Positions 1 through 64,000 of a stretch of 64,000 bases of DNA are shown here, one piece after another. A model generated the notes under the pieces. That model saw nothing but the letters and a program-made list of their open reading frames with translations. It did no database searches and had not been told where the DNA came from. Position numbers and translations under genes: made by a program. Each line of letters starts with the position of its first letter. Position 1 is the first letter of the stretch. The DNA is from Chitinophagales bacterium (GTDB lineage Bacteria > Bacteroidota > Bacteroidia > Chitinophagales > CAIOSU01). The stretch lies in contig JBBDNB010000023.1 in NCBI GenBank assembly GCA_040877935.1, positions 1 to 64,000 on the forward strand, read 5' to 3'.

Positions 1-338
1 AGGGTTGGGCTGTTCGCCCATTAAAGTGGCACGCGAGCTGGGTTCAGAACGTCGCAAGACAGTTCGGTCTCTATCTGTTGTGGGCGTTAGAAATTTGAGA
101 GGAGCTGACTCTAGTACGAGAGGACCGAGTTGGACGAACCTCTAGTGTACCTGTTGTGGTGCCAACTGCATCGCAGGGTAGCTATGTTCGGAAGGGATAA
201 GCGCTGAAAGCATCTAAGCACGAAGCCCCCCTCAAGATGAGATTTCTTTTAAGGGTCGTTAAAGACTATGACGTTGATAGGTCACAGGTGTATAGTCAGA
301 GATGACAAAGCCGAGTGATACTAATTACCCGTAGCTTT
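1..338 (+). rRNA. 23S ribosomal RNA, 3' end (partial)
   Basis: This is the 3' end of a 23S rRNA gene whose 5' part lies outside the window. The highly conserved sarcin-ricin loop (AGTACGAGAGGACC, about 113-126) and the typical domain VI text around 180-300 are visible. The mature 3' end is placed near 338, where the conserved ending gives way to AT-rich spacer; it is uncertain by a few bases. Confidence 0.96.
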
Positions 339-378
339 CATTTTAAAACTTACAGTATGTCTAATATTATTTAAGATT

Positions 379-486
379 TTGTGGTGACTATAGCAGGAAG
401 GTCCACCTCTGCCCATTCCGAACAGAGAAGTTAAGCTTCCTAGCGCCAATGGTACTGGTTTTCCGGGAGAGTAGGTCGTTGCCACA
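379..486 (+). rRNA. 5S ribosomal RNA
   Basis: A complete 5S rRNA follows the 23S gene after a spacer of about 40 bases. The conserved internal text CCATTCCGAACAGAGAAG is present, and the two ends (TGTGGTGAC / GTTGCCACA) pair to form helix I. No tRNA is seen between 23S and 5S or just after 5S. The ends may be off by one to three bases. Confidence 0.95.
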
Positions 487-496
487 TTAATATTTT

Positions 497-534
497 AAGG
501 GTCAACTGAATTTAAATTCAGTTGACCTTTTTTA
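497..534 (+). terminator. Rho-independent terminator of the rRNA operon
   Basis: A long perfect inverted repeat at 501-526 (GTCAACTGAATTT and its complement), extended by AAGG/CTTT, is followed by a T-rich run. It starts 11 bases after 5S and ends the rRNA transcript before the convergent gene at 557. Confidence 0.92.
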
Positions 535-556
535 TTTCGGTAGTATATATCTGATA

Positions 557-3406
557 TTATCGTATTAAGGTTAGGTTTCCTTTTTCCACTATCTTATCTC
601 CATCTTTAGTAGTTGCTGCTATCTTATATACATAAACACCTAAATCCTGTAATTCTCCTTTAAAGAATCCGTCCCAACCAACATTTTCAGTGTTAGAGAA
701 AAATACTCTTTGCCCCCATCGATTAAATATTTCAAATGCATCTATAGACTGGATATTGAGTGTTCTTATTATTCTAAAAATATCATTCAGACCATCATTA
801 TTTGGGGTAAAAGCACTTGGGACAACAATAAGGTTTTTTACTTCAACAAATATGAAAGTGGAGTCTGATGCTTTGCAACCATTTTGATCGGTACCTTCCA
901 CTGTGTAGAGGGTGGAATTGAATGGGCTTACTTCTATACTTGAGTTATTATTGCTTGTAATACCGGCTTCAGGAGTCCAGGAATATTCGTATGCTCCCTC
1001 GGCTGTTATCGATGTAAATTCATCCCTGAAAATACTGTCTTTTGGTGGTCTTGTCACCACTTCAGGCAATGGATTAACTTGAATGTAAAACTCAAAACTA
1101 TCGCGAAAACAATCGTTTGACATTTTGAGTAATACAGAAGTACTTTCTGTTCCGTTAAAAAAGGTATTGCTTGAATTAGGGTCGTTAAATGCTTCTTCTG
1201 ACTCCCAGCTAATGTATTTTTCTTCAGGAATATTAAAAAACAAGGTGTCTCCCAGACAGATACTTTTATCGCCAATGTCTTGTGGTTTTTCAATTGGTTT
1301 TTGTACTTCAAGGTATATTTGATCTGTGTTTTTACAACCTTTGTCACTGAGCGATTCAAGATTGAGGTATTGGGAACTGTCCGGTGAAATTGTTGGATTG
1401 ATTTCATTAGGGTCATTAAACAAAATAGCCGGTGACCATGTAAATGAAACGCCTCCACTTGCATGTAGGGTAATGGAATCCCCTAAGCAAACAAAAGTAT
1501 CAACTCCTGCACTGGTATTTGGTTTGGGAAATACAGTGATAAATGTTGTTGCAGAGCTCGTGCATTCATTTATATCTGTAACAAGCACTGTGTATTCTGT
1601 GCTGATTAATGGCTGTGCAATTGGATTCTGAATCCCGGCATCTGAGAGCCCTGTAGCGGGAGACCAGGAATAATCAGTGCCTCCGCTTGCATTCAATACA
1701 ACTTTATCATCTTCACAAATGGAAGTATCATTACTGATGGAAATGGTTGGAAGAGGGTGTACAGTGAAAGTTCTGAGTAGTGAATCTTTACAACCCGAGT
1801 TGCTTTCGGCAATTAGTAAAACAGACTGGTTACCGAGGGAATTATAAGTTTGTGTGGTATTGTTTTGTGTAGAATTTTGCCCATTGCTGAATATCCATTC
1901 GTAAGAGCTAATGGAGCCTGAACTTATAGTAGTTGTATTGTTAAAATTAATTGGCTCATCGATACATGTGGGGCTAATTTCAAAATCAGTATTGGGAGTA
2001 TTTAATACAGTTAATTCTTGTTCTTTTTCATCTCTACAGCCTTTGCTATTTTCAGAGATTAATCTTACAGTATAAGTGCCGTCACTGGAGTATTGATGTG
2101 TTGGATTTGGAATATTTGATGTGTTGCCGTCACCAAAATCCCACTCCCAGTTGTTAATTGTTCCATAACTGGATTGGGTTAAATCTTCAAATTCGGCCGC
2201 TTCATTTCTACAGATATCCACAAAAGAAAAATCGGTAGTAAATATGGGATAAATTCTAACCACAACATCTGTAGTGTCTGCACAAGGAAATCCCTGATTT
2301 ACTATTAGCCTGACTATATAAGCCCCTGTATCTGGATAAGTATAAGAGGGTTCGAAATCTGAAGATTGATCCTGAGTGGTTCCAGAAACACCAAAATCCC
2401 AGTCGTATGTGGTGCCGTTACTGCTGTTGTTGATGAAATTCACAGTAAAGTCCTGACATTCGTAGACAAAAACTCCCTCTGTACCTAGAGAAGCAACAGG
2501 ATCATTATCAATAGTGGGAACAGAGGCTTCCACATTTGAAGTGCAATCGGTTACATTAAACTGAAAATCTCTTCTTGTTTCACCTATTAATGTGCCATTC
2601 CTATATTCTTTAGCACAAACTCCAACAACATATTGCCCAATGGAAGTTGGAGTACCGGTAAGAATTCCTGTATTAGGATCAATACTAAGTGGTGGTGCAG
2701 CTATAAGTGGTGCGGCAGCTGAAAATCCAGCGCTGTATTGAACATTGTTATAAGGAGGTCCCGGAGGACTGGGTCGTGGATCAACTTGGCTGCCCCCATC
2801 AATAGGCGCACAAAGTTCATAAACAATATTATCTCCATCCGGATCTGTAGCCGAATGGTCAAAAACCAGCGGATCATTAGCACAGATAGCTATTGGAGGA
2901 AATTCGTTGAATCTAGGGCTGCTATTGCAGGTAACTAAATTTGATGGTGGAATATCAATTGAAAATGTAGCCCCCTGATCGCTGGGCTGATTCAAGTTTA
3001 CAATAGTTTGATTGCGACAACATCTTTGATAGACCAACTTATAGCCGGTATTACTGTTGGGTAGATTGATAATAAACTCGTAGGTACCTTCTTCAACACA
3101 AACATCGGGGGGGGCTTGCAGACAAGGATTATTAATTATAGCCGGTATTTTTGTCGTATCGTCCAGAAAAATATATTCGGTGGAAATGTGATTGCTGCCT
3201 TCATAAACTCCAATAAAAGCAGGATCGTCAAAATCTGCAACATTCGGCCCTAACGCATTACAATCTTTATAAACATTTAAAGTGAAGCGGTATTGATTGT
3301 TCCCCAGGCAATCGTAATAAAAATCCCCCCCCACCAAATGGCTTGCCTTTCCTACCTGAAAAAGGATTAAAACTTGAAATAAAAGCAGGTATATGAAATA
3401 TTTCAT
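557..3406 (-). CDS. PKD-repeat surface protein with gliding-motility/T9SS type B C-terminal domain
   Basis: This 949-residue protein is predicted to be secreted and displayed on the surface. An N-terminal signal peptide (about 1-21) is followed by a Cys-containing region opening with HLVGGDFYYDC, common in Bacteroidota gliding-associated proteins. Next come three PKD-like domains (about 310-385, 395-470, 475-550; motifs YDWDFG and WEWDFGDG) and Ig-like repeats (about 555-850; each with an SW/TWSP core). The last 90 residues (FTPNNDGLNDIF ... FNRWGQRVF ... WDG ... YVYKI) are the CHU_C / T9SS type B sorting domain. Its start overlaps the stop of the upstream hydrolase by four bases (ATGA), so the two are probably cotranscribed. 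The ligand is unknown; adhesion is an inference from the domain type. Confidence 0.9.
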   Translation of the reverse strand: MKYFIYLLLFQVLILFQVGKASHLVGGDFYYDCLGNNQYRFTLNVYKDCNALGPNVADFDDPAFIGVYEGSNHISTEYIFLDDTTKIPAIINNPCLQAPPDVCVEEGTYEFIINLPNSNTGYKLVYQRCCRNQTIVNLNQPSDQGATFSIDIPPSNLVTCNSSPRFNEFPPIAICANDPLVFDHSATDPDGDNIVYELCAPIDGGSQVDPRPSPPGPPYNNVQYSAGFSAAAPLIAAPPLSIDPNTGILTGTPTSIGQYVVGVCAKEYRNGTLIGETRRDFQFNVTDCTSNVEASVPTIDNDPVASLGTEGVFVYECQDFTVNFINNSSNGTTYDWDFGVSGTTQDQSSDFEPSYTYPDTGAYIVRLIVNQGFPCADTTDVVVRIYPIFTTDFSFVDICRNEAAEFEDLTQSSYGTINNWEWDFGDGNTSNIPNPTHQYSSDGTYTVRLISENSKGCRDEKEQELTVLNTPNTDFEISPTCIDEPINFNNTTTISSGSISSYEWIFSNGQNSTQNNTTQTYNSLGNQSVLLIAESNSGCKDSLLRTFTVHPLPTISISNDTSICEDDKVVLNASGGTDYSWSPATGLSDAGIQNPIAQPLISTEYTVLVTDINECTSSATTFITVFPKPNTSAGVDTFVCLGDSITLHASGGVSFTWSPAILFNDPNEINPTISPDSSQYLNLESLSDKGCKNTDQIYLEVQKPIEKPQDIGDKSICLGDTLFFNIPEEKYISWESEEAFNDPNSSNTFFNGTESTSVLLKMSNDCFRDSFEFYIQVNPLPEVVTRPPKDSIFRDEFTSITAEGAYEYSWTPEAGITSNNNSSIEVSPFNSTLYTVEGTDQNGCKASDSTFIFVEVKNLIVVPSAFTPNNDGLNDIFRIIRTLNIQSIDAFEIFNRWGQRVFFSNTENVGWDGFFKGELQDLGVYVYKIAATTKDGDKIVEKGNLTLIR

Positions 3407-4197
3407 AAATCAAGCATTGTGAAGCTCTGAATGTACTCAACTAATTTAGCGGAATTTTCTATCATAGATAAATGCCCGGTATTTGCAAGTATTTGAACAT
3501 CAGAAATTGGAGCCAAGTAAGTTTGTGATATACTTTTTTCCAACTCAATTAAGCGGTCATCCTCACCAATAATGAATTGAAGCGGAATAGCACTGTTTGC
3601 AAGTGTAAGTCTGTGGTCTTTTCTCATAATCATAGCGAGATTTGATTGAACAATAGTTTCTGTTTTAAGGTCGGAAATGATTTCATTGAATTTGTGCTCA
3701 TGATCAGATAATCGATTTGCTGGGGCAAAAAGTTTTTTATACAACTCTTTAACAAATAAATGATGCCCGTGTTTTTCAATTAGTCTATTTGCCTTTTTTC
3801 TTTCTGCTATTTTTTCAGAATCATCAGCATAGGGGTGAGCGTGAACAATAATCCCTTTTTTTATACTCCGATTTTTTCTTGATAGTAATTCACACAAAAC
3901 GTATCCGCCCATAGAATGCCCTGCAATACATATATTGCTGTGTGCTTCATTCGAAATGATGGCTTCAATCGCATCGGCAAATAATTCAACTGTAAGGCTT
4001 TCATTTGGGAGCGGTGATTTGTCATACCCGGGTAAATCCGGAAGAACTAATGTAAAATTTTCGCTCAATTGAACAAGTGGTTCATTCCATATTCTACTAT
4101 CTGCACAGAAGCCATGAATTAAATAAAGCAGAGGTCCTTTTCCCAAAATTTTATAAAAAACATCATCTCCATTGTTATAAGTTGTTTTATGTATCAT
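3403..4197 (-). CDS. alpha/beta-fold hydrolase
   Basis: This 264-residue protein belongs to the alpha/beta hydrolase superfamily and is probably a cytoplasmic esterase- or lipase-like enzyme; its substrate cannot be told from sequence. An oxyanion-type motif LIHGF (26-30), the nucleophile elbow GHSMGG (93-98, Ser95), an acid candidate in GEDD (211-214) and His242 in NTGHLS are all present, so the catalytic triad looks complete. No signal peptide is seen. It is translationally coupled (4-base overlap) to the PKD surface protein downstream. It lies divergent to the amidohydrolase gene at 4244, with a 46-base gap that must hold promoters for both directions. Confidence 0.88.
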   Translation of the reverse strand: MIHKTTYNNGDDVFYKILGKGPLLYLIHGFCADSRIWNEPLVQLSENFTLVLPDLPGYDKSPLPNESLTVELFADAIEAIISNEAHSNICIAGHSMGGYVLCELLSRKNRSIKKGIIVHAHPYADDSEKIAERKKANRLIEKHGHHLFVKELYKKLFAPANRLSDHEHKFNEIISDLKTETIVQSNLAMIMRKDHRLTLANSAIPLQFIIGEDDRLIELEKSISQTYLAPISDVQILANTGHLSMIENSAKLVEYIQSFTMLDL

Positions 4198-4243
4198 TTG
4201 ACCGCCTTATTATTCTTATTTTAGCCCGAATAAACTATATACA

Positions 4244-7200
4244 ATGAGGCTTTTACTTTTTGGATTAATTATTTTTATATTTTCAATATTCAGCACAGCT
4301 CAAGTCACTACATTTCCTGAAAATGGTGCCCCTGACCAAAGACCTGAATATTATGCGGTGAAAGCATCTAATATACAAATTGCACCCGACAGAAAAGTTG
4401 AAGATGCCTGGCTCTTGTTCAGAAAGGGGAAAGTCGAAAAAATTGTAAGCGGTTCAGATTTACCTAAAGCTGCTGTGCAAATTGATCTTGGAGAATATTT
4501 TATTTACCCTTCATTTATTGATGCATATAGTAATTATGGTTTGCCAGAGCCTGAAAAGAAAAAAGGGGAATGGAAAGGGCCGCAATTTGTTTCTGAAAAA
4601 GACGGTGCTTTCGCCTGGAATGAAGCGCTTAAACCAGAAACAGCAGCAGATGATTTATTTAAATACAAAGGTAAGGAGGCTGAAAAATACAGGAAAGCGG
4701 GGTTTGGAACTGCCATCAGTCATGTGCATGATGGAATAGCCCGAGGCACAGGTTCAGCAGTTTTATTGTCAGAAGATCAGGAGCACAATTTAATTTTAAA
4801 AGAGAAAGCTGCCGCGTTTTATTCTTTTAGTAAAGGCACGTCTCCCCAAGATTATCCCGGTTCGTTAATGGGGAGTATTGCGCTTTTGCGCCAGACCTAT
4901 CTCGATGGGCAATGGTATGCCGCGCGAAAGAATGATGAAGTTAATTTATCATTGCGGGCATGGAATGAAAATCTAAAATTGCCTGCTGTGTTTGAGGCAG
5001 GTGATGTATTAAATGTTTTGCGAGCAGATAAAGTTGGAGATGAATTTGGTGTTCAATATATCATAAAGGAAGATGGCACAGCCTATCAGAAATTAGACGA
5101 AATTAAAGCAAGTGGTGCTTCACTAATTGTTCCGCTTGATTTTCCAGAGCCTTATGATGTTTCAGACCCATTTGATGCAATAAATGTCAGTTTACAGGAA
5201 ATGAAGCATTGGGAACTGGCTCCTTCAAACGCAAAATTTCTCGATGAAAAAGGAATCCCTTTTGTATTTACTGCTGAAGGATTGAAAGATAAAAATGAGT
5301 TTTTGCAAAGGGTTAAAAAGGCTGTAAAAGCAGGTTTGTCAGAAACTGCAGCATTAAAAGCAATGACTACATTGCCTGCCGAGTTGTTTGGAATAGATCA
5401 AAAGACAGGTACTTTAGAAACCGGAAAGCTTGCCAATTTTATTGTGACAGATAAGCCACTCTTCCATAAAGATTCCAGGATCATTCAAAATTGGGTAAAT
5501 GGCAAGCAATACATCATTGAAGAAGCAAATGAAGCAATACAATTTGGCAAATATCAGCTCAATATTGATGAGGATATAGAATATACGCTTAAAATATCAG
5601 GCACTCCATTTAAGATAAAAGCAAAATTGCAGATAGATGACAGTACTAAAGCGGATGTAAAAGTAACACTGAGTAAATCGCTTATAAGTCTTGAATTTTC
5701 AGATGAGGAGCGCTATCAGTTGAGCGGCTCAATTTCCGGAGAAAAATGGAAGGGAAAAGGGCAATTTGCCAATGGGGAATGGTTTAATTGGGAAGCAGTG
5801 AAAACTGACTCACTCAGTAAAGAAGATAAAGAAGAAGAGAAACCGGAAAGCGAAATATTTACTACTGAAAAAATTTATTACCCATTTTTGGCCTATGGTT
5901 CCAATGAGCAACCTGAAACAGAAGAATTAATCGTAAAAAATGCTACTGTCTGGACCAATGAGTCCGATGGGATTCTTGAAAATGCTGATGTGTGGATCAA
6001 GAAAGGTAAAATCGAAAAAGTTGGAAGCAATTTAGCTGCGAATGGAATAAAAACCATTGATGCCAATGGAAAACATTTAACAAGTGGAATTATTGATGAA
6101 CACTCGCATATCGCCATCAGTAAAGGTGTAAATGAATGGACACAAGCCAGCTCTGCAGAAGTTAGAATTGGCGATGTAGTCAATTCAGAAGATGTGAATA
6201 TTTACAGGCAACTGTCTGGCGGGGTGACTGCTGCCCAATTGCTTCACGGATCGGCCAACCCGATTGGTGGGCAATCTGCTTTGATCAAAATGCGCTGGGG
6301 CAAAAATCCTGAAGCAATGAAAATAGAGGGAGCCGATGGATTTATAAAATTTGCACTGGGTGAAAATGTAAAACAATCGAACTGGGGCGAAAAAAATACA
6401 GTGCGTTTTCCGCAGACGAGGATGGGGGTTGAGCAGGTTTTTGTCGATTATTTTTCGCGGGCAAAAGCTTATGAGCAAAAACAAAAGGAGTATCAAAATT
6501 TATCAAATAAAGAAAGGCGAAATACCGAAGCCCCCAGAAAAGACCTCGATTTAGAAGCTGTGTTGGAGGTTGTTAATGGGGAGCGATTTGTGACCTGTCA
6601 TTCCTATGTGCAATCAGAAATAAATATGCTGATGAAAGTAGCTGAAGATTTTGGTTTCAGGATCAACACATTTACCCATGTGCTGGAAGGCTATAAAATT
6701 GCCGATAAGCTGAAAGCCCATGGTGCAGCAGCTTCTACTTTTTCCGATTGGTGGGCCTATAAATATGAAGTAATAGATGCAATTCCGCAAAATGCCAGTA
6801 TTTTAAATGAACAAGGAGTATTGACATCAATCAATTCTGATGATGCAGAAATGGGACGCAGGTTGAACCAGGAAGCTGCAAAATCAATAAAATACGGAGG
6901 AATGAGTAGAGAAGATACCTGGAAAATGATCACCTTGAATCCAGCGAAAATGCTGCATTTAGATCACAGAATGGGCAGCATAAAAGCTGGAAAAGATGCC
7001 GATTTGGTATTGTGGTCGGGCGATCCGCTTTCGATATACAGCAAGGTAGAAAAAACAATTATCGATGGCATTTGCTACTATGATTTTGAAACCGATAAAG
7101 AAAAACGCGAAGCTATAAAGCAGGAACGTGCCCGTCTTATTCAAAAAATGCTGGATGAAAAGTCCAATGGCAAAAAGACACAAAAGCCGGTTAAAAAAGA

Positions 7201-7255
7201 AGATAAAATTTATCATTGCCTCAGTATTGATGAGTTTGAAACACATGACCATTGA
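4244..7255 (+). CDS. Two-domain amidohydrolase family protein, exported
   Basis: This 1003-residue protein starts with a signal peptide (about 1-19) and holds two amidohydrolase (imidazolonepropionase-like) halves. The C-terminal half (about 555-960) keeps the metal motif HxH (His620, His622 in DEHSHI), further His in VTCHSY and FTHVLEGY, and the late Asp in SINSDDAEMG, so it is probably catalytic. In the N-terminal half the equivalent stretch reads FIDAYSN, with both His replaced, although the C-terminal signature of that domain (GTLETGKLANFIVTD) survives. Family members hydrolyse peptides or cyclic amides; the substrate here is unknown. A second, also degenerate homologue follows at 7294 and a DinB protein at 8589, all on the same strand with tiny gaps, so this is probably an operon. 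Confidence 0.88.
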   Translation: MRLLLFGLIIFIFSIFSTAQVTTFPENGAPDQRPEYYAVKASNIQIAPDRKVEDAWLLFRKGKVEKIVSGSDLPKAAVQIDLGEYFIYPSFIDAYSNYGLPEPEKKKGEWKGPQFVSEKDGAFAWNEALKPETAADDLFKYKGKEAEKYRKAGFGTAISHVHDGIARGTGSAVLLSEDQEHNLILKEKAAAFYSFSKGTSPQDYPGSLMGSIALLRQTYLDGQWYAARKNDEVNLSLRAWNENLKLPAVFEAGDVLNVLRADKVGDEFGVQYIIKEDGTAYQKLDEIKASGASLIVPLDFPEPYDVSDPFDAINVSLQEMKHWELAPSNAKFLDEKGIPFVFTAEGLKDKNEFLQRVKKAVKAGLSETAALKAMTTLPAELFGIDQKTGTLETGKLANFIVTDKPLFHKDSRIIQNWVNGKQYIIEEANEAIQFGKYQLNIDEDIEYTLKISGTPFKIKAKLQIDDSTKADVKVTLSKSLISLEFSDEERYQLSGSISGEKWKGKGQFANGEWFNWEAVKTDSLSKEDKEEEKPESEIFTTEKIYYPFLAYGSNEQPETEELIVKNATVWTNESDGILENADVWIKKGKIEKVGSNLAANGIKTIDANGKHLTSGIIDEHSHIAISKGVNEWTQASSAEVRIGDVVNSEDVNIYRQLSGGVTAAQLLHGSANPIGGQSALIKMRWGKNPEAMKIEGADGFIKFALGENVKQSNWGEKNTVRFPQTRMGVEQVFVDYFSRAKAYEQKQKEYQNLSNKERRNTEAPRKDLDLEAVLEVVNGERFVTCHSYVQSEINMLMKVAEDFGFRINTFTHVLEGYKIADKLKAHGAAASTFSDWWAYKYEVIDAIPQNASILNEQGVLTSINSDDAEMGRRLNQEAAKSIKYGGMSREDTWKMITLNPAKMLHLDHRMGSIKAGKDADLVLWSGDPLSIYSKVEKTIIDGICYYDFETDKEKREAIKQERARLIQKMLDEKSNGKKTQKPVKKEDKIYHCLSIDEFETHDH

Positions 7256-7293
7256 GCATTGTGAATGAAATTGAAACACTAAGACAAAAACAT

Positions 7294-8586
7294 ATGGATA
7301 GATTTACAATAATAATTTCAATACTTTTCTTATCATTTATTTGCCAGGCTCAAAGCGGCAGTGTAAATGCCATAGCTTTTAATGGAGGAACAGCGCATCT
7401 GGGTAATGGAGAAAAAATTGAAGATGCTCAAATCGTTATTCACAGGGGAAGTATATTGTTTGTAGGCAAAAATGGCAGTTTTGATGTAGAGCGGGAGAAC
7501 AAACTGAACGATTCTTTTTTTGCAGAAACAATCAACACAGAAGGCAAGCACATTTACCCGGGATTTATAGGACTGAATACAATTGCCGGCTTGAATGAAA
7601 TTGATGCGCTGCGACAAACCCGTGATTATAATGAGGTGGGTTCGCTCAACCCACATGTTCGATCTTGTATTGCTTATAATACCGATAGTGAAATTCTCCC
7701 CACACTTTCCGCTAATGGTATTTTGAGTGTTGAAGCAAGTCCCCGTGGTGGAAGAATTTCAGGCAAATCATCTTTAATGCGTACAAAGGCCTGGAATTGG
7801 GAAGATGCTTTGATAGCAGAAGATATAGGCATTCATATGAACTGGCCAAATCAGTTCAATCAAAAAGGTTGGTGGGCCAATCCTGGAGGAATTGAAGCCA
7901 ATGAGAAGTATGATGAACAGGTAAATGAAATTTATAAATATTTTAAGGAAGCCCGGGCCTATGTCCAGTTAAAGCAACCTGAAACTGAAAACCTGAGATT
8001 TGAAGCTATGCGTCCGCTTTTCGAGGGTGAACATAAATTGTTTGTACATGTTAATTCGGCACGAACAATTCTTGAAGTATTAGAATTTAAAAAAGAATTT
8101 AAATTAAATTTGGTTTTAGTAGAAGCAAAAGAAGCCTGGCGCATCGCTGATCTGATAGCAGAAAGTGCGACCCCCGTTGTTTTGGGCAATCTTCACAGTT
8201 TGCCCGAATACAGGTCAGATGATGTGGACCAGGTTTATCGCAATGCAACAATTTTGCAGGATGCCGGAGTGTTTTTTGCACTTTCGCTTGCGGGGAGCTG
8301 GGAGGTGAGAAACCTACCATTTATTGCTGGCACTGCGGTGGCCTATGGTTTGGATTATGAATCGGCAATTGCAGCAATAAGTGGAAATGCAGCAAAAATA
8401 TCTGGTGTGGATAATCTCGGTATTCTTGCACAGGGCAACAGGGCAACTTTGCTAATCAGTAATGGAGATGTACTGGAAATGAAGGAGAGTACTATTGAAA
8501 TGGCATTTATTGATGGTGAAAAAATTGATTTGGAAAACAGGCATACCGCTTTATCAAAAAAATTCAGGACTAAGTATAAAAAATAA
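7294..8586 (+). CDS. Amidohydrolase-like protein lacking the HxH motif, exported
   Basis: This 430-residue protein resembles the N-terminal half of its upstream neighbour. I start it at the ATG at 7294, not at the in-frame TTG at 7252, because only then does a clean signal peptide (MDRFTIIISILFLSFICQAQ) stand at the N-terminus. The position where active amidohydrolases carry HxH reads PGFIGLNTIAGL, so the first two metal ligands are missing. The C-terminal part keeps the composite-domain signature (GNAAKISGVDNLGILAQGNRA, LISNGD). It may be a pseudo-enzyme that pairs with the upstream protein. A strictly enzymatic role is unlikely unless other ligands compensate. Confidence 0.82.
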   Translation: MDRFTIIISILFLSFICQAQSGSVNAIAFNGGTAHLGNGEKIEDAQIVIHRGSILFVGKNGSFDVERENKLNDSFFAETINTEGKHIYPGFIGLNTIAGLNEIDALRQTRDYNEVGSLNPHVRSCIAYNTDSEILPTLSANGILSVEASPRGGRISGKSSLMRTKAWNWEDALIAEDIGIHMNWPNQFNQKGWWANPGGIEANEKYDEQVNEIYKYFKEARAYVQLKQPETENLRFEAMRPLFEGEHKLFVHVNSARTILEVLEFKKEFKLNLVLVEAKEAWRIADLIAESATPVVLGNLHSLPEYRSDDVDQVYRNATILQDAGVFFALSLAGSWEVRNLPFIAGTAVAYGLDYESAIAAISGNAAKISGVDNLGILAQGNRATLLISNGDVLEMKESTIEMAFIDGEKIDLENRHTALSKKFRTKYKK

Positions 8587-8588
8587 CT

Positions 8589-9140
8589 ATGATCATTAAA
8601 TTAGAATCTGCATTCAAAAAAATAGAGCGGCAACGCAAAAGATTAATAGAAGAACTCAATCAATACAATAAATCACAATTGGATTTCCACCCTAAGGCAG
8701 GTTCCTGGAATATGAAGCAGGTTTGTCTGCACTTGATTGTAGCAGAAGAAAATTCATTGGCATATATGCGCAAAAAAATCAATGCGCTGGAGGAATTGGA
8801 CAATGCCGGTTTATGGTCCAAGTTGCGTTTGGCATTTTTAAATTCTGTGGTTTCTACAAAAATCAAATTCAAGGCCCCAAAAATTGTTCAGCTAAAAGAA
8901 GGTGATGCCGATAATTTAGATTATGAGCAACTCAAAGAGCGTTGGGACAAGGTAAGGAGGGAACTGCATAATTTTGCGGATAAATTAGACCACAAGGCTT
9001 CTGAAAAGTTGTTGTTCAAACATCCATTTGCCGGCAGGTTTAATATTTATCAGCTTTTTTCATTTGTTGAGAAACATGTACAGCACCATTTTTACCAGAT
9101 AGATAGAATCAAAAACAGCCCCGGTTTTCCTCAAAAATAG
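8589..9140 (+). CDS. DinB family protein
   Basis: This 183-residue protein belongs to the DinB/YfiT four-helix-bundle family, which usually binds a metal with three His. Candidate ligands are His48 or nearby in VCLHLIVAEE and the His cluster in VEKHVQHHFYQ near the C-terminus. The conserved SWNMKQVCLHL segment is typical for the family. Some DinB proteins are thiol transferases and many have no known role; none can be assigned here. It begins two bases after the upstream amidohydrolase stop, so it is almost certainly cotranscribed with it. Confidence 0.85.
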   Translation: MIIKLESAFKKIERQRKRLIEELNQYNKSQLDFHPKAGSWNMKQVCLHLIVAEENSLAYMRKKINALEELDNAGLWSKLRLAFLNSVVSTKIKFKAPKIVQLKEGDADNLDYEQLKERWDKVRRELHNFADKLDHKASEKLLFKHPFAGRFNIYQLFSFVEKHVQHHFYQIDRIKNSPGFPQK

Positions 9141-9153
9141 TTTTTGTTTTTTG

Positions 9154-9183
9154 TTGATATATTTATAAAAATCACTATTTTTA
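9154..9183 (+). promoter_or_regulatory. Bacteroidota-type promoter of the broken gene at 9206
   Basis: TTG at 9154-9156, a 19-base spacer and TATTTTTA at 9176-9183 match the Bacteroidota consensus TTG-N19-TAnnTTTG except for the last base. It stands about 22 bases before the ATG at 9206. Confidence 0.5.
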
Positions 9184-9205
9184 GCCAAACAAAATTTCAA
9201 AAAAT

Positions 9206-9600
9206 ATGAGAAAATTAGTCCTGTTAATTGGTGTAGTTATATTTTCAGTAGCCAGTATGTTTGCCCAAAAAGTAACGAAAAAGTAGAGGTAGATTACAAT
9301 GGCAGTTGGTATGAAGCCACAATTTTAAAAGTAGATGAAGCCAAACAGCAATACTACATTACTTACGATGGCTGGGATGATTCCTGGGATGAGTGAGTTG
9401 GAATAGAACGCATTAAAGGCTTTGAGGAAAAAGCACCCTTAGGTAAATTCAAAGTAGGAGACCGGGTAGAAGCTGAATACGGCATGATTCCCGAGCCTGC
9501 TACAATAATTGAAGTGGGCGAAAACAAGTACCATGTTGAGTATGACAATAAATTGTTTAAAACAAAATGGGTGGTAGAATCAAAGATTAAGAAGTTGTAA
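9206..9600 (+). pseudogene. Broken gene for an exported Tudor/agenet-like protein
   Basis: An ATG at 9206 opens a signal peptide (MRKLVLLIGVVIFSVASMFA) but the frame stops at TAG 9284-9286. From about 9280 the -1 frame continues as a plausible protein: VDYNGSWYEATILKVDE, then YYITYDGWDDSWDE, where an in-frame TGA (9394-9396) replaces the Trp expected in such W..WV motifs. It then continues (KVGDRVEAEYG, PATIIEVGENKYHVEYD) to TAA at 9598-9600. The two halves look like repeated Tudor/agenet or MBT-like beta-barrels, which in this phylum occur as small secreted proteins. One frameshift in a run of five A plus one nonsense codon make it a pseudogene unless both are sequencing errors. Confidence 0.72.
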
Positions 9601-9620
9601 AGCCACTGAAGTTTAGATTT

Positions 9621-9654
9621 AAAAGCCGGTTCATTGATTTGGGCCGGTTTTTTT
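9621..9654 (+). terminator. Probable terminator after the broken gene
   Basis: AA(G)CCGG at 9623-9629 pairs with CCGGTT at 9644-9649 with one bulged base, followed by a run of T. It lies 21 bases beyond the stop at 9600. Confidence 0.55.
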
Positions 9655-9691
9655 GTGGGAAATCAAGTGTCATCTTATAGAAAAAAGGGGA

Positions 9692-9734
9692 TTACTCAAT
9701 AGACTGAGTAAATTTACTCAATCCATTGAGTAAA
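9692..9734. promoter_or_regulatory. Two adjacent palindromes with ACTCA/TGAGT arms (candidate operator)
   Basis: TTACTCA-N6-TGAGTAA (9692-9711) is followed one base later by TTTACTCAAT-N2-ATTGAGTAAA (9713-9734). Both share the arm TTACTCA. Two palindromes in phase about 21 bases apart look like a dimer-dimer operator. They sit about 200 bases before the antitoxin-like gene at 9933 in an otherwise empty gap (9655-9932). The binding protein is unknown. Confidence 0.4.
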
Positions 9735-9932
9735 ATTAAATAAGCAGATAGAAGCCAATTATACCAAAGCTTTCAAAAACAATAGTTAGGTAAATTCTCA
9801 AATCTGGCGTGTATTTGTAGCTGGGCGAATACGCATCTATATGGAACAAATCAACCCATCTTAGGTATTATCATTTTTGATCAATGGAATTAAAAAGGGA
9901 ATTTCTTTATTTTAGTTCTAAAGTCTGCTAAA

Positions 9933-10169
9933 ATGGATCTGCAATCAAGAAAAATAGAATTTGTACAGGAGTTTTTAAAGCTTGAAAATGAAGCACTGGT
10001 TTCACATTTTGAGCAATTGCTACGGAACATAAAAAAAGAAAGCACAACAGAGGAAGTAAAAGCCTTAAGCGTTGAAGAACTTAACAAAAGAATAAAGCAG
10101 TCTGAATTGGATTTTGAAGAAGGAAAATTTAAATCCAGCACCGAACTCTTATCGAAGTACAAACAATGA
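9933..10169 (+). CDS. Small antitoxin-like protein
   Basis: This 78-residue acidic, helical protein opens with MDLQSRKIEFVQEFLKLEN and carries the segment LSVEELNKRIKQSELDFEEG. This pattern is typical of short addiction-module antitoxins found next to RelE/ParE toxins in Bacteroidota. Its stop overlaps the start of a toxin-like fragment by an ATGA junction, as expected for such a pair. I see no clear DNA-binding domain, and the family name is not certain. Since the toxin is truncated, the gene may be a relic that is still expressed, or may act on a toxin encoded elsewhere. Confidence 0.6.
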   Translation: MDLQSRKIEFVQEFLKLENEALVSHFEQLLRNIKKESTTEEVKALSVEELNKRIKQSELDFEEGKFKSSTELLSKYKQ

Positions 10170-10237
10170 GCTGGAAAGTAATTTGGTCAAACTTTGATAC
10201 CCGGCAGAATCCCACTAAAATTTCGAGAGAAAAGTGA
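10166..10237 (+). pseudogene. Truncated RelE/ParE-like toxin
   Basis: The ATG at 10166 overlaps the antitoxin stop and opens MSWKVIWSNFD, which resembles the first strand of RelE/ParE toxins. The frame ends after 23 codons at TGA 10235-10237 and no further toxin-like sequence is seen downstream. The family assignment rests on eight or so residues plus gene context. Confidence 0.5.
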
Positions 10238-10286
10238 TTTGAAAATCAAAAATAAATTTACTCCGAAAACTTAAACTATGATGTAT

Positions 10287-10368
10287 AGCGGTCAGACAGA
10301 TTTTCTAATAGACTGTAAACCATGTCCAATAATATTCATAGCTTTAAAAAGTGAGCTGTCAGACCGCT
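10287..10368. repeat. GTCAGAC palindromic element, long form (copy 1)
   Basis: Arms AGCGGTCAGACAG (10287-10299) and CTGTCAGACCGCT (10356-10368) pair along 13 bases with one A-A mismatch, because both arms contain GTCAGAC in the same orientation. The 56-base interior shows no gene. It belongs to a family also present at 20758, 53426 and 55358, and resembles the long copy at 55358 in arms and length. Confidence 0.7.
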
Positions 10369-10402
10369 GGGGTCAAAAACCAATCTTCAAAGCAAAACAC
10401 TT

Positions 10403-10490
10403 CTAATTTCCCTGCACTTCCTCATAAGCATTTTGCAGAAAATCCACCAGCTCTTTTACATAATGTGATAAGAAATGGAAGCGGATGCGC
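10403..10490 (-). pseudogene. 3' fragment of a second pepF-like (M3 oligopeptidase) gene
   Basis: Read on the minus strand, this stretch encodes YVKELVDFLQNAYEEVQGN and a stop at 10403-10405. It is nearly the same as the last residues of the intact M3 peptidase at 12057 (YVEELVDFLQNAYEEVQG). The DNA matches over about 80 bases (10410-10490 against 12061-12140) with scattered, often silent differences. Nothing upstream of 10490 continues the gene, so only about 28 codons remain. It lies on the other side of the AbiE pair from the intact gene, in the same orientation. Confidence 0.8.
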
Positions 10491-10546
10491 CCAAAAGCGC
10501 ACAATGATCTTTATTTCATTCCAGCTATTTATTTTGTCTTAATTAA

Positions 10547-10562
10547 TTGTTATTTTTAACAA
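10547..10562. promoter_or_regulatory. Palindrome before abiEi (candidate autoregulatory operator)
   Basis: TTGTTA-N4-TAACAA is a perfect inverted repeat ending 13 bases before the abiEi start. Antitoxins of the AbiEi family are known to repress their own operon by binding inverted repeats upstream; assigning this one is an inference from position. Confidence 0.45.
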
Positions 10563-10575
10563 CTTATTAAGATAA

Positions 10576-11187
10576 ATGAAGTATCTCACTTTTGAAAAAG
10601 CGATGCAGACCTTTCCTGTATTTTCAATAAAGGATATTGAAAAACAATTTCCCGGTTTTGACCGCAGGCGCCTGGTAGAATGGCAGGAAAAAGGCTATTT
10701 GACTAAGATCAGAAGAGGTTTTTACTACCTGAGTGTTAAAAGGAAAGACCAGGATTTGCTCTACTTTGCCGCCAATAAAATCTATTCTCCTTCCTATATA
10801 TCGCTGGAAAGCGGCTTGGCATTTTATGGGTTAATTCCGGAAGCTGTATTTAGTACTATTTCCGTATCTACAAGAAACACGGCAAGTTTTGATACTCCTG
10901 TTGGACATTTTAAATACAGGCATATTAAACCAACTTTATTCTTTGGATACAAGCTGATCAAAACGGAGGGTGTTGCCCCAAAAATTGCAGAAGCCGAAAA
11001 GGTAATCCTGGACTATTTATACCTGAACAAGGTCAATTCCTTTGATGAAATGGAGGCGCTTCGATGGAATAAAGCGCAAATTATTGAGATCATTGATTTT
11101 CAAAAGCTCAACCGGTATTTGAAAGTATTTGATTCACTTGTGCTGAACAAAAGAATAAATCTGTTCAAAAAAATAATGCATGCTTAG
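10576..11187 (+). CDS. AbiEi-like antitoxin (DUF6088-type), type IV TA system
   Basis: This 203-residue protein fits the AbiEi antitoxin family: an N-terminal winged helix-turn-helix (about 12-50, with FSIKDIEKQFPGFDRRRLVEW and KIRRGFYYL) and a C-terminal antitoxin domain (about 75-200, with SYISLESGLAFYGLIPE). It should bind DNA and repress its own operon, and counteract the toxin without necessarily binding it. The 8-base overlap with the toxin gene at 11180 indicates coupled translation. A perfect palindrome stands just upstream of its ATG. The pair lies between a 3' fragment of a pepF-like gene and an intact pepF-like gene, which suggests arrival by transfer. Confidence 0.85.
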   Translation: MKYLTFEKAMQTFPVFSIKDIEKQFPGFDRRRLVEWQEKGYLTKIRRGFYYLSVKRKDQDLLYFAANKIYSPSYISLESGLAFYGLIPEAVFSTISVSTRNTASFDTPVGHFKYRHIKPTLFFGYKLIKTEGVAPKIAEAEKVILDYLYLNKVNSFDEMEALRWNKAQIIEIIDFQKLNRYLKVFDSLVLNKRINLFKKIMHA

Positions 11188-11959
11188 TTTAGAAGAAATA
11201 AAACCGTACTACCCTCAAAAACTGCAGCAATTCGATCGCTTTATTTTGCGGGAATACCTGCAATATAAAATTCTGGAGATCATATTTGATAGTCCTTTTG
11301 CGAGTAAATTGTCTTTTTTAGGCGGCACCTGCTTACGCATTGTGCATGGAAACAAGCGCTTTTCTGAAGACCTGGATTTCGACAATTTCAATCTTTCCAT
11401 GAAAGATTTTAAAGAGATTACAGCTATCGTTCAAAAAGAATTGGAACAACTTGGCTATGGTGTAGAAATGCGCAATATAGAAAAAGGAGCTTATCATTGC
11501 TACATCCGTTTTCCGGGAATACTGTATGCCGAAGGCCTGAGCAATCACCGGGAAGAGAAAATATTGATTCAGCTTGATACAGAGCCGCATCATTACAAAT
11601 ACCAACCCGAACAACCAATGCTCAATAAGTTTGATGTATTTACCCAAATCAATGCAACACCTGTAAATATTTTGCTGGCTCAAAAGTTTTATGCCGTTAT
11701 CAACCGAAAAAGAAACAAAGGAAGGGACTTCTTTGACATTGTCTTTTTACTGGGACTTGGTGCTACCTCTGATTACGAATACCTTTCAGCTAAATTAGAA
11801 ATTGACAATGCAGATGCTTTGCGACAAAGAATTTTAGACAAATGTGCACAAATTGACATGAAAGCAATGGCTTCGGATGTTGAGCCCTTTTTATTTGAAC
11901 CTAAAGATGAAAAGAAAGTGCTTTTGTTTCCTGAATATATGGAGCAGGTTAAGCTGTAA
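11180..11959 (+). CDS. AbiEii nucleotidyltransferase toxin
   Basis: This 259-residue protein is a member of the AbiEii/AbiGii nucleotidyltransferase toxin family. The core motif FLGGTCLRIVHGNKRFSEDL (46-65) gives the GGT loop, the Arg and the DxD (Asp64, Asp66), and the later LLAQKFYAVINR...GRDFFDI segment (about 164-187) supplies the conserved Lys/Arg-Asp motif. All motif residues needed for activity appear intact. Family members modify RNA or nucleotides and act as abortive-infection toxins in type IV TA systems. Length and order (antitoxin first) are usual. A hairpin with flanking A and T runs closes the operon at 12003. Confidence 0.9.
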   Translation: MLSLEEIKPYYPQKLQQFDRFILREYLQYKILEIIFDSPFASKLSFLGGTCLRIVHGNKRFSEDLDFDNFNLSMKDFKEITAIVQKELEQLGYGVEMRNIEKGAYHCYIRFPGILYAEGLSNHREEKILIQLDTEPHHYKYQPEQPMLNKFDVFTQINATPVNILLAQKFYAVINRKRNKGRDFFDIVFLLGLGATSDYEYLSAKLEIDNADALRQRILDKCAQIDMKAMASDVEPFLFEPKDEKKVLLFPEYMEQVKL

Positions 11960-12002
11960 AAGATGCATACATCTCCATCCCAACTACTAAAGAATAAATA
12001 AA

Positions 12003-12035
12003 AAAAGCCCAGCTCATCACGAATTGGGCTTTGTT
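12003..12035. terminator. Bidirectional terminator between abiEii and the M3 peptidase gene
   Basis: AAGCCCA (12005-12011) pairs with TGGGCTT (12025-12031), with an A-run to the left and T-rich sequence to the right. It serves the convergent genes on either side; the A-run makes it strongest for the minus strand. Confidence 0.75.
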
Positions 12036-12056
12036 ATTTAGAAAGGAAATGGAGTG

Positions 12057-13790
12057 TTAACCCTGCACCTCTTCATAAGCATTTTGCAGAAAATCCACCA
12101 GCTCTTCTACATAATTGGAAGAAAAATCGAAGCGGATGCCCGCTCTTTCATAAATCTCTCCAATGCTTTTGGTGTAGCCAAGTTTTAGCGCTTCGTTGTA
12201 ATTGTCCAGTGCTTGTTGCTCGTTTTCTTCAAACTGTCGCCACATGGCTACTGCACCCAATTGCGCCATGCCGTATTCAATGTAATAGAAAGGCACTTCA
12301 AAAATATGCAACTGCTTTTTCCAGTTGTGTCTCTTTTCGTATTCCAACCCAGAGTAATCCAGGGTGCCGGGCGTAAACTCATCAAAAATTTCCACCCAGG
12401 CATTGTTGCGTTCCTCGGCAGTGTGCCCTTTGTGGGTGTATATCCAATGCTGGAATTTATCAATAGTAGCCACCCAGGGTAGGATTTTAATAATGCCTTT
12501 TAGTTGGTTGAGTTTTGAAAGTTTCAGCGCTTCTTCATCGTCATAGAAAGCATCCCAGTGTTTCATGCTGAAAAGTTCCATCGACATGGAAGCCAGCTCG
12601 GCCACTTCAGAAGGAAATGATTTAAAACCGTTAAGCTCCAGCGGATGGCTCAAAAAACTGTGCACTGCATGACCTGCTTCATGCACCATTGTTTTTACAT
12701 CGCGATCTGTTCCGGCAGCATTCATAAAAATAAAAGGCACGCCAATTTCGGGCATTCCCATATTGTAGCCACCGGGTGCTTTGCCTTTTCGCGAATCAAG
12801 GTCGAGATGTCCCATCTTGTTCATGATCACCAGCTTTTCCCCATAAAAAGGAGCAATTTGGTTTAGGCAACTTATACTTTTACCGATCAATTCATCGGAG
12901 TCCTCAAATGGTTCTAATTGTGGTTTTCCGGGTGCATTGGCTTCCAAATCCCAGGGACGAAGTTTCTCCAGTCCGAGTTCGCTGCTTTGCTCTTCCAAAA
13001 GCTTTTTATATAGCGGCACTACATGCTCACGAATGGCCTTGTGAAAAGCATAACAATCTTCCGGGGTATAATCAAAGCGTCCCATAGAACGAAACTTATA
13101 GTCTCTGAAATTGTCAAAACCTGCATTTTCGGCAATTTTTTGACGCAACTCCAATTGTTCATCAAACAGTTTGTCAAGCTTTTCTACATCCTGGTTTCTT
13201 CTTTCCTGAATCAGTTTGTAGGCTTTTTCCCTAACAGCACGGTCTTCATTCTTTAGCAATTTGGCGGCTTGTTGCATGGTGAGTTCCTTGCCTCCCCATT
13301 CAATGGACATTGCACCCGTTATTCGGGAATATTCATTGCCCTTCAATGTCAATTCCTTCATCAGCGGAATATTTTCATCGCGGTGGAGTTCTGTCTGGTT
13401 TTTTATCTCACGCAGGAATATTCTATATTTTTCCTCGTCTAATTCTTTGGTAAAAGGATTGTTGAGCAATTTTTTGTTCAGTCGGAAATTGGCTTTTTTC
13501 AATTCCGGTTCAACTTCTTTCTGAAAATATTCCAGGGATTCCCTGGCTTCTGTATCATCGGTATTGCAGGTCATCTTCACGTAGCGCCAGCGCATGTCTT
13601 CGCCAATCACGCTTTCAAGTTCGCTGAAGTCTTTGAGCCATTGTTCCAATTCAGAAACTGAATTTATTTCACGGTTCTCCAACTTTTCAAACCAATTGCT
13701 CAATTGTTCCCATGATTGTACTTTGAAATCCTGGGGGAGGAAATTTCTTTTGGGTTTTTTGGGGATTTGCACGATTGCTGTTTCTGACAT
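12057..13790 (-). CDS. M3 family oligoendopeptidase (PepF-like)
   Basis: This 577-residue cytoplasmic metallopeptidase of the thimet/oligoendopeptidase F family cleaves short peptides during protein turnover. The zinc motif HEAGH is present (His370, Glu371, His374, in TMVHEAGHAVHSF), followed by the typical downstream Glu region (FPSEVAELASMSMELF). Length and the C-terminal YAGIR-like end (YERAGIRFDF) fit the family. It starts ten bases after the DUF5606 gene and is probably its operon partner. A remnant of a closely related second copy of its 3' end lies at 10403-10490, beyond the AbiE genes. Confidence 0.93.
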   Translation of the reverse strand: MSETAIVQIPKKPKRNFLPQDFKVQSWEQLSNWFEKLENREINSVSELEQWLKDFSELESVIGEDMRWRYVKMTCNTDDTEARESLEYFQKEVEPELKKANFRLNKKLLNNPFTKELDEEKYRIFLREIKNQTELHRDENIPLMKELTLKGNEYSRITGAMSIEWGGKELTMQQAAKLLKNEDRAVREKAYKLIQERRNQDVEKLDKLFDEQLELRQKIAENAGFDNFRDYKFRSMGRFDYTPEDCYAFHKAIREHVVPLYKKLLEEQSSELGLEKLRPWDLEANAPGKPQLEPFEDSDELIGKSISCLNQIAPFYGEKLVIMNKMGHLDLDSRKGKAPGGYNMGMPEIGVPFIFMNAAGTDRDVKTMVHEAGHAVHSFLSHPLELNGFKSFPSEVAELASMSMELFSMKHWDAFYDDEEALKLSKLNQLKGIIKILPWVATIDKFQHWIYTHKGHTAEERNNAWVEIFDEFTPGTLDYSGLEYEKRHNWKKQLHIFEVPFYYIEYGMAQLGAVAMWRQFEENEQQALDNYNEALKLGYTKSIGEIYERAGIRFDFSSNYVEELVDFLQNAYEEVQG

Positions 13791-13799
13791 AGCTTATTT

Positions 13800-14333
13800 C
13801 TATTTTTTCACTTTTGATTTAGTAGCTGGTTTTTTTGCTGCTGTGGATTTTGGCTTAGCAGTTTCTTTTTTGCTACCAGCTTTTTTTGGGGGTGTTTTTT
13901 TCGCCTCTTTCTTTGGAGCTTCTTTTTCTTCTTTAGGGGTATCAGTTTTAACTACCAGGCCTTCTTTGTCCAAAATTTCAAACCATTTCACCAGCTTTTT
14001 GATATCGCTGACATATACCCGATCTTCATCATAATCCGGTACTATTGATCTAAAATAGCTTTTCAGTTCTTCCGGCTTGGATTTTTTTGCATCGGGAATG
14101 GGATTGCTTTCTTTTAATTCTTTCATTTTCAGAAAAATATCTGCCAGTTCTTCATTGTCGGTTTGGGTATAAACCGTAATTCCTTCCAACGGAGTGAATA
14201 CGTGTTTTCTGCTCGAAAGGAATTTTGATTTGTCTTCATCAAATCCCTGTACAATTAATCCATCGGATCTGTTGGCCTGGATTTTAAACAGTCCGCCCAA
14301 ACCACTTACAGCTACTATTTCTTTTAAATTCAT
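13800..14333 (-). CDS. DUF5606 protein with Lys/Ala-rich tail
   Basis: This 177-residue protein matches DUF5606, a family restricted to Bacteroidota: MNLKEIVAVSGLGGLFKIQ, then the SSRKHVFTPLEGITVYT strand and a helix-turn segment around VYVSDIKKLVKWFEILD. I start it at 14333, not at an upstream in-frame ATG at 14489, because homologues begin at this Met and a perfect -7 box (TACTTTTG) lies at 14351-14358, inside the longer frame. The last 40 residues are a low-complexity Lys/Ala/Pro tail resembling histone H1-type tails and may bind nucleic acid. The family's function is unknown. It precedes the M3 peptidase by ten bases. Confidence 0.82.
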   Translation of the reverse strand: MNLKEIVAVSGLGGLFKIQANRSDGLIVQGFDEDKSKFLSSRKHVFTPLEGITVYTQTDNEELADIFLKMKELKESNPIPDAKKSKPEELKSYFRSIVPDYDEDRVYVSDIKKLVKWFEILDKEGLVVKTDTPKEEKEAPKKEAKKTPPKKAGSKKETAKPKSTAAKKPATKSKVKK

Positions 14334-14350
14334 ATTCTTGATTTGAAGCA

Positions 14351-14358
14351 CAAAAGTA
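14351..14358 (-). promoter_or_regulatory. -7 box upstream of the DUF5606-pepF operon
   Basis: On the minus strand TACTTTTG matches TAnnTTTG exactly, 17 bases before the ATG at 14333. The -33 element is weak (ATG in place of TTG at the right spacing). Confidence 0.5.
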
Positions 14359-14615
14359 CGAATAATTGATGGATTCTCATTTATTGATGGAAAATCTGTG
14401 ATGTTGTATGTTTGCTTGAAATTTGCAGGAAAAACCATACAATCAAAACGCGCGAGACACGCACTCAAACATAGTGGATTTGCCATCACTATATACGTGG
14501 GAATTAATTAAATTCCAACTAACAAACAGTGCTTAGAAGAATTGGTTTATTTGCATTAATGTGTTTTTTCTTTGAGGGATTAGTTTTCCGATATACGTAA
14601 GAAAACCTTAAAAAT

Positions 14616-14679
14616 AACGTGAATTTTGTGGGTCAATCAGCAAAATTAGCGTGAATTTTGCGGGTTAGTCAGTAAAATT
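14616..14679. repeat. Tandem 32-base direct repeat in the gap before uvrB
   Basis: Two adjacent copies (14616-14647 and 14648-14679) share GTGAATTTTG, GGGT, TCAG and AAAATT with five single-base differences. The remaining gap (14359-14615 and 14680-14806) is AT-rich and shows no gene, RNA or clear terminator to me. Confidence 0.75.
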
Positions 14680-14806
14680 TCGGTTTTATCGCATTAAAGC
14701 ATCAACACAAATCACCTCAAAATCAAAACTAATGCCTTAAGCTCTTTATTAACTCAACAACTCTTTTATTCGTTTAAACCCTTCTGCTTTGCTAATTTTA
14801 TAGTTT

Positions 14807-16852
14807 ATGGATTTTAAGTTAGTTTCTTCATATAAACCCACAGGCGATCAGCCCAATGCAATCAGTCAACTGGTAGAGGCGATGAGCTCAGGCGATAAGG
14901 CGCAAACCCTGCTTGGTGTTACTGGTTCCGGTAAAACTTTCACCGTAGCGAATGTAATACAGGAAGTACAAAAACCCACGCTGGTACTGAGTCATAACAA
15001 GACTCTTGTTGCGCAGCTTTACGGAGAACTGAAACAATTTTTTCCCGACAATGCTGTTGAATATTTTGTTTCCTATTATGATTATTACCAGCCTGAGGCC
15101 TATATTGCCAGCAGAGACACATATATTGAAAAGGACCTTTCTATCAATGCTGAGGTAGAAAAATTGCGCCTGAAAACCACTTCCAGTTTACTATCCGGTC
15201 GAAGAGACATTATTGTTGTGGCTTCGGTTTCCTGCATTTACGGCATGGGCAATCCTGTAGAATATAAAGACCGAGTAATAAGGCTTTCCAGGGGCGATAC
15301 AATCAGCAGAAATGCATTGCTCTATCAATTGGTGGATGGGCTGTACTCAAGAAGTGAGGGAGAGTTTAATCGGGGCAATTTCAGGGTAAAAGGTGATATT
15401 GTAGATATCTTTTTGCCTTATGCAGATTATGCTTATCGGCTGATATTTTTTGGTGATGAAATTGAAGAAATAGAACAATTTGATCCGGAGACCGGAGATA
15501 CCATGCAGGAAATGGATGATATCGCTATTTTTCCAGCCAATCTTTATATCGGGCCAAAGGACAGAATGGGGCAGGTTTTGGATGAGATTATGCTGGAAAA
15601 GCAGGCACAAGTGGATTATTTCAGGGATATAGGAAAACCGCTGGAGGCCAAACGACTGGAAGAAAGGGTGAATTTTGATGTGGAAATGATCAAAGAGCTG
15701 GGCTATTGTTCAGGCATTGAAAATTATTCACGTTTTTTAGATCAAAGACATAGAGGCGATCGTCCCTTTTGTTTGCTGGATTATTTCCCGGATGATTATT
15801 TGATGGTTGTAGATGAAAGCCATGTAACGATTCCACAGATTGGTGCTATGTACGGGGGAGACCGGGCCAGAAAGATGAACCTGGTAGAATACGGTTTCAG
15901 ATTGCCTTCTGCGCTGGACAACCGACCCTTGAATTTTGAGGAATTTGAGACGATGATCAATCAGGTGATTTATGTGAGTGCAACACCTGCCGACTATGAA
16001 TTGAATGACTCCGGAGGTGTAATTGTTGAACAGGTGGTTCGTCCCACAGGTTTGCTTGATCCTCCAATTGAAGTTCGTCCGAGTTTGAATCAAATTGATG
16101 ACCTGCTGGATGAAATTGATGAAACCATTAAAAAAGGTTTTCGCGTATTGACTACTACTTTGACCAAACGCATGGCAGAAGAGCTGACAAAATACCTCAG
16201 CAATATTAGGGTCAAAACACGATACATCCACTCAGAGGTAGATACCATGGAGCGTGTGGAAATATTGCGCGATTTGCGTTTGGGTGTTTTTGATGTATTG
16301 GTTGGCGTGAATTTACTCAGGGAAGGATTGGATTTACCTGAAGTGGCCCTGGTTGCAATTCTCGATGCCGATAAGGAAGGATTTTTGAGATCTGAACGTT
16401 CATTAACCCAGATTGCCGGACGTGCTGCAAGAAACTCTGAAGGGAAGGTAATTATGTATGCCGACAGAATTACAAAATCAATGCAACGCACTATCGATGA
16501 GACAAACAGGCGCAGGGAAAAACAATTGAAATACAATGAAGAACACAATATTACTCCAATAACAGTGAGTAAAACCCGAGAGGAGATTTACAAACAATCG
16601 GCTATTTTAGATATTAGAAAACAAAAAGATGAGGGCTATGCGGTTCCTGAAACAGATCACCCCAATATAGCAGCAGATCCTGTGGTTCAGTATATGAATG
16701 AGGAAAAGTTGAAAAAACTAATTGAAAATACACGTAAAAAAATGCTCAAGGCCTCTAAAAAAATGGAATTTCTCGAAGCAGCCCAGTTGCGGGATGAGAT
16801 GTATCAGTTGCAATTACTTTACAAAGAAAAATTCGAAACAAATGAAGCATAA
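14807..16852 (+). CDS. uvrB: Excinuclease ABC subunit B
   Basis: This 681-residue protein is UvrB, the damage-verifying helicase of nucleotide excision repair, which works with UvrA and UvrC in the cytoplasm. Walker A GVTGSGKT (37-44), the damage-gripping beta-hairpin (YYDYYQPEAY, about 92-101), DESHVT (Walker B region, about 337-342), the helicase motif QIAGRAARNSEG (about 540-551) and the C-terminal UVR domain (about 635-675, with KKMEFLEAAQLRDEM) are all present. Its length is normal for the family. The stop overlaps the ATG of a secreted T9SS protein at 16842 by 11 bases, an odd partner for a repair gene. Confidence 0.97.
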   Translation: MDFKLVSSYKPTGDQPNAISQLVEAMSSGDKAQTLLGVTGSGKTFTVANVIQEVQKPTLVLSHNKTLVAQLYGELKQFFPDNAVEYFVSYYDYYQPEAYIASRDTYIEKDLSINAEVEKLRLKTTSSLLSGRRDIIVVASVSCIYGMGNPVEYKDRVIRLSRGDTISRNALLYQLVDGLYSRSEGEFNRGNFRVKGDIVDIFLPYADYAYRLIFFGDEIEEIEQFDPETGDTMQEMDDIAIFPANLYIGPKDRMGQVLDEIMLEKQAQVDYFRDIGKPLEAKRLEERVNFDVEMIKELGYCSGIENYSRFLDQRHRGDRPFCLLDYFPDDYLMVVDESHVTIPQIGAMYGGDRARKMNLVEYGFRLPSALDNRPLNFEEFETMINQVIYVSATPADYELNDSGGVIVEQVVRPTGLLDPPIEVRPSLNQIDDLLDEIDETIKKGFRVLTTTLTKRMAEELTKYLSNIRVKTRYIHSEVDTMERVEILRDLRLGVFDVLVGVNLLREGLDLPEVALVAILDADKEGFLRSERSLTQIAGRAARNSEGKVIMYADRITKSMQRTIDETNRRREKQLKYNEEHNITPITVSKTREEIYKQSAILDIRKQKDEGYAVPETDHPNIAADPVVQYMNEEKLKKLIENTRKKMLKASKKMEFLEAAQLRDEMYQLQLLYKEKFETNEA

Positions 16853-18761
16853 ATTTCTAATGACTGTTGCCATAGTTATGGCACTGTTTAGCTTTACGCC
16901 ATTGGCTGCACAGGATTTTGAATACAAAACCCAAAGAGTTACCATTCCCAAAGGAACGGCAGTTCAGCCCAAATTGATCAAAAAGGATTTTCAGCCCAAG
17001 CTGGAAGAAGTCGCTCCTCCTCCGGGGGGAAAAGCTCTGCAGCAATGGCTGATTGAGCAGAAAAAATTGATCCCACAGCAAGAGCGGAAAAAGAACAATA
17101 ATTCAAAGAAAAACAGTGAAGGACGCAGCAGTGGAAATGTGGCACAACCTATTTTGCATTTTTCAGCAGAAGGAAATTTTGAAAATTTTGGAATCCCTTG
17201 CGACAATGACATTGCCATTTCCAATAATGGGATTTTACTTTCTGTGATCAATTCCAATATTATGGCCTATGATTCGGAAGATGATACTTTGCTTTTTTCG
17301 GTTTCATTGGAAGCATTTGCCGATACGCTTGGGCTTACCGCAAATATGTACGACCCCAAAGCCATTTACGATCCCCTTGAAGATCGTTTTATTATGGTTT
17401 GGCTTAGCGGCACCACCGACAGCACCAGCAATATTGTGGTGGCCTTTTCTACAGATGCTGATCCGCGCGAGCCCTGGCATTTATATGCATTGCCAGGTGA
17501 TCCGGTTCAGGATGGCACCTGGTCTGATTTTCCTTCCGTAGCCATTACTGAAAATGAGTTGTTTATCAGTATCAATGCACTAATTAATGATACATTTTCC
17601 ACTAGTCAAATTGACAGATGGAAATTTCTTTTTAAAGAAACCGGGCTTTGGCAAATCAACAAAGCAAGTGGCTACACAGGTCAAAATTTAGACTCTCGCT
17701 ACTGGAATGATTTTTATTTCGACAACAAGGCCATCAGAAATCTTTACCCGGTAAAAGGCGGTGTTGAAATCAAAGGACCTGATATTTTCTTTTTGTCCAA
17801 TCGCAGTTTTGAGTTGGAGAATGACACGATTTACCTGGCTTATCTCAATGCGGAATTGGACAACCCCGGAGTTTCACTAAGTTTGGAAGTGCTCAAAGCC
17901 AATCCGGCTTATGGTTTGCCACCCGATGCAGTGCAGTACAACGGCCGATTTTTACAAACTAATGATGCACGGGTTTTAGGGGGATTTATGGAAAATGGGA
18001 AAATCCATTATGTGCAAAACACAGTGCATCCTGATTCCGGAACCGCAACAGTTTATCACGGAATCGTTCATGACATTTACAGCAATAACCCCACCATTGA
18101 AGGGCATATTTTCAAGGAAGGCAGCATGGAATTTGGCTATCCCAATATCAGTTTTACGGGTTTGAATACATATGATGAACAGGCAATAATCAGTTTCAAT
18201 CATGTTTCAAGGGACACTTTTGCCGGATTCTCTGCTTTGTTTTACAAAGCCGGTGTTGGCTATTCTGATCGCCTGAGTATAAAAACGGGTAGCGGAAGTA
18301 TTGGTGCTCTTTCTGATACCTATTCTCGTTGGGGAGACTATACCGGTTCTCAGCGAAAATTCGATGAACCCGGGAAAGTATGGCTTGCAGGCTATTATGC
18401 ACTGAGTGGTGCTTTGGGAGGGAGAAATCGCGCCTGGATTGCCGGTGTACAAAGTCCCGATTCCTCATTCAATGTTGGGGTAAATGAAGCGATTGAAAAC
18501 AAACCCTTTGTAAAGGTATTTCCCAATCCTGTAAGTGAGCGATTCAATGTTGAGTTTGAACTCAATAAATCACAAAAAATACAAATTGCGCTGTTTGATA
18601 TTCAGGGAAAATTGATGCACATTTTCTGGGAAGATGGGGTGAAACAGGGCAAACACAATTTTTCTTTTTCCTTAAGAGACCTGTCATCAGGTCAATACAT
18701 TATTCAGGCAAAGGGCTCAGATGGGCGACAAATATTTTCCGAAAAGATCATTCATTACTAA
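16842..18761 (+). CDS. T9SS type A sorting domain protein, secreted
   Basis: This 639-residue protein begins with a signal peptide (MKHKFLMTVAIVMALFSF, cleavage after LAAQ) once the start is set at 16842 and not at an upstream frame inside uvrB. A Lys/Gln-rich segment (about 55-100) precedes a central region with beta-propeller-like repeats (motifs YDPLEDRFIMVW, WSDFPSVAIT, YSRWGDYTGS). The last 80 residues (VFPNPVSERFNVEF ... LFDIQGKLMH ... LSSGQYIIQAKG) are a Por/T9SS type A C-terminal domain, so it should cross the outer membrane by T9SS and be anchored or released. No catalytic motif is recognised. It is translationally coupled to uvrB and closely followed by DUF445. Confidence 0.85.
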   Translation: MKHKFLMTVAIVMALFSFTPLAAQDFEYKTQRVTIPKGTAVQPKLIKKDFQPKLEEVAPPPGGKALQQWLIEQKKLIPQQERKKNNNSKKNSEGRSSGNVAQPILHFSAEGNFENFGIPCDNDIAISNNGILLSVINSNIMAYDSEDDTLLFSVSLEAFADTLGLTANMYDPKAIYDPLEDRFIMVWLSGTTDSTSNIVVAFSTDADPREPWHLYALPGDPVQDGTWSDFPSVAITENELFISINALINDTFSTSQIDRWKFLFKETGLWQINKASGYTGQNLDSRYWNDFYFDNKAIRNLYPVKGGVEIKGPDIFFLSNRSFELENDTIYLAYLNAELDNPGVSLSLEVLKANPAYGLPPDAVQYNGRFLQTNDARVLGGFMENGKIHYVQNTVHPDSGTATVYHGIVHDIYSNNPTIEGHIFKEGSMEFGYPNISFTGLNTYDEQAIISFNHVSRDTFAGFSALFYKAGVGYSDRLSIKTGSGSIGALSDTYSRWGDYTGSQRKFDEPGKVWLAGYYALSGALGGRNRAWIAGVQSPDSSFNVGVNEAIENKPFVKVFPNPVSERFNVEFELNKSQKIQIALFDIQGKLMHIFWEDGVKQGKHNFSFSLRDLSSGQYIIQAKGSDGRQIFSEKIIHY

Positions 18762-18767
18762 GTGCTG

Positions 18768-19964
18768 ATGGATTTCAGCTGGTCAATATGGCTTATTCCT
18801 TTTATCGCTGCTCTGGTAGGATGGGGAACCAATTGGCTGGCATTGAAAATGACTTTTTATCCCTTGGAATTCAAAGGTTGGTGGATTTTTGGCTGGCAGG
18901 GTGTCATTCCTTCACAGGCGCCTAAACTGGCGCATAATGTGATGCAGTTGATTACCGAAAAACTCATGGATCTCGAAGCCATTTTTTCTCAATTGGATCC
19001 GAAACAGATTGCCCGGGAAATGGAACCACAGCTTGATGAACTGGCACGGAATACAGTTGACCAGGCTATGGACAAGCAGATGCCGATCATATGGACAATG
19101 ATTTCGCAGAAGAAAAAAGAAGAAATTTACGCGAATGCCCGCAGGCAATTTCCCGGAATGATTGAGTCGCTTTTTGCCCAACTCAGAAAAAACATTCACC
19201 AGATACTGGACATTGAAAAAATGCTGAAAGAGGAATTATTAAGAGATAAGACCTTGCTCAACAGGGTATTTCTAACTTGTGGAGCAAAGGAGTTGAAATT
19301 CATAGAACGCTCCGGTATTTATTTTGGCTTTTTGTTTGGCTGCATTCAAATGTTGATCTGGAATCAATTTGATCATTGGTGGATATTGCCATTGGGTGGC
19401 TTGATTGTTGGTTTTGCGACCAACTGGCTGGCTTTAAAACTGATTTTTCGCCCGCTGAAACCCTACAAGTTCGGGCCATTTGTTTTGCAGGGCATGTTTA
19501 TCAAAAGACAGCCCGAGGTTTCTGAAGTTTATTCTGAGATTTTTGCAAAGGAAATATTAACTCCTGGAAATATTTTCGATCACGTCTTAAAAAACCAGGG
19601 AGCAGATCGCTTGATTGCAATTACACAGCAACATTTAAAGGAAGGCTTTGACGAAATAGCCGGTACTACCGATCGCATAGTTTTAAAGCTTGTTGCCGGT
19701 ACCGAAAAATATGCCAGTGTGCGAAATATGGTGGTTTCAGAATTTATTGAGGTATTGCCCTTGTCGGTAAAAGATATGTTGGAAAGGGATCTGATCAGTA
19801 TTGATATCCAAAGTAATCTGGAGCTAAACATGAAAGCATTGACAGCTGTGGAATTTGAAGGTGCCCTGCATCCTATTTTCCAGGAAGAGGAGTGGCTGTT
19901 GATTTTAATTGGGGCAATGCTAGGGCTTGGCGCTGGTTTTTTGCAGTTGGTTTTTTTGGTGTAA
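18768..19964 (+). CDS. DUF445 family membrane protein
   Basis: This protein of about 398 residues belongs to DUF445. It carries two copies of the family signature, GWGTNWLALKMTFYPLEF near the N-terminus and GFATNWLALKLIFRPLKP after the middle, each preceded by a membrane segment, with a third membrane segment at the C-terminus (LLILIGAMLGLGAGFLQLVF). It is therefore an inner-membrane protein with an internal duplication. Its function is unknown. The ATG at 18768 is preferred; a GTG at 18762 directly after the preceding stop is possible. It lies seven bases after the T9SS protein gene. Confidence 0.82.
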   Translation: MDFSWSIWLIPFIAALVGWGTNWLALKMTFYPLEFKGWWIFGWQGVIPSQAPKLAHNVMQLITEKLMDLEAIFSQLDPKQIAREMEPQLDELARNTVDQAMDKQMPIIWTMISQKKKEEIYANARRQFPGMIESLFAQLRKNIHQILDIEKMLKEELLRDKTLLNRVFLTCGAKELKFIERSGIYFGFLFGCIQMLIWNQFDHWWILPLGGLIVGFATNWLALKLIFRPLKPYKFGPFVLQGMFIKRQPEVSEVYSEIFAKEILTPGNIFDHVLKNQGADRLIAITQQHLKEGFDEIAGTTDRIVLKLVAGTEKYASVRNMVVSEFIEVLPLSVKDMLERDLISIDIQSNLELNMKALTAVEFEGALHPIFQEEEWLLILIGAMLGLGAGFLQLVFLV

Positions 19965-19980
19965 ATAATCATTTAAAAAT

Positions 19981-20742
19981 ATGCTCAACTTTTTATACCA
20001 ACATTTCCACACCATTGTTTACATCTGGATTGGCCTGGCTATAATCGTATTTCCTATAGCCCTAAAAGTAACCGCTCCCTATGGACGGCACACAAAGAAG
20101 ATCAGTCTGATGTTGCCCGCCAAATGGGGCTGGGTTTTGATGGAGCTGCCTTCCCCTTTGATCTTTAGTTATTTTGTGTTTACGGGAGAAAACTCCCTTT
20201 TTTCAGTAGTGGGCGTTTTCTTTTTGTTGTTCAATTTACATTATGTCCACCGCACCTTCATTTGGCCATTTATGATGCGCGGCAAGGGAAAGGAAATGCC
20301 ATTGTTGATAGCCATATCTGCATTGGGATTCAATATTATGAATGGAACTGTAAACGGATATTTTCTGGGCTATTTGGCAGAATATTCCCAGGCCTGGATT
20401 ACAGATCCGAGATTTCTGATCGGGTTGGGCTTGTTTCTTTTGGGCGCATTTATCAATATTTGGCACGATTACCATCTGATCTCACTTCGCAAGGATGGCA
20501 GCACCGGGTATAAAATCCCAAATGGCGGACTTTTTCGCTATGTTTCTTCTCCCAATTTATTTGGCGAAATAATAGAATGGACAGGCTGGGCATTGATGAC
20601 CTGGAGCATGCCCACGCTTTCCTTTGCCATTTGGACTTGGGCAAACCTTTTGCCCCGAGCACTCGACCATCACCGCTGGTATAATTCCTATTTTAAGGAA
20701 TATCCAAAAGAACGGAAGGCAGTGATTCCTTTTGTACTATAA
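19981..20742 (+). CDS. Steroid 5-alpha-reductase-like (DUF1295/SRD5A) membrane protein
   Basis: This 253-residue polytopic membrane protein resembles the 3-oxo-5-alpha-steroid 4-dehydrogenase C-terminal family. The conserved end LFRYVSSPNLFGEIIEWTGW, followed by ALDHHRWYNSYFKEYP, is diagnostic for the superfamily and forms the NADPH-binding region. About six hydrophobic segments are visible. It should reduce a carbon-carbon double bond of an isoprenoid or steroid-like lipid with NADPH; the true substrate in bacteria is not known. It starts 16 bases after DUF445, and a GTCAGAC palindrome follows 15 bases after its stop and may end the transcript. Confidence 0.85.
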   Translation: MLNFLYQHFHTIVYIWIGLAIIVFPIALKVTAPYGRHTKKISLMLPAKWGWVLMELPSPLIFSYFVFTGENSLFSVVGVFFLLFNLHYVHRTFIWPFMMRGKGKEMPLLIAISALGFNIMNGTVNGYFLGYLAEYSQAWITDPRFLIGLGLFLLGAFINIWHDYHLISLRKDGSTGYKIPNGGLFRYVSSPNLFGEIIEWTGWALMTWSMPTLSFAIWTWANLLPRALDHHRWYNSYFKEYPKERKAVIPFVL

Positions 20743-20757
20743 TACCACTTTAACCCA

Positions 20758-20803
20758 AAAGGTCAGACGGCATTATGCAGCTATTTATAGCCGTCAGACC
20801 TTT
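20758..20803. repeat. GTCAGAC palindromic element, short form (copy 2)
   Basis: Arms GGTCAGACGGC and GCCGTCAGACC (20761-20771 and 20790-20800), extended by AAA/TTT, pair with the same single A-A mismatch as the other copies. The loop contains TGCAGCTATTTA, also found in the copy at 53426. The A-run on the left and T-run on the right could make it a bidirectional terminator between convergent genes. Confidence 0.75.
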
Positions 20804-20828
20804 ATTCGCTGGTTGACTTGACACAAGC

Positions 20829-21177
20829 TTAGCTTTTAGAAGGCTTGGAATTATTGGAATACGGAGCTTTAGGTTCTTTCAAAACAGCTTGTTTTTCCCT
20901 ATTGTAAAATTCTTTTCCTACCTGATCAATATGTTTCAAAAGATCGGGATTGTCAATTTGGTGTAAAGTTGACAGATCGATTTTCCAGGGCAAAAGCAGA
21001 TATTCAAGTTTGGTTTCAAGCCAAAGCAATTCTGAAGACGAAAGATTGCCTTTGATTAGCAATTACGAAGCAGCTCTTTCTGATTTCGATTCCAAAAGTA
21101 ATTTCATGGATTTGTAATCCATTTCAAAAACCGTAGTATGAAAACTCAATGGAAATTTGTCCCACACCCACAGGTTC
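20829..21177 (-). pseudogene. Remnant of an MNT-type nucleotidyltransferase gene
   Basis: The 3' part (20829-21062) encodes LSSSELLWLETKLEYLLLP, then WKIDLSTLHQIDNPDLLKHI, the C-terminal half of small MNT-type nucleotidyltransferases that pair with HEPN partners. The N-terminal half with the GSxxxG...GSDIDL catalytic motif is absent. In the same frame upstream, after an in-frame TAA, comes an unrelated-looking stretch (NLWVWDKFPLSFHTTVFEMD) that I cannot assign, running back to the stop of the gene at 21178. No good start codon is present (only TTG at 21062). It reads as a deletion fusion of two gene ends and is probably not functional. Confidence 0.6.
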
Positions 21178-21762
21178 TTACCTTCTATTTCTTCTGCCAA
21201 AATTAAAGCCCAGTCCAAAAGAACCATTGATCTCGCTCATGGAAACTGCTTCAGGCGCATCGGACATGTGCCGGCCATACATATAGCGCACTACCGCAAA
21301 GAAATGGATCACTTTTCCCACATAAAGGTTTACACCCGCTATTGGGCTGATCAACGGACTTATGGCCATGTCGGAAGTGGTATTATTTCCTTCGGGAGAG
21401 GTGTAATTCACACTGGAAATTGCTATTCCCGGCTGAATGCCCACAAATGGATCGATGCGTTTATGGGGGAAATGGTACATCGCCCCGAAAAAACTCATAA
21501 TTTTTTGGTCAAAGATTGCCGGCTTCTGCTGGCTGCCAAGAAAAATATAAGAATCGGCACGAATGGATATCTTATCTTCTACATAGTATTCCAAATCCCC
21601 GTGCAAGTAAAAGTTGGTCACTTTCAAGCCCGGCTGGTAAGCGGGAGCCAAAGTTCCCTGCATACGCAAGAGTCCTTTTCCTGCATAAGGTTCCTGTGCA
21701 AAAGCAATTCCTGCACAAAGCAATATTACAATTCCTGTCAATAAACTTTTTCGAACTACCAT
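21178..21762 (-). CDS. Outer-membrane beta-barrel-like protein
   Basis: This 194-residue protein has a signal peptide (MVVRKSLLTGIVILLCAGIAFA) and alternating hydrophobic strands with a barrel-like C-terminus (GSFGLGFNFGRRNRR). It resembles small porin-like outer-membrane proteins of Bacteroidota, without a motif that names a function. Its start overlaps the stop of the upstream gene by seven bases; that gene also encodes a probable outer-membrane protein, so the two are likely made together. An unidentified gene remnant follows directly after its stop. Confidence 0.7.
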   Translation of the reverse strand: MVVRKSLLTGIVILLCAGIAFAQEPYAGKGLLRMQGTLAPAYQPGLKVTNFYLHGDLEYYVEDKISIRADSYIFLGSQQKPAIFDQKIMSFFGAMYHFPHKRIDPFVGIQPGIAISSVNYTSPEGNNTTSDMAISPLISPIAGVNLYVGKVIHFFAVVRYMYGRHMSDAPEAVSMSEINGSFGLGFNFGRRNRR

Positions 21763-22382
21763 AACTCTGCGATTTTATAATTCAAACTCAATGTAAATAG
21801 AAAATGTCCTTCCAAACTATTGCCACCGTGCTGATCTACTTCAAATTCACCCTCGTGAATATGCACATGCAAATCATCCCCCAGGTGAAACATATATTGC
21901 CCCACTACACTCAGGTCAAAGCGCTCTGTAAGATTGATGTGTGTTCCCACGCCAGTTTGAATGGCCGCGCTCCAACGGTCGTGTTTTGGTGCACCGGCTT
22001 TTAATTCCTTGTAGCTAGTATAATCAAAGCAATGGCCCGTTACCAGGTAAGGCTTAAAAAGCGGTGTGAAATCAGGTTGATCCAAAAAGTAGAACATTAC
22101 CGACCAACCCACATGCGCATCATTTCGCTGCGCTATATCTCCCACCGATGAAGTGAGGTAATCTGCATACCACTCTGTATTGATCCTGGGATGAAAGAAC
22201 AATCTGAACTGCGCACCATAACCCAGTCCGGGTGATTCTATATCCATATGATTAAATGCACTGATGGTGCTGCGCATGCCCAGGGAAAACATACCGTTTT
22301 GGGGTGTTTTTTTAACGCGCTGTGCTTCGGTTTCAGAAATGAGACCAAAGCAAATAATAAGTAAAAAGAGTGAACGGATCAT
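21756..22382 (-). CDS. Outer-membrane beta-barrel-like protein
   Basis: This 208-residue protein starts with a signal peptide (MIRSLFLLIICFGLISETEAQ) and shows amphipathic strands such as GYGAQFRLFFHP, TEWYADYLTS, WSAAIQTGVGTHI and FTLSLNYKI. The Gly/aromatic pattern suggests an outer-membrane barrel. No named family is recognised. It is the first gene of a two-gene unit with 21178. The upstream gap (22383-22537) shows nothing definite beyond AT-rich sequence. Confidence 0.7.
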   Translation of the reverse strand: MIRSLFLLIICFGLISETEAQRVKKTPQNGMFSLGMRSTISAFNHMDIESPGLGYGAQFRLFFHPRINTEWYADYLTSSVGDIAQRNDAHVGWSVMFYFLDQPDFTPLFKPYLVTGHCFDYTSYKELKAGAPKHDRWSAAIQTGVGTHINLTERFDLSVVGQYMFHLGDDLHVHIHEGEFEVDQHGGNSLEGHFLFTLSLNYKIAELW

Positions 22383-22537
22383 AGCTTTAATTTTTGGTGT
22401 TGCTTCTCTAACGGTCGTTATTTCTCAAATATTACCGATGTAATAATATATTTTTAAGTGCGTTCAAGTAGCTGCTCCCTTCATTGAAGAAATGCTTGAT
22501 ATTTTATAAATAAGGTTTTTAGAAACTTACTTTCAGG

Positions 22538-23623
22538 TCATTTTACAAAAGGAAGTTTCACAATCTTAGCTGCGATTTGTCTGTTGCGAATAGCAATTTT
22601 AATTTCCGTATCCAGTTCGGAAAATTCAGTTTTCACATAACCCAGACCAATTGCTTTGCCCAGAGTAGGAGATTGTGTGCCACTGGTAACTTTTCCTATT
22701 TCATTTCCTTCGCTATCCAATATCGGGTAGTCTTTTCGGGGAATACCTCTTTCGGTCATTTCAAAGGCAACAAGCTTACGATTTATCCCTTCGGCCTTTT
22801 GCTTTTTCAAGAAATCCTTATCGATAAAATCAGCTTCCTTTTTCAGTTTGGTTATCCAGCCCAGGCCGGCTTCAAGTGGACTGGTAGTATCATCAATATC
22901 ATTGCCATAAAGACAAAATCCTTTTTCCAGCCGCAGTGTATCTCTGGCTCCAAGACCAATGGGTTTTATGCCAAATTCTTTGCCTGCTTCAAAAACTGCA
23001 TCCCAAACTTTTTCGGCAGCAGCATTGGGAATATACAATTCAAAACCTCCGGCACCTGTATAGCCCGTTGCTGAGATAATTACATCATCTACTCCGGTAA
23101 ATTTGCCTACCGTGAAATTATAATAAGGAATGTCGCCCAAATTGATATCGGTTAATTTTTGGAGTGTTTCGGTCGCTTTTGGCCCCTGAACAGCCAGCAA
23201 AGTGGTTTCATCCGAGAGGTTTTTCATTTCAACCCCCATATCATTTTGTGAGCTGATCCAGTTCCAGTCTTTTTCAATATTGGAAGCATTTACAACGAGG
23301 TAATATTTGTTTTCATCGATCATATAAGTGAGAAAATCATCCACTATTCCACCTTTTCCGTTGGGCAAACAGGAGTATTGTGCTTTTCCAGGTGTCATTT
23401 TAGAAGCATCATTGCTGCTGATTTTTTGCAGCAAATCGAGTGCTTTTTCTCCAGTGATTAAAAATTCACCCATGTGGCTGACATCAAAAACACCCACAGC
23501 ATTGCGTACTGTATTGTGTTCTTCATTAATGCTGCTGTAGATTACGGGCATGGAGTAGCCTGCAAATTCTACCATCTTAGCTCCGAGATCGATGTGTTTT
23601 TGGGTGAGTGCTGTCTTTTTCAT
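22538..23623 (-). CDS. gcvT: Glycine cleavage system aminomethyltransferase (T protein)
   Basis: This 361-residue protein is GcvT, which moves the aminomethyl group from the lipoyl H protein to tetrahydrofolate, giving 5,10-methylene-THF and ammonia. Family landmarks include [10 protein letters not shown] near the N-terminus, [11 protein letters not shown] (about 44-54), RTGYTG-type motif [13 protein letters not shown] (about 187-199), the [14 protein letters not shown] segment (about 232-245) and [20 protein letters not shown] at the C-terminus. Length is normal. It stands alone here without gcvH or gcvP, as is common in this phylum. A perfect -7 box lies 20 bases upstream. Confidence 0.96.
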
Positions 23624-23643
23624 GGATATTTTTTCTGCTCCCG

Positions 23644-23651
23644 CAAAACTA
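23644..23651 (-). promoter_or_regulatory. -7 box upstream of gcvT
   Basis: On the minus strand TAGTTTTG matches TAnnTTTG exactly, 20 bases before the gcvT ATG. No matching -33 element is seen at 19-base spacing. Confidence 0.45.
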
Positions 23652-23683
23652 TCAAATAAAGGACAAAGTTCTACATTTGTAGG

Positions 23684-24628
23684 ATGCAGATAAAAAAGCC
23701 CATTTCATTAAAAGCACTGGCCGAAATACTTGATCTCAAATATATAGGTTCGGAAAAACATATGATCACCGGTATCAATGAAATTCACAAAGTAGAGCGA
23801 GGTGACCTTACTTTTGTAGATGTAGAAAAATATTACAGCAAGGCGCTCAATTCGGCTGCCACTACGATTTTAATCAATAAAGAAGTAGAATGTCCTGAAG
23901 GAAAGGCACTGCTTATTTCCCCCAATCCTTTTAGTGATTACAATCGCCTGGTGCAACATTTCAGTCCTTTTGAGCCTGCATCGCAAATGATAGCTGAAAG
24001 TGCTACAATTGGAATGAATACGATTGTCCAGCCCGGTGTTTTTATTGGCAATCATGTGAAAATCGGCAAGAACTGTCTGATTCATGCCAATGTCACGATC
24101 AACGACTATTCAGAAATTGGCGACAATGTGATTATTCAGCCCAATACGGTAATCGGTGGTGATGCTTTTTATTACAAAACCCGGAAAGCTGAAAACGGGT
24201 ATTTTGAAAAGCTGGAATCTTGTGGAAAAGTTGTCATTGAAGATAATGTGGAAATTGGTTCGGGCTGCACCATTGACAGAGGCGTAAGTGGAATAACACG
24301 AATCGGAACAGGCTCTAAATTGGACAACATGGTACATATTGCACATGGAGTAGTGCTTGGAAAAAATTGCCTGCTCGCTGCACAGGTGGGTATTGCAGGA
24401 AAGACCATAATTGGCGATGAAGCAATAATCTGGGGGCAGGTAGGTATTTCCAAAGATCTGAAAATAGGCAACAAAGTTACTATATTGGCAACCTCTGCGG
24501 TGTCAAAAAACCTGGAAGGAGGCAAAACTTATTTTGGTGCTCCTGCGGAAGAGGCAAGAAATGTATGGCGCAGAATGGCTGCACTCAGAAAATTGCCCGA
24601 TTTGATAGATGAATGGCGCAAACAATAG
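23684..24628 (+). CDS. lpxD: LpxD-like acyltransferase (UDP-3-O-acylglucosamine N-acyltransferase family)
   Basis: This 314-residue protein has an N-terminal LpxD-type uridine-binding domain (about 1-100) and a left-handed beta-helix made of hexapeptide repeats (about 105-285), with the family hallmark [20 protein letters not shown], in which the His of HIAHGV is the expected catalytic base, and a C-terminal helix ([17 protein letters not shown]). LpxD adds the second acyl chain in lipid A synthesis. This gene stands apart from any lpxC/fabZ/lpxA cluster, so it may be a second paralogue with a related role; the main lpxD cannot be excluded. It is divergent to gcvT, only 60 bases away. Confidence 0.85.
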
Positions 24629-24674
24629 TTTTTCTCAATAATTCCTTTTATTTTTGCAACACTATTGCATTAAT

Positions 24675-25076
24675 ATGGAAAAAGGAAATCGCAAAAACAT
24701 ACTTGATATACTTGGCATATCCACTTCTGTGATTTGCGCTGTGCATTGTATATTACCTCCTGTAATGCTCAGTTACACTGCGTTAGGCACTTTCCCTTTT
24801 ATAGACAACATCGGATTTGAAATTTTGATTTTAGCTTCAGCAGCAATATTTGCTGCTTGGTCATTGATTCCATCAGTGAAATTGCATCATCAAAAAGGAC
24901 CTCTGCTGCTTGCTTTTTTCGGCTTTTCACTTATTGCTCTTGCACACCTGAGCCACGGAAATCTAATCGAAATATTCATGTTATTGCTTGGTGGCATAAT
25001 GCTTTCAGGCGCTCACCTTTGGAACTGGAAACTTAAGAACAGTTTTCAAGCTTGCAGTGTTTCCTCTGCATCTTAA
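24675..25076 (+). CDS. MerC domain membrane protein
   Basis: This protein of about 133 residues fits the MerC family: a first membrane helix with the Cys pair of SVICAVHCILPPVM, then three more hydrophobic segments (PFIDNIGFEILILASAA, GPLLLAFFGFSLIALA, IFMLLLGGIMLSGAHLW). MerC proteins take up mercuric ion, but in Bacteroidota small MerC-like proteins are widespread without mer operons, so a more general metal role is possible. No other mer gene is near. I prefer the ATG at 24675 over an upstream in-frame ATG at 24654. A further Cys (QACSV) lies at the C-terminus. Confidence 0.8.
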   Translation: MEKGNRKNILDILGISTSVICAVHCILPPVMLSYTALGTFPFIDNIGFEILILASAAIFAAWSLIPSVKLHHQKGPLLLAFFGFSLIALAHLSHGNLIEIFMLLLGGIMLSGAHLWNWKLKNSFQACSVSSAS

Positions 25077-25198
25077 CATAGCTTAATACAAGTTATTTAT
25101 TAATCATTGATTCAATTGACTATTTTTAGGCTATTGATCAATTAATTTTTACATTTCGGCTTTGACCGATAAACATTTTAAACCAAAACAAACAGATT

Positions 25199-26047
25199 AT
25201 GAAACGATTAAACATCTTTATGTCAATTGTATTTATTTCAATGACATTTTTTGCTACCGCACAAATCAGTACCCCAAAACCCAGTCCACTTGCTAAAACC
25301 TCACAGGCATTCGGATTGAATGAAGTTACGGTAGAGTACTCTCGTCCCGGTGTTAAGGAACGTGTGATTTTCGGTGAATTGGTACCTTATAACGAATTGT
25401 GGCGTACAGGAGCAAATGCTGCAACAAAAATTACTTTTGAAGATGATGTAAAGATAAACGGAAATGACCTTGCTGCAGGTGAATATTCCTTGTTTACTGT
25501 ACCTGCTGAAAATGTATGGAAAGTTTATTTCAACAGAGATGCCAATGCGAGTACAGGCACATTTAATGCTGCTGATAATGCACTTGAAATTGATGTGAAA
25601 CCTTCAAGTACTTGCGAAAAAGTTGAAAGATTTGCTATTTCATTTAATGACATTACAGATGAAAGCCTTGTAACTCGACTTTCATGGGATAAAACAAAGG
25701 TTGAATTTAAAGTTGAGACCGAAGTAGAAGCACTGGTAATGGATGCTATCAAAACAGCAATGGCAGGAGTGAGTTCAAGAACTTATTACGATGCAGCTAT
25801 GTACTATTACAACAATGACAAAGATTTAAAACAAGCTTTAGAATGGGTAAATAAAGCTGTAGCAATGGAAGAAGAACCCAAGTTCTGGATGCTGCACAAT
25901 AAAGCTAAAATTCAGGCTGCAATTGGTGATTATAAAGGGGCTATAAAAACTGCAAATCAATCACTTGATCTTGCAAAAGCAGCAGAGTATGGACATTATA
26001 TCCATTTAAACGAGCAAGCCATAAAAGAGTGGAGTGCTAAAAAATAA
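25199..26047 (+). CDS. DUF2911 domain protein, exported
   Basis: This 282-residue protein has a signal peptide (about 1-21, ending FFATAQ) and a DUF2911 domain (about 25-175) recognised by PSPLAKTSQAFGLNEVTVEY, SRPGVKERVIFG, PYNELWRTGANAATKITF and the LAAGEYSLFTVP strand. The C-terminal 100 residues form TPR-like helices (DLKQALEWVNKAVAMEE, GDYKGAIKTANQSLDLAK). DUF2911 is common in Bacteroidota and its function is unknown. It is monocistronic, with a strong bidirectional terminator after it. Confidence 0.87.
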   Translation: MKRLNIFMSIVFISMTFFATAQISTPKPSPLAKTSQAFGLNEVTVEYSRPGVKERVIFGELVPYNELWRTGANAATKITFEDDVKINGNDLAAGEYSLFTVPAENVWKVYFNRDANASTGTFNAADNALEIDVKPSSTCEKVERFAISFNDITDESLVTRLSWDKTKVEFKVETEVEALVMDAIKTAMAGVSSRTYYDAAMYYYNNDKDLKQALEWVNKAVAMEEEPKFWMLHNKAKIQAAIGDYKGAIKTANQSLDLAKAAEYGHYIHLNEQAIKEWSAKK

Positions 26048-26078
26048 TGCCCTTAAGCAATTAACTAACACAAATAAA

Positions 26079-26115
26079 AAAGGCCGCATATCAATTAAGC
26101 TATGCGGCTTTTTAA
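26079..26115. terminator. Bidirectional terminator
   Basis: AAGGCCGCATA pairs with TATGCGGCTT over a 10-base loop, flanked by an A-run on the left and a T-run on the right. It separates the convergent DUF2911 gene and the outer-membrane protein gene at 26135. Confidence 0.88.
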
Positions 26116-26134
26116 TTGTTATAATGTTACTTTT

Positions 26135-26713
26135 CTAATTCTTTCTTCCCAATCTAAAGGCAACTCCTAAATTGATGAATGACAATACATTTCGACCAAC
26201 CTCGGCATATACTCCAAATACGGAAGTAGGATAGTATCTAATGCCAACCATACCGCCACCAAAAAAGCGGCCTCTGGAATTGACCTCATGGGAATAAAGG
26301 TTTTGTTCATAGCCCATAAGTACGCCTACATAAATATCCAATTTGTCAGTAAAGAGGTCAGCTCCGGTCAAATCCTCGATCATATTGTAGAAGTGGAAAG
26401 TACCTCTGGCACCCGTGCTTAGGGTAGTTGCCCTGCGCGTTCTGCTATTGTACCTTCTGGTAGCAACTCCGAAATATCCGCCCACGCCTACATAATCGTG
26501 CACACCGCCTTCTATTCCGAAAACTACGGGAATGGTAAAGCCTCTTCTTACTGCCACTCCGGGATAATATCCGTAGCCACCAAGTCCGATACCTAATTGG
26601 GGCACTACTTTTCCTTTATTAAACCCTCTGATTTCATCTTGGGCATTTACATTTTCTGTTGTGAAAATGATGCATAAACTTAAAACTGCTGAAATTAATA
26701 TTCCCTTCTTCAT
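26135..26713 (-). CDS. Outer-membrane beta-barrel-like protein
   Basis: This 192-residue protein carries a signal peptide (MKKGILISAVLSLCIIF, cleavage after NVNAQ) and Gly/Tyr-rich strands (VPQLGIGLGGYGYYPG, VGVGGYFGVATRRYN, FFGGGMVGIRYYP, INLGVAFRLG). This fits a small outer-membrane barrel. No specific family is recognised. It is monocistronic. The upstream gap (26714-26919) is AT-rich without a recognisable element. Confidence 0.72.
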   Translation of the reverse strand: MKKGILISAVLSLCIIFTTENVNAQDEIRGFNKGKVVPQLGIGLGGYGYYPGVAVRRGFTIPVVFGIEGGVHDYVGVGGYFGVATRRYNSRTRRATTLSTGARGTFHFYNMIEDLTGADLFTDKLDIYVGVLMGYEQNLYSHEVNSRGRFFGGGMVGIRYYPTSVFGVYAEVGRNVLSFINLGVAFRLGRKN

Positions 26714-26919
26714 AACGTGTAATTTTTAATGATTGAATAAATAGTATAGTAAGCATTAAAACAAACTCACAATAGTTCTGTCCTGATTAAAGTTGTAAAG
26801 TTATTCCGGTATATCAAAAACTTAGAATCATTATTGTGATAAATTACGTTAAAAATCCATTAAGACAAGATTTAACAAGGCTTAACAATAATCATTTTCG
26901 GACAATTAAAATTAAAAAC

Positions 26920-28368
26920 TCAGTATTTATTGCGTTCACTCCAAAGCAATTTTAATTTGCCAATACTGGGGAAGAAAGTCGTGAAAAATGCCAGTGGCAA
27001 AGATGCAGCCAACCATATCAGCAGACTTATTATCCAGTGCATATCAAATGTTTGCAAAAGCATAGCAAGTAAAACCAAAGCTGTTGTAAATGTGAAAATC
27101 TGAACTAAGTAGTTTAATCTAAAAGGAATAGAAAAATTTATCCATACACTAATAATTTGCGCTGCACCTACCAATACCTGGGTCATTAATGTTGCAGCCG
27201 CAGCACCATATGCCCCGTATTCGGGAATTAATAAGTAATTGAGCAAAATATTCAGGAATGCCCCTGTGAGTGCAATGCTGTTGAGCAATTTTAGTTTCTT
27301 GCCGGCTAAAAGCAAGGTGCCGAAAACATATACCATAGCTGTTCCAAAAAAGGAACTGATCAGCAAAACAAAAACTTCAGAATAATACAAATCAGCTGCG
27401 GGATATAGCAAAAACATCAATTCCTTCCCATAGAAATAGCTCCCCAGGCAAAGCAACAAAGCTGCCCCGCCCAGCAAGCGCGCACCCAACCCGAGCAGTG
27501 CCACTATAGATTCTCCTTTGGACAACATTCTGGAAAACATTGGCAGCAATAAAGACGCAAACAAATAAGCAAACATATTTACTGCATCGAGCAAGCGAAA
27601 TGAAGCAGCATATATACCCGCTTCCTCAGCTCCCTGATCACCCAGCATACGCTCAATCATCACCCCATCTATGCGGCTGTAAATTGACATTAACAACCCT
27701 ACAAAAGCAAAAGGGGCAGTAGCGCTGAGCAGTGGAAGAATGGATTTACTTTCCCAATTCCAGCTGACTTCACCGGCTTTGCGCAAAAGCCAAGCAAAGG
27801 CAAAAATAGCTGTAAGGCCCCAGGAGAGTGTTTGCAGGTATATAAAATATTGAATTTCAAAGGCATCTGAAAGTGAAATTAATAGGCTGCCGACCAGGAG
27901 AATCATCAGTACTCTGTCGCTGACCGAAAGCCAGGCATCTTCTCGAAAAGCCTGAAGGCCAGCCATCCCCGATCTGAAAAACAGCAGGAAAGAAAGAAAG
28001 ACTTGCCCCATACACAGAATTAAAAGCCAGTACAATTGTTGTCCTTCAAAACCCACCAGGTATGCTGCTAAAAGTGTAAGTGCCAGATAAAAAAAACTCA
28101 GGAACATTTTAAGTAAAAACAAAGTGCCGAGGTTTTCCATCAGGCTGCCTTCATTAGAAGATACTTCCCTGTTGTTGAAGTTGCTAATGCCAAAATCGAG
28201 CAATACATACAACAATACAGAAAAGTTATACAGCGAAAAATAGTTGCCATACTCGGCTGCACCTACCTGGTTTTGCACCACCCTGTCAATTCCAAAAATC
28301 CAGAATGGTTTGACAAGCAAATTGACAAACAGCAGAAACCCAAGATGAGAGACAAATTTTCGTGTCAT
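26920..28368 (-). CDS. Oligosaccharide flippase family protein (Wzx/PST-type)
   Basis: This 482-residue integral membrane protein has about 14 hydrophobic segments and the pattern of the polysaccharide transport/MATE superfamily: an N-terminal NLLVKPFWIFGIDRVVQNQV, the ISYSRIDGVMIERMLG-like segment (MSIYSRIDGVMIERMLGDQ, about 222-240) and paired helices in the C-terminal half. Such proteins flip lipid-linked glycans across the inner membrane for LPS, capsule or exopolysaccharide. It is divergent to a glycosyltransferase gene at 28441, which supports a glycan role. No polymerase or full glycan cluster is nearby. Confidence 0.88.
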   Translation of the reverse strand: MTRKFVSHLGFLLFVNLLVKPFWIFGIDRVVQNQVGAAEYGNYFSLYNFSVLLYVLLDFGISNFNNREVSSNEGSLMENLGTLFLLKMFLSFFYLALTLLAAYLVGFEGQQLYWLLILCMGQVFLSFLLFFRSGMAGLQAFREDAWLSVSDRVLMILLVGSLLISLSDAFEIQYFIYLQTLSWGLTAIFAFAWLLRKAGEVSWNWESKSILPLLSATAPFAFVGLLMSIYSRIDGVMIERMLGDQGAEEAGIYAASFRLLDAVNMFAYLFASLLLPMFSRMLSKGESIVALLGLGARLLGGAALLLCLGSYFYGKELMFLLYPAADLYYSEVFVLLISSFFGTAMVYVFGTLLLAGKKLKLLNSIALTGAFLNILLNYLLIPEYGAYGAAAATLMTQVLVGAAQIISVWINFSIPFRLNYLVQIFTFTTALVLLAMLLQTFDMHWIISLLIWLAASLPLAFFTTFFPSIGKLKLLWSERNKY

Positions 28369-28440
28369 TTCTCTAATTAAGCCTTAAAAATAAATATTAT
28401 TGCAGTGAGCAACCGTAAATTGAAATTTTAATCCCGCTAT

Positions 28441-29550
28441 ATGAAAATTGCTGTGAACACCCGTTTTTTACTTTCAGGACAATTGGAGGGCATCGGGTGG
28501 TTCACTCATGAGACTTTGAAACGCATTACACGCAATCATCCCGAGCACGAATTCATCTTCTTTTTTGACCGTCCCTACTCACAGGAGTTTATTTTTTCCG
28601 ATAATATAACACCAATAGTCCTTTATCCACCGGCACGCCATCCCTTGCTATTTTATGTTTGGTTCGAGTGGTCAGTGAAAAATGCATTAAAAAAACACAA
28701 AGCTGATGCTTTTATTTCCAGTGATGGGTTTATGAGCCTCTCTACAGATGTTCCTACATTATTGGTGATTCACGACCTGGCTTTTGAGCATTTCCCCGAA
28801 CATATCAATTGGTGGGATAGAAAATACTACCGCTACTTTATGCCCAAATTTGCAAAAGCTGCAAAGCGCATAGCCACTGTTTCTAATTATTCAAAACAAG
28901 ATATCGTAAAACATTACGGAGTTTCTGAAAATAAAATTGATGTGGTTTACAATGGTGTAAATGACAAATTCAAAACAGATAATGCTTCAAATCATTCTAC
29001 AAAAATTGAGCAGTCTTATTTTCTTTTTGCAGGAGCCATTCAACCGCGCAAGAATCTGGGAAATATTCTCAGGGCATTTGACAGCTTTAAAGCAAAAACC
29101 AATACCCCTGTTCAACTAATAGTAGCCGGAAGAAAAGCCTGGAGATATGAGCAAGATCTGTTGGTCTGGGAAAATATGCAGTTCAAAGATGATGTGCAGT
29201 TTATTGACCATCAGACTCCTCAGCAATTGTCCGTATTGATGCAAAATGCACTAGCACTGGTTTATGTTTCTTTATTCGAAGGTTTTGGCATTCCAATTAT
29301 TGAAGCCATGCGCTGTAAAACTCCGGTAATTACTTCCAAAACAAGTTCTATGCCCGAAGTAGCAGGAGATGCGGGCTTGCTATGCAACCCTAACAAACCT
29401 GCTGAAATTGCAGATGCTATGACCCGGATATATGAAAATCCAGAACTGCGAAAAGCACTGATTGAAAAATCTGAAGAACAACAAATGAAATTCTCATGGG
29501 ACAAAACAGCTGATAAACTATGGGCTGCTTTTGAGAAGATGATGAGTTAA
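28441..29550 (+). CDS. Family 4-type (GT-B) glycosyltransferase
   Basis: This 369-residue cytoplasmic enzyme has the GT-B fold of glycosyltransferase family 4: an N-terminal acceptor domain (about 1-175, with LEGIGWFTHETLKRI) and a C-terminal donor domain with AGAIQPRKNLGNILRAF (about 198-214) and the E-x7-E motif in LFEGFGIPIIEAMRCKTPVI (about 278-297). It transfers a sugar from a nucleotide donor, probably in mannosyl- or glucosyltransferase fashion; donor and acceptor are not readable from sequence. The divergent flippase gene suggests work on a surface glycan. Its stop overlaps the end of the convergent gene at 29547 by four bases. Confidence 0.92.
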   Translation: MKIAVNTRFLLSGQLEGIGWFTHETLKRITRNHPEHEFIFFFDRPYSQEFIFSDNITPIVLYPPARHPLLFYVWFEWSVKNALKKHKADAFISSDGFMSLSTDVPTLLVIHDLAFEHFPEHINWWDRKYYRYFMPKFAKAAKRIATVSNYSKQDIVKHYGVSENKIDVVYNGVNDKFKTDNASNHSTKIEQSYFLFAGAIQPRKNLGNILRAFDSFKAKTNTPVQLIVAGRKAWRYEQDLLVWENMQFKDDVQFIDHQTPQQLSVLMQNALALVYVSLFEGFGIPIIEAMRCKTPVITSKTSSMPEVAGDAGLLCNPNKPAEIADAMTRIYENPELRKALIEKSEEQQMKFSWDKTADKLWAAFEKMMS

Positions 29551-30137
29551 AACTTAACAAGGCTCCTTTTCATCAACTCATCCTGCTTTTTATTCCTGGA
29601 AGCATAAATGCCATACATCACGGCATCATACGTGAGCAAATAAATGCCTTGCAACATTACAGAATAACCAAATCCCTTGATCATCTCTGCTCTTTCTGGC
29701 TTAGCAATGCGTTTTGAGCGTTCATACATCCACAAACCGGAAAGCGTATAACCAACATCCAGTCCGGCATTGAGCAAATAAACCGTTTTGCTGCTTCTGA
29801 AACTTTTAGAAATTTGAAGCGGATCAGTTTCCACTTCTTTCTTTTTCATATAAGAAATTAAACTAGGCAAGGCAATTGCAAAATTCACTGCTCCCCAGCT
29901 CAGGTTCATCAAGTGAAAATTTCGCTGTGCACCTTCAGTAATCGGTGCAGCAATACTACCCGACACCATATTTGCCAAGCCCCAGCTTCCCAGGCTGATC
30001 ATTCCTCTTTTGCTGATTTGTTTGTTTCTTTGTTCAAAAGCCTTCCAGTCTTCTGCCAAGTTGCTTTCCTGAGCCAAAGCAGGCATTAAAATCAAGTGAA
30101 TCATTCCCACAACAAATATCAATCGAATGCTTTTCAT
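29547..30137 (-). CDS. DUF6992-like exported or membrane protein
   Basis: This protein of about 196 residues starts with a signal peptide (MKSIRLIFVVGMIHLILMPALA) when the ATG at 30137 is used; an in-frame ATG at 30182 would add 15 residues before it. The body has three to four hydrophobic helices (GMISLGSWGLANMVSGSIAA, LMNLSWGAVNFAIALPSLI, LLNAGLDVGYTLSGLWMYE, GFGYSVMLQGIYLLTYDAVM). This fits a small family found in Bacteroidota (I believe DUF6992), of unknown function. It is convergent with the glycosyltransferase and divergent from the ABC exporter. Confidence 0.7.
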   Translation of the reverse strand: MKSIRLIFVVGMIHLILMPALAQESNLAEDWKAFEQRNKQISKRGMISLGSWGLANMVSGSIAAPITEGAQRNFHLMNLSWGAVNFAIALPSLISYMKKKEVETDPLQISKSFRSSKTVYLLNAGLDVGYTLSGLWMYERSKRIAKPERAEMIKGFGYSVMLQGIYLLTYDAVMYGIYASRNKKQDELMKRSLVKF

Positions 30138-30165
30138 AAGCGGTTTTTTATCATTTTCAAAACAG

Positions 30166-30173
30166 TATCTTTG
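30166..30173 (+). promoter_or_regulatory. -7 box upstream of the ABC exporter operon
   Basis: TATCTTTG matches TAnnTTTG exactly, 26 bases before the ATG at 30200. At 19-base spacing the upstream triplet is TTT in place of TTG. Confidence 0.5.
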
Positions 30174-30199
30174 CGCCATCATTTAGATACATAATACAA

Positions 30200-31099
30200 A
30201 TGAAAGAAATTTTAGTTTTAGAATCTGTCAATAAAACTTATGGAGATTATAAAGCAAATGATGCCATAAGCTTTTCAGTTCCTGCCAATACAATATTTGG
30301 GCTACTGGGACCAAATGGTGCAGGAAAAACAACATTGATCCGCATCATCACCAATATTTTAAAAGCCGATTCGGGAAAGATATACATTGATGGCGAACTA
30401 TTAAAGCTCAAACACAGAGAAGTGATTGGGTATATGCCTGAAGAACGCGGACTTTACCGACAAATGAGAGTTGGCGAACACCTGATGTACCTGGCACAGC
30501 TCAAAGGTCTTTCAAAAAAAGTAGCCCGGCAAAAAATAGATGAATGGCTGGAAAAATTTGGCGTAGTAGATTGGTGGAATAAAAAAATAGAAGAGCTTTC
30601 GAAAGGCATGCAGCAAAAAATCCAGTTTATCGCTACTGTTATCCACGAACCCAAATTGTTGATTTTAGACGAGCCATTTTCCGGTCTGGATCCAGTAAAT
30701 GCCAACCTGATCAAAAAAGAGATTTACGAATTAAAGAGCAAAGGCACAAGCATTATATTTTCAACCCACAATATGGAATCGGTTGAGGAAATTTGCGAGG
30801 AGATTGTGCTGATAAATCAGGGGAAAAATATATTAAGTGGAAAAGTAGCGGAAATCAAACAGCGCTATAAGCAAAATCGATTTGAAATTGAATACTATGG
30901 TGCTTTACCTGACACAATTACAAAAAATTACAATATTGTAGAACAGCAAGAACAATCGCTTATTCTGCAAGCTGAAGAAAATATTTCTTCTACGAATGCT
31001 TTGCTTAAAGATTTGCTGGCAAGTGGCATAGAAATTAAAAGCTTTAATGAAGTGCTGCCTCGAATCAATGAAATTTTCATTAGAGAGGTTTCAAAATAA
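30200..31099 (+). CDS. ABC-2 transporter ATP-binding protein (NatA-like)
   Basis: This 299-residue ATPase has Walker A GPNGAGKT (37-44), the signature ELSKGMQQK, Walker B LLILDEP followed by FSGLDP, and the switch His in IIFSTHNME. A C-terminal extension (about 215-299) is typical for the NatA/CcmA group. It powers the permease encoded seven bases downstream. The pair resembles NatAB-type Na+ exporters and other ABC-2 systems, so the cargo is uncertain. Confidence 0.92.
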   Translation: MKEILVLESVNKTYGDYKANDAISFSVPANTIFGLLGPNGAGKTTLIRIITNILKADSGKIYIDGELLKLKHREVIGYMPEERGLYRQMRVGEHLMYLAQLKGLSKKVARQKIDEWLEKFGVVDWWNKKIEELSKGMQQKIQFIATVIHEPKLLILDEPFSGLDPVNANLIKKEIYELKSKGTSIIFSTHNMESVEEICEEIVLINQGKNILSGKVAEIKQRYKQNRFEIEYYGALPDTITKNYNIVEQQEQSLILQAEENISSTNALLKDLLASGIEIKSFNEVLPRINEIFIREVSK

Positions 31100-31106
31100 T
31101 TGAACA

Positions 31107-32411
31107 ATGAAAAAAACCTGGCTCATCATACAGCGCGAATACATTACCAGAGTGCGCAAAAAATCATTTATCATTATCACATTGCTGGCACCTTTTGGCT
31201 TTGCTTTGTTTTTTCTGGCGGCCATTTTGATTTCGGGCTACAGCGATTCCAAAAAGCGAGTGGCAGTTATTGACAATAGTGGTTTGTTTGAAAAGGGTTT
31301 TAAAGACAGTCAAACGCTCTATTTCTTCAAGGAAAACAAAGAACTGGAAGCGTATCGAGACAATTTTCAGGAGGACAACTACGATGGTATTCTCTTTATT
31401 CCGCCTATTAAGAATATGGACAATCCACGAGGTATAATGTATATCTCCAACAAACAACTCGGACTGCGTTCCCTCAGCTATATTGAAGCCCAGATCAAGG
31501 AAAACCTGAAAAATATTAAAATTGAACAGGCCAATCTGGACAAGGATTTTCTAAGGCAACTGGAAAATATTGATGTGCGGATTGAATCGAAAGTTTTTGG
31601 GGCAGAAGGCGAAGAAAAATCAGGAAGCACTGCACTTGCTACGGTAATGGGGTATGTGATGGGCTTTATTATTTACATAGCCCTTTTTATTTATGGCTCA
31701 ATGGTGATGAAAGGGGTGATGGAAGAAAAAACCAACCGTGTGGTAGAGGTAATGTCCTCTTCCGTGAAACCCATTCAGTTGATGCTTGGGAAAATCATTG
31801 GTGTAGGTGGAGTTGGGCTCACACAATTTTTGCTATGGGGTGTTTTGATCATAATCACTCAATTTGGATTAACGCTTATGTTTAGCGATAAACTGATGGA
31901 AATGTCAAAAACACAGGCAGATACCGCAGCTATGGGCGGCATGGATCCCGAGGAAGTAGCTCGCATTCTCGAAAGCCTACAGGGTGTAGATTTTGGAGCC
32001 ATGTTTCTTTATTTTATTTTCTTTTTTGTTTTTGGCTATCTGATCTATGGGGCTTTGTTTGCAGCTATTGGCGCAGCTTCCAACGATGATGGTGATATGC
32101 AGTCCCTGAATTTTATTGTGTCCATTCCGATTATCGCATCCATTTTTATTATGACATCGGTAATTCAGGAGCCCGAAAGCGGATTGGCATTTTGGGGCTC
32201 TATTATTCCATTCACTTCTCCCATTGTAATGATGGCGCGCCTGCCTTTTGGCCCTGCTACCTGGGAGATACTGCTCTCCATGCTTTGCTTGGTGCTTGGT
32301 TTCCTCGGTACGGTATGGATCGCAGGGAGAATATACCGAACGGGAATTTTGCTCTACGGAAAAAAAGTCAGCCTGCTCGAATTGGGCAAATGGATATTTT
32401 CTAATGAATGA
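31107..32411 (+). CDS. ABC-2 type transporter permease (NatB-like)
   Basis: This 434-residue membrane protein has one N-terminal helix (SFIIITLLAPFGFALFFLAA), a periplasmic domain (about 50-180) and five further helices in the C-terminal half. The ABC-2 signature region reads MVMKGVMEEKTNRVVEVMSS, followed by SVKPIQLMLGKIIGVGGVG. It forms a transporter with the ATPase seven bases upstream. Homologues are annotated as Na+ efflux (NatB) permeases; the cargo here is not proven. Confidence 0.92.
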   Translation: MKKTWLIIQREYITRVRKKSFIIITLLAPFGFALFFLAAILISGYSDSKKRVAVIDNSGLFEKGFKDSQTLYFFKENKELEAYRDNFQEDNYDGILFIPPIKNMDNPRGIMYISNKQLGLRSLSYIEAQIKENLKNIKIEQANLDKDFLRQLENIDVRIESKVFGAEGEEKSGSTALATVMGYVMGFIIYIALFIYGSMVMKGVMEEKTNRVVEVMSSSVKPIQLMLGKIIGVGGVGLTQFLLWGVLIIITQFGLTLMFSDKLMEMSKTQADTAAMGGMDPEEVARILESLQGVDFGAMFLYFIFFFVFGYLIYGALFAAIGAASNDDGDMQSLNFIVSIPIIASIFIMTSVIQEPESGLAFWGSIIPFTSPIVMMARLPFGPATWEILLSMLCLVLGFLGTVWIAGRIYRTGILLYGKKVSLLELGKWIFSNE

Positions 32412-32424
32412 TCTGTTAATAATC

Positions 32425-33207
32425 TCATACCCCATCCCCAATAATCTTATACAAAACCGGCTTGCTTGGAGAAGCGTCCAATTCCAGCGGGCAGATTTGC
32501 AGGTTGAGCAAATAATTACCGTCAGAAATGGAATCGGGTACATAAATCAGTTCGGTAATTGTAGCTGATTTCCGGGTGTAAAAGGGATATTGCCAAAAAG
32601 CCTTGTGTGCGGCCAGTGCTCCACCATCCTCTTCTTTATCCACCGAGGGCAGATCCACCAGTAGATGCTGAATATTTTCCTCTGCAAGATATGCCAGTGC
32701 CTCAGGCTCAAAATAAGGCGGGTTTTTACCGGAATATTTGGCCACCAATTTCAAACGGTCATTGGGTAGTGTTCTAACTATCAGTGCTTCAGCATCTGAG
32801 TCTTTTAATGCTTTTGTCAATTGCGAAGTGGTAATCATTAAATCACCATTGCTCATTTCTACCGGCTTAATACTAATCAATTTGGCAAGGGCGAAAAACT
32901 TCTTCAAATTTTCATTAATAGAGTAAAATTCCTTTGCGATGTGTCCCACACATTCTGTATGTGTACCATTGCCATGTGGGTTGATGTGTACATTGTAAAA
33001 ATTTACTGGACCTCCTTCTTGAGTACTGCCCACAAAATCTCCTGCGCGAACCGGCTCTGCTTCAGGCATAGGTGCAAAAAAAGCATTTACACAGTTTTTG
33101 TTCGGATGCAACGGAATGGAAATATCCAGCGGCTTGTCCAAATTCACTTTGAACATTTGGTCATTATGTGAGATTTTCGCCAGCATTGCTTCAGAGAATT
33201 TAGTCAT
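32425..33207 (-). CDS. Cyclase family protein (kynurenine formamidase-like)
   Basis: This protein of about 260 residues belongs to the metal-dependent cyclase/formamidase family, which hydrolyses formyl- or cyclic amides. The motif HGNGTHTECVGHI supplies the conserved His ligands, and LDISIPLHP and LLVDLPSVDKEEDGG are the expected strands. I start it at 33207 because an upstream in-frame ATG (33333) would add 42 residues without family similarity and overlap the start of the divergent S9 peptidase gene. The C-terminus (NLQICPLELDASPSKPVLYKI) is typical. The physiological substrate is unknown; no other kynurenine gene is nearby. Confidence 0.86.
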   Translation of the reverse strand: MTKFSEAMLAKISHNDQMFKVNLDKPLDISIPLHPNKNCVNAFFAPMPEAEPVRAGDFVGSTQEGGPVNFYNVHINPHGNGTHTECVGHIAKEFYSINENLKKFFALAKLISIKPVEMSNGDLMITTSQLTKALKDSDAEALIVRTLPNDRLKLVAKYSGKNPPYFEPEALAYLAEENIQHLLVDLPSVDKEEDGGALAAHKAFWQYPFYTRKSATITELIYVPDSISDGNYLLNLQICPLELDASPSKPVLYKIIGDGV

Positions 33208-33262
33208 TGAAATGAATAAGCTTAAATTTATGCAATTAAGCGTTTTGATAAAAACTAAAATT

Positions 33263-35155
33263 ATGAATGACACTCCCACAGCAGCAGAACTTATTGATGA
33301 AAGATTGATAGAACAGTTGATAGAAGCAGACAAAGGCGGAAGACCGGTCGAAGATTTCTTTCAAAACCCGGAAAAGGCTCAATTCAGGATTTCTCCCGAT
33401 GGCAAATGGATTGCCTGGCTCGCACCCTGGGAAAAGCGCATGAATATTTTTGTGAAAGAATACAGCTCAGATAAAATCAAACGCATCACATCACAGAAAG
33501 AACGCGATATCCCGGGCTATACCTGGGTCAATAACAATCAGCTGGTTTATATGATGGACGATGGTGGCGATGAAAACCACCACCTTTTTGTAACAGACAA
33601 AGCAGGGAAAAGCGAAAAAGACCTCACTCCTTTTGAAGGGGTAAAAGTAGAATTGATCGATGATCTGGAAGATAGAGATGAAGAACTGATCATTGGCATG
33701 AACAAAAACAACCCGCAATTATTTGAGCCCTACTTGATCAATATCAGCACCGGTAAACTGAAACAACTGGCAGAGAACAACAATCCCGAATTGCCTATAA
33801 TGGGCTGGCTGCCCGATCACAATGGAGAAATAAGGGTAGCGCTGAGTATGAGTGATGGCGTCAACAGCAATATTCTTTACAGAGCAAATACTGCCGATGA
33901 TTTTCATACAATTATTACTACCAATTTTAAAGAAACAGTGCAACCGCTGTTTTTCACATTTGACAATAAAGCGCTTTATGCTTTGTCAAACCTGGGCAGA
34001 GACAAAACTGCCGTAATCAAACTGAATCCTGATGATGGAAAAGAAATGGAAGTACTGGGCGAAAATCCCGATTACGATTTAGACGGACTGCACTATTCCG
34101 AAAAGCGAAAAGTACTCACCGCTATTTCTTATACAGGAGAAAAACGTGAACGTATATTCTTAGACAATGAGACTAAAGCTATTTTTAGTTTTCTAAGAAA
34201 AGAACTGGGCAATTATGAAATTGTAATTGCAGATTCAGACAAGGCAGAGGAAAAATTTATCGTTCGCACATACAGCGACCGTTCACTTGGAGATTATTAT
34301 CTACTTGACTGGCCGGAAAAAAAGCTCATACATCTTTCAGAAGTCAATCCGCTTTTGAAAGAAGAGGAAATGGCTGAAATGAAGCCAATAACTTATAAAA
34401 GCCGCGATGGTTTGAGCATTCACGGCTATCTTACTTTGCCCAAAAACACTAAAGCTGAAAACCTTCCTGTTGTGATCAATCCGCATGGCGGCCCCTGGCA
34501 CAGAGATGTTTGGGGATTTAACCCGGAAGTGCAACTTTTGGCCGACCGAGGCTATGCAGTATTGCAGATGAATTTTAGAGGCTCAATCGGATATGGGCGA
34601 AAATTCTGGGAAAGCAGCTTTAAACAATGGGGCATGAAAATGCAGGATGATATCAGTGATGGTGTGCAGTGGCTGATTGATGAAGGCATTGCAGATCCCG
34701 AAAGAATTGCCATTTACGGAGGCAGTTATGGCGGTTATGCTACGCTGGCAGGAATTGCCTTTACGCCTCAACTTTATACCTGTGCCATTGATTATGTGGG
34801 CGTTTCAAATCTGTTCACATTTATGGAAACCTTTCCGCCCTACTGGAAACCCTACAAGGAAATGATGTATGAAATGGTGGGCAATCCCAATGACGAAACA
34901 GATAAGGAAATGATGCATGCTGCTTCGCCTGTTTTTCACATCGATAAAATACAATGTCCACTATTTGTGGTGCAAGGTGCAAAAGACCCGAGGGTAAATA
35001 TTGAGGAATCCAATCAAATTGTAAAATCCCTAAAGGAAAAAAACATTGAAGTGCCTTACCTGGTGAAAGAAAATGAGGGGCATGGTTTTAGAAATGAAGA
35101 AAACCGCTTTGAATTCTACCGTGCACTTTGTGGATTTTTGAAATTGTATTTGTAG
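33263..35155 (+). CDS. S9 family prolyl oligopeptidase-type peptidase
   Basis: This protein of about 630 residues has an N-terminal beta-propeller (about 45-370; repeats such as FRISPDGKWIAWLAPWE) and a C-terminal alpha/beta hydrolase domain (about 380-630). The triad is Ser488 in GGSYGGYA, Asp575 in GAKDPRV and His607 in NEGHGF. Such acylaminoacyl-peptidase/dipeptidyl-peptidase-like enzymes remove N-terminal residues from short peptides. No signal peptide is visible, so it is probably cytoplasmic. The ATG at 33263 is chosen over an upstream in-frame ATG (33098) that would overlap the divergent cyclase gene. Confidence 0.92.
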   Translation: MNDTPTAAELIDERLIEQLIEADKGGRPVEDFFQNPEKAQFRISPDGKWIAWLAPWEKRMNIFVKEYSSDKIKRITSQKERDIPGYTWVNNNQLVYMMDDGGDENHHLFVTDKAGKSEKDLTPFEGVKVELIDDLEDRDEELIIGMNKNNPQLFEPYLINISTGKLKQLAENNNPELPIMGWLPDHNGEIRVALSMSDGVNSNILYRANTADDFHTIITTNFKETVQPLFFTFDNKALYALSNLGRDKTAVIKLNPDDGKEMEVLGENPDYDLDGLHYSEKRKVLTAISYTGEKRERIFLDNETKAIFSFLRKELGNYEIVIADSDKAEEKFIVRTYSDRSLGDYYLLDWPEKKLIHLSEVNPLLKEEEMAEMKPITYKSRDGLSIHGYLTLPKNTKAENLPVVINPHGGPWHRDVWGFNPEVQLLADRGYAVLQMNFRGSIGYGRKFWESSFKQWGMKMQDDISDGVQWLIDEGIADPERIAIYGGSYGGYATLAGIAFTPQLYTCAIDYVGVSNLFTFMETFPPYWKPYKEMMYEMVGNPNDETDKEMMHAASPVFHIDKIQCPLFVVQGAKDPRVNIEESNQIVKSLKEKNIEVPYLVKENEGHGFRNEENRFEFYRALCGFLKLYL

Positions 35156-35213
35156 GGATATAGCTGTCTTTCCAAATTGCTGATTAAGGCTGCTGACTCT
35201 TTCCGCGGTATAA

Positions 35214-35243
35214 TTGAAACTTTAATAGGTCTTATTATATTTG
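35214..35243 (+). promoter_or_regulatory. Full Bacteroidota promoter of the DUF4160/DUF2442 pair
   Basis: TTG (35214-35216), exactly 19 bases, then TATATTTG (35236-35243) is a full match to TTG-N19-TAnnTTTG. The ATG at 35259 follows 15 bases after the -7 box, so the leader should be short. Confidence 0.7.
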
Positions 35244-35258
35244 GATAAAAGTAAGCAC

Positions 35259-35564
35259 ATGCCTAAAATTTTTGAGTATTTAGGGGTTTTGATATTTTTT
35301 TATTCAAATGAACACGACCCTATTCATGTTCATGCTAGAAAAGGGGAGTTTGAAAGCAAAGCAGAGTTTTATATAGTGGATGGTAAAATTCATGAAATAA
35401 AAATTAAAAATGTAAAAGGAGCAAAACCATTATCAGGAAAAGACTTAAAGAATTTTCAAATCTTCTTGTCAAAATTTGCAGATGAGGTAGTAAAAAAGTG
35501 GGTAGATTATTTTGTTTACCATAAAAATGTAGATTTTGAAAAAATATCAAAAAAACTAAAATGA
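35259..35564 (+). CDS. DUF4160 domain protein
   Basis: This 101-residue protein matches DUF4160: MPKIFEYLGVLIFFYSNEHD, followed by PIHVHARKGEFESKAEF and a C-terminal helix pair. I start at the ATG at 35259, which is the usual family start. Its stop overlaps the ATG of the DUF2442 gene (ATGA), and a consensus promoter stands just upstream. DUF4160 and DUF2442 genes are often found side by side and have been suspected to form a toxin-antitoxin-like pair; no activity is established to my knowledge. The two His of HVHA could bind metal. Confidence 0.82.
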   Translation: MPKIFEYLGVLIFFYSNEHDPIHVHARKGEFESKAEFYIVDGKIHEIKIKNVKGAKPLSGKDLKNFQIFLSKFADEVVKKWVDYFVYHKNVDFEKISKKLK

Positions 35565-35854
35565 AAATATCAGTTGATTACACAAAACAAGATGAATTGG
35601 TGCTGAAGATTGTATCGGCTAAGTATTTGGCTGATTATGTGATCCGCATTCAGTTCAATGATGGTACGGAAAAAATAATTGATTTCAAGCCTTTCTTAAA
35701 AAATGCAGTGCATCCTTCCATTAAGAAATACTTGGATGAATCGGTTTTTGCAAAATTTGATATAGTTGATGGAAATTTAAACTGGAATGATTATGATTTG
35801 ATTTTTCCCATTTGGGATTTGTACAACAATAATATTCTGAAGGATTTAGATTAG
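35561..35854 (+). CDS. DUF2442 domain protein
   Basis: This 97-residue protein matches DUF2442: VSAKYLADYVIRIQFNDGTEK, the helix FLKNAVHPSIKKYLDESVFA and the end DGNLNWNDYDLIFPIWDLY (the usual position of the family's W..G.D..P motif). It overlaps the DUF4160 gene by four bases and is surely cotranscribed. The family is small, possibly DNA-binding or antitoxin-like, with no proven role. Confidence 0.82.
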   Translation: MKISVDYTKQDELVLKIVSAKYLADYVIRIQFNDGTEKIIDFKPFLKNAVHPSIKKYLDESVFAKFDIVDGNLNWNDYDLIFPIWDLYNNNILKDLD

Positions 35855-35910
35855 CTTTCAGAAGTCATACTGCCATTACATAAATAGGGCTGCTAAATCA
35901 TCATTTTCTG

Positions 35911-36972
35911 TTACTGAACTGGCCTAACAAAAAACTGCTCATACCTTTTAAAGGTCTTTCCAAAAACAAAATCCTGTATGGTGAAAAAAGCTTCTCCATT
36001 GTAAAGTGCATAATAATTCTCCAGGTCTCTGTTTATATCTTTTCCTGAAGGAGTGTATTGCATAGAGGAGCGTTTGTTTAGCGGCATATAGAAAACCTTT
36101 AGTTTATCACTGCGGCCACCTTTTCCCTTAGCTTCAAGAATTGCTATGGGTTCATTGGAAAGAATGGAATCTTTCTTTTCGTAATTTTCTGCAAAACCCT
36201 CGGCATTTAATTTTTTGAAAAAGCTGAGATATTCAGTTATCAATGCAGCATTGACTTCCCCTTTTATTTCAGGCAAGGTATCGTTGTAGGGCATTAGCAC
36301 GACCTGTTCTTCATTTTGTCTAATGCGAAATGAGGCCGCTGGATCTTTGGGATAATAGAGGCTTACTTCTTTGATGTCGCCCAGTTGATAACGAAAAATA
36401 TTCAAGTCACGCCAGTCCAGCTCATCAGTAAAATAGCGACTTTTCAACTCGGCAACGTAGCCGGGAATATGACAAACATAAGGCCTCTTAGCAGTTCTGC
36501 CATCTACCTGCATAATCATAAAAGCACCATGACTATTTGCGGGTGCACGTCCTACAAAATAGGTTTTGAAAGGGTGGCTCTTTTCTTTGTACAATTCTAC
36601 TTTTACTGCATTTGTAGCAAGATCCTTCACTACCATATCCCACTGCGAGTCAGGCACAGGATAATTGACCTGAACATTTTTGAGTGTGCTTATCAACACA
36701 TCAATCTTTTCAGGCATTGCGCGGTATTTTTTATTCAATAGCCATGAGCTATTTTCTTGTTTTTCAAGTAAAATTGTATTTCCGCTACTTTTATCTGCCA
36801 GAAAAATCTTTACGAGCTCATCCGGGTTTTCAACAGCAAAGTCTTTTTCATCAGGTACTTGATTTTTCTGTTTTTGTTCCCACAGAATATAGATACTCAA
36901 AGCTGCAATGAGTATAAAAACCAGTATAAAGAATATGTTTTTTACTTTCAAGTTTTCAAATTTCAAGTTCAA
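35911..36972 (-). CDS. DUF4340 domain membrane-anchored protein
   Basis: This 353-residue protein has one N-terminal membrane helix (NIFFILVFILIAALSIYIL) and a periplasmic DUF4340 domain with repeats of the form WLLNKKYRAMPEKIDVLIS and FAENYEKKDSILSNEPIAIL. DUF4340 genes often accompany GldG-type ABC transporter proteins. Here it starts 18 bases after gldG on the same strand, so it is the last gene of the gld operon. It may help the exported part of the transporter; this is an inference from context. Confidence 0.85.
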   Translation of the reverse strand: MNLKFENLKVKNIFFILVFILIAALSIYILWEQKQKNQVPDEKDFAVENPDELVKIFLADKSSGNTILLEKQENSSWLLNKKYRAMPEKIDVLISTLKNVQVNYPVPDSQWDMVVKDLATNAVKVELYKEKSHPFKTYFVGRAPANSHGAFMIMQVDGRTAKRPYVCHIPGYVAELKSRYFTDELDWRDLNIFRYQLGDIKEVSLYYPKDPAASFRIRQNEEQVVLMPYNDTLPEIKGEVNAALITEYLSFFKKLNAEGFAENYEKKDSILSNEPIAILEAKGKGGRSDKLKVFYMPLNKRSSMQYTPSGKDINRDLENYYALYNGEAFFTIQDFVFGKTFKRYEQFFVRPVQ

Positions 36973-36990
36973 ATGAAGACAACTGCTGAA

Positions 36991-38703
36991 TCAGGCTGCA
37001 TATTTCCTTTTTCGCCTGAAAAAATAAATCACTGCAAAGATGAGCATAATAATAATGGGTAAAACCAAATTCAGTACCTGCCAGTATGCTTTTTCAGATT
37101 TAACCTTTTGTGGATCGAGCAGGCGCAGACGTACTTCTTTATTGCGGGTATCAATCAATTGATTTTCATCCAAAAGATATTCAATGCAATTGAGTAAAAA
37201 ATCTTTATTGGCAAATGTCCTTTCGGTATAAACATCAAATCCGAGTGGATACACATTGCCCCTACTACCAATCTGGCTTTGAATGATATCACCATCCCCT
37301 ATCACAATCATTTTGTTGAAATCCGATTTTTCTTTGAATTCAACACCCTCAATACTGTCGATCAATGTCTGGGTTTTCTCAGTAAGCCTGTTCTTAAAAA
37401 CCGATTCAAATTCTCCTTCGAGCAATACAGCCAGGGGTAAATGCGATTGAGGAAATGCCCTGGGCTCAGGTTGTAATTTTACTTGGGAAAAATGCACACG
37501 TACTGGAGCCATCAGTGCTTTGCTGTACTTTGAGCTATTGAGTAATATTTTCTTGCGAATGTTTTCATTTTTCAAAGTATCAATAGTGCTGGCAAATTCA
37601 AAAAGCACGGCATCCAAATTACGGGAAATAGGATGAAGGTTTTCACCCGTTACCAGTGTTTTATAATACCAGGGAAACATTTGTGTTTGAGGGGCATCTC
37701 CTACAGAACCAACTACTAAAGGTATTTTTCCGCAGCGCATATCCTGTAGCAAATCATTGTTCAGGCGTACTCCATAACGAAACAATTGATCCTCAAGATT
37801 TAAATTTCTCGGTTTTGCAAAATAGGCATTTTTATTTCTCAGGCTATCCATGTGGGCAACCATAGGATCAATCAACCATAGCACGCTCCCTCCGTGCATT
37901 ATAAACTGGTCGATCTTGTATTTTTCAATCTCATCAAAACGCTCTTTTGGCTGCGCTATAATCAATACATTGAATTTTTCAACAAGCGAAAGCTGTTGGG
38001 TAACATCTACCATTTCTACCTGGTAGCGCTGTTCCTGCAAGGTTTTAATCATATCGGACAGGCGTGTTTCCCCTGCTTCTCCATGTCCAGCAGTAAAACC
38101 AATTTTAGGACTCCTTCTCTGTATTAGTTTTTTGATCTGATTGGCAAATTTGTACTCCAATAATTCTATGCTGTTGTTGAGTACCTGTTCGGGGCCATAA
38201 CCTATCTGGTTTTCCAATAGCTGAACAGCTGCTGCTTTTCCCCGGTAGCTGATCAATGCGCCCGGAAAAATAACTTTTTGGGAAAATTGCTCATCGCCCT
38301 TTACCTGGAGATTGGTGGGCTTTATACCGGATTCCACCAGAAAGTCATAAGCTTTTTTGCGTTCTTCCATATCCTCAATGGCAGTGGGGTCAATAAACTG
38401 GTATTCTATTCGCGCACCTGATACTGCTTTGAATTCATCCAAAAGTTCACGAGTAGCTCTTTGCAGACGTTTAAAGCCAGCAGGAAACTCACCTTCAAGA
38501 TAAATTTTGACATAAACATGGTCTTCTAATCCACCCAAAAGAGATTTTGTAGAAGAGGATAAGGTATATCTTTTTTCAGAAGTAAGGTCAAATCTTTTGT
38601 AGAAATGTTGTGCTACAAAATTGAGCATAAAAAGGAATAGCAGGACAACTATCAGTCTTGCAAAAGCTTTGTTTCTATTATTTGAAATAATGCGCTTTAC
38701 CAT
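36991..38703 (-). CDS. gldG: Gliding-associated ABC transporter substrate-binding protein
   Basis: This 570-residue protein is the GldG component. It has an N-terminal membrane helix (LIVVLLFLFMLNFVAQHF), a long extracytoplasmic part with the family landmarks FDLTSEKRYTLSSSTKSLL, VQLLENQIGYGPEQVLNNSI and IGFTAGHGEAG, and a C-terminal helix (VLNLVLPIIIMLIFAVIYFF) with a basic cytoplasmic end. With GldA and GldF it forms the ABC transporter needed for gliding or for stable T9SS function in some members. Its start overlaps the gldF stop by seven bases. Confidence 0.92.
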   Translation of the reverse strand: MVKRIISNNRNKAFARLIVVLLFLFMLNFVAQHFYKRFDLTSEKRYTLSSSTKSLLGGLEDHVYVKIYLEGEFPAGFKRLQRATRELLDEFKAVSGARIEYQFIDPTAIEDMEERKKAYDFLVESGIKPTNLQVKGDEQFSQKVIFPGALISYRGKAAAVQLLENQIGYGPEQVLNNSIELLEYKFANQIKKLIQRRSPKIGFTAGHGEAGETRLSDMIKTLQEQRYQVEMVDVTQQLSLVEKFNVLIIAQPKERFDEIEKYKIDQFIMHGGSVLWLIDPMVAHMDSLRNKNAYFAKPRNLNLEDQLFRYGVRLNNDLLQDMRCGKIPLVVGSVGDAPQTQMFPWYYKTLVTGENLHPISRNLDAVLFEFASTIDTLKNENIRKKILLNSSKYSKALMAPVRVHFSQVKLQPEPRAFPQSHLPLAVLLEGEFESVFKNRLTEKTQTLIDSIEGVEFKEKSDFNKMIVIGDGDIIQSQIGSRGNVYPLGFDVYTERTFANKDFLLNCIEYLLDENQLIDTRNKEVRLRLLDPQKVKSEKAYWQVLNLVLPIIIMLIFAVIYFFRRKRKYAA

Positions 38704-39428
38704 TTTCTGCTCTCAAAGGATATTTTAGTCAAATAGAGAAATAAAGCAATTAGGCTTAGGAAATAAACAATATCTCGGGAGTCTATTACACCTCGTGAAA
38801 TACTGTTGTAGTGATAATTAATCCCCATCCATTGCAGTGCACTGTCGATTCCCCCATAGAACAAATCAAGTTCACTAATAAAGTCGAAAGCCATATAAAA
38901 AACAAAACAAAGGAACACGGCAAGCACAAATGCTACAATTTGATTTTTGCTTAAAGTAGAGGCAAAAAGACCGATGGCCACAAAAACTGCTGCAAGAAAA
39001 AACAGACCGATATAGGCACCTGTAATGCCTCCACTGTCGAGGTTTCCAGGAGGAAAGCCCAATTGGTGCACAGCGTAATAATACACCAATGTAGGCAGCA
39101 GACTGAATAAAACAAGCGTCAATGCAGCTAAGTATTTTCCAAAAATAATCTTGTTTTCGCTCAGGGGCTTGGTTACCAGCATTTCTATTGTACCGGTGCT
39201 GAATTCTTCAGAAAAACTGCGCATGGTAACAGCCGGTATTAAAAACATAAATACCCAGGGTGCAATCAAAAACAAAGGATCAAGTGTGGCGTAACCATAT
39301 TCCAGGATTGCAGTATCTGGAAAAACCCAAACAAAGAGCCCGGTAGCAACAAGAAACACTGTAATTGAAATATAGGCTATCAGTGAGCTGAAAAAGGCAT
39401 TGATCTCTTTGAAGTAGATGCTCCACAT
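38697..39428 (-). CDS. gldF: Gliding-associated ABC transporter permease
   Basis: This 243-residue permease has six hydrophobic segments and the ABC-2 landmarks ITVFLVATGLFVWVFPDTA, LIPAVTMRSFSEEFSTGT and IEMLVTKPLSENKIIFGKYL. Together they match GldF. It sits four bases after gldA and overlaps gldG by seven bases, so the transporter subunits are made from one transcript. Confidence 0.93.
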   Translation of the reverse strand: MWSIYFKEINAFFSSLIAYISITVFLVATGLFVWVFPDTAILEYGYATLDPLFLIAPWVFMFLIPAVTMRSFSEEFSTGTIEMLVTKPLSENKIIFGKYLAALTLVLFSLLPTLVYYYAVHQLGFPPGNLDSGGITGAYIGLFFLAAVFVAIGLFASTLSKNQIVAFVLAVFLCFVFYMAFDFISELDLFYGGIDSALQWMGINYHYNSISRGVIDSRDIVYFLSLIALFLYLTKISFESRKW

Positions 39429-39432
39429 AATT

Positions 39433-40341
39433 TTAGCCTTTTGACTTTGTCATATCCTGAAATACATCTTCCATATTCACCTGCTTTTGGTCCAGTGTCA
39501 GAAGTGTGTAGCCTTTGTCGGTGGCAAATTTAAAAAGTGCTTCGCGGATGTCTTTTCCTGCAATAATGTTGAAATTTTCTCCATCAACGCTTACACTTTT
39601 AACATCGGGCAGTGCTTCAAGCTCTGAAGCCGATACTTTGTCTTTGAATACCAGGCGAATTTCAAAAGCACCCTTGTCTCTTTTTTGCAGGTTTTCTGTG
39701 GTGTCATCGGCTACAATCTTTCCATTGTTTATAATCAGTACCCTGTCGCAGAGTGCTTGCACTTCTTGCATGATATGGGTGGAAAGAATCACGGTTTTTT
39801 CTTTGCCAAAATCACGGATCAGGGCGCGAATTTCAGTAAGCTGATTGGGATCGAGGCCTGAGGTCGGCTCGTCCAGAATTAATACTTCAGGATTGTGCAG
39901 CATGGCCTGTGCCAACCCTACACGTTGCTTGTAGCCTTTTGACAATTGCCCTATTTTCTTTTTGCGCTCGGGCACAAGTCCTGTCAGCTCTATCATTTCC
40001 TCGATCCTGTTTTTTGAATTGCTTCCCAATTGATAAAGTCCGGCAATAAATTCAAGATATTCGCGCACATACATGTCGAAATAGAGCGGGTTGCTTTCTG
40101 GTAGATAGCCGATTTTTTTGCGCACTTCCATGGGTTCTTCCGCAGTATCAAAACCACAGACTTTGGCAGTGCCGCTGCTTTGGGGCAAATAGCAGCTCAG
40201 TATTTTCATGGTAGTGGATTTTCCCGCACCATTTGGACCTAAAAAACCGAGTATTTCCCCTTTGGAAATCTCAAAACTTACATTGTCAACAGCATGCTGC
40301 TGAGCATAAATTTTACTGAGATTAGAAACTGAAACTGACAT
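39433..40341 (-). CDS. gldA: Gliding-associated ABC transporter ATP-binding protein
   Basis: This 302-residue ATPase has Walker A GPNGAGKS (35-42), signature QLSKGYKQRVGLAQAM, Walker B VLILDEPTSGLDP and the switch His in VILSTHIMQE, followed by a C-terminal domain typical of GldA. It is the first gene of gldA-gldF-gldG-DUF4340. In Flavobacterium johnsoniae gldA is apart from gldFG, so the single operon here is a compact version. A -7 box (TAAATTTG) lies 20 bases upstream. Confidence 0.93.
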   Translation of the reverse strand: MSVSVSNLSKIYAQQHAVDNVSFEISKGEILGFLGPNGAGKSTTMKILSCYLPQSSGTAKVCGFDTAEEPMEVRKKIGYLPESNPLYFDMYVREYLEFIAGLYQLGSNSKNRIEEMIELTGLVPERKKKIGQLSKGYKQRVGLAQAMLHNPEVLILDEPTSGLDPNQLTEIRALIRDFGKEKTVILSTHIMQEVQALCDRVLIINNGKIVADDTTENLQKRDKGAFEIRLVFKDKVSASELEALPDVKSVSVDGENFNIIAGKDIREALFKFATDKGYTLLTLDQKQVNMEDVFQDMTKSKG

Positions 40342-40361
40342 GGGGAAATAAATTAGCCGTG

Positions 40362-40369
40362 CAAATTTA
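40362..40369 (-). promoter_or_regulatory. -7 box upstream of gldA
   Basis: On the minus strand TAAATTTG matches TAnnTTTG exactly, 20 bases before the gldA ATG. No -33 match at 19-base spacing. Confidence 0.45.
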
Positions 40370-40448
40370 AAGAATGCATTGATCAGAGGCTTTAGGGCTG
40401 CTGTTATATTCTGTTAACCCCCTACCCTGATAAAAATTCTGAATGTGG

Positions 40449-40979
40449 TCAAAAATCCCGCAGCATTCTTTCCATTTCAATTTCCTTACAAATTTCATCG
40501 GTACTGCTCACGGGGATCAGTAAATCTGTTTTTCTACTATCGAGTACAATTCCGGCCGTGGCTTCTGCCCAACCAGGTGCCTGATCGTAGCAGAGCACTT
40601 TTTTACCAAATTGCCATGCAATTGCCAGTTCAGAAAGTGTGCCTGCACCTCCACCTGCTGCTACAATAATGTCCCCTGAATTTATTAAAATGGCATTTCT
40701 TGTATGCCCCATTCCGGTGGGAATAACAATATCGCAATAAGGATTGGCTTTGTCTTTATTGAAATAGGGTGAAATTCCAGTGCAAACAGTTTTTCTGTCT
40801 TTTACTGAGGAAAAGCCTTTAAAGACAGCTTCCATAAACCCATTCAGAGCCCCGGAAAAAAGATGTACTTCTATTTTAGCAAGCTTTTCACCCAATTCTT
40901 CTCCAAAATTATAGAGCTTATCATTACAAAGCGTTCCACTTGAACCTATAATTGTTACCTGAAAAGATGGTTTGGACAT
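40449..40979 (-). CDS. LOG/SLOG-type Rossmann protein (TIGR00725-like)
   Basis: This protein of about 176 residues has the Rossmann-like fold of the LOG/DprA (SLOG) superfamily: VTIIGSSGTLCNDKLYNFG at the N-terminus, HLFSGALNGFMEAVFKGF, and the nucleotide-binding GGGAGTLSELAIAWQFGKKV. TIGR00725-type members are of unknown role; relatives release cytokinin bases or bind nucleotide-derived signals. I start at the ATG at 40979; eleven residues of a longer frame (to 41012) precede it without family similarity. It lies alone between the gld operon and the S74 cluster. Confidence 0.8.
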   Translation of the reverse strand: MSKPSFQVTIIGSSGTLCNDKLYNFGEELGEKLAKIEVHLFSGALNGFMEAVFKGFSSVKDRKTVCTGISPYFNKDKANPYCDIVIPTGMGHTRNAILINSGDIIVAAGGGAGTLSELAIAWQFGKKVLCYDQAPGWAEATAGIVLDSRKTDLLIPVSSTDEICKEIEMERMLRDF

Positions 40980-41055
40980 TTTTCCAATATACAAAAAAAA
41001 GACCCAAAACAAAATATGTGTTTTAGGCCTTTTAAAAATTTAAATATTAGTATTA

Positions 41056-41562
41056 CTAATCTATTTTTTGAACTTTAATAGATTCTTTATGAGTACCTCT
41101 TCTATCACTCAGGTGAATGATGTACTGCCCTGATGAATAAGTGCTAAGATCAATTTCATGTAAGCTTCTGCCCAACACTGTTAGCTGGTCTGCACTTCCG
41201 GTATTAAGTTTTCGGCCACTGATATCGAACAATTCTATTAAAATCTCCAACTCTTTATCAGAACTCAATTCCAATATTACTTTTTGGGAAGTAGGGTTTG
41301 GGTAGGCAGTGATATTCATATTCTGCACAACGCGCTCAATACCCACATTGAGTTCTTCCGGTGCGGGCTGTTGAAAGCCCTGGGTTAAAATGATATCGGC
41401 TCCTGTAAGCGTTGATGTTGCCACTTCGCCCACTGTTGAGGAAAGTGAGAGACCGCCCGTTTCAGCATATGCACCATAGCTTGAAACTACTTGTCTTTCA
41501 ATGCTTTGCCCATAGGCTAAAGTGATTCCAAGACATAGAATTGTTGTGAATATCCGTTTCAT
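41056..41562 (-). CDS. Small T9SS-sorted partner of S74 protein (copy 1)
   Basis: This 168-residue secreted protein has a signal peptide (MKRIFTTILCLGITLAYGQ), a short domain (about 20-70) with SYGAYAETGGLSLSSTVGEV and DIILTQGFQQP, and a T9SS type A C-terminal domain (about 85-168: AYPNPTSQKVILEL, LFDISGRKL, STYSSGQYIIHLS). The same architecture appears at 42779 (168 residues). Each small gene follows an S74 gene with a two-base gap, so the two products are made in step. It may anchor or display the S74 partner, which has no sorting domain of its own; that is an inference. Confidence 0.85.
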   Translation of the reverse strand: MKRIFTTILCLGITLAYGQSIERQVVSSYGAYAETGGLSLSSTVGEVATSTLTGADIILTQGFQQPAPEELNVGIERVVQNMNITAYPNPTSQKVILELSSDKELEILIELFDISGRKLNTGSADQLTVLGRSLHEIDLSTYSSGQYIIHLSDRRGTHKESIKVQKID

Positions 41563-41564
41563 GA

Positions 41565-42569
41565 CTATTTGTTTTTAAGGTTTTCAAATTCTGCTTTCAA
41601 TGCATCAAGTTCATCCTGTAGCAAATCAATTGCTTTTTGTTGCTGGCCAATCACTTCCTGCTGCTCCTGAATGGCTTTAATGGCCAATACACCAAATCCG
41701 GAATAGTTCATGTGATAAATAAATTCACTTTGATTTTCATCGGTATAATCTTTTGAAACAATTTCGGGAAAATAGCGCTCCACATCCTGAGCGATAAAAC
41801 CGATATGTAGCTTTTGATTTTCATCTTCTTTGTAGTTATATGTTTTGGGGTTGAGGTGTAGTACTTTGTTCAAAACAGAAGATATAGGCTGGATATTAGC
41901 TTTTAGATTTCTGTCTGATGTAGCACTGTATGCCCCAGTAGTTGCATTAAAATTACCGCGTTCTACCCCGCCATTTATTAAAGCCAGCCTGCTATTTCCA
42001 ACATCACTAAAACCGTATATCTGCCAGTCAGAAGTTGAAAACTCATGGTCGATGGTCAGTCCGCCACCGGCAGCAAAACCTTCACTGTATTTGAGGTGCA
42101 ATTTGGTTTGAGGTGTATCAGTGCCGACTCCCACTCTTCCTTCTGTATAAAACACATTGGCTGTGTCAGATTTCCAGGGACCGGAGGCATACATGGCGTA
42201 AGGTACACTGAGCAATTCATTGCTGCCCAAATTTTCAAATCCATTCCCAGCATCTACTTCTACCTGCAATTCTTTGCTACCTCTGCTCCAGTCTATAGCT
42301 GAAAAACCGAGTGTGTCTATAGTACCGATTTTTAGATTGATTAAGCCGAACGCATTGCTTATTACGCCCGAATGTGTTTCTTCAAACTCAATATTGCCAT
42401 TACTTAAAATTGTAAAATGCAAATCCACAGTATCGTTGGCCAGAATTTCAACACTGTCGCTTCGCAATACAGCCTGGTAATTGAATGCCTGAGGTGCTTG
42501 AGCCATAGCTGATTGCACTATTAGGCAAGTCATTACTAATAGAATAAAAATGCTGTTTTGAATATTCAT
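41565..42569 (-). CDS. S74 (intramolecular chaperone) surface protein, copy 1
   Basis: This 334-residue protein has a signal peptide (about 1-23), an N-terminal domain shared with its paralogues (about 24-130, AFNYQAVLRSDS ... LLSVPYAMYASG), a short beta-rich stalk, and a C-terminal peptidase S74 domain (about 215-300). The self-cleavage site is Ser218-Asp219 and Lys223 (S+5) completes the dyad, as in endosialidase tail-fibre chaperones. GFIAQDVERYFPE is the conserved core. The protein ends in a coiled coil (about 303-334). The S74 domain drives trimer folding and then cleaves itself off. Two bases separate it from its small T9SS partner downstream. Confidence 0.87.
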   Translation of the reverse strand: MNIQNSIFILLVMTCLIVQSAMAQAPQAFNYQAVLRSDSVEILANDTVDLHFTILSNGNIEFEETHSGVISNAFGLINLKIGTIDTLGFSAIDWSRGSKELQVEVDAGNGFENLGSNELLSVPYAMYASGPWKSDTANVFYTEGRVGVGTDTPQTKLHLKYSEGFAAGGGLTIDHEFSTSDWQIYGFSDVGNSRLALINGGVERGNFNATTGAYSATSDRNLKANIQPISSVLNKVLHLNPKTYNYKEDENQKLHIGFIAQDVERYFPEIVSKDYTDENQSEFIYHMNYSGFGVLAIKAIQEQQEVIGQQQKAIDLLQDELDALKAEFENLKNK

Positions 42570-42660
42570 GCTTAATAGGGTTTATAGATAAGAATACGAA
42601 TAGTAATGATTTTTTGAAGAATTATACAAATTAAGCCATAAAAAACATTTTTCAAAACAC

Positions 42661-42697
42661 AAAAAACCCCGAAACACAAAAAAGTATTCCGGGGTTA
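42661..42697 (-). terminator. Terminator after the second S74/T9SS module
   Basis: AACCCCG (42665-42671) pairs with CGGGGTT (42690-42696). On the minus strand a T-run (plus-strand A-run at 42661-42666) follows, so it ends the transcript coming from 42779. The rest of the gap (42570-42778) shows nothing else. Confidence 0.8.
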
Positions 42698-42778
42698 AAC
42701 TTGTTTTATGCAATATTTTTCTTATTTCATAGAAATCATTGCATACTGCAGATTAAAGAATTCTGGGCTCAGCTCATA

Positions 42779-43285
42779 CTATTCTATCTTTTGCACCTTG
42801 ATAGATTCCGCAGTGCCTTTTTCTTTCTCGCTCAAATGGATAATGTAATGTCCAGAAGCATAGGCACTTAAATCAATTTCATGAACACTATGGCCAAGAA
42901 CGGTTACCTGATCGGCATTTCCATGTCTCAACTGTTTTCCATTGATATCGAACAAGCGCACAAATATTTCCATTTCCTTGTTTGAGTTCAATTCCAGAAT
43001 GACTTTCTGTGTAGTAGGATTTGGAAATGCACTTATGTTCAAATCATTGATTACGCGTTCAATTCCAACGGTGTCATCTATATCGCTGGGCTGTTGGAAG
43101 CCCTGGGTCAGAATAATATCGGCTTGCTCTAATGTAGCGGTAGCAACTTCTCCCACAGTGGAAGAAAGAGCCAAAGCACCGCTTTCTTCATAAGAGCCGT
43201 ATGGCGATACCACTTGCCTTTCGATGCTTTGACCGAAAAGCAGTGTTACGCTAAAACTTAGAATAATACTGTATATCGATTTCAT
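42779..43285 (-). CDS. Small T9SS-sorted partner of S74 protein (copy 2)
   Basis: This 168-residue protein is a close paralogue of the one at 41056 and has the same length and layout: signal peptide (about 1-19), domain with SYGSYEESGALALSSTVGEV-like text (here SPYGSYEESGALAL) and DIILTQGFQQPS, and a T9SS type A C-terminal domain (AFPNPTTQKVILEL, LFDINGKQL, SAYASGHYIIHLS). It starts two bases after the stop of the S74 gene at 43288. It is the last gene before a terminator at 42661. Confidence 0.85.
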   Translation of the reverse strand: MKSIYSIILSFSVTLLFGQSIERQVVSPYGSYEESGALALSSTVGEVATATLEQADIILTQGFQQPSDIDDTVGIERVINDLNISAFPNPTTQKVILELNSNKEMEIFVRLFDINGKQLRHGNADQVTVLGHSVHEIDLSAYASGHYIIHLSEKEKGTAESIKVQKIE

Positions 43286-43287
43286 AA

Positions 43288-44637
43288 TTACTTGTTTTTG
43301 AGGTTTTGAATTTCCGCTTTCATAGCGTTTAGTTCACTTTCTAAATCCTGTATAGTTGCTTGTTGTTCTTGCATACCTTTAATCAATAAAGGAACAAATT
43401 CACCATAGCTGATACCCAGTACTTCTACATCCTGTTTTTCAACTTTACCGGTTTCTTGATTGTAATCCCAGTCATACTGGTTCACAGCTTCAGGATATAC
43501 TTTCAGTACTTCCTGAGCAATGAGGCCATTTTTGACTTCATCTCCTGGTGAATCCTTGTAAATGTAACTTACAGGGTTTAATTGCATGATATCATTCAAT
43601 CCGTAGTTCAATGCATTGATATTCTTTTTAACATTTTTGTCGGAAAAGGTTACAAAATCGGTTGCTACAACTTCATCCCATCTATCATCCATATTGTTAT
43701 TTCCAATGTCAAAATTGTTGACACCGGATTCTTCAACAATATCAGCACCAACTGCTAAACTATAGGAACCTGTTCCTTTTCTAAATAGTGTTGGTCCGTC
43801 AGCGAATTCTACAGAATCTAAAATGGCCCATCCATTTACGTCTAATCTGCCAGCTGGTGAAGATGTCCCGATACCAACATTGCCAGTTCCATTTTCAATG
43901 GTAAACACATCGGTACCATCATCCCGAATGGTCAAGTTTTCAGATGAAGACATATATAAATACCAGTCTTCATTGGTTCCTTGAGATGAGGTCATTCGAA
44001 TTCCATCATTTAAGCCAGTTCCAGTTGCCAGAATATGGAGAGGAGCATTAGGAGCGCTGGTACCAATACCAACATTTCCACTGTCGTAATAAATATCAGA
44101 ACCACTTGTGCTCCAATTGCTTCCGCCACCAGCACCGGCCGCAGGCACCCAATCTGTCCCATCAAATTGTAAGAAATCTCCATTGCTTGCTCCTGATGCA
44201 TCTACATCATCAAGGTCGTTAAGCTCCATGCTCATTGCAGGGGCTGTTCCGGCTCGCAATGCATAAGGCACACTTAAGAGTTCGCTGGTGCCCAGATTTT
44301 TAAAGCCATCACCATCTAGGGCATCTACTTCTACCTGCAATTCTTTACTGCCAGTACTCCAATCGATGGCGGAAAAGTCACCGGGGTTTTGCGTACCAAT
44401 TTGTAGATTGATCATGCCAAAAGCATTGGTAGTGACACCCGAATGGGTTTCGTCAAATTCTGCTGTACCGCTGCTTAATACGGTAAAGCGTACATCCACT
44501 GTTTCATTGGCTTGGATATCTCCGTTGCCATCCCGCAGCACACCTTGATAGTTCATGGCATCGGGAACTTGTGCCATAGCCATGGGCAGGCTTAAAATAA
44601 TAATTAAAAAATTCAGAATAATCTTTTGAGTTTTCAT
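43288..44637 (-). CDS. S74 (intramolecular chaperone) surface protein, copy 2
   Basis: This protein of about 449 residues starts at 44637 (MKTQKIILNFLIIILSLP, a signal peptide); an in-frame ATG at 44679 adds 14 residues that spoil the signal. The shared N-terminal domain (about 22-130) is followed by a stalk with two NVGIGTS-type repeats and a C-terminal S74 domain with Ser332-Asp333 and Lys337 (S+5), core NGLIAQEVLKVYPEA, then a coiled coil (about 410-449). Repeats of the NVGIGT type occur in phage tail-fibre stalks. It is coupled to its T9SS partner by a two-base gap. Confidence 0.87.
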   Translation of the reverse strand: MKTQKIILNFLIIILSLPMAMAQVPDAMNYQGVLRDGNGDIQANETVDVRFTVLSSGTAEFDETHSGVTTNAFGMINLQIGTQNPGDFSAIDWSTGSKELQVEVDALDGDGFKNLGTSELLSVPYALRAGTAPAMSMELNDLDDVDASGASNGDFLQFDGTDWVPAAGAGGGSNWSTSGSDIYYDSGNVGIGTSAPNAPLHILATGTGLNDGIRMTSSQGTNEDWYLYMSSSENLTIRDDGTDVFTIENGTGNVGIGTSSPAGRLDVNGWAILDSVEFADGPTLFRKGTGSYSLAVGADIVEESGVNNFDIGNNNMDDRWDEVVATDFVTFSDKNVKKNINALNYGLNDIMQLNPVSYIYKDSPGDEVKNGLIAQEVLKVYPEAVNQYDWDYNQETGKVEKQDVEVLGISYGEFVPLLIKGMQEQQATIQDLESELNAMKAEIQNLKNK

Positions 44638-44713
44638 AGTTGTATTGTTTGTTTTTAGGTTAAAAAATTCTATTAACAAATCTTAATTTAAAAAAATATT
44701 GCAGACTTCAAAA

Positions 44714-46897
44714 TTATCTGCGCTTTTTTAATTGATTTACTTCGTCAATTAAGCTGTTTACCTGTGCTTTTAACTCATTTATAGACTCATCTTGTTTTTG
44801 AATAATTTCTTGTTGTTCTTGGATACCTGAAACCAGAACTGGAATGAATTCTGAATAGGAAACAGTAAGCAGATTTTCAGTTTCACCCCCATCATTGCCG
44901 TTAACTGTCACCACCTCTGGTAGTACATCCATGAGTTCTTGAGCGATAAAACCATAATATTTTTTTCCTGGCTCACTTTTATACTCATAGGTTTTTGCTT
45001 CTATACGAGTAAGCTTTTCTAAGCTGTTCTTATTTTCAAGTGCAGCGATATTCATTTTCAACCTCTCATCAGAACTTGCACTGTAATTCCCTGAAGTATT
45101 GTCAAAATTCCCTCTTAAACCACCATTGAAGTACAAACTTAGGTCACTTGTGCTCTGGGAAGAGTATAAAACCCATTGTGCATTATTGGATTCATTTTCT
45201 ATTGCCAAACCTCCTCCACTTGCACCTGTAAATTGATTATGAGTTAAATGAAGGTTATAATCAATGTCGCTTGTTCCTATACCAACACGTCCATCCTCAT
45301 CAATGCGCATGCGTTCATGTAAGCTATTTGAGCCCGAGAAGTTTACTCCTCTTGTAAGAAAGACTAGGTTGCCACTTGTACTTCCAGAGGTGTGGTTCAT
45401 CTGTTGGCCGACAATCTTACCTGTAGAAGATACAGCGTTATTGCTTATTTTAGTTGCAAATGTTAAGCTTGTATAGGTTCCATCTGTTGTATTATTGTTC
45501 TGTATTACTAGGTTAACATCTGGATTATCAAAAGGACTTCCTGCTATATTCGTGCTAGATTCATTGCCTCTAAGGTGAAGTTTGGTGCTTGCAATATTAC
45601 CAATTCCCACGTAACCACCATCATAATAAATATCAGAACCACTTTCTTCCCATTGTAAAATGTTACTGGGGGCAGTCCATTCTATACTGGAACCATTGCT
45701 GGTCAAGATATCATCACTACTGCCACTGACTCCACCAGTCAATAAATTTCCAGTGATATCAATGTCATCAGTTTCAAGACCGTCTTCAATTAATACGCCA
45801 TCACCTCCGTGAAAATATCCACTGCGACCACTTCCACTATAGACCCAACCTTCAATGGCATCGCCTCCATTATCCGTTTGTGCTAAAACAGCAGTTTCAT
45901 CTTCACTACTTGCAAATATTCCCTGATTACCAAGAGCTGCATCTATATATAGACCTGTTGGTGTTGTAGGCGTAGCAAACGAACTTTGACCTACGCCAAT
46001 TCCAATTGCAGAACCATTTGTATTGGTTACCTCTACTGTCATTTCACTTGAAGAGGAGGCCGATTGAACAGATATAGCTGTTTGGCTTCCTCCATCTACT
46101 TCAAGAACATAGTTGGGAGAGGTAGTGCCAATGCCGACATTACCAGTGTTGTAATAAATATCAGAACCACTTTCTTGCCAATTACTAAAACCAGATGCAC
46201 CGATAGTGGTCCAGTTGCTGCCGTCCCACTGCAAAACATCTCCATTGGTGGCGCCCATTTGATCCAATTTATTGGCTGTAATGGCCGCATCAGCTATGTT
46301 TGAAGTTTCAATTGCGTTGTTTCCGATATCGGGATCGGGATAAGTACCTGTTAAATCCCCACCGGCTGGCCCTGAAGGCGTTCCGCCACCTGCTCCGGAA
46401 GCTGGTGCCCAATTAGAACCATTCCATTGTAAATAATCTCCGCTTGTAGCTACTGAACTGCTAACATTGTTTAATTCCTCTAATGAAATATCAGCAGAAG
46501 CTGCTGTGCCAGCTCTTAATGCATAAGGTACACTCACTAAATTTCTGCTGCCTAAGTTTTCAAAGCCATTTCCGGCATCTACTTCTACCTGCAATTCCTT
46601 GTTGCCGATACTCCAGTCGATGGTAGAAAAATCACTTGTGTTTTGTGTACCAATTTGCAAATTGATCAATCCAAAAGCATTGGTGCTTACGCCTGAATGT
46701 GTTTCGGTAAATTCAGTAGTTCCGCTGCTTAAAATGCTAAAGCGCACATCTACCGTTTCATTGGCTTGAATGTCGCCATTGTCATCCCGCAGCACGCCCT
46801 GATAGTTCATGGCTTCGGGAACTTGTGCAAAAGAAGGGTTGAAAAATAAAAATAAGCAAGCAGTAATAACTGCATAAATAATATCACGCGTTTTCAT
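44714..46897 (-). CDS. S74 (intramolecular chaperone) surface protein, long copy 3
   Basis: This protein of about 727 residues begins at 46897 (MKTRDIIYAVITACLFLFF, signal peptide). The shared N-terminal domain (about 22-125) leads to a long stalk with GGDLTGTYPDPDIG, several SGSDIYY.G.VGIG repeats, and a middle region. The C-terminal S74 domain has Ser609-Asp610 and Lys614 (S+5), core YGFIAQELMDVLPEV, then a coiled coil. Unlike the other two copies it is not followed by a small T9SS partner: the next gene 76 bases on is the copy-2 S74 gene, so it may use that module's partner. A -7 box lies 57 bases upstream of its ATG. Confidence 0.87.
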   Translation of the reverse strand: MKTRDIIYAVITACLFLFFNPSFAQVPEAMNYQGVLRDDNGDIQANETVDVRFSILSSGTTEFTETHSGVSTNAFGLINLQIGTQNTSDFSTIDWSIGNKELQVEVDAGNGFENLGSRNLVSVPYALRAGTAASADISLEELNNVSSSVATSGDYLQWNGSNWAPASGAGGGTPSGPAGGDLTGTYPDPDIGNNAIETSNIADAAITANKLDQMGATNGDVLQWDGSNWTTIGASGFSNWQESGSDIYYNTGNVGIGTTSPNYVLEVDGGSQTAISVQSASSSSEMTVEVTNTNGSAIGIGVGQSSFATPTTPTGLYIDAALGNQGIFASSEDETAVLAQTDNGGDAIEGWVYSGSGRSGYFHGGDGVLIEDGLETDDIDITGNLLTGGVSGSSDDILTSNGSSIEWTAPSNILQWEESGSDIYYDGGYVGIGNIASTKLHLRGNESSTNIAGSPFDNPDVNLVIQNNNTTDGTYTSLTFATKISNNAVSSTGKIVGQQMNHTSGSTSGNLVFLTRGVNFSGSNSLHERMRIDEDGRVGIGTSDIDYNLHLTHNQFTGASGGGLAIENESNNAQWVLYSSQSTSDLSLYFNGGLRGNFDNTSGNYSASSDERLKMNIAALENKNSLEKLTRIEAKTYEYKSEPGKKYYGFIAQELMDVLPEVVTVNGNDGGETENLLTVSYSEFIPVLVSGIQEQQEIIQKQDESINELKAQVNSLIDEVNQLKKRR

Positions 46898-46953
46898 AAT
46901 GCTGTTTTTTGGTTTCAAAAGCAGCTTTATAATCACAAAAATTTCGCAGGGCA

Positions 46954-46961
46954 CAAAATTA
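46954..46961 (-). promoter_or_regulatory. -7 box upstream of the long S74 gene
   Basis: On the minus strand TAATTTTG matches TAnnTTTG. It stands 57 bases before the ATG at 46897, and a start at 46954 would fall inside it, which favours the shorter reading frame. No -33 match is seen. Confidence 0.4.
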
Positions 46962-47009
46962 GAGCTTTAAAATATGTTAAGATTTGGATGGTTTAACCCG
47001 TAATATGCA

Positions 47010-47216
47010 TTAGGAAATCCCTGCTTGCAACAGGCAAGTATTGCAGCATGAAATCACTTCAAAATCAGCATCTATTTTCAATTTCACCATCCCGATTGTT
47101 CGAGATGCTAAAATTTCCAAACAGCCTAATTTTACCTGACTGCCGACCGAGGCAGTTTGTGCTTTCAAGCTTCCTGCCCGACTAAAGTCATTCAGTCGGG
47201 CATGACAAAGTCCCAA
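47010..47216. repeat. Structured intergenic element with two hairpins
   Basis: Between the S74 gene and serA lies sequence with two strong hairpins: ACTGCC-N6-GGCAGT (47139-47156) and GCCCGACT-N10-AGTCGGGC (47176-47201). An open 68-codon frame (47010-47216, minus) runs through both. It looks like a dispersed intergenic repeat and not a gene. No other copy is seen in this window, so this rests on structure alone. The rest of the gap (46962-47009) is AT-rich. Confidence 0.45.
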
Positions 47217-47230
47217 TGCATAAAACGGGT

Positions 47231-48466
47231 TTAATACAAAAACCTGGCGCGAATAGTGTGTTCAATATTGCGCAGTTCCTGTAGTAATTCAGATGATTGA
47301 TCTCCCTGAAAATCGATTACCACATAGCCAATGGATTCGTTGGTTTTTAAATACTGACCTGCAATATTCACTTTATATTTGCTGAATACTTTGTTGATGG
47401 CAGAAAGTACGCCTGTTCTGTTTTTGTGTATGTGAAGAAGACGGGTTGTGTCTTTCTGAACGGGCAGGTTCAATTCAGGCACAGAATGGGAACCAACTGT
47501 AGAACCATTGTCCAGCAGATTGATCAGTTTATTGGAAACATCAAAACCGATATTGATCTGCGCCTCAATGGTAGAGCCACCAATATGCGGGGTGAGAATT
47601 ACATTGGGCAGTTTTTGCAGTGGAGATACAAATGGATCGTAATTCGAACGGGGTTCCTCCGGAAACACATCAATTGCCGCACCTTTAATATGACCGGATT
47701 CCAGCAGCTCTTTCAGTGCATCAAGATCAACTACATTGCCGCGGCTCAGGTTTATAAATACTGCGTCTTTTTTGATTTTTTGCAGCAGTGGGGCGGTAAC
47801 CATATCTTTTGTTTCCTCGGTTTGAGGTACATGTAAGGTCACAATATCTGATTGTTCAAAAAGGGTTTCAATTTCTTTAACCGGATCGGCATTGCCAAGT
47901 GGCAGCTTTGGCTCAATATCATAGTAAATCACATTCAAACCAAGCGATTCGGCCAGCACAGAAACTTGAGAGCCAATATGGCCGTAGCCAACAATACCAA
48001 TGGTTTTTCCACGAAGTTCATAGCTTCTTTGGTTGTCTTTCATCCATTTACCGAGATGTGCGGCATGGTTGCGCTCAGGAATTCTCCTGATGAGCATAAT
48101 GGACTCTGCAATAACCAACTCTGCAACGGAACGGGTATTGGAATAAGGACTATTGAAAACAGTAATTCCCAGTTCAGCAGCGGTGTCCAGATCAACCTGG
48201 TTGGTGCCAATGCAAAAACATCCTACGGCCAGCAGTTTATCCGCTTTTTCAAGTACTTCTTTAGTCACTTGGGTTTTAGAGCGAATTCCGAGAATATGAA
48301 CGCCCTGAAGTTTGTCTATCAACTCCTCATCCTGTAGTGCTTTTTTGAGCAGTTCCACATTTTCATAGCTGGCAGCATTGAATTGTTCAACAGCTTTTGG
48401 ATTAATGTTTTCCAGTAAAAGGATATTGATTTTTTCTTTAGGGTAAGAGAGTTGTTGTTCGGACAT
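47231..48466 (-). CDS. serA: D-3-phosphoglycerate dehydrogenase
   Basis: This 411-residue enzyme makes the first step of serine synthesis, 3-phosphoglycerate to 3-phosphohydroxypyruvate with NAD+. It has the NAD-binding motif GIVGYGHIGS (157-166), the catalytic Arg in INLSRGNVVD (about 245), Glu in PEEPRSNYDPF, and His in ILTPHIGGST (about 300), followed by a C-terminal ACT domain (about 340-411) for serine feedback. The length fits the E. coli-type enzyme. A -7 box (TAAATTTG) lies 20 bases upstream. It is probably monocistronic. Confidence 0.96.
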   Translation of the reverse strand: MSEQQLSYPKEKINILLLENINPKAVEQFNAASYENVELLKKALQDEELIDKLQGVHILGIRSKTQVTKEVLEKADKLLAVGCFCIGTNQVDLDTAAELGITVFNSPYSNTRSVAELVIAESIMLIRRIPERNHAAHLGKWMKDNQRSYELRGKTIGIVGYGHIGSQVSVLAESLGLNVIYYDIEPKLPLGNADPVKEIETLFEQSDIVTLHVPQTEETKDMVTAPLLQKIKKDAVFINLSRGNVVDLDALKELLESGHIKGAAIDVFPEEPRSNYDPFVSPLQKLPNVILTPHIGGSTIEAQINIGFDVSNKLINLLDNGSTVGSHSVPELNLPVQKDTTRLLHIHKNRTGVLSAINKVFSKYKVNIAGQYLKTNESIGYVVIDFQGDQSSELLQELRNIEHTIRARFLY

Positions 48467-48486
48467 GTTGTATTGAATTAAGGCGG

Positions 48487-48494
48487 CAAATTTA
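48487..48494 (-). promoter_or_regulatory. -7 box upstream of serA
   Basis: On the minus strand TAAATTTG matches TAnnTTTG exactly, 20 bases before the serA ATG. No -33 match at 19-base spacing. Confidence 0.45.
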
Positions 48495-48512
48495 ACCTTA
48501 ATTCAGCAAAGT

Positions 48513-48926
48513 TTACCCATCTCTGTTCAGAAAACGGTTTAGAATAATGACTGCACTCATCATGTCCAATCTACCTTTGTCCTGTCTTTTTTTTCTTTTT
48601 ACCCCGGCTCTCAATAATTCCCGGGCTGCTTCTTTTGAGGAATAACTTTCATCTTGCAAATGCACCGGAATTTCTGGAAATACTTTTTTCAGGCGATTGA
48701 CAAATGCTTCTACAAGTGGAGTGGCATCAGTTGCTGTTTCATCTAATGAGAGTGGATATCCAATTACAAATGCTTCTATCTCTTCATTTTTCAAATATTT
48801 CTGTAAATAAGCTTCAACATCTTTGGAATGTAGGGCGCACAGAGGGGTGACAATTATTTTTAAAGGGTCGGTAGTTGCTATACCAACCCTTTTGCTACCG
48901 TAATCAAATGCTACTATTCTTCCCAT
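48513..48926 (-). CDS. ruvX: RuvX/YqgF family Holliday junction resolvase-like protein
   Basis: This 137-residue protein has the RNase H-like fold of RuvX (YqgF): FDYGSKRVGIATTD at the N-terminus with the first catalytic Asp at position 8, VIGYPLSLDETATDATPLVE in the middle, and LQDESYSSKEAARELLRAG with the Glu of the active site. It takes part in 16S rRNA 5'-end processing in E. coli, and the family name refers to predicted resolvase activity. Length is normal. The gene lies between serA and the Uma2 array. Confidence 0.92.
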   Translation of the reverse strand: MGRIVAFDYGSKRVGIATTDPLKIIVTPLCALHSKDVEAYLQKYLKNEEIEAFVIGYPLSLDETATDATPLVEAFVNRLKKVFPEIPVHLQDESYSSKEAARELLRAGVKRKKRQDKGRLDMMSAVIILNRFLNRDG

Positions 48927-48952
48927 TTTTCTTTGTGTAGATAGAAATGAAT

Positions 48953-49567
48953 TTAAGATTTCACATCCTTAAAGACCTCTTTCAGCTCAACTTTCAAATC
49001 AGGGAATATCACAGATTGAAGTGTTTCTGATTCTATTCGAGGTCGGTAGATTTTGTATTTTCCGTCTTCCAGTACATTGAGGATTACTGAGCGGTTTTCT
49101 GGCGAAACGATCCAATATTCACGCACGCCATATTCCTCATACAACTCAAACTTATCTTTTTGATCCCTGCCCTGTGTAGAAGGTGAAAGAATTTCCACTA
49201 CTAGATCAGGAGCACCTACACAGCCGAAATCTTTTAATTTACTTTCATCGCATACCACGCAAAGGTCTGGCTCTACAATATTCTTTGTTTTCTTGTAATG
49301 TTGCCCGGGCTTTACCAGGTAAACATCAACAGGTGCAAAGAATAGTTCGCAAGGAGTATTTGTAAAAAAAACTTCTAAGTTCATCAAAAATTTCTTTGCT
49401 ATTCTTTGATGATTAATTGTAGGTGCAGGACTCATCTTGAAAATCTTGCCGCGAATTAATTCTGCAAATTCCTCCATTTTCCATTGCAAATAATCTGCAG
49501 CGGTATAGGTGCCACTCAGGTCGGGTTCGTTGACGGTGTCGGGTGTGTGTTCTTTATATTCTTTCAT
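48953..49567 (-). CDS. Uma2 family endonuclease-like protein (array copy 1)
   Basis: This 204-residue protein belongs to Uma2 (DUF820), a PD-(D/E)XK-like family with restriction-endonuclease fold. Motifs: YTAADYLQWKMEEFAELIRG (N-terminus), IVEPDLCVV, and PDLVVEILSPSTQGRDQKDK with the ELYEEYGVREYWIVSPE strand. The first Asp, the Glu of VVEIL and the following Lys fit the catalytic pattern. Copies 1 and 3 of this four-gene array share their 3' ends; copies 2 and 4 form the other type. Uma2 proteins are abundant in cyanobacteria and some Bacteroidota; their role is unclear. Copies lie two to six bases apart. Confidence 0.85.
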   Translation of the reverse strand: MKEYKEHTPDTVNEPDLSGTYTAADYLQWKMEEFAELIRGKIFKMSPAPTINHQRIAKKFLMNLEVFFTNTPCELFFAPVDVYLVKPGQHYKKTKNIVEPDLCVVCDESKLKDFGCVGAPDLVVEILSPSTQGRDQKDKFELYEEYGVREYWIVSPENRSVILNVLEDGKYKIYRPRIESETLQSVIFPDLKVELKEVFKDVKS

Positions 49568-49569
49568 GC

Positions 49570-50187
49570 CTATTCAAACATTACATTTTTGAAAACCTCT
49601 TTCAATTCAACTTTCAATTCAGGAAAAATAACGGATTGAAGTGTTTCGGGCTCTGTGCAGGGGCGTAAGGGTCTGTATTTTCCATTATCTAGCACGCTCA
49701 GGATTACCGAGCGGTTTTCTGGCGAAACGATCCAATACTCCCTTACGCCATACTCCTCGTAGAGTTCAAATTTATCCTTTTGATCCCTGTTACGGGTCGA
49801 GGGAGAAAGGATTTCCACTATAAGATCGGGCGCCCCCACGCAGCCAATCTTTCTGATTTTTTGTTCATTGCATATTACACAGAAATCAGGTTCAACAATG
49901 TTTTTGGACTTTTTGTAATCTTGATTGGGTTTTACCAAATAGACATCAAAGGGGGCAGAAAAAAACCTACAATCTTTTTTTTCAAAATAATTACCCATTC
50001 GTAAAGTCAGTTTTGAAGAAACTTCCTGATGATCACTGGAAGGTGCAGGGCTCATCTTAAAAATATTACCTCGGATCAGCTCCGCAAATTCCTCCATTTT
50101 CCATTGCAGGTAATCCGCAGCAGTGTAAGTACCGCTCAGGTCGGGTTCGTTGACGGTGTCGGGCGTATGTTCTTTATATTCTTTCAT
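49570..50187 (-). CDS. Uma2 family endonuclease-like protein (array copy 2)
   Basis: This 205-residue protein shares its first 48 residues with copy 1 almost exactly (SGTYTAADYLQWKMEEFAEL), then differs in residues about 49-75, and ends KVELKEVFKNVMFE like copy 4. The motifs IVEPDFCVI and PDLIVEILSPSTRNRDQKDK keep the catalytic residues. Two bases separate it from copy 1. The alternating ends (types A-B-A-B along the array) indicate that a two-gene unit was duplicated. Confidence 0.85.
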   Translation of the reverse strand: MKEYKEHTPDTVNEPDLSGTYTAADYLQWKMEEFAELIRGNIFKMSPAPSSDHQEVSSKLTLRMGNYFEKKDCRFFSAPFDVYLVKPNQDYKKSKNIVEPDFCVICNEQKIRKIGCVGAPDLIVEILSPSTRNRDQKDKFELYEEYGVREYWIVSPENRSVILSVLDNGKYRPLRPCTEPETLQSVIFPELKVELKEVFKNVMFE

Positions 50188-50193
50188 ACTGAG

Positions 50194-50817
50194 TTACTTA
50201 TATTTCACATCCTTAAAAACCTCTTTCAGCTCAACTTTCAAATCAGGGAATATCACAGATTGAAGTGTTTCTGATTCTATTCGCGGCCGTAAGGTTTTGT
50301 ATTTTCCATCTTCCAATACATTGAGGATCACCGAACGGTTTTCTGGCGAAACGATCCAGTATTCACGCACGCCATATTCCTCATACAACTCAAATTTATC
50401 TTTTTGGTCCCTGCCCTGTGTAGAAGGGGAAAGAATTTCAACTACCAGATCGGGAGCGCCTACACAACCGAAATCTTTCAGTTTGCTATCATCACATACC
50501 ACGCAAAGATCTGGCTCAACTATGTTCTTTGTTTTCTTGTAATGTTGCTCTGTTTTCACAAGATACACATCGAAAGGAGGATGAAACAATTCACACTTTT
50601 TAGAAAAATAGGGCAAGAATACTCTCAAAATCTCCCTTGAAATATTTTGGTGATACCTTGAAGGAGCAGGACTCATCTTAAAAATCTTACCGCGGATCAG
50701 CTCTGCAAATTCCTCCATTTTCCATTGCAGGTAATCAGCAGCGGTATAGGTGCCACTCAGGTCGGGTTCGTTTACCGTATCGGGTCTGTTGTCTTTATGT
50801 GCTTTATAATTTTTCAT
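50194..50817 (-). CDS. Uma2 family endonuclease-like protein (array copy 3)
   Basis: This 207-residue protein starts MKNYKAHKDNRPDTV, slightly longer than copies 1 and 2, and from about residue 80 onward is almost the same as copy 1 (GAPDLVVEILSPSTQGRDQK). Its middle (about 50-75, SRYHQNISREILRVFLPYFS) is unlike the others. Catalytic residues are intact. It lies six bases from copy 2 and two bases from copy 4. Confidence 0.85.
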   Translation of the reverse strand: MKNYKAHKDNRPDTVNEPDLSGTYTAADYLQWKMEEFAELIRGKIFKMSPAPSRYHQNISREILRVFLPYFSKKCELFHPPFDVYLVKTEQHYKKTKNIVEPDLCVVCDDSKLKDFGCVGAPDLVVEILSPSTQGRDQKDKFELYEEYGVREYWIVSPENRSVILNVLEDGKYKTLRPRIESETLQSVIFPDLKVELKEVFKDVKYK

Positions 50818-50819
50818 AC

Positions 50820-51434
50820 CTATTCAAACATTACATTTTTGAAAACCTCTTTCAATTCAACTTTCAATTCAGGAAAAATAACGGATTGAAGTGTTTCGGA
50901 TTCTACTCGGGGTCGTAAGGTTTTGTACTTTCCATTTTCCAAAACATTTAAAATTACAGAACGTGCTGTGATTGATACAATCCAATATTCTCTAACTCCA
51001 TATTCCTCATAGAGTTCAAACTTGTCCTTTTGATCCTTAATATTAGTGTGAGGGGATAAAATTTCAATTATCAAATCGGGACTGCCAACGCAACCGAAGT
51101 TTTTTATTTTATCAGGATTGCACGTTATTGTAAGATCTGGTTCAACTATGTTTTGGGTTTCTTTGTAATCCTGTCCAGCTTTCACAAGATATATGTCTAA
51201 AGGACCGTGAAAGAATTCATATTTATTAATTTTAGCAAAATCATACAGATTAAGCAACAACTGGCCTAATACAGCTTGATGGTCGGTTGAAGGATTAGGC
51301 TTCATTTTATATACCTTTCCACGGATTAACTCGACCATATACCCCAAATCCCATTGCAGGTAATCCGCAGCGGTATAGGGGCCGCTCAGGTCGGGTTCGT
51401 TTACAGTATCGGGGCTGTGTTCTTTATCGGACAT
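50820..51434 (-). CDS. Uma2 family endonuclease-like protein (array copy 4)
   Basis: This 204-residue protein is the first gene of the array and the most diverged copy (YLQWDLGYMVELIRGKVYKM, TDHQAVLGQLLLNLYDFAKI). It still carries the core IVEPDLTIT and PDLIIEILSPHTNIKDQKDK and the 3' end KVELKEVFKNVMFE of copy 2. It opens MSDKEHSPDTVNEPDLSGPY. A hairpin terminator upstream (51463-51497) separates it from the acyl-CoA dehydrogenase gene, so the array needs its own promoter in the short gap 51435-51462, or reads through. Confidence 0.85.
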   Translation of the reverse strand: MSDKEHSPDTVNEPDLSGPYTAADYLQWDLGYMVELIRGKVYKMKPNPSTDHQAVLGQLLLNLYDFAKINKYEFFHGPLDIYLVKAGQDYKETQNIVEPDLTITCNPDKIKNFGCVGSPDLIIEILSPHTNIKDQKDKFELYEEYGVREYWIVSITARSVILNVLENGKYKTLRPRVESETLQSVIFPELKVELKEVFKNVMFE

Positions 51435-51462
51435 ACACTAAATATAATAAAAATAGCATTAT

Positions 51463-51497
51463 CAAAAAAGCCCGCTCTCAATCGAAAGCGGGCTTTT
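51463..51497 (-). terminator. Terminator after acyl-CoA dehydrogenase copy 2
   Basis: AAAAGCCCGCT pairs with AGCGGGCTTTT over a 10-base loop. On the minus strand it is followed by a T-run (plus-strand A-run on the left), so it ends the transcript from 51520 before the Uma2 array. Confidence 0.88.
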
Positions 51498-51519
51498 GAA
51501 AAAATTATAGAATCAAATC

Positions 51520-53319
51520 TTACAAACTGTAAGCATTGTCGTCAATCAATTTTGCGGCAATTTCCCTGCGCAAGGCTTTGGTATTTACAAATTCATATTT
51601 GGTGAATCTTTTGATACCCATCAACATCATCCGCAATTCATCGCCTTCTGCAAATGCTGTCAAAGCGTGTTTACCTGAAAGATTAATGCGCTCCAGTGCA
51701 TCGCTGAAATAAACTTTAACAGCAGCAATCTGAGCAGAAACGGCTTCTTCTCCTTTGAGATTTGCCAATTTCTCAGTGCGCAACATGGCAGATTCGCAAG
51801 CATACAATTCTGTCAGCATATCGGCAATGTTCATCACTACTTCCTGCTCGTGCTTCATTTTTTGTTGCAGTTTCTGGAATGCAGCTCCGGCTGTCATCAA
51901 AATTGCTTTTCGAACATTCTCCAAAGCTTTTTTCTCAGCAGCAAAAAGTCCACTGTCATCATCTCCACCGAAATCTGGCACTGACATCAATTCTTTTTGC
52001 ACAGCCATAGCAGGTGTCATAATATCCAGTTTTCCGTTCATGGCCCTACGAACGAGCATGTCAACGGTCAACATTCTGTTGATTTCGTTGGTACCTTCAA
52101 AAATACGATTGATACGCGCATCGCGGTAAGCCCTTGCTACAGGAGCTTCTTCTGAAAAGCCCATTCCGCCATAAATCTGAAGTGCTTCATCCACTACATA
52201 ATCCAAAGTCTCAGAGCCGTAGAATTTAAGCATGGCACATTCAATAGCATATTCCTCGGCAGCTCCAAGAATTGAGTCTTCGTAGCTTTTTCCTTTTGCC
52301 AACAATTGTTCTTCTTTCTGCTGAATCAAATCACTGGTTCTATAGGTAATGGAATCCGTAACGTAAATTTTAATGGCCATTTCTGCCAATTTGTGCTTAA
52401 TGGCGCCAAAATTGGAAATGGATTTGCCAAATTGCTCGCGCTCATTGCTGTAGTTAACAGCTACATCGAAAGCTTTTTTAGAACCACCCAATACACCGGC
52501 ACACAATTTAAAGCGGCCAATATTCAGGATGTTAAAGGCAATTTTATGTCCTTTTCCAATTTCTCCCAAAACATTTTCCTTGGGCACTTTTACATTGTTG
52601 AAGAAAATCTGTCGGGTTGAAGATCCTTTGATCCCCATTTTATCCTCTTCTGCTCCTCTTGAAACACCTTCATAATCAGCATGAACAATAAAACCGGTGA
52701 ACTTCTCGCCATCAATTTTGGCAAAAACCACAAATACATCTGCAAATCCACCATTGGTGATCCACATTTTTTGTCCGTTCATTACATAATGCTTGCCATC
52801 TTCTGACAATACAGCTTTGGTTTTGGCTGCCAATGCATCCGATCCTGAACCTGGCTCGGTCAAGCAATAAGCCGCTTTCAATTCGCCAGTGGCCAATTTT
52901 GGAAGATATTTTTCTTTTTGCTCTTTGTTTCCAAAATACAAAATGGGTAGAGTACCGATTCCAATATGTGCCCCCAATGAAACCGAGAACGAATGGGCTT
53001 TACCAAATTCCTCAATCAACACGGAATTGGAATTGAAATCGATGCCCATACCACCGTATTCTTCAGGTAGGGCAGTGCTCAATAAGCCCAATTCTGCTGC
53101 TTTATCCAGCAATGAAATCGTAAGGCCTTCTTCTTGTTTGTCAATTCTATCGAGATTGGGTAGGATTTCGCTGTTTACAAAATCTTTCACGGTTTGCCCG
53201 ATCATTTGTTGCTCTTCGTTGAGGTCTTCCCTTATAAAGACATCCTCTGCCTTGGAAGGACGAATCAAGAATTCCCCTCCTTTAAGCAATTGGCTTTTTT
53301 CTGTAGCTACTTCGCTCAT
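51520..53319 (-). CDS. Acyl-CoA dehydrogenase (FadE-like), copy 2
   Basis: This 599-residue flavoenzyme oxidises acyl-CoA to trans-2-enoyl-CoA, step one of beta-oxidation. It has the FAD motifs YCLTEPGSGSDALA (about 150-163) and WITNGGFAD, and the catalytic Glu in RIFEGTNEINRML (about 410-422). The extra C-terminal helical domain (about 430-599) places it with VLCAD-type enzymes, so it likely handles long-chain substrates. It is highly similar along its whole length to the 598-residue copy at 53485. The copies are separated by a GTCAGAC palindrome. Confidence 0.93.
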   Translation of the reverse strand: MSEVATEKSQLLKGGEFLIRPSKAEDVFIREDLNEEQQMIGQTVKDFVNSEILPNLDRIDKQEEGLTISLLDKAAELGLLSTALPEEYGGMGIDFNSNSVLIEEFGKAHSFSVSLGAHIGIGTLPILYFGNKEQKEKYLPKLATGELKAAYCLTEPGSGSDALAAKTKAVLSEDGKHYVMNGQKMWITNGGFADVFVVFAKIDGEKFTGFIVHADYEGVSRGAEEDKMGIKGSSTRQIFFNNVKVPKENVLGEIGKGHKIAFNILNIGRFKLCAGVLGGSKKAFDVAVNYSNEREQFGKSISNFGAIKHKLAEMAIKIYVTDSITYRTSDLIQQKEEQLLAKGKSYEDSILGAAEEYAIECAMLKFYGSETLDYVVDEALQIYGGMGFSEEAPVARAYRDARINRIFEGTNEINRMLTVDMLVRRAMNGKLDIMTPAMAVQKELMSVPDFGGDDDSGLFAAEKKALENVRKAILMTAGAAFQKLQQKMKHEQEVVMNIADMLTELYACESAMLRTEKLANLKGEEAVSAQIAAVKVYFSDALERINLSGKHALTAFAEGDELRMMLMGIKRFTKYEFVNTKALRREIAAKLIDDNAYSL

Positions 53320-53425
53320 GTTTTATTTTTTCTTTTTGGTTAAAAAATCTCTCATTATGTCCCGATGCGCGATCGGTATTTTTTCAACTAGTGTGGATTC
53401 AAACCTGTTTTGACAGTTAAACCCA

Positions 53426-53472
53426 AACGGTCAGACGGCCTTTTGCAGCTATTTAGTAGCCGTCAGACCGTT
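53426..53472. repeat. GTCAGAC palindromic element, short form (copy 3)
   Basis: Arms AACGGTCAGACGGC (53426-53439) and GCCGTCAGACCGTT (53459-53472) pair with the same single A-A mismatch as the other copies. The loop contains TGCAGCTATTTA, as in the copy at 20758. It lies between the two acyl-CoA dehydrogenase genes, 106 bases upstream of copy 2 and 12 bases after the stop of copy 1, so it could end the upstream transcript. Confidence 0.75.
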
Positions 53473-53484
53473 ATTTGTAACTAA

Positions 53485-55281
53485 CTAAAATGCGTATTTG
53501 TTTGCGTCAATCAATTTTGCCGCGACTCTTCTTCTGGCAGCAATGGTATTGAAAGGCTCAATTTTGGTAAATCTTTTCAATCCCATCAACATCATGCGTA
53601 GTTCATCGCCTTCGGCAAATCCAACAATGGCATGTTTTCCAGATATATTCATTTGCTCCAATGCATCTGATACATAGGTTTTGGTCATGTCCACATAAAT
53701 GGCACAATCCTCTACACCTCTTGAAGCAATCAATTTTTCAGTCCTAAGAATGGCAGATTCAGCCGTGAAGATTTGCATCAAAACATCCGAAGTGTTCATC
53801 AGGATTTCCTGTTGCTTATCCAGCTTGTTCATGAATTTTTGTACAGCAGCACCGGCCACCATCAAAAATGCTTTTTTGGCATTTTTCAATGCTTTGCGCT
53901 CATTGGCAAATACACTGTCATCATCCTCTCCGCCAAAATCTGGCACTGACATCAATTCTTTTTGTACGGCCATTGCGGGAGACATCAAGTCTAATTCGCC
54001 TTTCATGGCTTTTTTCACCAACATGCCAACGGACAAAAGTCGGTTGATTTCGTTGGTTCCCTCAAATATTCTGTTGATCCTGGAATCACGGTAGGCACGA
54101 GCAGCAGGTGCTTCTTCTGAAAAGCCCATTCCGCCATATACCTGAACTGTTTCATCCACAACATAATCCAATGCTTCAGAGCCGAGCACTTTCAACATCG
54201 CACATTCAATACTGTATTCTTCGGCAGCTATCAACTTGGCCTCAACAGGATCTTTCCCATCTTCTACCAAATTTTCGATCATATCATTGATCAAACCTGA
54301 AGTGCGGTAAGTAGCAGATTCCACTGCATAAATTTTAATGGCCATTTCTGCCAATTTGTGCTGAATGGCACCAAAACTTGAAATAGCTGTGCCAAACTGC
54401 TCTCTTTCATTGGAATAGTTAATGGCCTTGGTAGCAGCAGCTTTTGCACCGCCCAATACCATTGCACACAATTTATAACGGCCAATATTCAATACGTTAA
54501 ACGCAATTTTATGTCCTTTGCCAATTTCTCCCAATACATTATCAGCAGGAACTTCCACGCCTTCAAAAAACACCTGGCGGGTAGAAGAACCCTTGATACC
54601 CATTTTGTCTTCCTCGGCACCGAGCTTGATATTTTCAGCATCGGCATCTACAATAAAACCTGTGAATTTTTCTCCATCAATTTTTGCAAATACTATAAAA
54701 ACATCTGCAAAGCCACTATTGGTGATCCACATTTTATTTCCCGTGATGGTATAATGTTTTCCATCGTCAGAAAGTATAGCTTTGGTTTTGGCAGCCAATG
54801 CATCAGACCCTGAACCTGGCTCGGTCAAACAGTAAGCAGCTTTTTTTACACCTGAAGCCAAATCCGGCAAATATTTTTGCTTTTGCTCTTCTGTTCCAAA
54901 ATATAAAATGGGCAAGGTGCCAATTCCAGTATGGGCAGCCACGGCTACACCAAAAGAATGACTTTTTCCAATTTCCTCGGCCAATACGGAATCGGTATTG
55001 AAATCTACTCCAAGACCACCGTATTCTTCTGGAATTCCTGCTCCGAGCAATCCGAGTTCCCCGGCTTCATTCAAAAGACTAACGACTTTATCGTGATCGC
55101 CTTTGTCAATTTCAGGAACGAAAGGCCAAACTTTTTTCTCTACAAAATCGCTGGCCGTTTGTCCAAACATTTGTTGTTCTTCCGTAAGGTCCTCGCGAAT
55201 GAAAATTGAGTTTGCTTCTGTTTCGGCAATGACAAATTCACCGCCTTTTAGTACTTTTTTCTTTTCTGCTACAGCACTCAT
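53485..55281 (-). CDS. Acyl-CoA dehydrogenase (FadE-like), copy 1
   Basis: This 598-residue enzyme is a close paralogue of the one at 51520: YCLTEPGSGSDALAAKTKAI, WITNSGFADVFIVFAKID, and the catalytic Glu in RIFEGTNEINRLL. It has the same extended C-terminal domain. Both copies are complete with intact active sites, so two chain-length or condition-specific enzymes are likely. It lies downstream of the thiolase gene but is separated from it by a terminator and a palindromic repeat, so it has its own promoter or receives read-through. Confidence 0.93.
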   Translation of the reverse strand: MSAVAEKKKVLKGGEFVIAETEANSIFIREDLTEEQQMFGQTASDFVEKKVWPFVPEIDKGDHDKVVSLLNEAGELGLLGAGIPEEYGGLGVDFNTDSVLAEEIGKSHSFGVAVAAHTGIGTLPILYFGTEEQKQKYLPDLASGVKKAAYCLTEPGSGSDALAAKTKAILSDDGKHYTITGNKMWITNSGFADVFIVFAKIDGEKFTGFIVDADAENIKLGAEEDKMGIKGSSTRQVFFEGVEVPADNVLGEIGKGHKIAFNVLNIGRYKLCAMVLGGAKAAATKAINYSNEREQFGTAISSFGAIQHKLAEMAIKIYAVESATYRTSGLINDMIENLVEDGKDPVEAKLIAAEEYSIECAMLKVLGSEALDYVVDETVQVYGGMGFSEEAPAARAYRDSRINRIFEGTNEINRLLSVGMLVKKAMKGELDLMSPAMAVQKELMSVPDFGGEDDDSVFANERKALKNAKKAFLMVAGAAVQKFMNKLDKQQEILMNTSDVLMQIFTAESAILRTEKLIASRGVEDCAIYVDMTKTYVSDALEQMNISGKHAIVGFAEGDELRMMLMGLKRFTKIEPFNTIAARRRVAAKLIDANKYAF

Positions 55282-55357
55282 TTTTATTTGTTTATTGGGT
55301 TATTTAGATATTTGTTTGTTGAATTAAGGTTTTACTAATCTTGAGCCTTCTTTGAAA

Positions 55358-55438
55358 AGCGGTCAGACGACCTGCTTATTGAGTTTCCAAAGTGTGAATA
55401 ATTTGACAGATACCTATTTGAAAATTCGTCAGACCGCT
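55358..55438. repeat. GTCAGAC palindromic element, long form (copy 4)
   Basis: Arms AGCGGTCAGACGA (55358-55370) and TCGTCAGACCGCT (55426-55438) pair with the shared single A-A mismatch. The interior is 55 bases and does not match the short copies. Arm ends and total length (81 bases) agree with the copy at 10287 (82 bases). Confidence 0.72.
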
Positions 55439-55447
55439 GTGGTTCAT

Positions 55448-55484
55448 AAAAGGGCAGGTTCCGATAGAACCTGCCCTTTTTATT
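55448..55484 (-). terminator. Terminator after the thiolase gene
   Basis: AAAAGGGCAGGTT pairs with AACCTGCCCTTTT over a seven-base loop, flanked by A and T runs. It lies five bases after the thiolase stop. Confidence 0.9.
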
Positions 55485-55488
55485 ATAA

Positions 55489-56664
55489 TTAACTCAATCG
55501 CTCGTAAATTCCAGCAATTCCCTGGCCACCACCAATACAGGCTGTAACCATTCCGTATTTCTGGTTTCTTCTTCTCATTTCATTAATCAACTGAACTGTG
55601 AGTTTTGTTCCTGAACATCCCAGTGGGTGTCCAAGAGCAATGGCTCCTCCATTTACATTGATGATATCGGGATTCAATCCAGCTTCACGAATTACAGCCA
55701 AAGACTGTGCAGCAAAAGCTTCATTTAGCTCAATTTGCTCAATGTCGTTCAATTTCATTCCAGCTTGTTTCAAAGCTTTTGGAATGGCTTTTACCGGGCC
55801 CATTCCCATAATGCTTGGATCTAATCCAGCAGTAGCGGTAGTTACCATTCTTGCAACTGGCTCTAGGTTCAATTCTTTCACCATTTTTTCTGACATCACC
55901 AATACAAAAGAGGCTCCATCAGAAGTTTGGGAAGAGTTACCGGCAGTTACCGATCCGCCCAAAGAGAATGCAGGGCGCAATTTACCCAATACCTCTTTTG
56001 AAGTATCCGCTCTTGGCCCTTCATCGGTATCCACTGTATATTTTCTTGTTTTGCGCTTGTTGCCTTCCAAATAAGTTTCCTCAACTTCTACCGGAACGAT
56101 TTCGTCTTTGAATTTCCCTTCCTTAATAGCAGCAATTGCTTTTTGATGAGAATTGTAGGCGAAATCATCCTGATCTTCTCTTGAAACTTTATATTCCTGG
56201 GAAATTTTCTCAGCCGTATGGCCCATTCCCAAATAATATTCGGGGTAATCTTTGGCTATTTCATAATTGGGTACGGTTTTGTATCCTACGGTTGGCACCA
56301 AAGACATGGATTCTGTTCCCCCGGCAATGATACATTCCGCCATTCCAGATTGGATTTTAGCAGTTGCCATAGCAATGGTTTCTACGCCCGAACCACAGTA
56401 GCGATTCACGGTAACACCTCCTACGCCAAGCGGAAGTGCTCTTACAGCAACCCAACGGGCCATCTGCAAACCTTGCTCCGCTTCGGGAACGGCATTTCCA
56501 ACAATTAAATCATCAATTCTTTCAGGATCCAACTCTGGAACTTGAGCAGTAAGATGCTTGATAACATCTACGGCCAAATCAACCGGAGTAACAAATCTGA
56601 AGCCGCCTTTTTTGGCTTTGCCAACGGCTGTTCTGTATCCTTTTACTATATATGCATGTGACAT
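55489..56664 (-). CDS. fadA: Acetyl-CoA C-acyltransferase (3-ketoacyl-CoA thiolase)
   Basis: This 391-residue thiolase performs the last beta-oxidation step, splitting 3-ketoacyl-CoA with CoA into acetyl-CoA and a shortened acyl-CoA. The nucleophile Cys90 (VNRYCGSGVET), His346 (LGHPLGCSG) and Cys376 (TACIGGGQG) are all present. It lies 26 bases after the fadN-type gene on the same strand and is surely cotranscribed with it; a strong hairpin follows its stop. Confidence 0.94.
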   Translation of the reverse strand: MSHAYIVKGYRTAVGKAKKGGFRFVTPVDLAVDVIKHLTAQVPELDPERIDDLIVGNAVPEAEQGLQMARWVAVRALPLGVGGVTVNRYCGSGVETIAMATAKIQSGMAECIIAGGTESMSLVPTVGYKTVPNYEIAKDYPEYYLGMGHTAEKISQEYKVSREDQDDFAYNSHQKAIAAIKEGKFKDEIVPVEVEETYLEGNKRKTRKYTVDTDEGPRADTSKEVLGKLRPAFSLGGSVTAGNSSQTSDGASFVLVMSEKMVKELNLEPVARMVTTATAGLDPSIMGMGPVKAIPKALKQAGMKLNDIEQIELNEAFAAQSLAVIREAGLNPDIINVNGGAIALGHPLGCSGTKLTVQLINEMRRRNQKYGMVTACIGGGQGIAGIYERLS

Positions 56665-56690
56665 GATTCTATCTTTTTTAAGTTTTTAAA

Positions 56691-59117
56691 TTAGTTTCTC
56701 AATGGTTTGCCTGTTTTCAAAATACTTTGAACACGCTCCAAAGTCTTTTTCTCACCCAGCAATGACAAGAAAGCTTCCCTTTCCAAATCAAGCAAGTAAG
56801 TTTCTGAAACTTTGGTAGCTGCTGACAAATCTCCACCACTCATTACAAAAGCAATTTTATTTGCAATCTTCATATCGTGGGCAGATGCGTATTTTCCAAA
56901 ATGGAAACCATAAGAGCCGGAGTAAAGTGGGCCTAAAGCCGTTTTACCATGAACTTTAATATCCGTTCTTTCAATCGGACGGGTATAGCCCAATTCAAAT
57001 AGGCGGATCACCTCATTTTTGGCTTCTTTGATCACTCGGTCGCTGTTCACAACAATCAAATCCTCTTTTCTAAGGATGTCCATGTTTTTGGCCTCATAAG
57101 CTGAAGTTGCCACTTTGGCCGTAGCGATATTGATGAATTTTTCTTGCAAGCGATTCAACTCTACATCGCCACTTCTATATGTATCAGAAGCGCGCAAAGT
57201 AAATTCTTTGGTACCACCTCCGGCAGGAATTAGTCCCACACCAACTTCTACCAAACCAATATAGGTTTCAGCAGAAGCAACCACTTTATCTGAATGCATG
57301 GTCAGCTCGCAACCGCCACCCAAAGTCATTCCATGAGGACAAGCCACTACCGGTATATCTGAGTAACGTACACGCATAATGGTATTCTGGAACCTGCGAA
57401 TGGCGAATTCCAATTCATCGAATTCCTGCTCAATGGCAAACATGAAAATCATGGCCAAATTCGCTCCAGCAGAAAAGTTAGAGCCATCATTACCCAATAC
57501 AAGGCCTTTCCAACCTTCATTTTCTGCAATATCTATGGTTTTGTTGATGCCTTCCAAAACTTCACCTCCCAGTGAATTCATTTTGGTATGGAATTCCAGG
57601 TTCAGCACGCCATCGCCCAAATCGTGCAATGTAGCTCCCGAGTTGCTCCAAACTGGTTTTTGACCTCTGAGGTTGTCCAATTTGATAAATGCCTCTTGGC
57701 CGGGAATGGCTTTGTAAGATTTAGATTCCTGATCGTAATATTTTTTCACACCATCCACTACTTTATAGAAAGAAGTGTTTCCGCTTTCCAGCATTTCCTC
57801 TACCCATTTGGCAGGTGCTTTACCGGCTTCTTTCATGGCTTTTACGGTGCGTTCAACGCCCAATACATCCCAGATTTCGTAAGGGCCTAATTCCCATCCA
57901 AAACCAGCACGCAATGCATCATCTACTTTGTAAAGCTCATCTGCAATTTCAGGCACACGGTTAGATGCGTAAGCGAAAAGCATTTGCGAAAGCTTGTTCA
58001 TAAATTCTGCCGCTTTGTCTTTTCCGGCATGTAGCGCTTTCAATCTTTCTTTCAATCCGTCCAAAGCCTTTGCTGTTTCTAGCGTTGCAAATTTTGCTCT
58101 TTGTTTGGGACGGTATTCCAATGTATTTAAATCAAGCGTAAGAATTTCTTTCTTGCCATCTGCATCTTTGGTTTTCTTGTAAAATCCTTGTCCGGATTTG
58201 TCGCCCAACCATTTGTTCTCAACCAATTTGTCAACGAAATCAGGAATTTTAAACAAATCCCTTGATTCATCTTCCGTGCAATCGTTGTAGGCATTGTTGG
58301 CCACTTTTACCAAAGTATCGATACCAACTACATCGGCAGTTCTGAAAGTAGCCGATTTCGGACGACCTGAAACTGGACCGGTCAATGCATCCACTTCCTC
58401 AATGGTCATGTCCATTTCTTTCATTACATGGAAAATGGCCATAATGGAGAAAACACCAATTCTGTTGGCAATAAAAGCGGGAGTGTCTTTACAAAGCACT
58501 GTGGTTTTGCCCAAATGCTTGCTTCCGTATTCCATAGAGAAATCCACAACTTCGGGAGCCGTTTCTGGCGTAGGAATGATTTCCAATAATTTCAAATAGC
58601 GTGGCGGATTGAAGAAGTGCCAGCCCAAAAAGTGTGTTTTGAAATCATCGCTTCTGTCTTCCAACATAGAATTGATTGGAATTCCAGAAGTATTGGAAGC
58701 TACGATAGAGCCTTTTTTTCTGTATTGATCAACCTGTGTAAAAACCTTCTTTTTAATATCCAGATTTTCAACCACTGCTTCCAGGATCAAATCTGCTTCT
58801 CCGATTTTCTCGAAATCATCCTCAAAGTTTCCAGTTTCTATTCTGCTGGCGAATGCCTTGTCATAAATAGCAGAGGGATTAGATTTTAAGGTAGAAGCCA
58901 ATGCTCCATCCACAATGCTGTTTCTTGCTTTTTTGTCCGATTTTTTATCCTCTGGCAAATCTCTTGGCACGATATCCAAAAGCAGTGCTTCCACACCGAT
59001 GTTTGCAAAATGACAGGCAATTCTTGAGCCCATCACGCCCGAACCAAGCACTGCAACTTTTCTAAGTTTGCGCGCTGAGGCTTTTAGGACTTTTGTTTTT
59101 TCTGTTACTGTTTCCAT
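56691..59117 (-). CDS. Bifunctional 3-hydroxyacyl-CoA dehydrogenase / enoyl-CoA hydratase (FadN-type)
   Basis: This 808-residue enzyme joins an N-terminal 3-hydroxyacyl-CoA dehydrogenase (NAD motif VAVLGSGVMGSRIACHFA, 21-38; C-terminal dehydrogenase helices about 205-400) to a C-terminal enoyl-CoA hydratase (about 490-720, with SNFSAGANLAMIFM and PHGMTLGGGCELTMHSD oxyanion segments). This order is the reverse of E. coli FadB and is that of Bacillus FadN. It performs the two middle steps of beta-oxidation. Its promoter region holds a 13-base site also found before the TetR gene, so it is probably repressed by that regulator. Confidence 0.92.
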   Translation of the reverse strand: METVTEKTKVLKASARKLRKVAVLGSGVMGSRIACHFANIGVEALLLDIVPRDLPEDKKSDKKARNSIVDGALASTLKSNPSAIYDKAFASRIETGNFEDDFEKIGEADLILEAVVENLDIKKKVFTQVDQYRKKGSIVASNTSGIPINSMLEDRSDDFKTHFLGWHFFNPPRYLKLLEIIPTPETAPEVVDFSMEYGSKHLGKTTVLCKDTPAFIANRIGVFSIMAIFHVMKEMDMTIEEVDALTGPVSGRPKSATFRTADVVGIDTLVKVANNAYNDCTEDESRDLFKIPDFVDKLVENKWLGDKSGQGFYKKTKDADGKKEILTLDLNTLEYRPKQRAKFATLETAKALDGLKERLKALHAGKDKAAEFMNKLSQMLFAYASNRVPEIADELYKVDDALRAGFGWELGPYEIWDVLGVERTVKAMKEAGKAPAKWVEEMLESGNTSFYKVVDGVKKYYDQESKSYKAIPGQEAFIKLDNLRGQKPVWSNSGATLHDLGDGVLNLEFHTKMNSLGGEVLEGINKTIDIAENEGWKGLVLGNDGSNFSAGANLAMIFMFAIEQEFDELEFAIRRFQNTIMRVRYSDIPVVACPHGMTLGGGCELTMHSDKVVASAETYIGLVEVGVGLIPAGGGTKEFTLRASDTYRSGDVELNRLQEKFINIATAKVATSAYEAKNMDILRKEDLIVVNSDRVIKEAKNEVIRLFELGYTRPIERTDIKVHGKTALGPLYSGSYGFHFGKYASAHDMKIANKIAFVMSGGDLSAATKVSETYLLDLEREAFLSLLGEKKTLERVQSILKTGKPLRN

Positions 59118-59150
59118 ATTTTGAATCGATTTTTAATTTTTAAAGGGTCT

Positions 59151-59191
59151 CTAATTTACACATAATAATGCTTTATACCAAACGATTGTTT
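59151..59191 (-). promoter_or_regulatory. fadN promoter with TetR-type operator
   Basis: A near-consensus -7 box (TAAATTAG on the minus strand, 59151-59158) lies 33 bases before the fadN ATG. Twenty bases further upstream, the -33 TTTG overlaps the sequence CAAACGATTGTTT (59179-59191), which has CAAAC/GTTT(G) arms around GATT. The identical 13-mer and -7 box occur in front of the tetR gene. Confidence 0.65.
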
Positions 59192-59198
59192 TATAACG

Positions 59199-59756
59199 CT
59201 ATCTTATCCTTCTCAGTACGCGATGAAATGTATCGTACAAAAACCGGGGTTCATTGTAAATCCGCATCATCATCACTGCGCCTTCAATTTCTGAAACGCA
59301 TTGCTCGGCTACCTCTCTGGCTCTTTCTTCTGAATATTTATGTAAAAATGCCTGGGTCAGCGCAGCGATCCAATCGTCAAAAAACAATTTGATCAGTTGT
59401 GAAAATTCCGGAATCAAGCGGGCTGTCTCTACGCCAATATTGCCCATAACCTGTCCTCTTTCATTGTCGATCAGCCATCTTTGGGTGGCTTTTCCCATAT
59501 TGTAGAGCTTGTCTTCGCCCGACAAACCCTCCTCGTAAGCATAGAAAAACACTTCTTTGTTGAAATAGTGGTGTACTTGTTTCAGTACGGCTTTCATCAA
59601 GTCTTCTTTGCTGGGATAATAGTGGTACATGCTGCCTTTCAATATGCCGCAGGCTTCTGCAATGTCTGCCATAGTAGCATTGTAGTAGCTTTTTTCACTG
59701 AATATTTTCAATGCCTGGTTTAAAATAAATTCCCTACTGATTTTCTTTTTGGGCAT
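59199..59756 (-). CDS. TetR/AcrR family regulator (FadR-like)
   Basis: This 185-residue protein has the N-terminal TetR helix-turn-helix (about 25-60, ATMADIAEACGILKGSMYHY) and a helical C-terminal ligand-binding domain. Its neighbours suggest it senses a fatty acyl-CoA and represses beta-oxidation genes, like FadR of Bacillus, which is also a TetR protein next to an acyl-CoA ligase gene. The 13-base site CAAACGATTGTTT appears both in its own promoter and in front of the fadN gene that follows it. It is the likely binding site. Confidence 0.88.
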   Translation of the reverse strand: MPKKKISREFILNQALKIFSEKSYYNATMADIAEACGILKGSMYHYYPSKEDLMKAVLKQVHHYFNKEVFFYAYEEGLSGEDKLYNMGKATQRWLIDNERGQVMGNIGVETARLIPEFSQLIKLFFDDWIAALTQAFLHKYSEERAREVAEQCVSEIEGAVMMMRIYNEPRFLYDTFHRVLRRIR

Positions 59757-59777
59757 ATATTCTTTCTGCTTTAAAGG

Positions 59778-59819
59778 CTAATTTACTAAAATTCTCGTTA
59801 TCAAACGATTGTTTGGTAA
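59778..59819 (-). promoter_or_regulatory. tetR promoter with operator
   Basis: TAAATTAG (minus strand, 59778-59785) is the presumed -7 box. The palindrome TTATCAAAC-GATT-GTTTGGTAA (59798-59819) overlaps the -33 region and contains the same CAAACGATTGTTT as the site before fadN. Confidence 0.65.
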
Positions 59820-59881
59820 AAGTGTTTTGTTTGGCTTAAGGAAATAATGGAAGTGGGATTTGTTTTGAGAGGCTTAGATAT

Positions 59882-60844
59882 CTATTTCAACCCCGTAATT
59901 TCCTGTGCAATTTGAACTGCATGATCCCTGCCATTTTCTATAAAAACGGATTCTGTTTTCTTCCCCGCTATAATGGTGCCGCATAGGTAGAGCTTAGGCA
60001 CATTGGTTTCAAAAGTATTTTTATCAAATTTCGGGACTAGGGTTTCTGGATTTACTTCAACACCTGCATTGGTCAAAGGTGCTGTTTCTGGCAAATAGCC
60101 AATTAAGCTAAATACAAAATCAGCAGGAATAGAAGAACCTGTATTGGATTTTGTGTTTTTGACCATCACTTTATTGGGCTCAATTTTTTCTACCACCGTA
60201 TTGAAGTGGACTTTGATTTTTCCTTCCTTGATCCTGTTCTTAATATCTGGGACCAACCAATACTTAGCCGTGGGCTTAAATTCCGGTTTTCTGACAATCA
60301 TGTGTACTTCCACATTGTGCCGATACAGTTCCAAAGCTGCTTCTATGGCTGAATTGGCACCACCAATGATGGCAACTTTAGAAAAGGAATATTTATAGGG
60401 TTCATCGTAATAAGAGCTTACGTGGGGCAAAATTTCACCCTCAATATTGAGTTTTCTAGCTTGCTGAAAATAACCAGTGGCAATGATCAAATGTCTTGAT
60501 TTATATGTTGCATGGCTTGTTTTCACTATGAATTCTTGTCCTTCCTTTTTATAGGAAATCACTTCCGTAAACAACTTAAAGCGCAAATTAAAATACGCTG
60601 CCGCTTTGCGGTAATATTGCAAGGCTTCGGTTCTGTCGGCTTTCACGTTTGAGGTTGGGAAAGGAAGTCCACCAATTTCAATATTATCGGCAGTGGAGAA
60701 AAAGCGCATACGCCTGGGGTAATTTCTTATTGAATTCGTTAAGCTGCCTTTCTCCAAAATCAAGGCATCTATGCCCCTTTTTTTCAGTTCAATAGCTACG
60801 GCCAAACCGCATGGTCCTGCTCCAATTATTATTACTTGTTCCAT
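59882..60844 (-). CDS. YpdA-like FAD/NAD(P) disulfide reductase
   Basis: This 320-residue flavoprotein matches YpdA, reported to reduce bacillithiol disulfide with NADPH. FAD motif GAGPCGLAVAIELKKRG (8-24), RNYPRRMRFFSTADNIEIGG (about 41-60) and the second nucleotide motif AIIGGANSAIEAALELY (about 157-173) are clear, and the C-terminus NGRDHAVQIAQEI is typical. It sits between the TetR gene and the acyl-CoA ligase gene. A redox role is likely, but a link with fatty acids is only positional. Confidence 0.88.
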   Translation of the reverse strand: MEQVIIIGAGPCGLAVAIELKKRGIDALILEKGSLTNSIRNYPRRMRFFSTADNIEIGGLPFPTSNVKADRTEALQYYRKAAAYFNLRFKLFTEVISYKKEGQEFIVKTSHATYKSRHLIIATGYFQQARKLNIEGEILPHVSSYYDEPYKYSFSKVAIIGGANSAIEAALELYRHNVEVHMIVRKPEFKPTAKYWLVPDIKNRIKEGKIKVHFNTVVEKIEPNKVMVKNTKSNTGSSIPADFVFSLIGYLPETAPLTNAGVEVNPETLVPKFDKNTFETNVPKLYLCGTIIAGKKTESVFIENGRDHAVQIAQEITGLK

Positions 60845-60907
60845 AGGGAAAATTATTCGCAGATAATAAGCCTTTGTTTGTGATTTTGTTTAGCGCTGAC
60901 TAAAATA

Positions 60908-60944
60908 AAAAAGCGCAAAACCGGATATCAGTTTTGCGCTTAAA
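60908..60944 (-). terminator. Terminator after the acyl-CoA ligase gene
   Basis: AAGCGCAAAAC pairs with GTTTTGCGCTT over a nine-base loop. A T-run follows on the minus strand (plus-strand A-run on the left), so it ends the transcript from 60960. Confidence 0.88.
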
Positions 60945-60959
60945 AAATTCGCTAATGAA

Positions 60960-62729
60960 TTAAACATTATACAGGTCTTCTATTTCCTTGGCGTAGCGTT
61001 CATGAATTACTCTTCGCTTAAGCTTCATGGTAGGAGTCAATTCACCGCTATCTACCGACCATTCCTTGGGCAATAGTTTGAATCTTTTCACTTGCTCCCA
61101 TTTGCCAAATTCATCATTGTATTTGTTAATTTCTTCTTCATAGGCCTGAAGCACTTTTTCATTTTTTACAACTTCTTCAAGCGAAGTAAAATCAACTCCA
61201 TTGTTCTTGCACCAGTCCTTTAGTCCTTCAATAGCGGGAACCACTAGTGCAGAAACAAATTTTTGGTTTTCTCCGATTACAGCCATTTGCTCGATGAGCA
61301 TACTTTCTTTCATTTTGTTTTCAATCACTTGTGGGGCTACATATTTTCCGCCAGAGGTTTTAAACAATTCTTTTACACGGTCAGTGATTTTCAGAAATTT
61401 GCCTTCTACAAATTCACCACAATCACCTGTATGCAGCCAACCATCTTTATCAATGGTTTCTGCTGTTTTATCGGGAAGGTTGTAATAACCCATCATTACA
61501 TTCGGGCCTTTACAGAGGATTTCATTGGTTTCAGGATCAATTTTTACTTCTACACCTGCTATGGGAGTTCCAACCGAACCGAGCATATATTCACCTTCCT
61601 CAAATCGATTAATTGTTATCACAGGAGATGTTTCCGTTTGTCCATAACCCTGACGAACGGCAATTCCACCGGCAGAAAAAACTCTTTCCAAACGCAATTG
61701 CAATGCAGCAGCTCCGGTTACTATTCCTTCAATTTCCCCGCCCAGGGCTTCTTTCCATTTGCTGAATATCAATTTTCGGGCTATACCTAATTTAAAATTA
61801 TAAAGAGCAGAATTTTCTCCTTTCAAATCGAATTGCATGCCCAGGTCTAAGGCCCAGAAGAATAATTTTCTTTTAAGCCCGGTCAGTTCCAATCCTTTAT
61901 TGACAATCTTATCATACACTTTTTCTAGCAAGCGTGGAACAGTAGTAAAGAAATGTGGTTTCACTTCTTTCAGGTTTTCGCCCAAAGTTTCTAAACTCTC
62001 CGCATAATATACTGAAGCACCGATATAGAAATAAGAATAAATAACTACCCGCTCAAATATATGACAGAGCGGTAAAAAACTAAGTGTTCTTACATCCTGT
62101 CTGAGCGGCAATACATCAACTGCTGCCTTAACATTACTGACAAGGTTGTTATGTGAAAGCATTACTCCTTTCGGACTACCTGTTGTTCCTGAAGTATAAA
62201 TAATAGTTGCTAAATCTTCAGGTTTTAAAGCAGCTTTTCTTTTTTTCACTTCTTCTTCTAATCCTGAATCTTCTCCAAGACTTAAGAATTCAGACCAGTT
62301 TTTACATCCATCAACTTTTTCAATGGAATAAATATCCTTAAGGCCTTCTACATGCGAAGGTAAATCTTTGACTTTTTCGTAGAGCTCTGCATCTTCTACA
62401 AATACCAATTTTACTGAAGCATCATTGAAGATGTATTTATAATCTTTTGAACTAATAGTGGGATAAACAGGGACATTTACTACACCTGCCTGCAACATAC
62501 CAACATCAATGAAATTCCATTCAGGTCGATTGGTACTGACTATTGCAACTTTATCATCGGGTTGCAAGCCATATTTCACAAATGCTCTGCTTACTTTATT
62601 TACAATTTCATACACTTCTTTTGTGCTGTAGCTTTTCCATTGCCCTTCAACTTTGTAGCTAAGGCATTTTTCCTGTGGATTGCTTTCTAATTGATAAGGT
62701 AAAAGGTCTACCAGTCTACTTACTTCCAT
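60960..62729 (-). CDS. Long-chain fatty acid-CoA ligase (AMP-forming)
   Basis: This 589-residue enzyme activates fatty acids to acyl-CoA with ATP, supplying the beta-oxidation genes next to it. The AMP-binding signature IIYTSGTTGSPKGVMLSHNN (about 177-196), the GYGQTETSP motif (about 358-366), the TGDCG motif (about 436-440) and the late Lys region (PTMKLKRRVIHERY) are present. It belongs to the long FAA1/FadD15-like group common in Bacteroidota. It has its own terminator at 60908. Confidence 0.93.
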   Translation of the reverse strand: MEVSRLVDLLPYQLESNPQEKCLSYKVEGQWKSYSTKEVYEIVNKVSRAFVKYGLQPDDKVAIVSTNRPEWNFIDVGMLQAGVVNVPVYPTISSKDYKYIFNDASVKLVFVEDAELYEKVKDLPSHVEGLKDIYSIEKVDGCKNWSEFLSLGEDSGLEEEVKKRKAALKPEDLATIIYTSGTTGSPKGVMLSHNNLVSNVKAAVDVLPLRQDVRTLSFLPLCHIFERVVIYSYFYIGASVYYAESLETLGENLKEVKPHFFTTVPRLLEKVYDKIVNKGLELTGLKRKLFFWALDLGMQFDLKGENSALYNFKLGIARKLIFSKWKEALGGEIEGIVTGAAALQLRLERVFSAGGIAVRQGYGQTETSPVITINRFEEGEYMLGSVGTPIAGVEVKIDPETNEILCKGPNVMMGYYNLPDKTAETIDKDGWLHTGDCGEFVEGKFLKITDRVKELFKTSGGKYVAPQVIENKMKESMLIEQMAVIGENQKFVSALVVPAIEGLKDWCKNNGVDFTSLEEVVKNEKVLQAYEEEINKYNDEFGKWEQVKRFKLLPKEWSVDSGELTPTMKLKRRVIHERYAKEIEDLYNV

Positions 62730-62835
62730 ATCTTTTTTTTTGTTTGCTGTAAATATAAAATTATTAGTTAAAACATTAGAATAAATCTAAAACAATAAAA
62801 GGCTTATAATTCATTACATAATAGTGCAAATAAAT

Positions 62836-62872
62836 AGAAAAACCGGAATTGACTGTTTGTTCCGGTTTTTCT
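62836..62872 (-). terminator. Terminator after the T9SS protein at the window end
   Basis: AAAAACCGGAA pairs with TTCCGGTTTTT over an 11-base loop, flanked by an A-run on the left, so it ends the minus-strand transcript from 62882. It could work in both directions. Confidence 0.88.
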
Positions 62873-62881
62873 TTATTATAA

Positions 62882-64000
62882 TTATTGTTTGATCAATTTT
62901 TTCTGAACAGTACCCTTAGCCCCGGTCAGTTCAATAAAGTACACCCCTGCTGCCCATGATGCGGCAGAAATTGTTTTTTGTTCTACATTGGATTTCAGTT
63001 GTTCTTCATGCATTATTTTTCCCTGCATATTGTAAATGCGGAGTACATCAATTCGGTCAGTGCTTTCCCAGCTTATTACAAATTCTGACATTGTAGGATT
63101 AGGAAAAATGTCCAGGTACTGAAAATCGAGTTCATCAATACCTACAGGGTCTTCTGCTACATTCACCTGAACACTAACGCTTTGGTTACAACTGCCATCA
63201 TTTGCAGTGACTGTATATTGACCTGTTTCGCTAACAGTAATTTCAGGGCCGGATTCTCCATTTGACCATGTATGATTACTCAAACCATTAGTGGATGCAG
63301 TGAGTGTAACACTTTCGCCAAAATCTAAATTTACGGTGCCTGAAGGTGTCACTGTCAAGGGATTGTCATAAACCACTTCCATAGTAAGGGAAACAGGGAG
63401 TTCTAATTCACCATTATTAAACCCAGGTATCAGTATATTAATTATTCCCTGCAGGCTTGCGGGTATTCCTTCCAATCCCAATACGGTGTTCATCTCAAGG
63501 CTATAAGTTCCGGCAGGTACACATGCTAACTGACCGCAAATACTAATACAGCCTCGGCCGGTAACCCCATCTACCAGGCCTGGATAATAAATATCTCCGG
63601 CTGCGGATTGGTCGCTTTCCCAGGAAAGTCCAGAAGGCAATTGATTGATATCATCAATACTCACATATTCAATAGTGATATTGTCAAATGCTCCTGGTAT
63701 TGGAATAGGAATAGGTAATATTGATGTTATATCAAATTCATATGGAAAATTGAAGCTGAAATCGGTTTCGTATGACTGATTTGCTGTAGCAGTTGGCAAT
63801 ACACCTGGGCAAACAGCTTGTGTGGTAATAATATTGGGACAAGATTCATTTATTTCACAATCCTGGCAAACCTGAGGGCAATTGTTGTCAACTGTAACTG
63901 TAATTTGTTCAGTTGAAGAAGAACAACTGTCATTATAACCTGTAAGCGTAAATGTTGTTGTTGTATCAAGATAGAGCACTACAGGATTTGCCGCTGTAGA
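62882..64000 (-). CDS. T9SS type A sorting domain protein (5' end outside window)
   Basis: The frame is open to the window edge, so the start lies beyond 64000; at least 372 codons are seen. It contains an Ig/PKD-type strand region at the visible start (TFTLTGYNDSCSSSTEQI), a middle domain with repeated Cys (CQDCEINESCPNIITTQAVC), an Ig-like domain (about residues 215-285: LTASTNGLSNHTWSNGESGP) and a T9SS type A C-terminal domain (IFPNPTMSEFVISW, RIYNMQGKIMHEEQ, AAGVYFIELTG). It is therefore a secreted, surface-sorted protein. No enzymatic motif is seen. The true length and function cannot be judged. Confidence 0.85.
   Translation of the reverse strand, partial: STAANPVVLYLDTTTTFTLTGYNDSCSSSTEQITVTVDNNCPQVCQDCEINESCPNIITTQAVCPGVLPTATANQSYETDFSFNFPYEFDITSILPIPIPIPGAFDNITIEYVSIDDINQLPSGLSWESDQSAAGDIYYPGLVDGVTGRGCISICGQLACVPAGTYSLEMNTVLGLEGIPASLQGIINILIPGFNNGELELPVSLTMEVVYDNPLTVTPSGTVNLDFGESVTLTASTNGLSNHTWSNGESGPEITVSETGQYTVTANDGSCNQSVSVQVNVAEDPVGIDELDFQYLDIFPNPTMSEFVISWESTDRIDVLRIYNMQGKIMHEEQLKSNVEQKTISAASWAAGVYFIELTGAKGTVQKKLIKQ

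Follow-up and report, generated by a model that had tools for sequence, protein, structure and literature searches.

The mosaic adhesive trimer (MAT) fibres of Bdellovibrio bacteriovorus are built from a signal peptide, a conserved beta-rich N-domain that directly follows it, a variable stalk and an exchangeable C-terminal tip, which can be an S74 domain with the motif SDxxxK, a TNF/C1q-like domain, a C-type-lectin-like domain or others. Several paralogues are present per genome, the S74 domain of Bd3182 has been shown to cleave itself, and the authors of that work described the surface partner of the MAT N-domain as still unidentified (PMC10769870). S74 domains are also found in phage tail fibres and endosialidase (3GW6) and in MyRF (7DC3). 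A third related system is the SprB/SprF pair, a two-gene surface adhesin module in which SprB itself bears the C-terminal T9SS sorting domain (CTD) and the second gene settles attachment; proteins of the PorP/SprF family are known to carry and anchor T9SS type B proteins (PMC9143113, PMC12618676).

We analysed a stretch of 64,000 nucleotides (hereafter the window) from a Chitinophagales bacterium, and we describe in it a locus with three genes for fibres and two for small companion proteins. The fibres resemble those of Bdellovibrio in the order of parts, in the occurrence as several paralogues per genome and, among their relatives, in the exchange of tips; one difference is that the fibre genes of Bacteroidota usually come with a T9SS-sorted companion. 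With the phage proteins and MyRF they share the S74 sequence, the Ser-Asp motif with Lys at S+5 and the predicted fold, but they are encoded on a bacterial chromosome and have a signal peptide and a MAT-type N-domain. As in SprB/SprF, two genes form the module; here, however, the fibre lacks a CTD, which is found instead on a small protein of its own. Each of the three elements, MAT fibres, S74 domains and T9SS sorting, is already known, and the new part is the pairing of fibres that bear a MAT-type N-domain (MAT-N) with a T9SS-sorted putative adaptor, a phylum-wide pairing, with either CTD type, that we did not find in the open-access literature searched. The locus probably encodes MAT-type surface fibres together with a dedicated adaptor that would be delivered by the T9SS.

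Results

Organization of the locus

The coordinates of the five genes and of their parts are given in Table 1. A preliminary description of the sequence had proposed three consecutive minus-strand genes with a signal peptide, a common N-domain and a variable stalk, and this was borne out, as was the presence in all three of an intact S74 domain with Ser-Asp and Lys at S+5. Fibres 2 and 3 are each followed, after exactly 2 bp between stop and start codons (TAA-TT-ATG and TAG-TC-ATG), by a companion gene for a T9SS-CTD protein, again as proposed; fibre 1 has no companion of its own. The terminator-like hairpin behind each companion suggests two transcription units, one with fibre 1, fibre 2 and its companion and the other with fibre 3 and its companion. 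The locus is surrounded in the window by household genes of bacterial, not phage, type.

Table 1. Features of the fibre locus, in positions of the window.
Feature	Position	Strand	Remarks
Fibre 1	44714..46897	(-)	727 aa, ATG at 46897; signal peptide, long stalk, C-terminal coiled coil
Fibre 1, MAT-like N-domain	~46511-46825	(-)	
Fibre 1, S74	~44906-45073	(-)	SDERLK, Ser-Asp motif at residue 609
Fibre 2	43288..44637	(-)	449 aa; signal peptide, stalk
Fibre 2, MAT-like N-domain	~44251-44571	(-)	
Fibre 2, S74	~43483-43644	(-)	SDKNVK, Ser-Asp motif at residue 332
Companion of fibre 2	42779..43285	(-)	168 aa; signal peptide
Companion of fibre 2, PARTN	43088-43231	(-)	ends in ILTQGFQQP
Companion of fibre 2, T9SS type A CTD	42806-43027	(-)	
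Terminator-like hairpin and T tail after companion of fibre 2	42665..42696	(-)	consensus scan only
Fibre 3	41565..42569	(-)	334 aa; signal peptide, short stalk
Fibre 3, MAT-like N-domain	~42186-42500	(-)	
Fibre 3, S74	~41757-41918	(-)	SDRNLK, Ser-Asp motif at residue 218
Companion of fibre 3	41056..41562	(-)	168 aa; signal peptide
Companion of fibre 3, PARTN	41365-41508	(-)	
Companion of fibre 3, T9SS type A CTD	41089-41304	(-)	
Terminator-like hairpin and T tail after companion of fibre 3	40997..41033	(-)	consensus scan only

The two fibre-companion pairs are tandem duplicates, with companions 65% identical. Since they are duplicates, their equal layout, from which it had been argued that the pairing matters, is not independent evidence; such evidence has to come from other genomes, where the pairing is indeed kept (see below).

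The fibre N-domain is related to that of MAT fibres

The N-domain, of about 105 residues, lies directly behind the signal peptide, which in all three fibres ends before a conserved Gln. A possible lipobox in fibre 1 ('ITAC') was rejected by eye, as the hydrophobic stretch continues to the conserved A|Q cleavage site common to the paralogues. Identity among the three fibres is 67-82% in the N-domain and only 35-44% in the S74 part, meaning that the N-terminal end is kept while the distal end changes. The N-domains match the NCBIfam profile NF053851 (Bdello_MAT_N) with E-values of 1.5e-10 to 6.7e-9, although their scores of 36-41 bits are below the curated cut-off of 60 and the match covers only positions 2-77 of 162, the first half of the profile. 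When relatives were compared with the same profile, 53 of 54 matched (best E 4.4e-14). Homology of the window N-domain, as judged from these profile matches, with that of the Bdellovibrio MAT fibres is clear.

The AlphaFold2 model of fibre 3, computed as a single chain, has a confident beta N-domain and a confident S74 part with a long C-terminal helix, joined by a stalk of low confidence. Structure comparison was uninformative for the N-domain: the neighbours of the MAT-N model were common beta-sandwich domains (Z ~7), and a search of solved structures with the MAT-N profile returned chance-level matches only, mostly antibodies. MAT fibres have a trimeric beta-helix stalk with capping loops; in the window fibres, VGIGxxxP-like motifs are present that differ from the exact consensus.

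The fibre tips are exchangeable and carry no T9SS signal

PF13884 (Peptidase_S74) was found in all three fibres with 51-70 bits (cut-off 22), and the S74 part of the fibre 3 model aligned by VIA-align with MyRF 7dc3 (Z 9.0) and the endosialidase chaperone 3gw6 (Z 7.6). Whereas the trio in the window is all S74, tip exchange was seen among MAT-N relatives. In 93 C-terminal regions of MAT-N fibres we counted S74 (27), collagen (10), Lcl_C (6), C1q (5), Fib_succ_major (2) and YadA_head (2), and about 7 out of 10 MAT-N fibres read elsewhere in Bacteroidota were without S74. The genome from which the window comes also has one MAT-N fibre ending in C1q and another in Lcl_C. The S74, C1q and Lcl_C tips are similar to the S74, TNF-like and C-type-lectin tips known from Bdellovibrio MATs (PMC10769870). 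A T9SS signal was found in none of these 93 C-terminal regions and in none of the three window fibres (PF18962 in 0/3), in agreement with the earlier statement that the fibres lack a T9SS sorting domain.

The companion consists of PARTN and a T9SS address

Both companions carry PF18962 (Por_Secre_tail) at 40-42 bits (cut-off 27) and TIGR04183 at 32-34 bits (cut-off 23), so that Pfam and NCBIfam profiles identify their CTD as a regular type A sorting domain of the T9SS, as had been ascribed to them; the CTD fold of a relative matches that of the mirolase CTD (Z 10.0). The genome of the window encodes SprA, PorU and GldJ, and so has a T9SS and gliding genes. Between the signal peptide, judged by eye, and the CTD there are about 50 residues, which we call PARTN, with the conserved end motif ILTQGFQQP; the Pfam profile search of the companions gave no name for this region. 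Contigs C9 and C37 of the genome of the window encode a related variant of PARTN (GQVVYTxNT...GVQQPYEI), which there too adjoins MAT-N genes.

Almost every protein with PARTN also bears a T9SS address, and the type of this address can change. Six distinct companions have a type B CTD in place of type A; in the three loci of this kind that were fully read, the companion gene comes immediately after the fibre gene, with a PorP/SprF gene next in line. Some type B companions are larger, with SprB repeats. The constant element is PARTN beside MAT-N plus some T9SS address of exchangeable type.

The companion goes with MAT-N and not with S74

In the genome of the window, S74 genes without MAT-N have a companion in 0 of 11 cases, compared with 3 of 4, directly behind the gene, for S74 genes with MAT-N (p 0.009). 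As only 27 of the 93 MAT-N fibres have S74 in addition, the companion goes with the MAT-N domain, and on this distribution S74 was rejected as its pairing target, contrary to the preliminary description, which had coupled it to S74 proteins.

The pairing is conserved in other genomes

We fetched 80 public loci by companion sequence alone. In this set, which has little of the query bias discussed below because the query consisted of four sequences from the genome of the window, 63 of 83 companion genes directly adjoin a MAT-N or S74 fibre gene. The fibre is behind the companion in 43 of these, in front in 9 and on both sides in 11; the usual order elsewhere is thus companion first and fibre second, the reverse of that in the window.

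We also examined a class sample of 40 genomes, one per family, with 62 other T9SS-CTD genes (CTD-only) as controls. The query alignment for this sample contained mostly fibre-linked companions and so favours retrieving more such genes; with this bias, 42 of 54 companion genes had a MAT-N domain on their own strand no more than 1.5 kb away, compared with 0/62 controls (Fisher p ~5e-21), and 47/54 were within 8 kb when listed same-strand neighbours were counted. A companion was present in 25 of the 26 MAT-N genomes of the sample and in none of the 14 without MAT-N (Fisher p ~6e-10), at least 10 of which have T9SS-CTD matches. In a phylum sample, the genome of the window aside, each of 18 companion genes was near a MAT-N gene, three apparent exceptions adjoining divergent MAT-N genes. 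In one family, the gene immediately before the S74 fibre encodes a companion of weaker score in 6 of the 7 genomes read.

The association has exceptions on both sides. MAT-N genes without a nearby companion were found at loci L230 and L233, and stand-alone companions exist in conserved non-fibre neighbourhoods; all 16 genomes with stand-alone companions have MAT-N genes elsewhere, and among all genomes examined we saw no companion in a genome without MAT-N. As a gene association, the link between companion and fibre is strong, and the check on related genomes called for by the preliminary description shows conservation both in the 80 loci and in the class sample.

Search for signs of physical contact

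For the in-frame companion-fibre pair of locus L061, AlphaFold2 was given one continuous chain across the intervening stop codon (29 paired and 105 unpaired rows; pTM 0.57). The CTD and the N-domain were confident and PARTN was poorly ordered; confident docking of companion to fibre was absent from this read-through model. In a mirror-tree comparison of 82 pairs, the PARTN and MAT-N distances correlated with r 0.22 and the CTD and MAT-N distances with r 0.42, so that over these pairs PARTN showed no sign of co-evolving with MAT-N beyond what the CTD does; since the PARTN correlation, above chance, is weaker than that of the CTD, it reflects only shared ancestry. Neither PARTN nor a T9SS signal was fused to MAT-N in any of 201 MAT-N frames.

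Discussion

The simplest reading of these sequence data is that the T9SS delivers PARTN and keeps it at the surface, where it docks the fibre N-domain. The Sec signal peptide would take the fibre protein into the periplasm; there the protein would trimerise under the S74 chaperone, which would then probably cut itself off at Ser-Asp. The companion would likewise enter via Sec, and the T9SS would carry it over the outer membrane through its CTD. For a type A companion, the CTD would be removed by PorU and the usual link to lipopolysaccharide would hold the companion at the surface, the outside remnant being little more than PARTN; in some relatives, a type B companion would be retained at the surface by the PorP/SprF protein. 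PARTN would bind the invariant N-domain; the fibre would thereby be docked on the cell, its variable tip facing outward.

This reading builds on the anatomy of the locus, the homology of the N-domain, the phylum-wide pairing, the fibres without a T9SS signal and the CTD swap in which PARTN is kept, and from these we infer binding, surface location, direction, self-cleavage and adhesion of the fibre. More generally, an adaptor of about 50 residues, delivered by the T9SS, may either dock or escort a MAT fibre, giving a two-part surface fibre. The results on contact, that is the L061 model and the mirror-tree comparison, count against docking and escort alike; the lack of PARTN/MAT-N fusions, the MAT-N genes without companion and the stand-alone companions count against docking.

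Escort would mean export in trans, PARTN binding the pre-assembled trimer in the periplasm and the companion CTD bringing the complex through the T9SS translocon. The complete lack of T9SS signals on the fibres and of fusions to MAT-N would fit such a route, as would the restriction of the companion, among the genomes examined, to those with MAT-N and the adjacent, probably co-transcribed genes. It is nevertheless unlikely, since a long trimeric fibre would need to cross the pore, the literature searched held no precedent for a T9SS passenger without CTD, and Bdellovibrio MAT fibres reach the surface without a T9SS; the T9SS is not known outside Bacteroidota and their kin, and Bdellovibrio has none. 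As Bdellovibrio manages without it, not every MAT fibre needs a T9SS partner, which counts against docking as well. If export in trans were true, one small universal adaptor would serve many fibres with exchangeable tips, a new use of the T9SS.

Somewhat less probable still is that the companion is only a small co-expressed surface protein beside the fibre, a second component or a coat, with no direct contact. The L061 model, the mirror-tree result and the stand-alone copies in conserved non-fibre neighbourhoods agree with this; yet a mere neighbour would not be expected to be missing from every examined genome without MAT-N, nor to keep its adjacency over families despite reversed gene order and a swapped type of T9SS signal.

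A companion that is specific for S74 proteins and anchors the trimer once self-cleavage has released it, as suggested by the three intact S74 domains of the window, two of them with companions, is very improbable given the distribution described above. Least credible of all is a periplasmic assembly helper whose T9SS signal merely removes it after use: small size and tight gene coupling would suit it, but some companions are larger and carry SprB repeats, and the type B companions placed behind the fibre and before a PorP/SprF gene fit surface retention, not disposal.

With docking by PARTN as the preferred reading, PARTN is a candidate for the element that keeps MAT-type fibres attached to the cell, in another phylum than that of Bdellovibrio, and it bears on the route by which Bacteroidota proteins that lack a T9SS signal get to the surface. 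Many Bacteroidota genes annotated as 'tail fiber domain-containing protein' or as small 'T9SS type A sorting domain-containing protein' may be the halves of one system.

Fibre and companion variants

Variants of the genes for fibres, the companion (the small T9SS-sorted protein) and MAT-N, the fibre N-domain, are collected in the table together with three gene groups of the window.

Features described in this section
Feature	Location	Strand	Size	Loci
MAT-N protein	1368-1959		<200 aa	L143
MAT-N protein	1407-1998		<200 aa	L156
Six clustered S74 genes	own genome G000:C43:10114-26888			L001, L005, L006, L008, L009, L014
S74 protein with own T9SS type A CTD	own genome G000:C4:10531-10722			L011
Stand-alone companions				L066, L072, L090, L105, L124, L127
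Four tandem genes	window 48953-51434	minus	~205 aa each
Two-gene unit	window 10576-11959	plus	203 aa + 259 aa
Gene cluster	window 51520-62729	minus

The four tandem proteins share nearly identical N-termini (TVNEPDLSGTYTAADYLQW...) and, named by eye, read like Uma2-type nuclease-fold proteins. The two-gene unit likewise resembles an AbiE-type toxin-antitoxin pair, the shorter product reading like an AbiEi-like regulator and the longer like a nucleotidyltransferase. By the same inspection of sequence, the 51520-62729 cluster looks like one for fatty-acid degradation: its apparent products are two acyl-CoA dehydrogenases (~600 aa) encoded in tandem, a thiolase, a 3-hydroxyacyl-CoA dehydrogenase, a TetR-type regulator and an acyl-CoA synthetase.

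In both short MAT-N proteins the stalk is nearly missing, and the companion gene still adjoins; they are possibly remnants, split genes or minimal forms. The stand-alone companions lie in a conserved neighbourhood set apart from any fibre gene, preceding genes for a ~593-aa membrane protein and a ~266-aa protein.

At the C43 cluster, the gene starts visible in the fetched loci run from signal peptide directly into a QNVGIG-type stalk and lack MAT-N; no companions were seen in these loci. The C4 protein, which gave no MAT-N match, carries its CTD behind the S74 chaperone domain (TIGR04183, 26.4 bits, barely above cut-off; Pfam score barely below). S74 self-cleavage, if it occurs here, would separate the sorting signal from the stalk.
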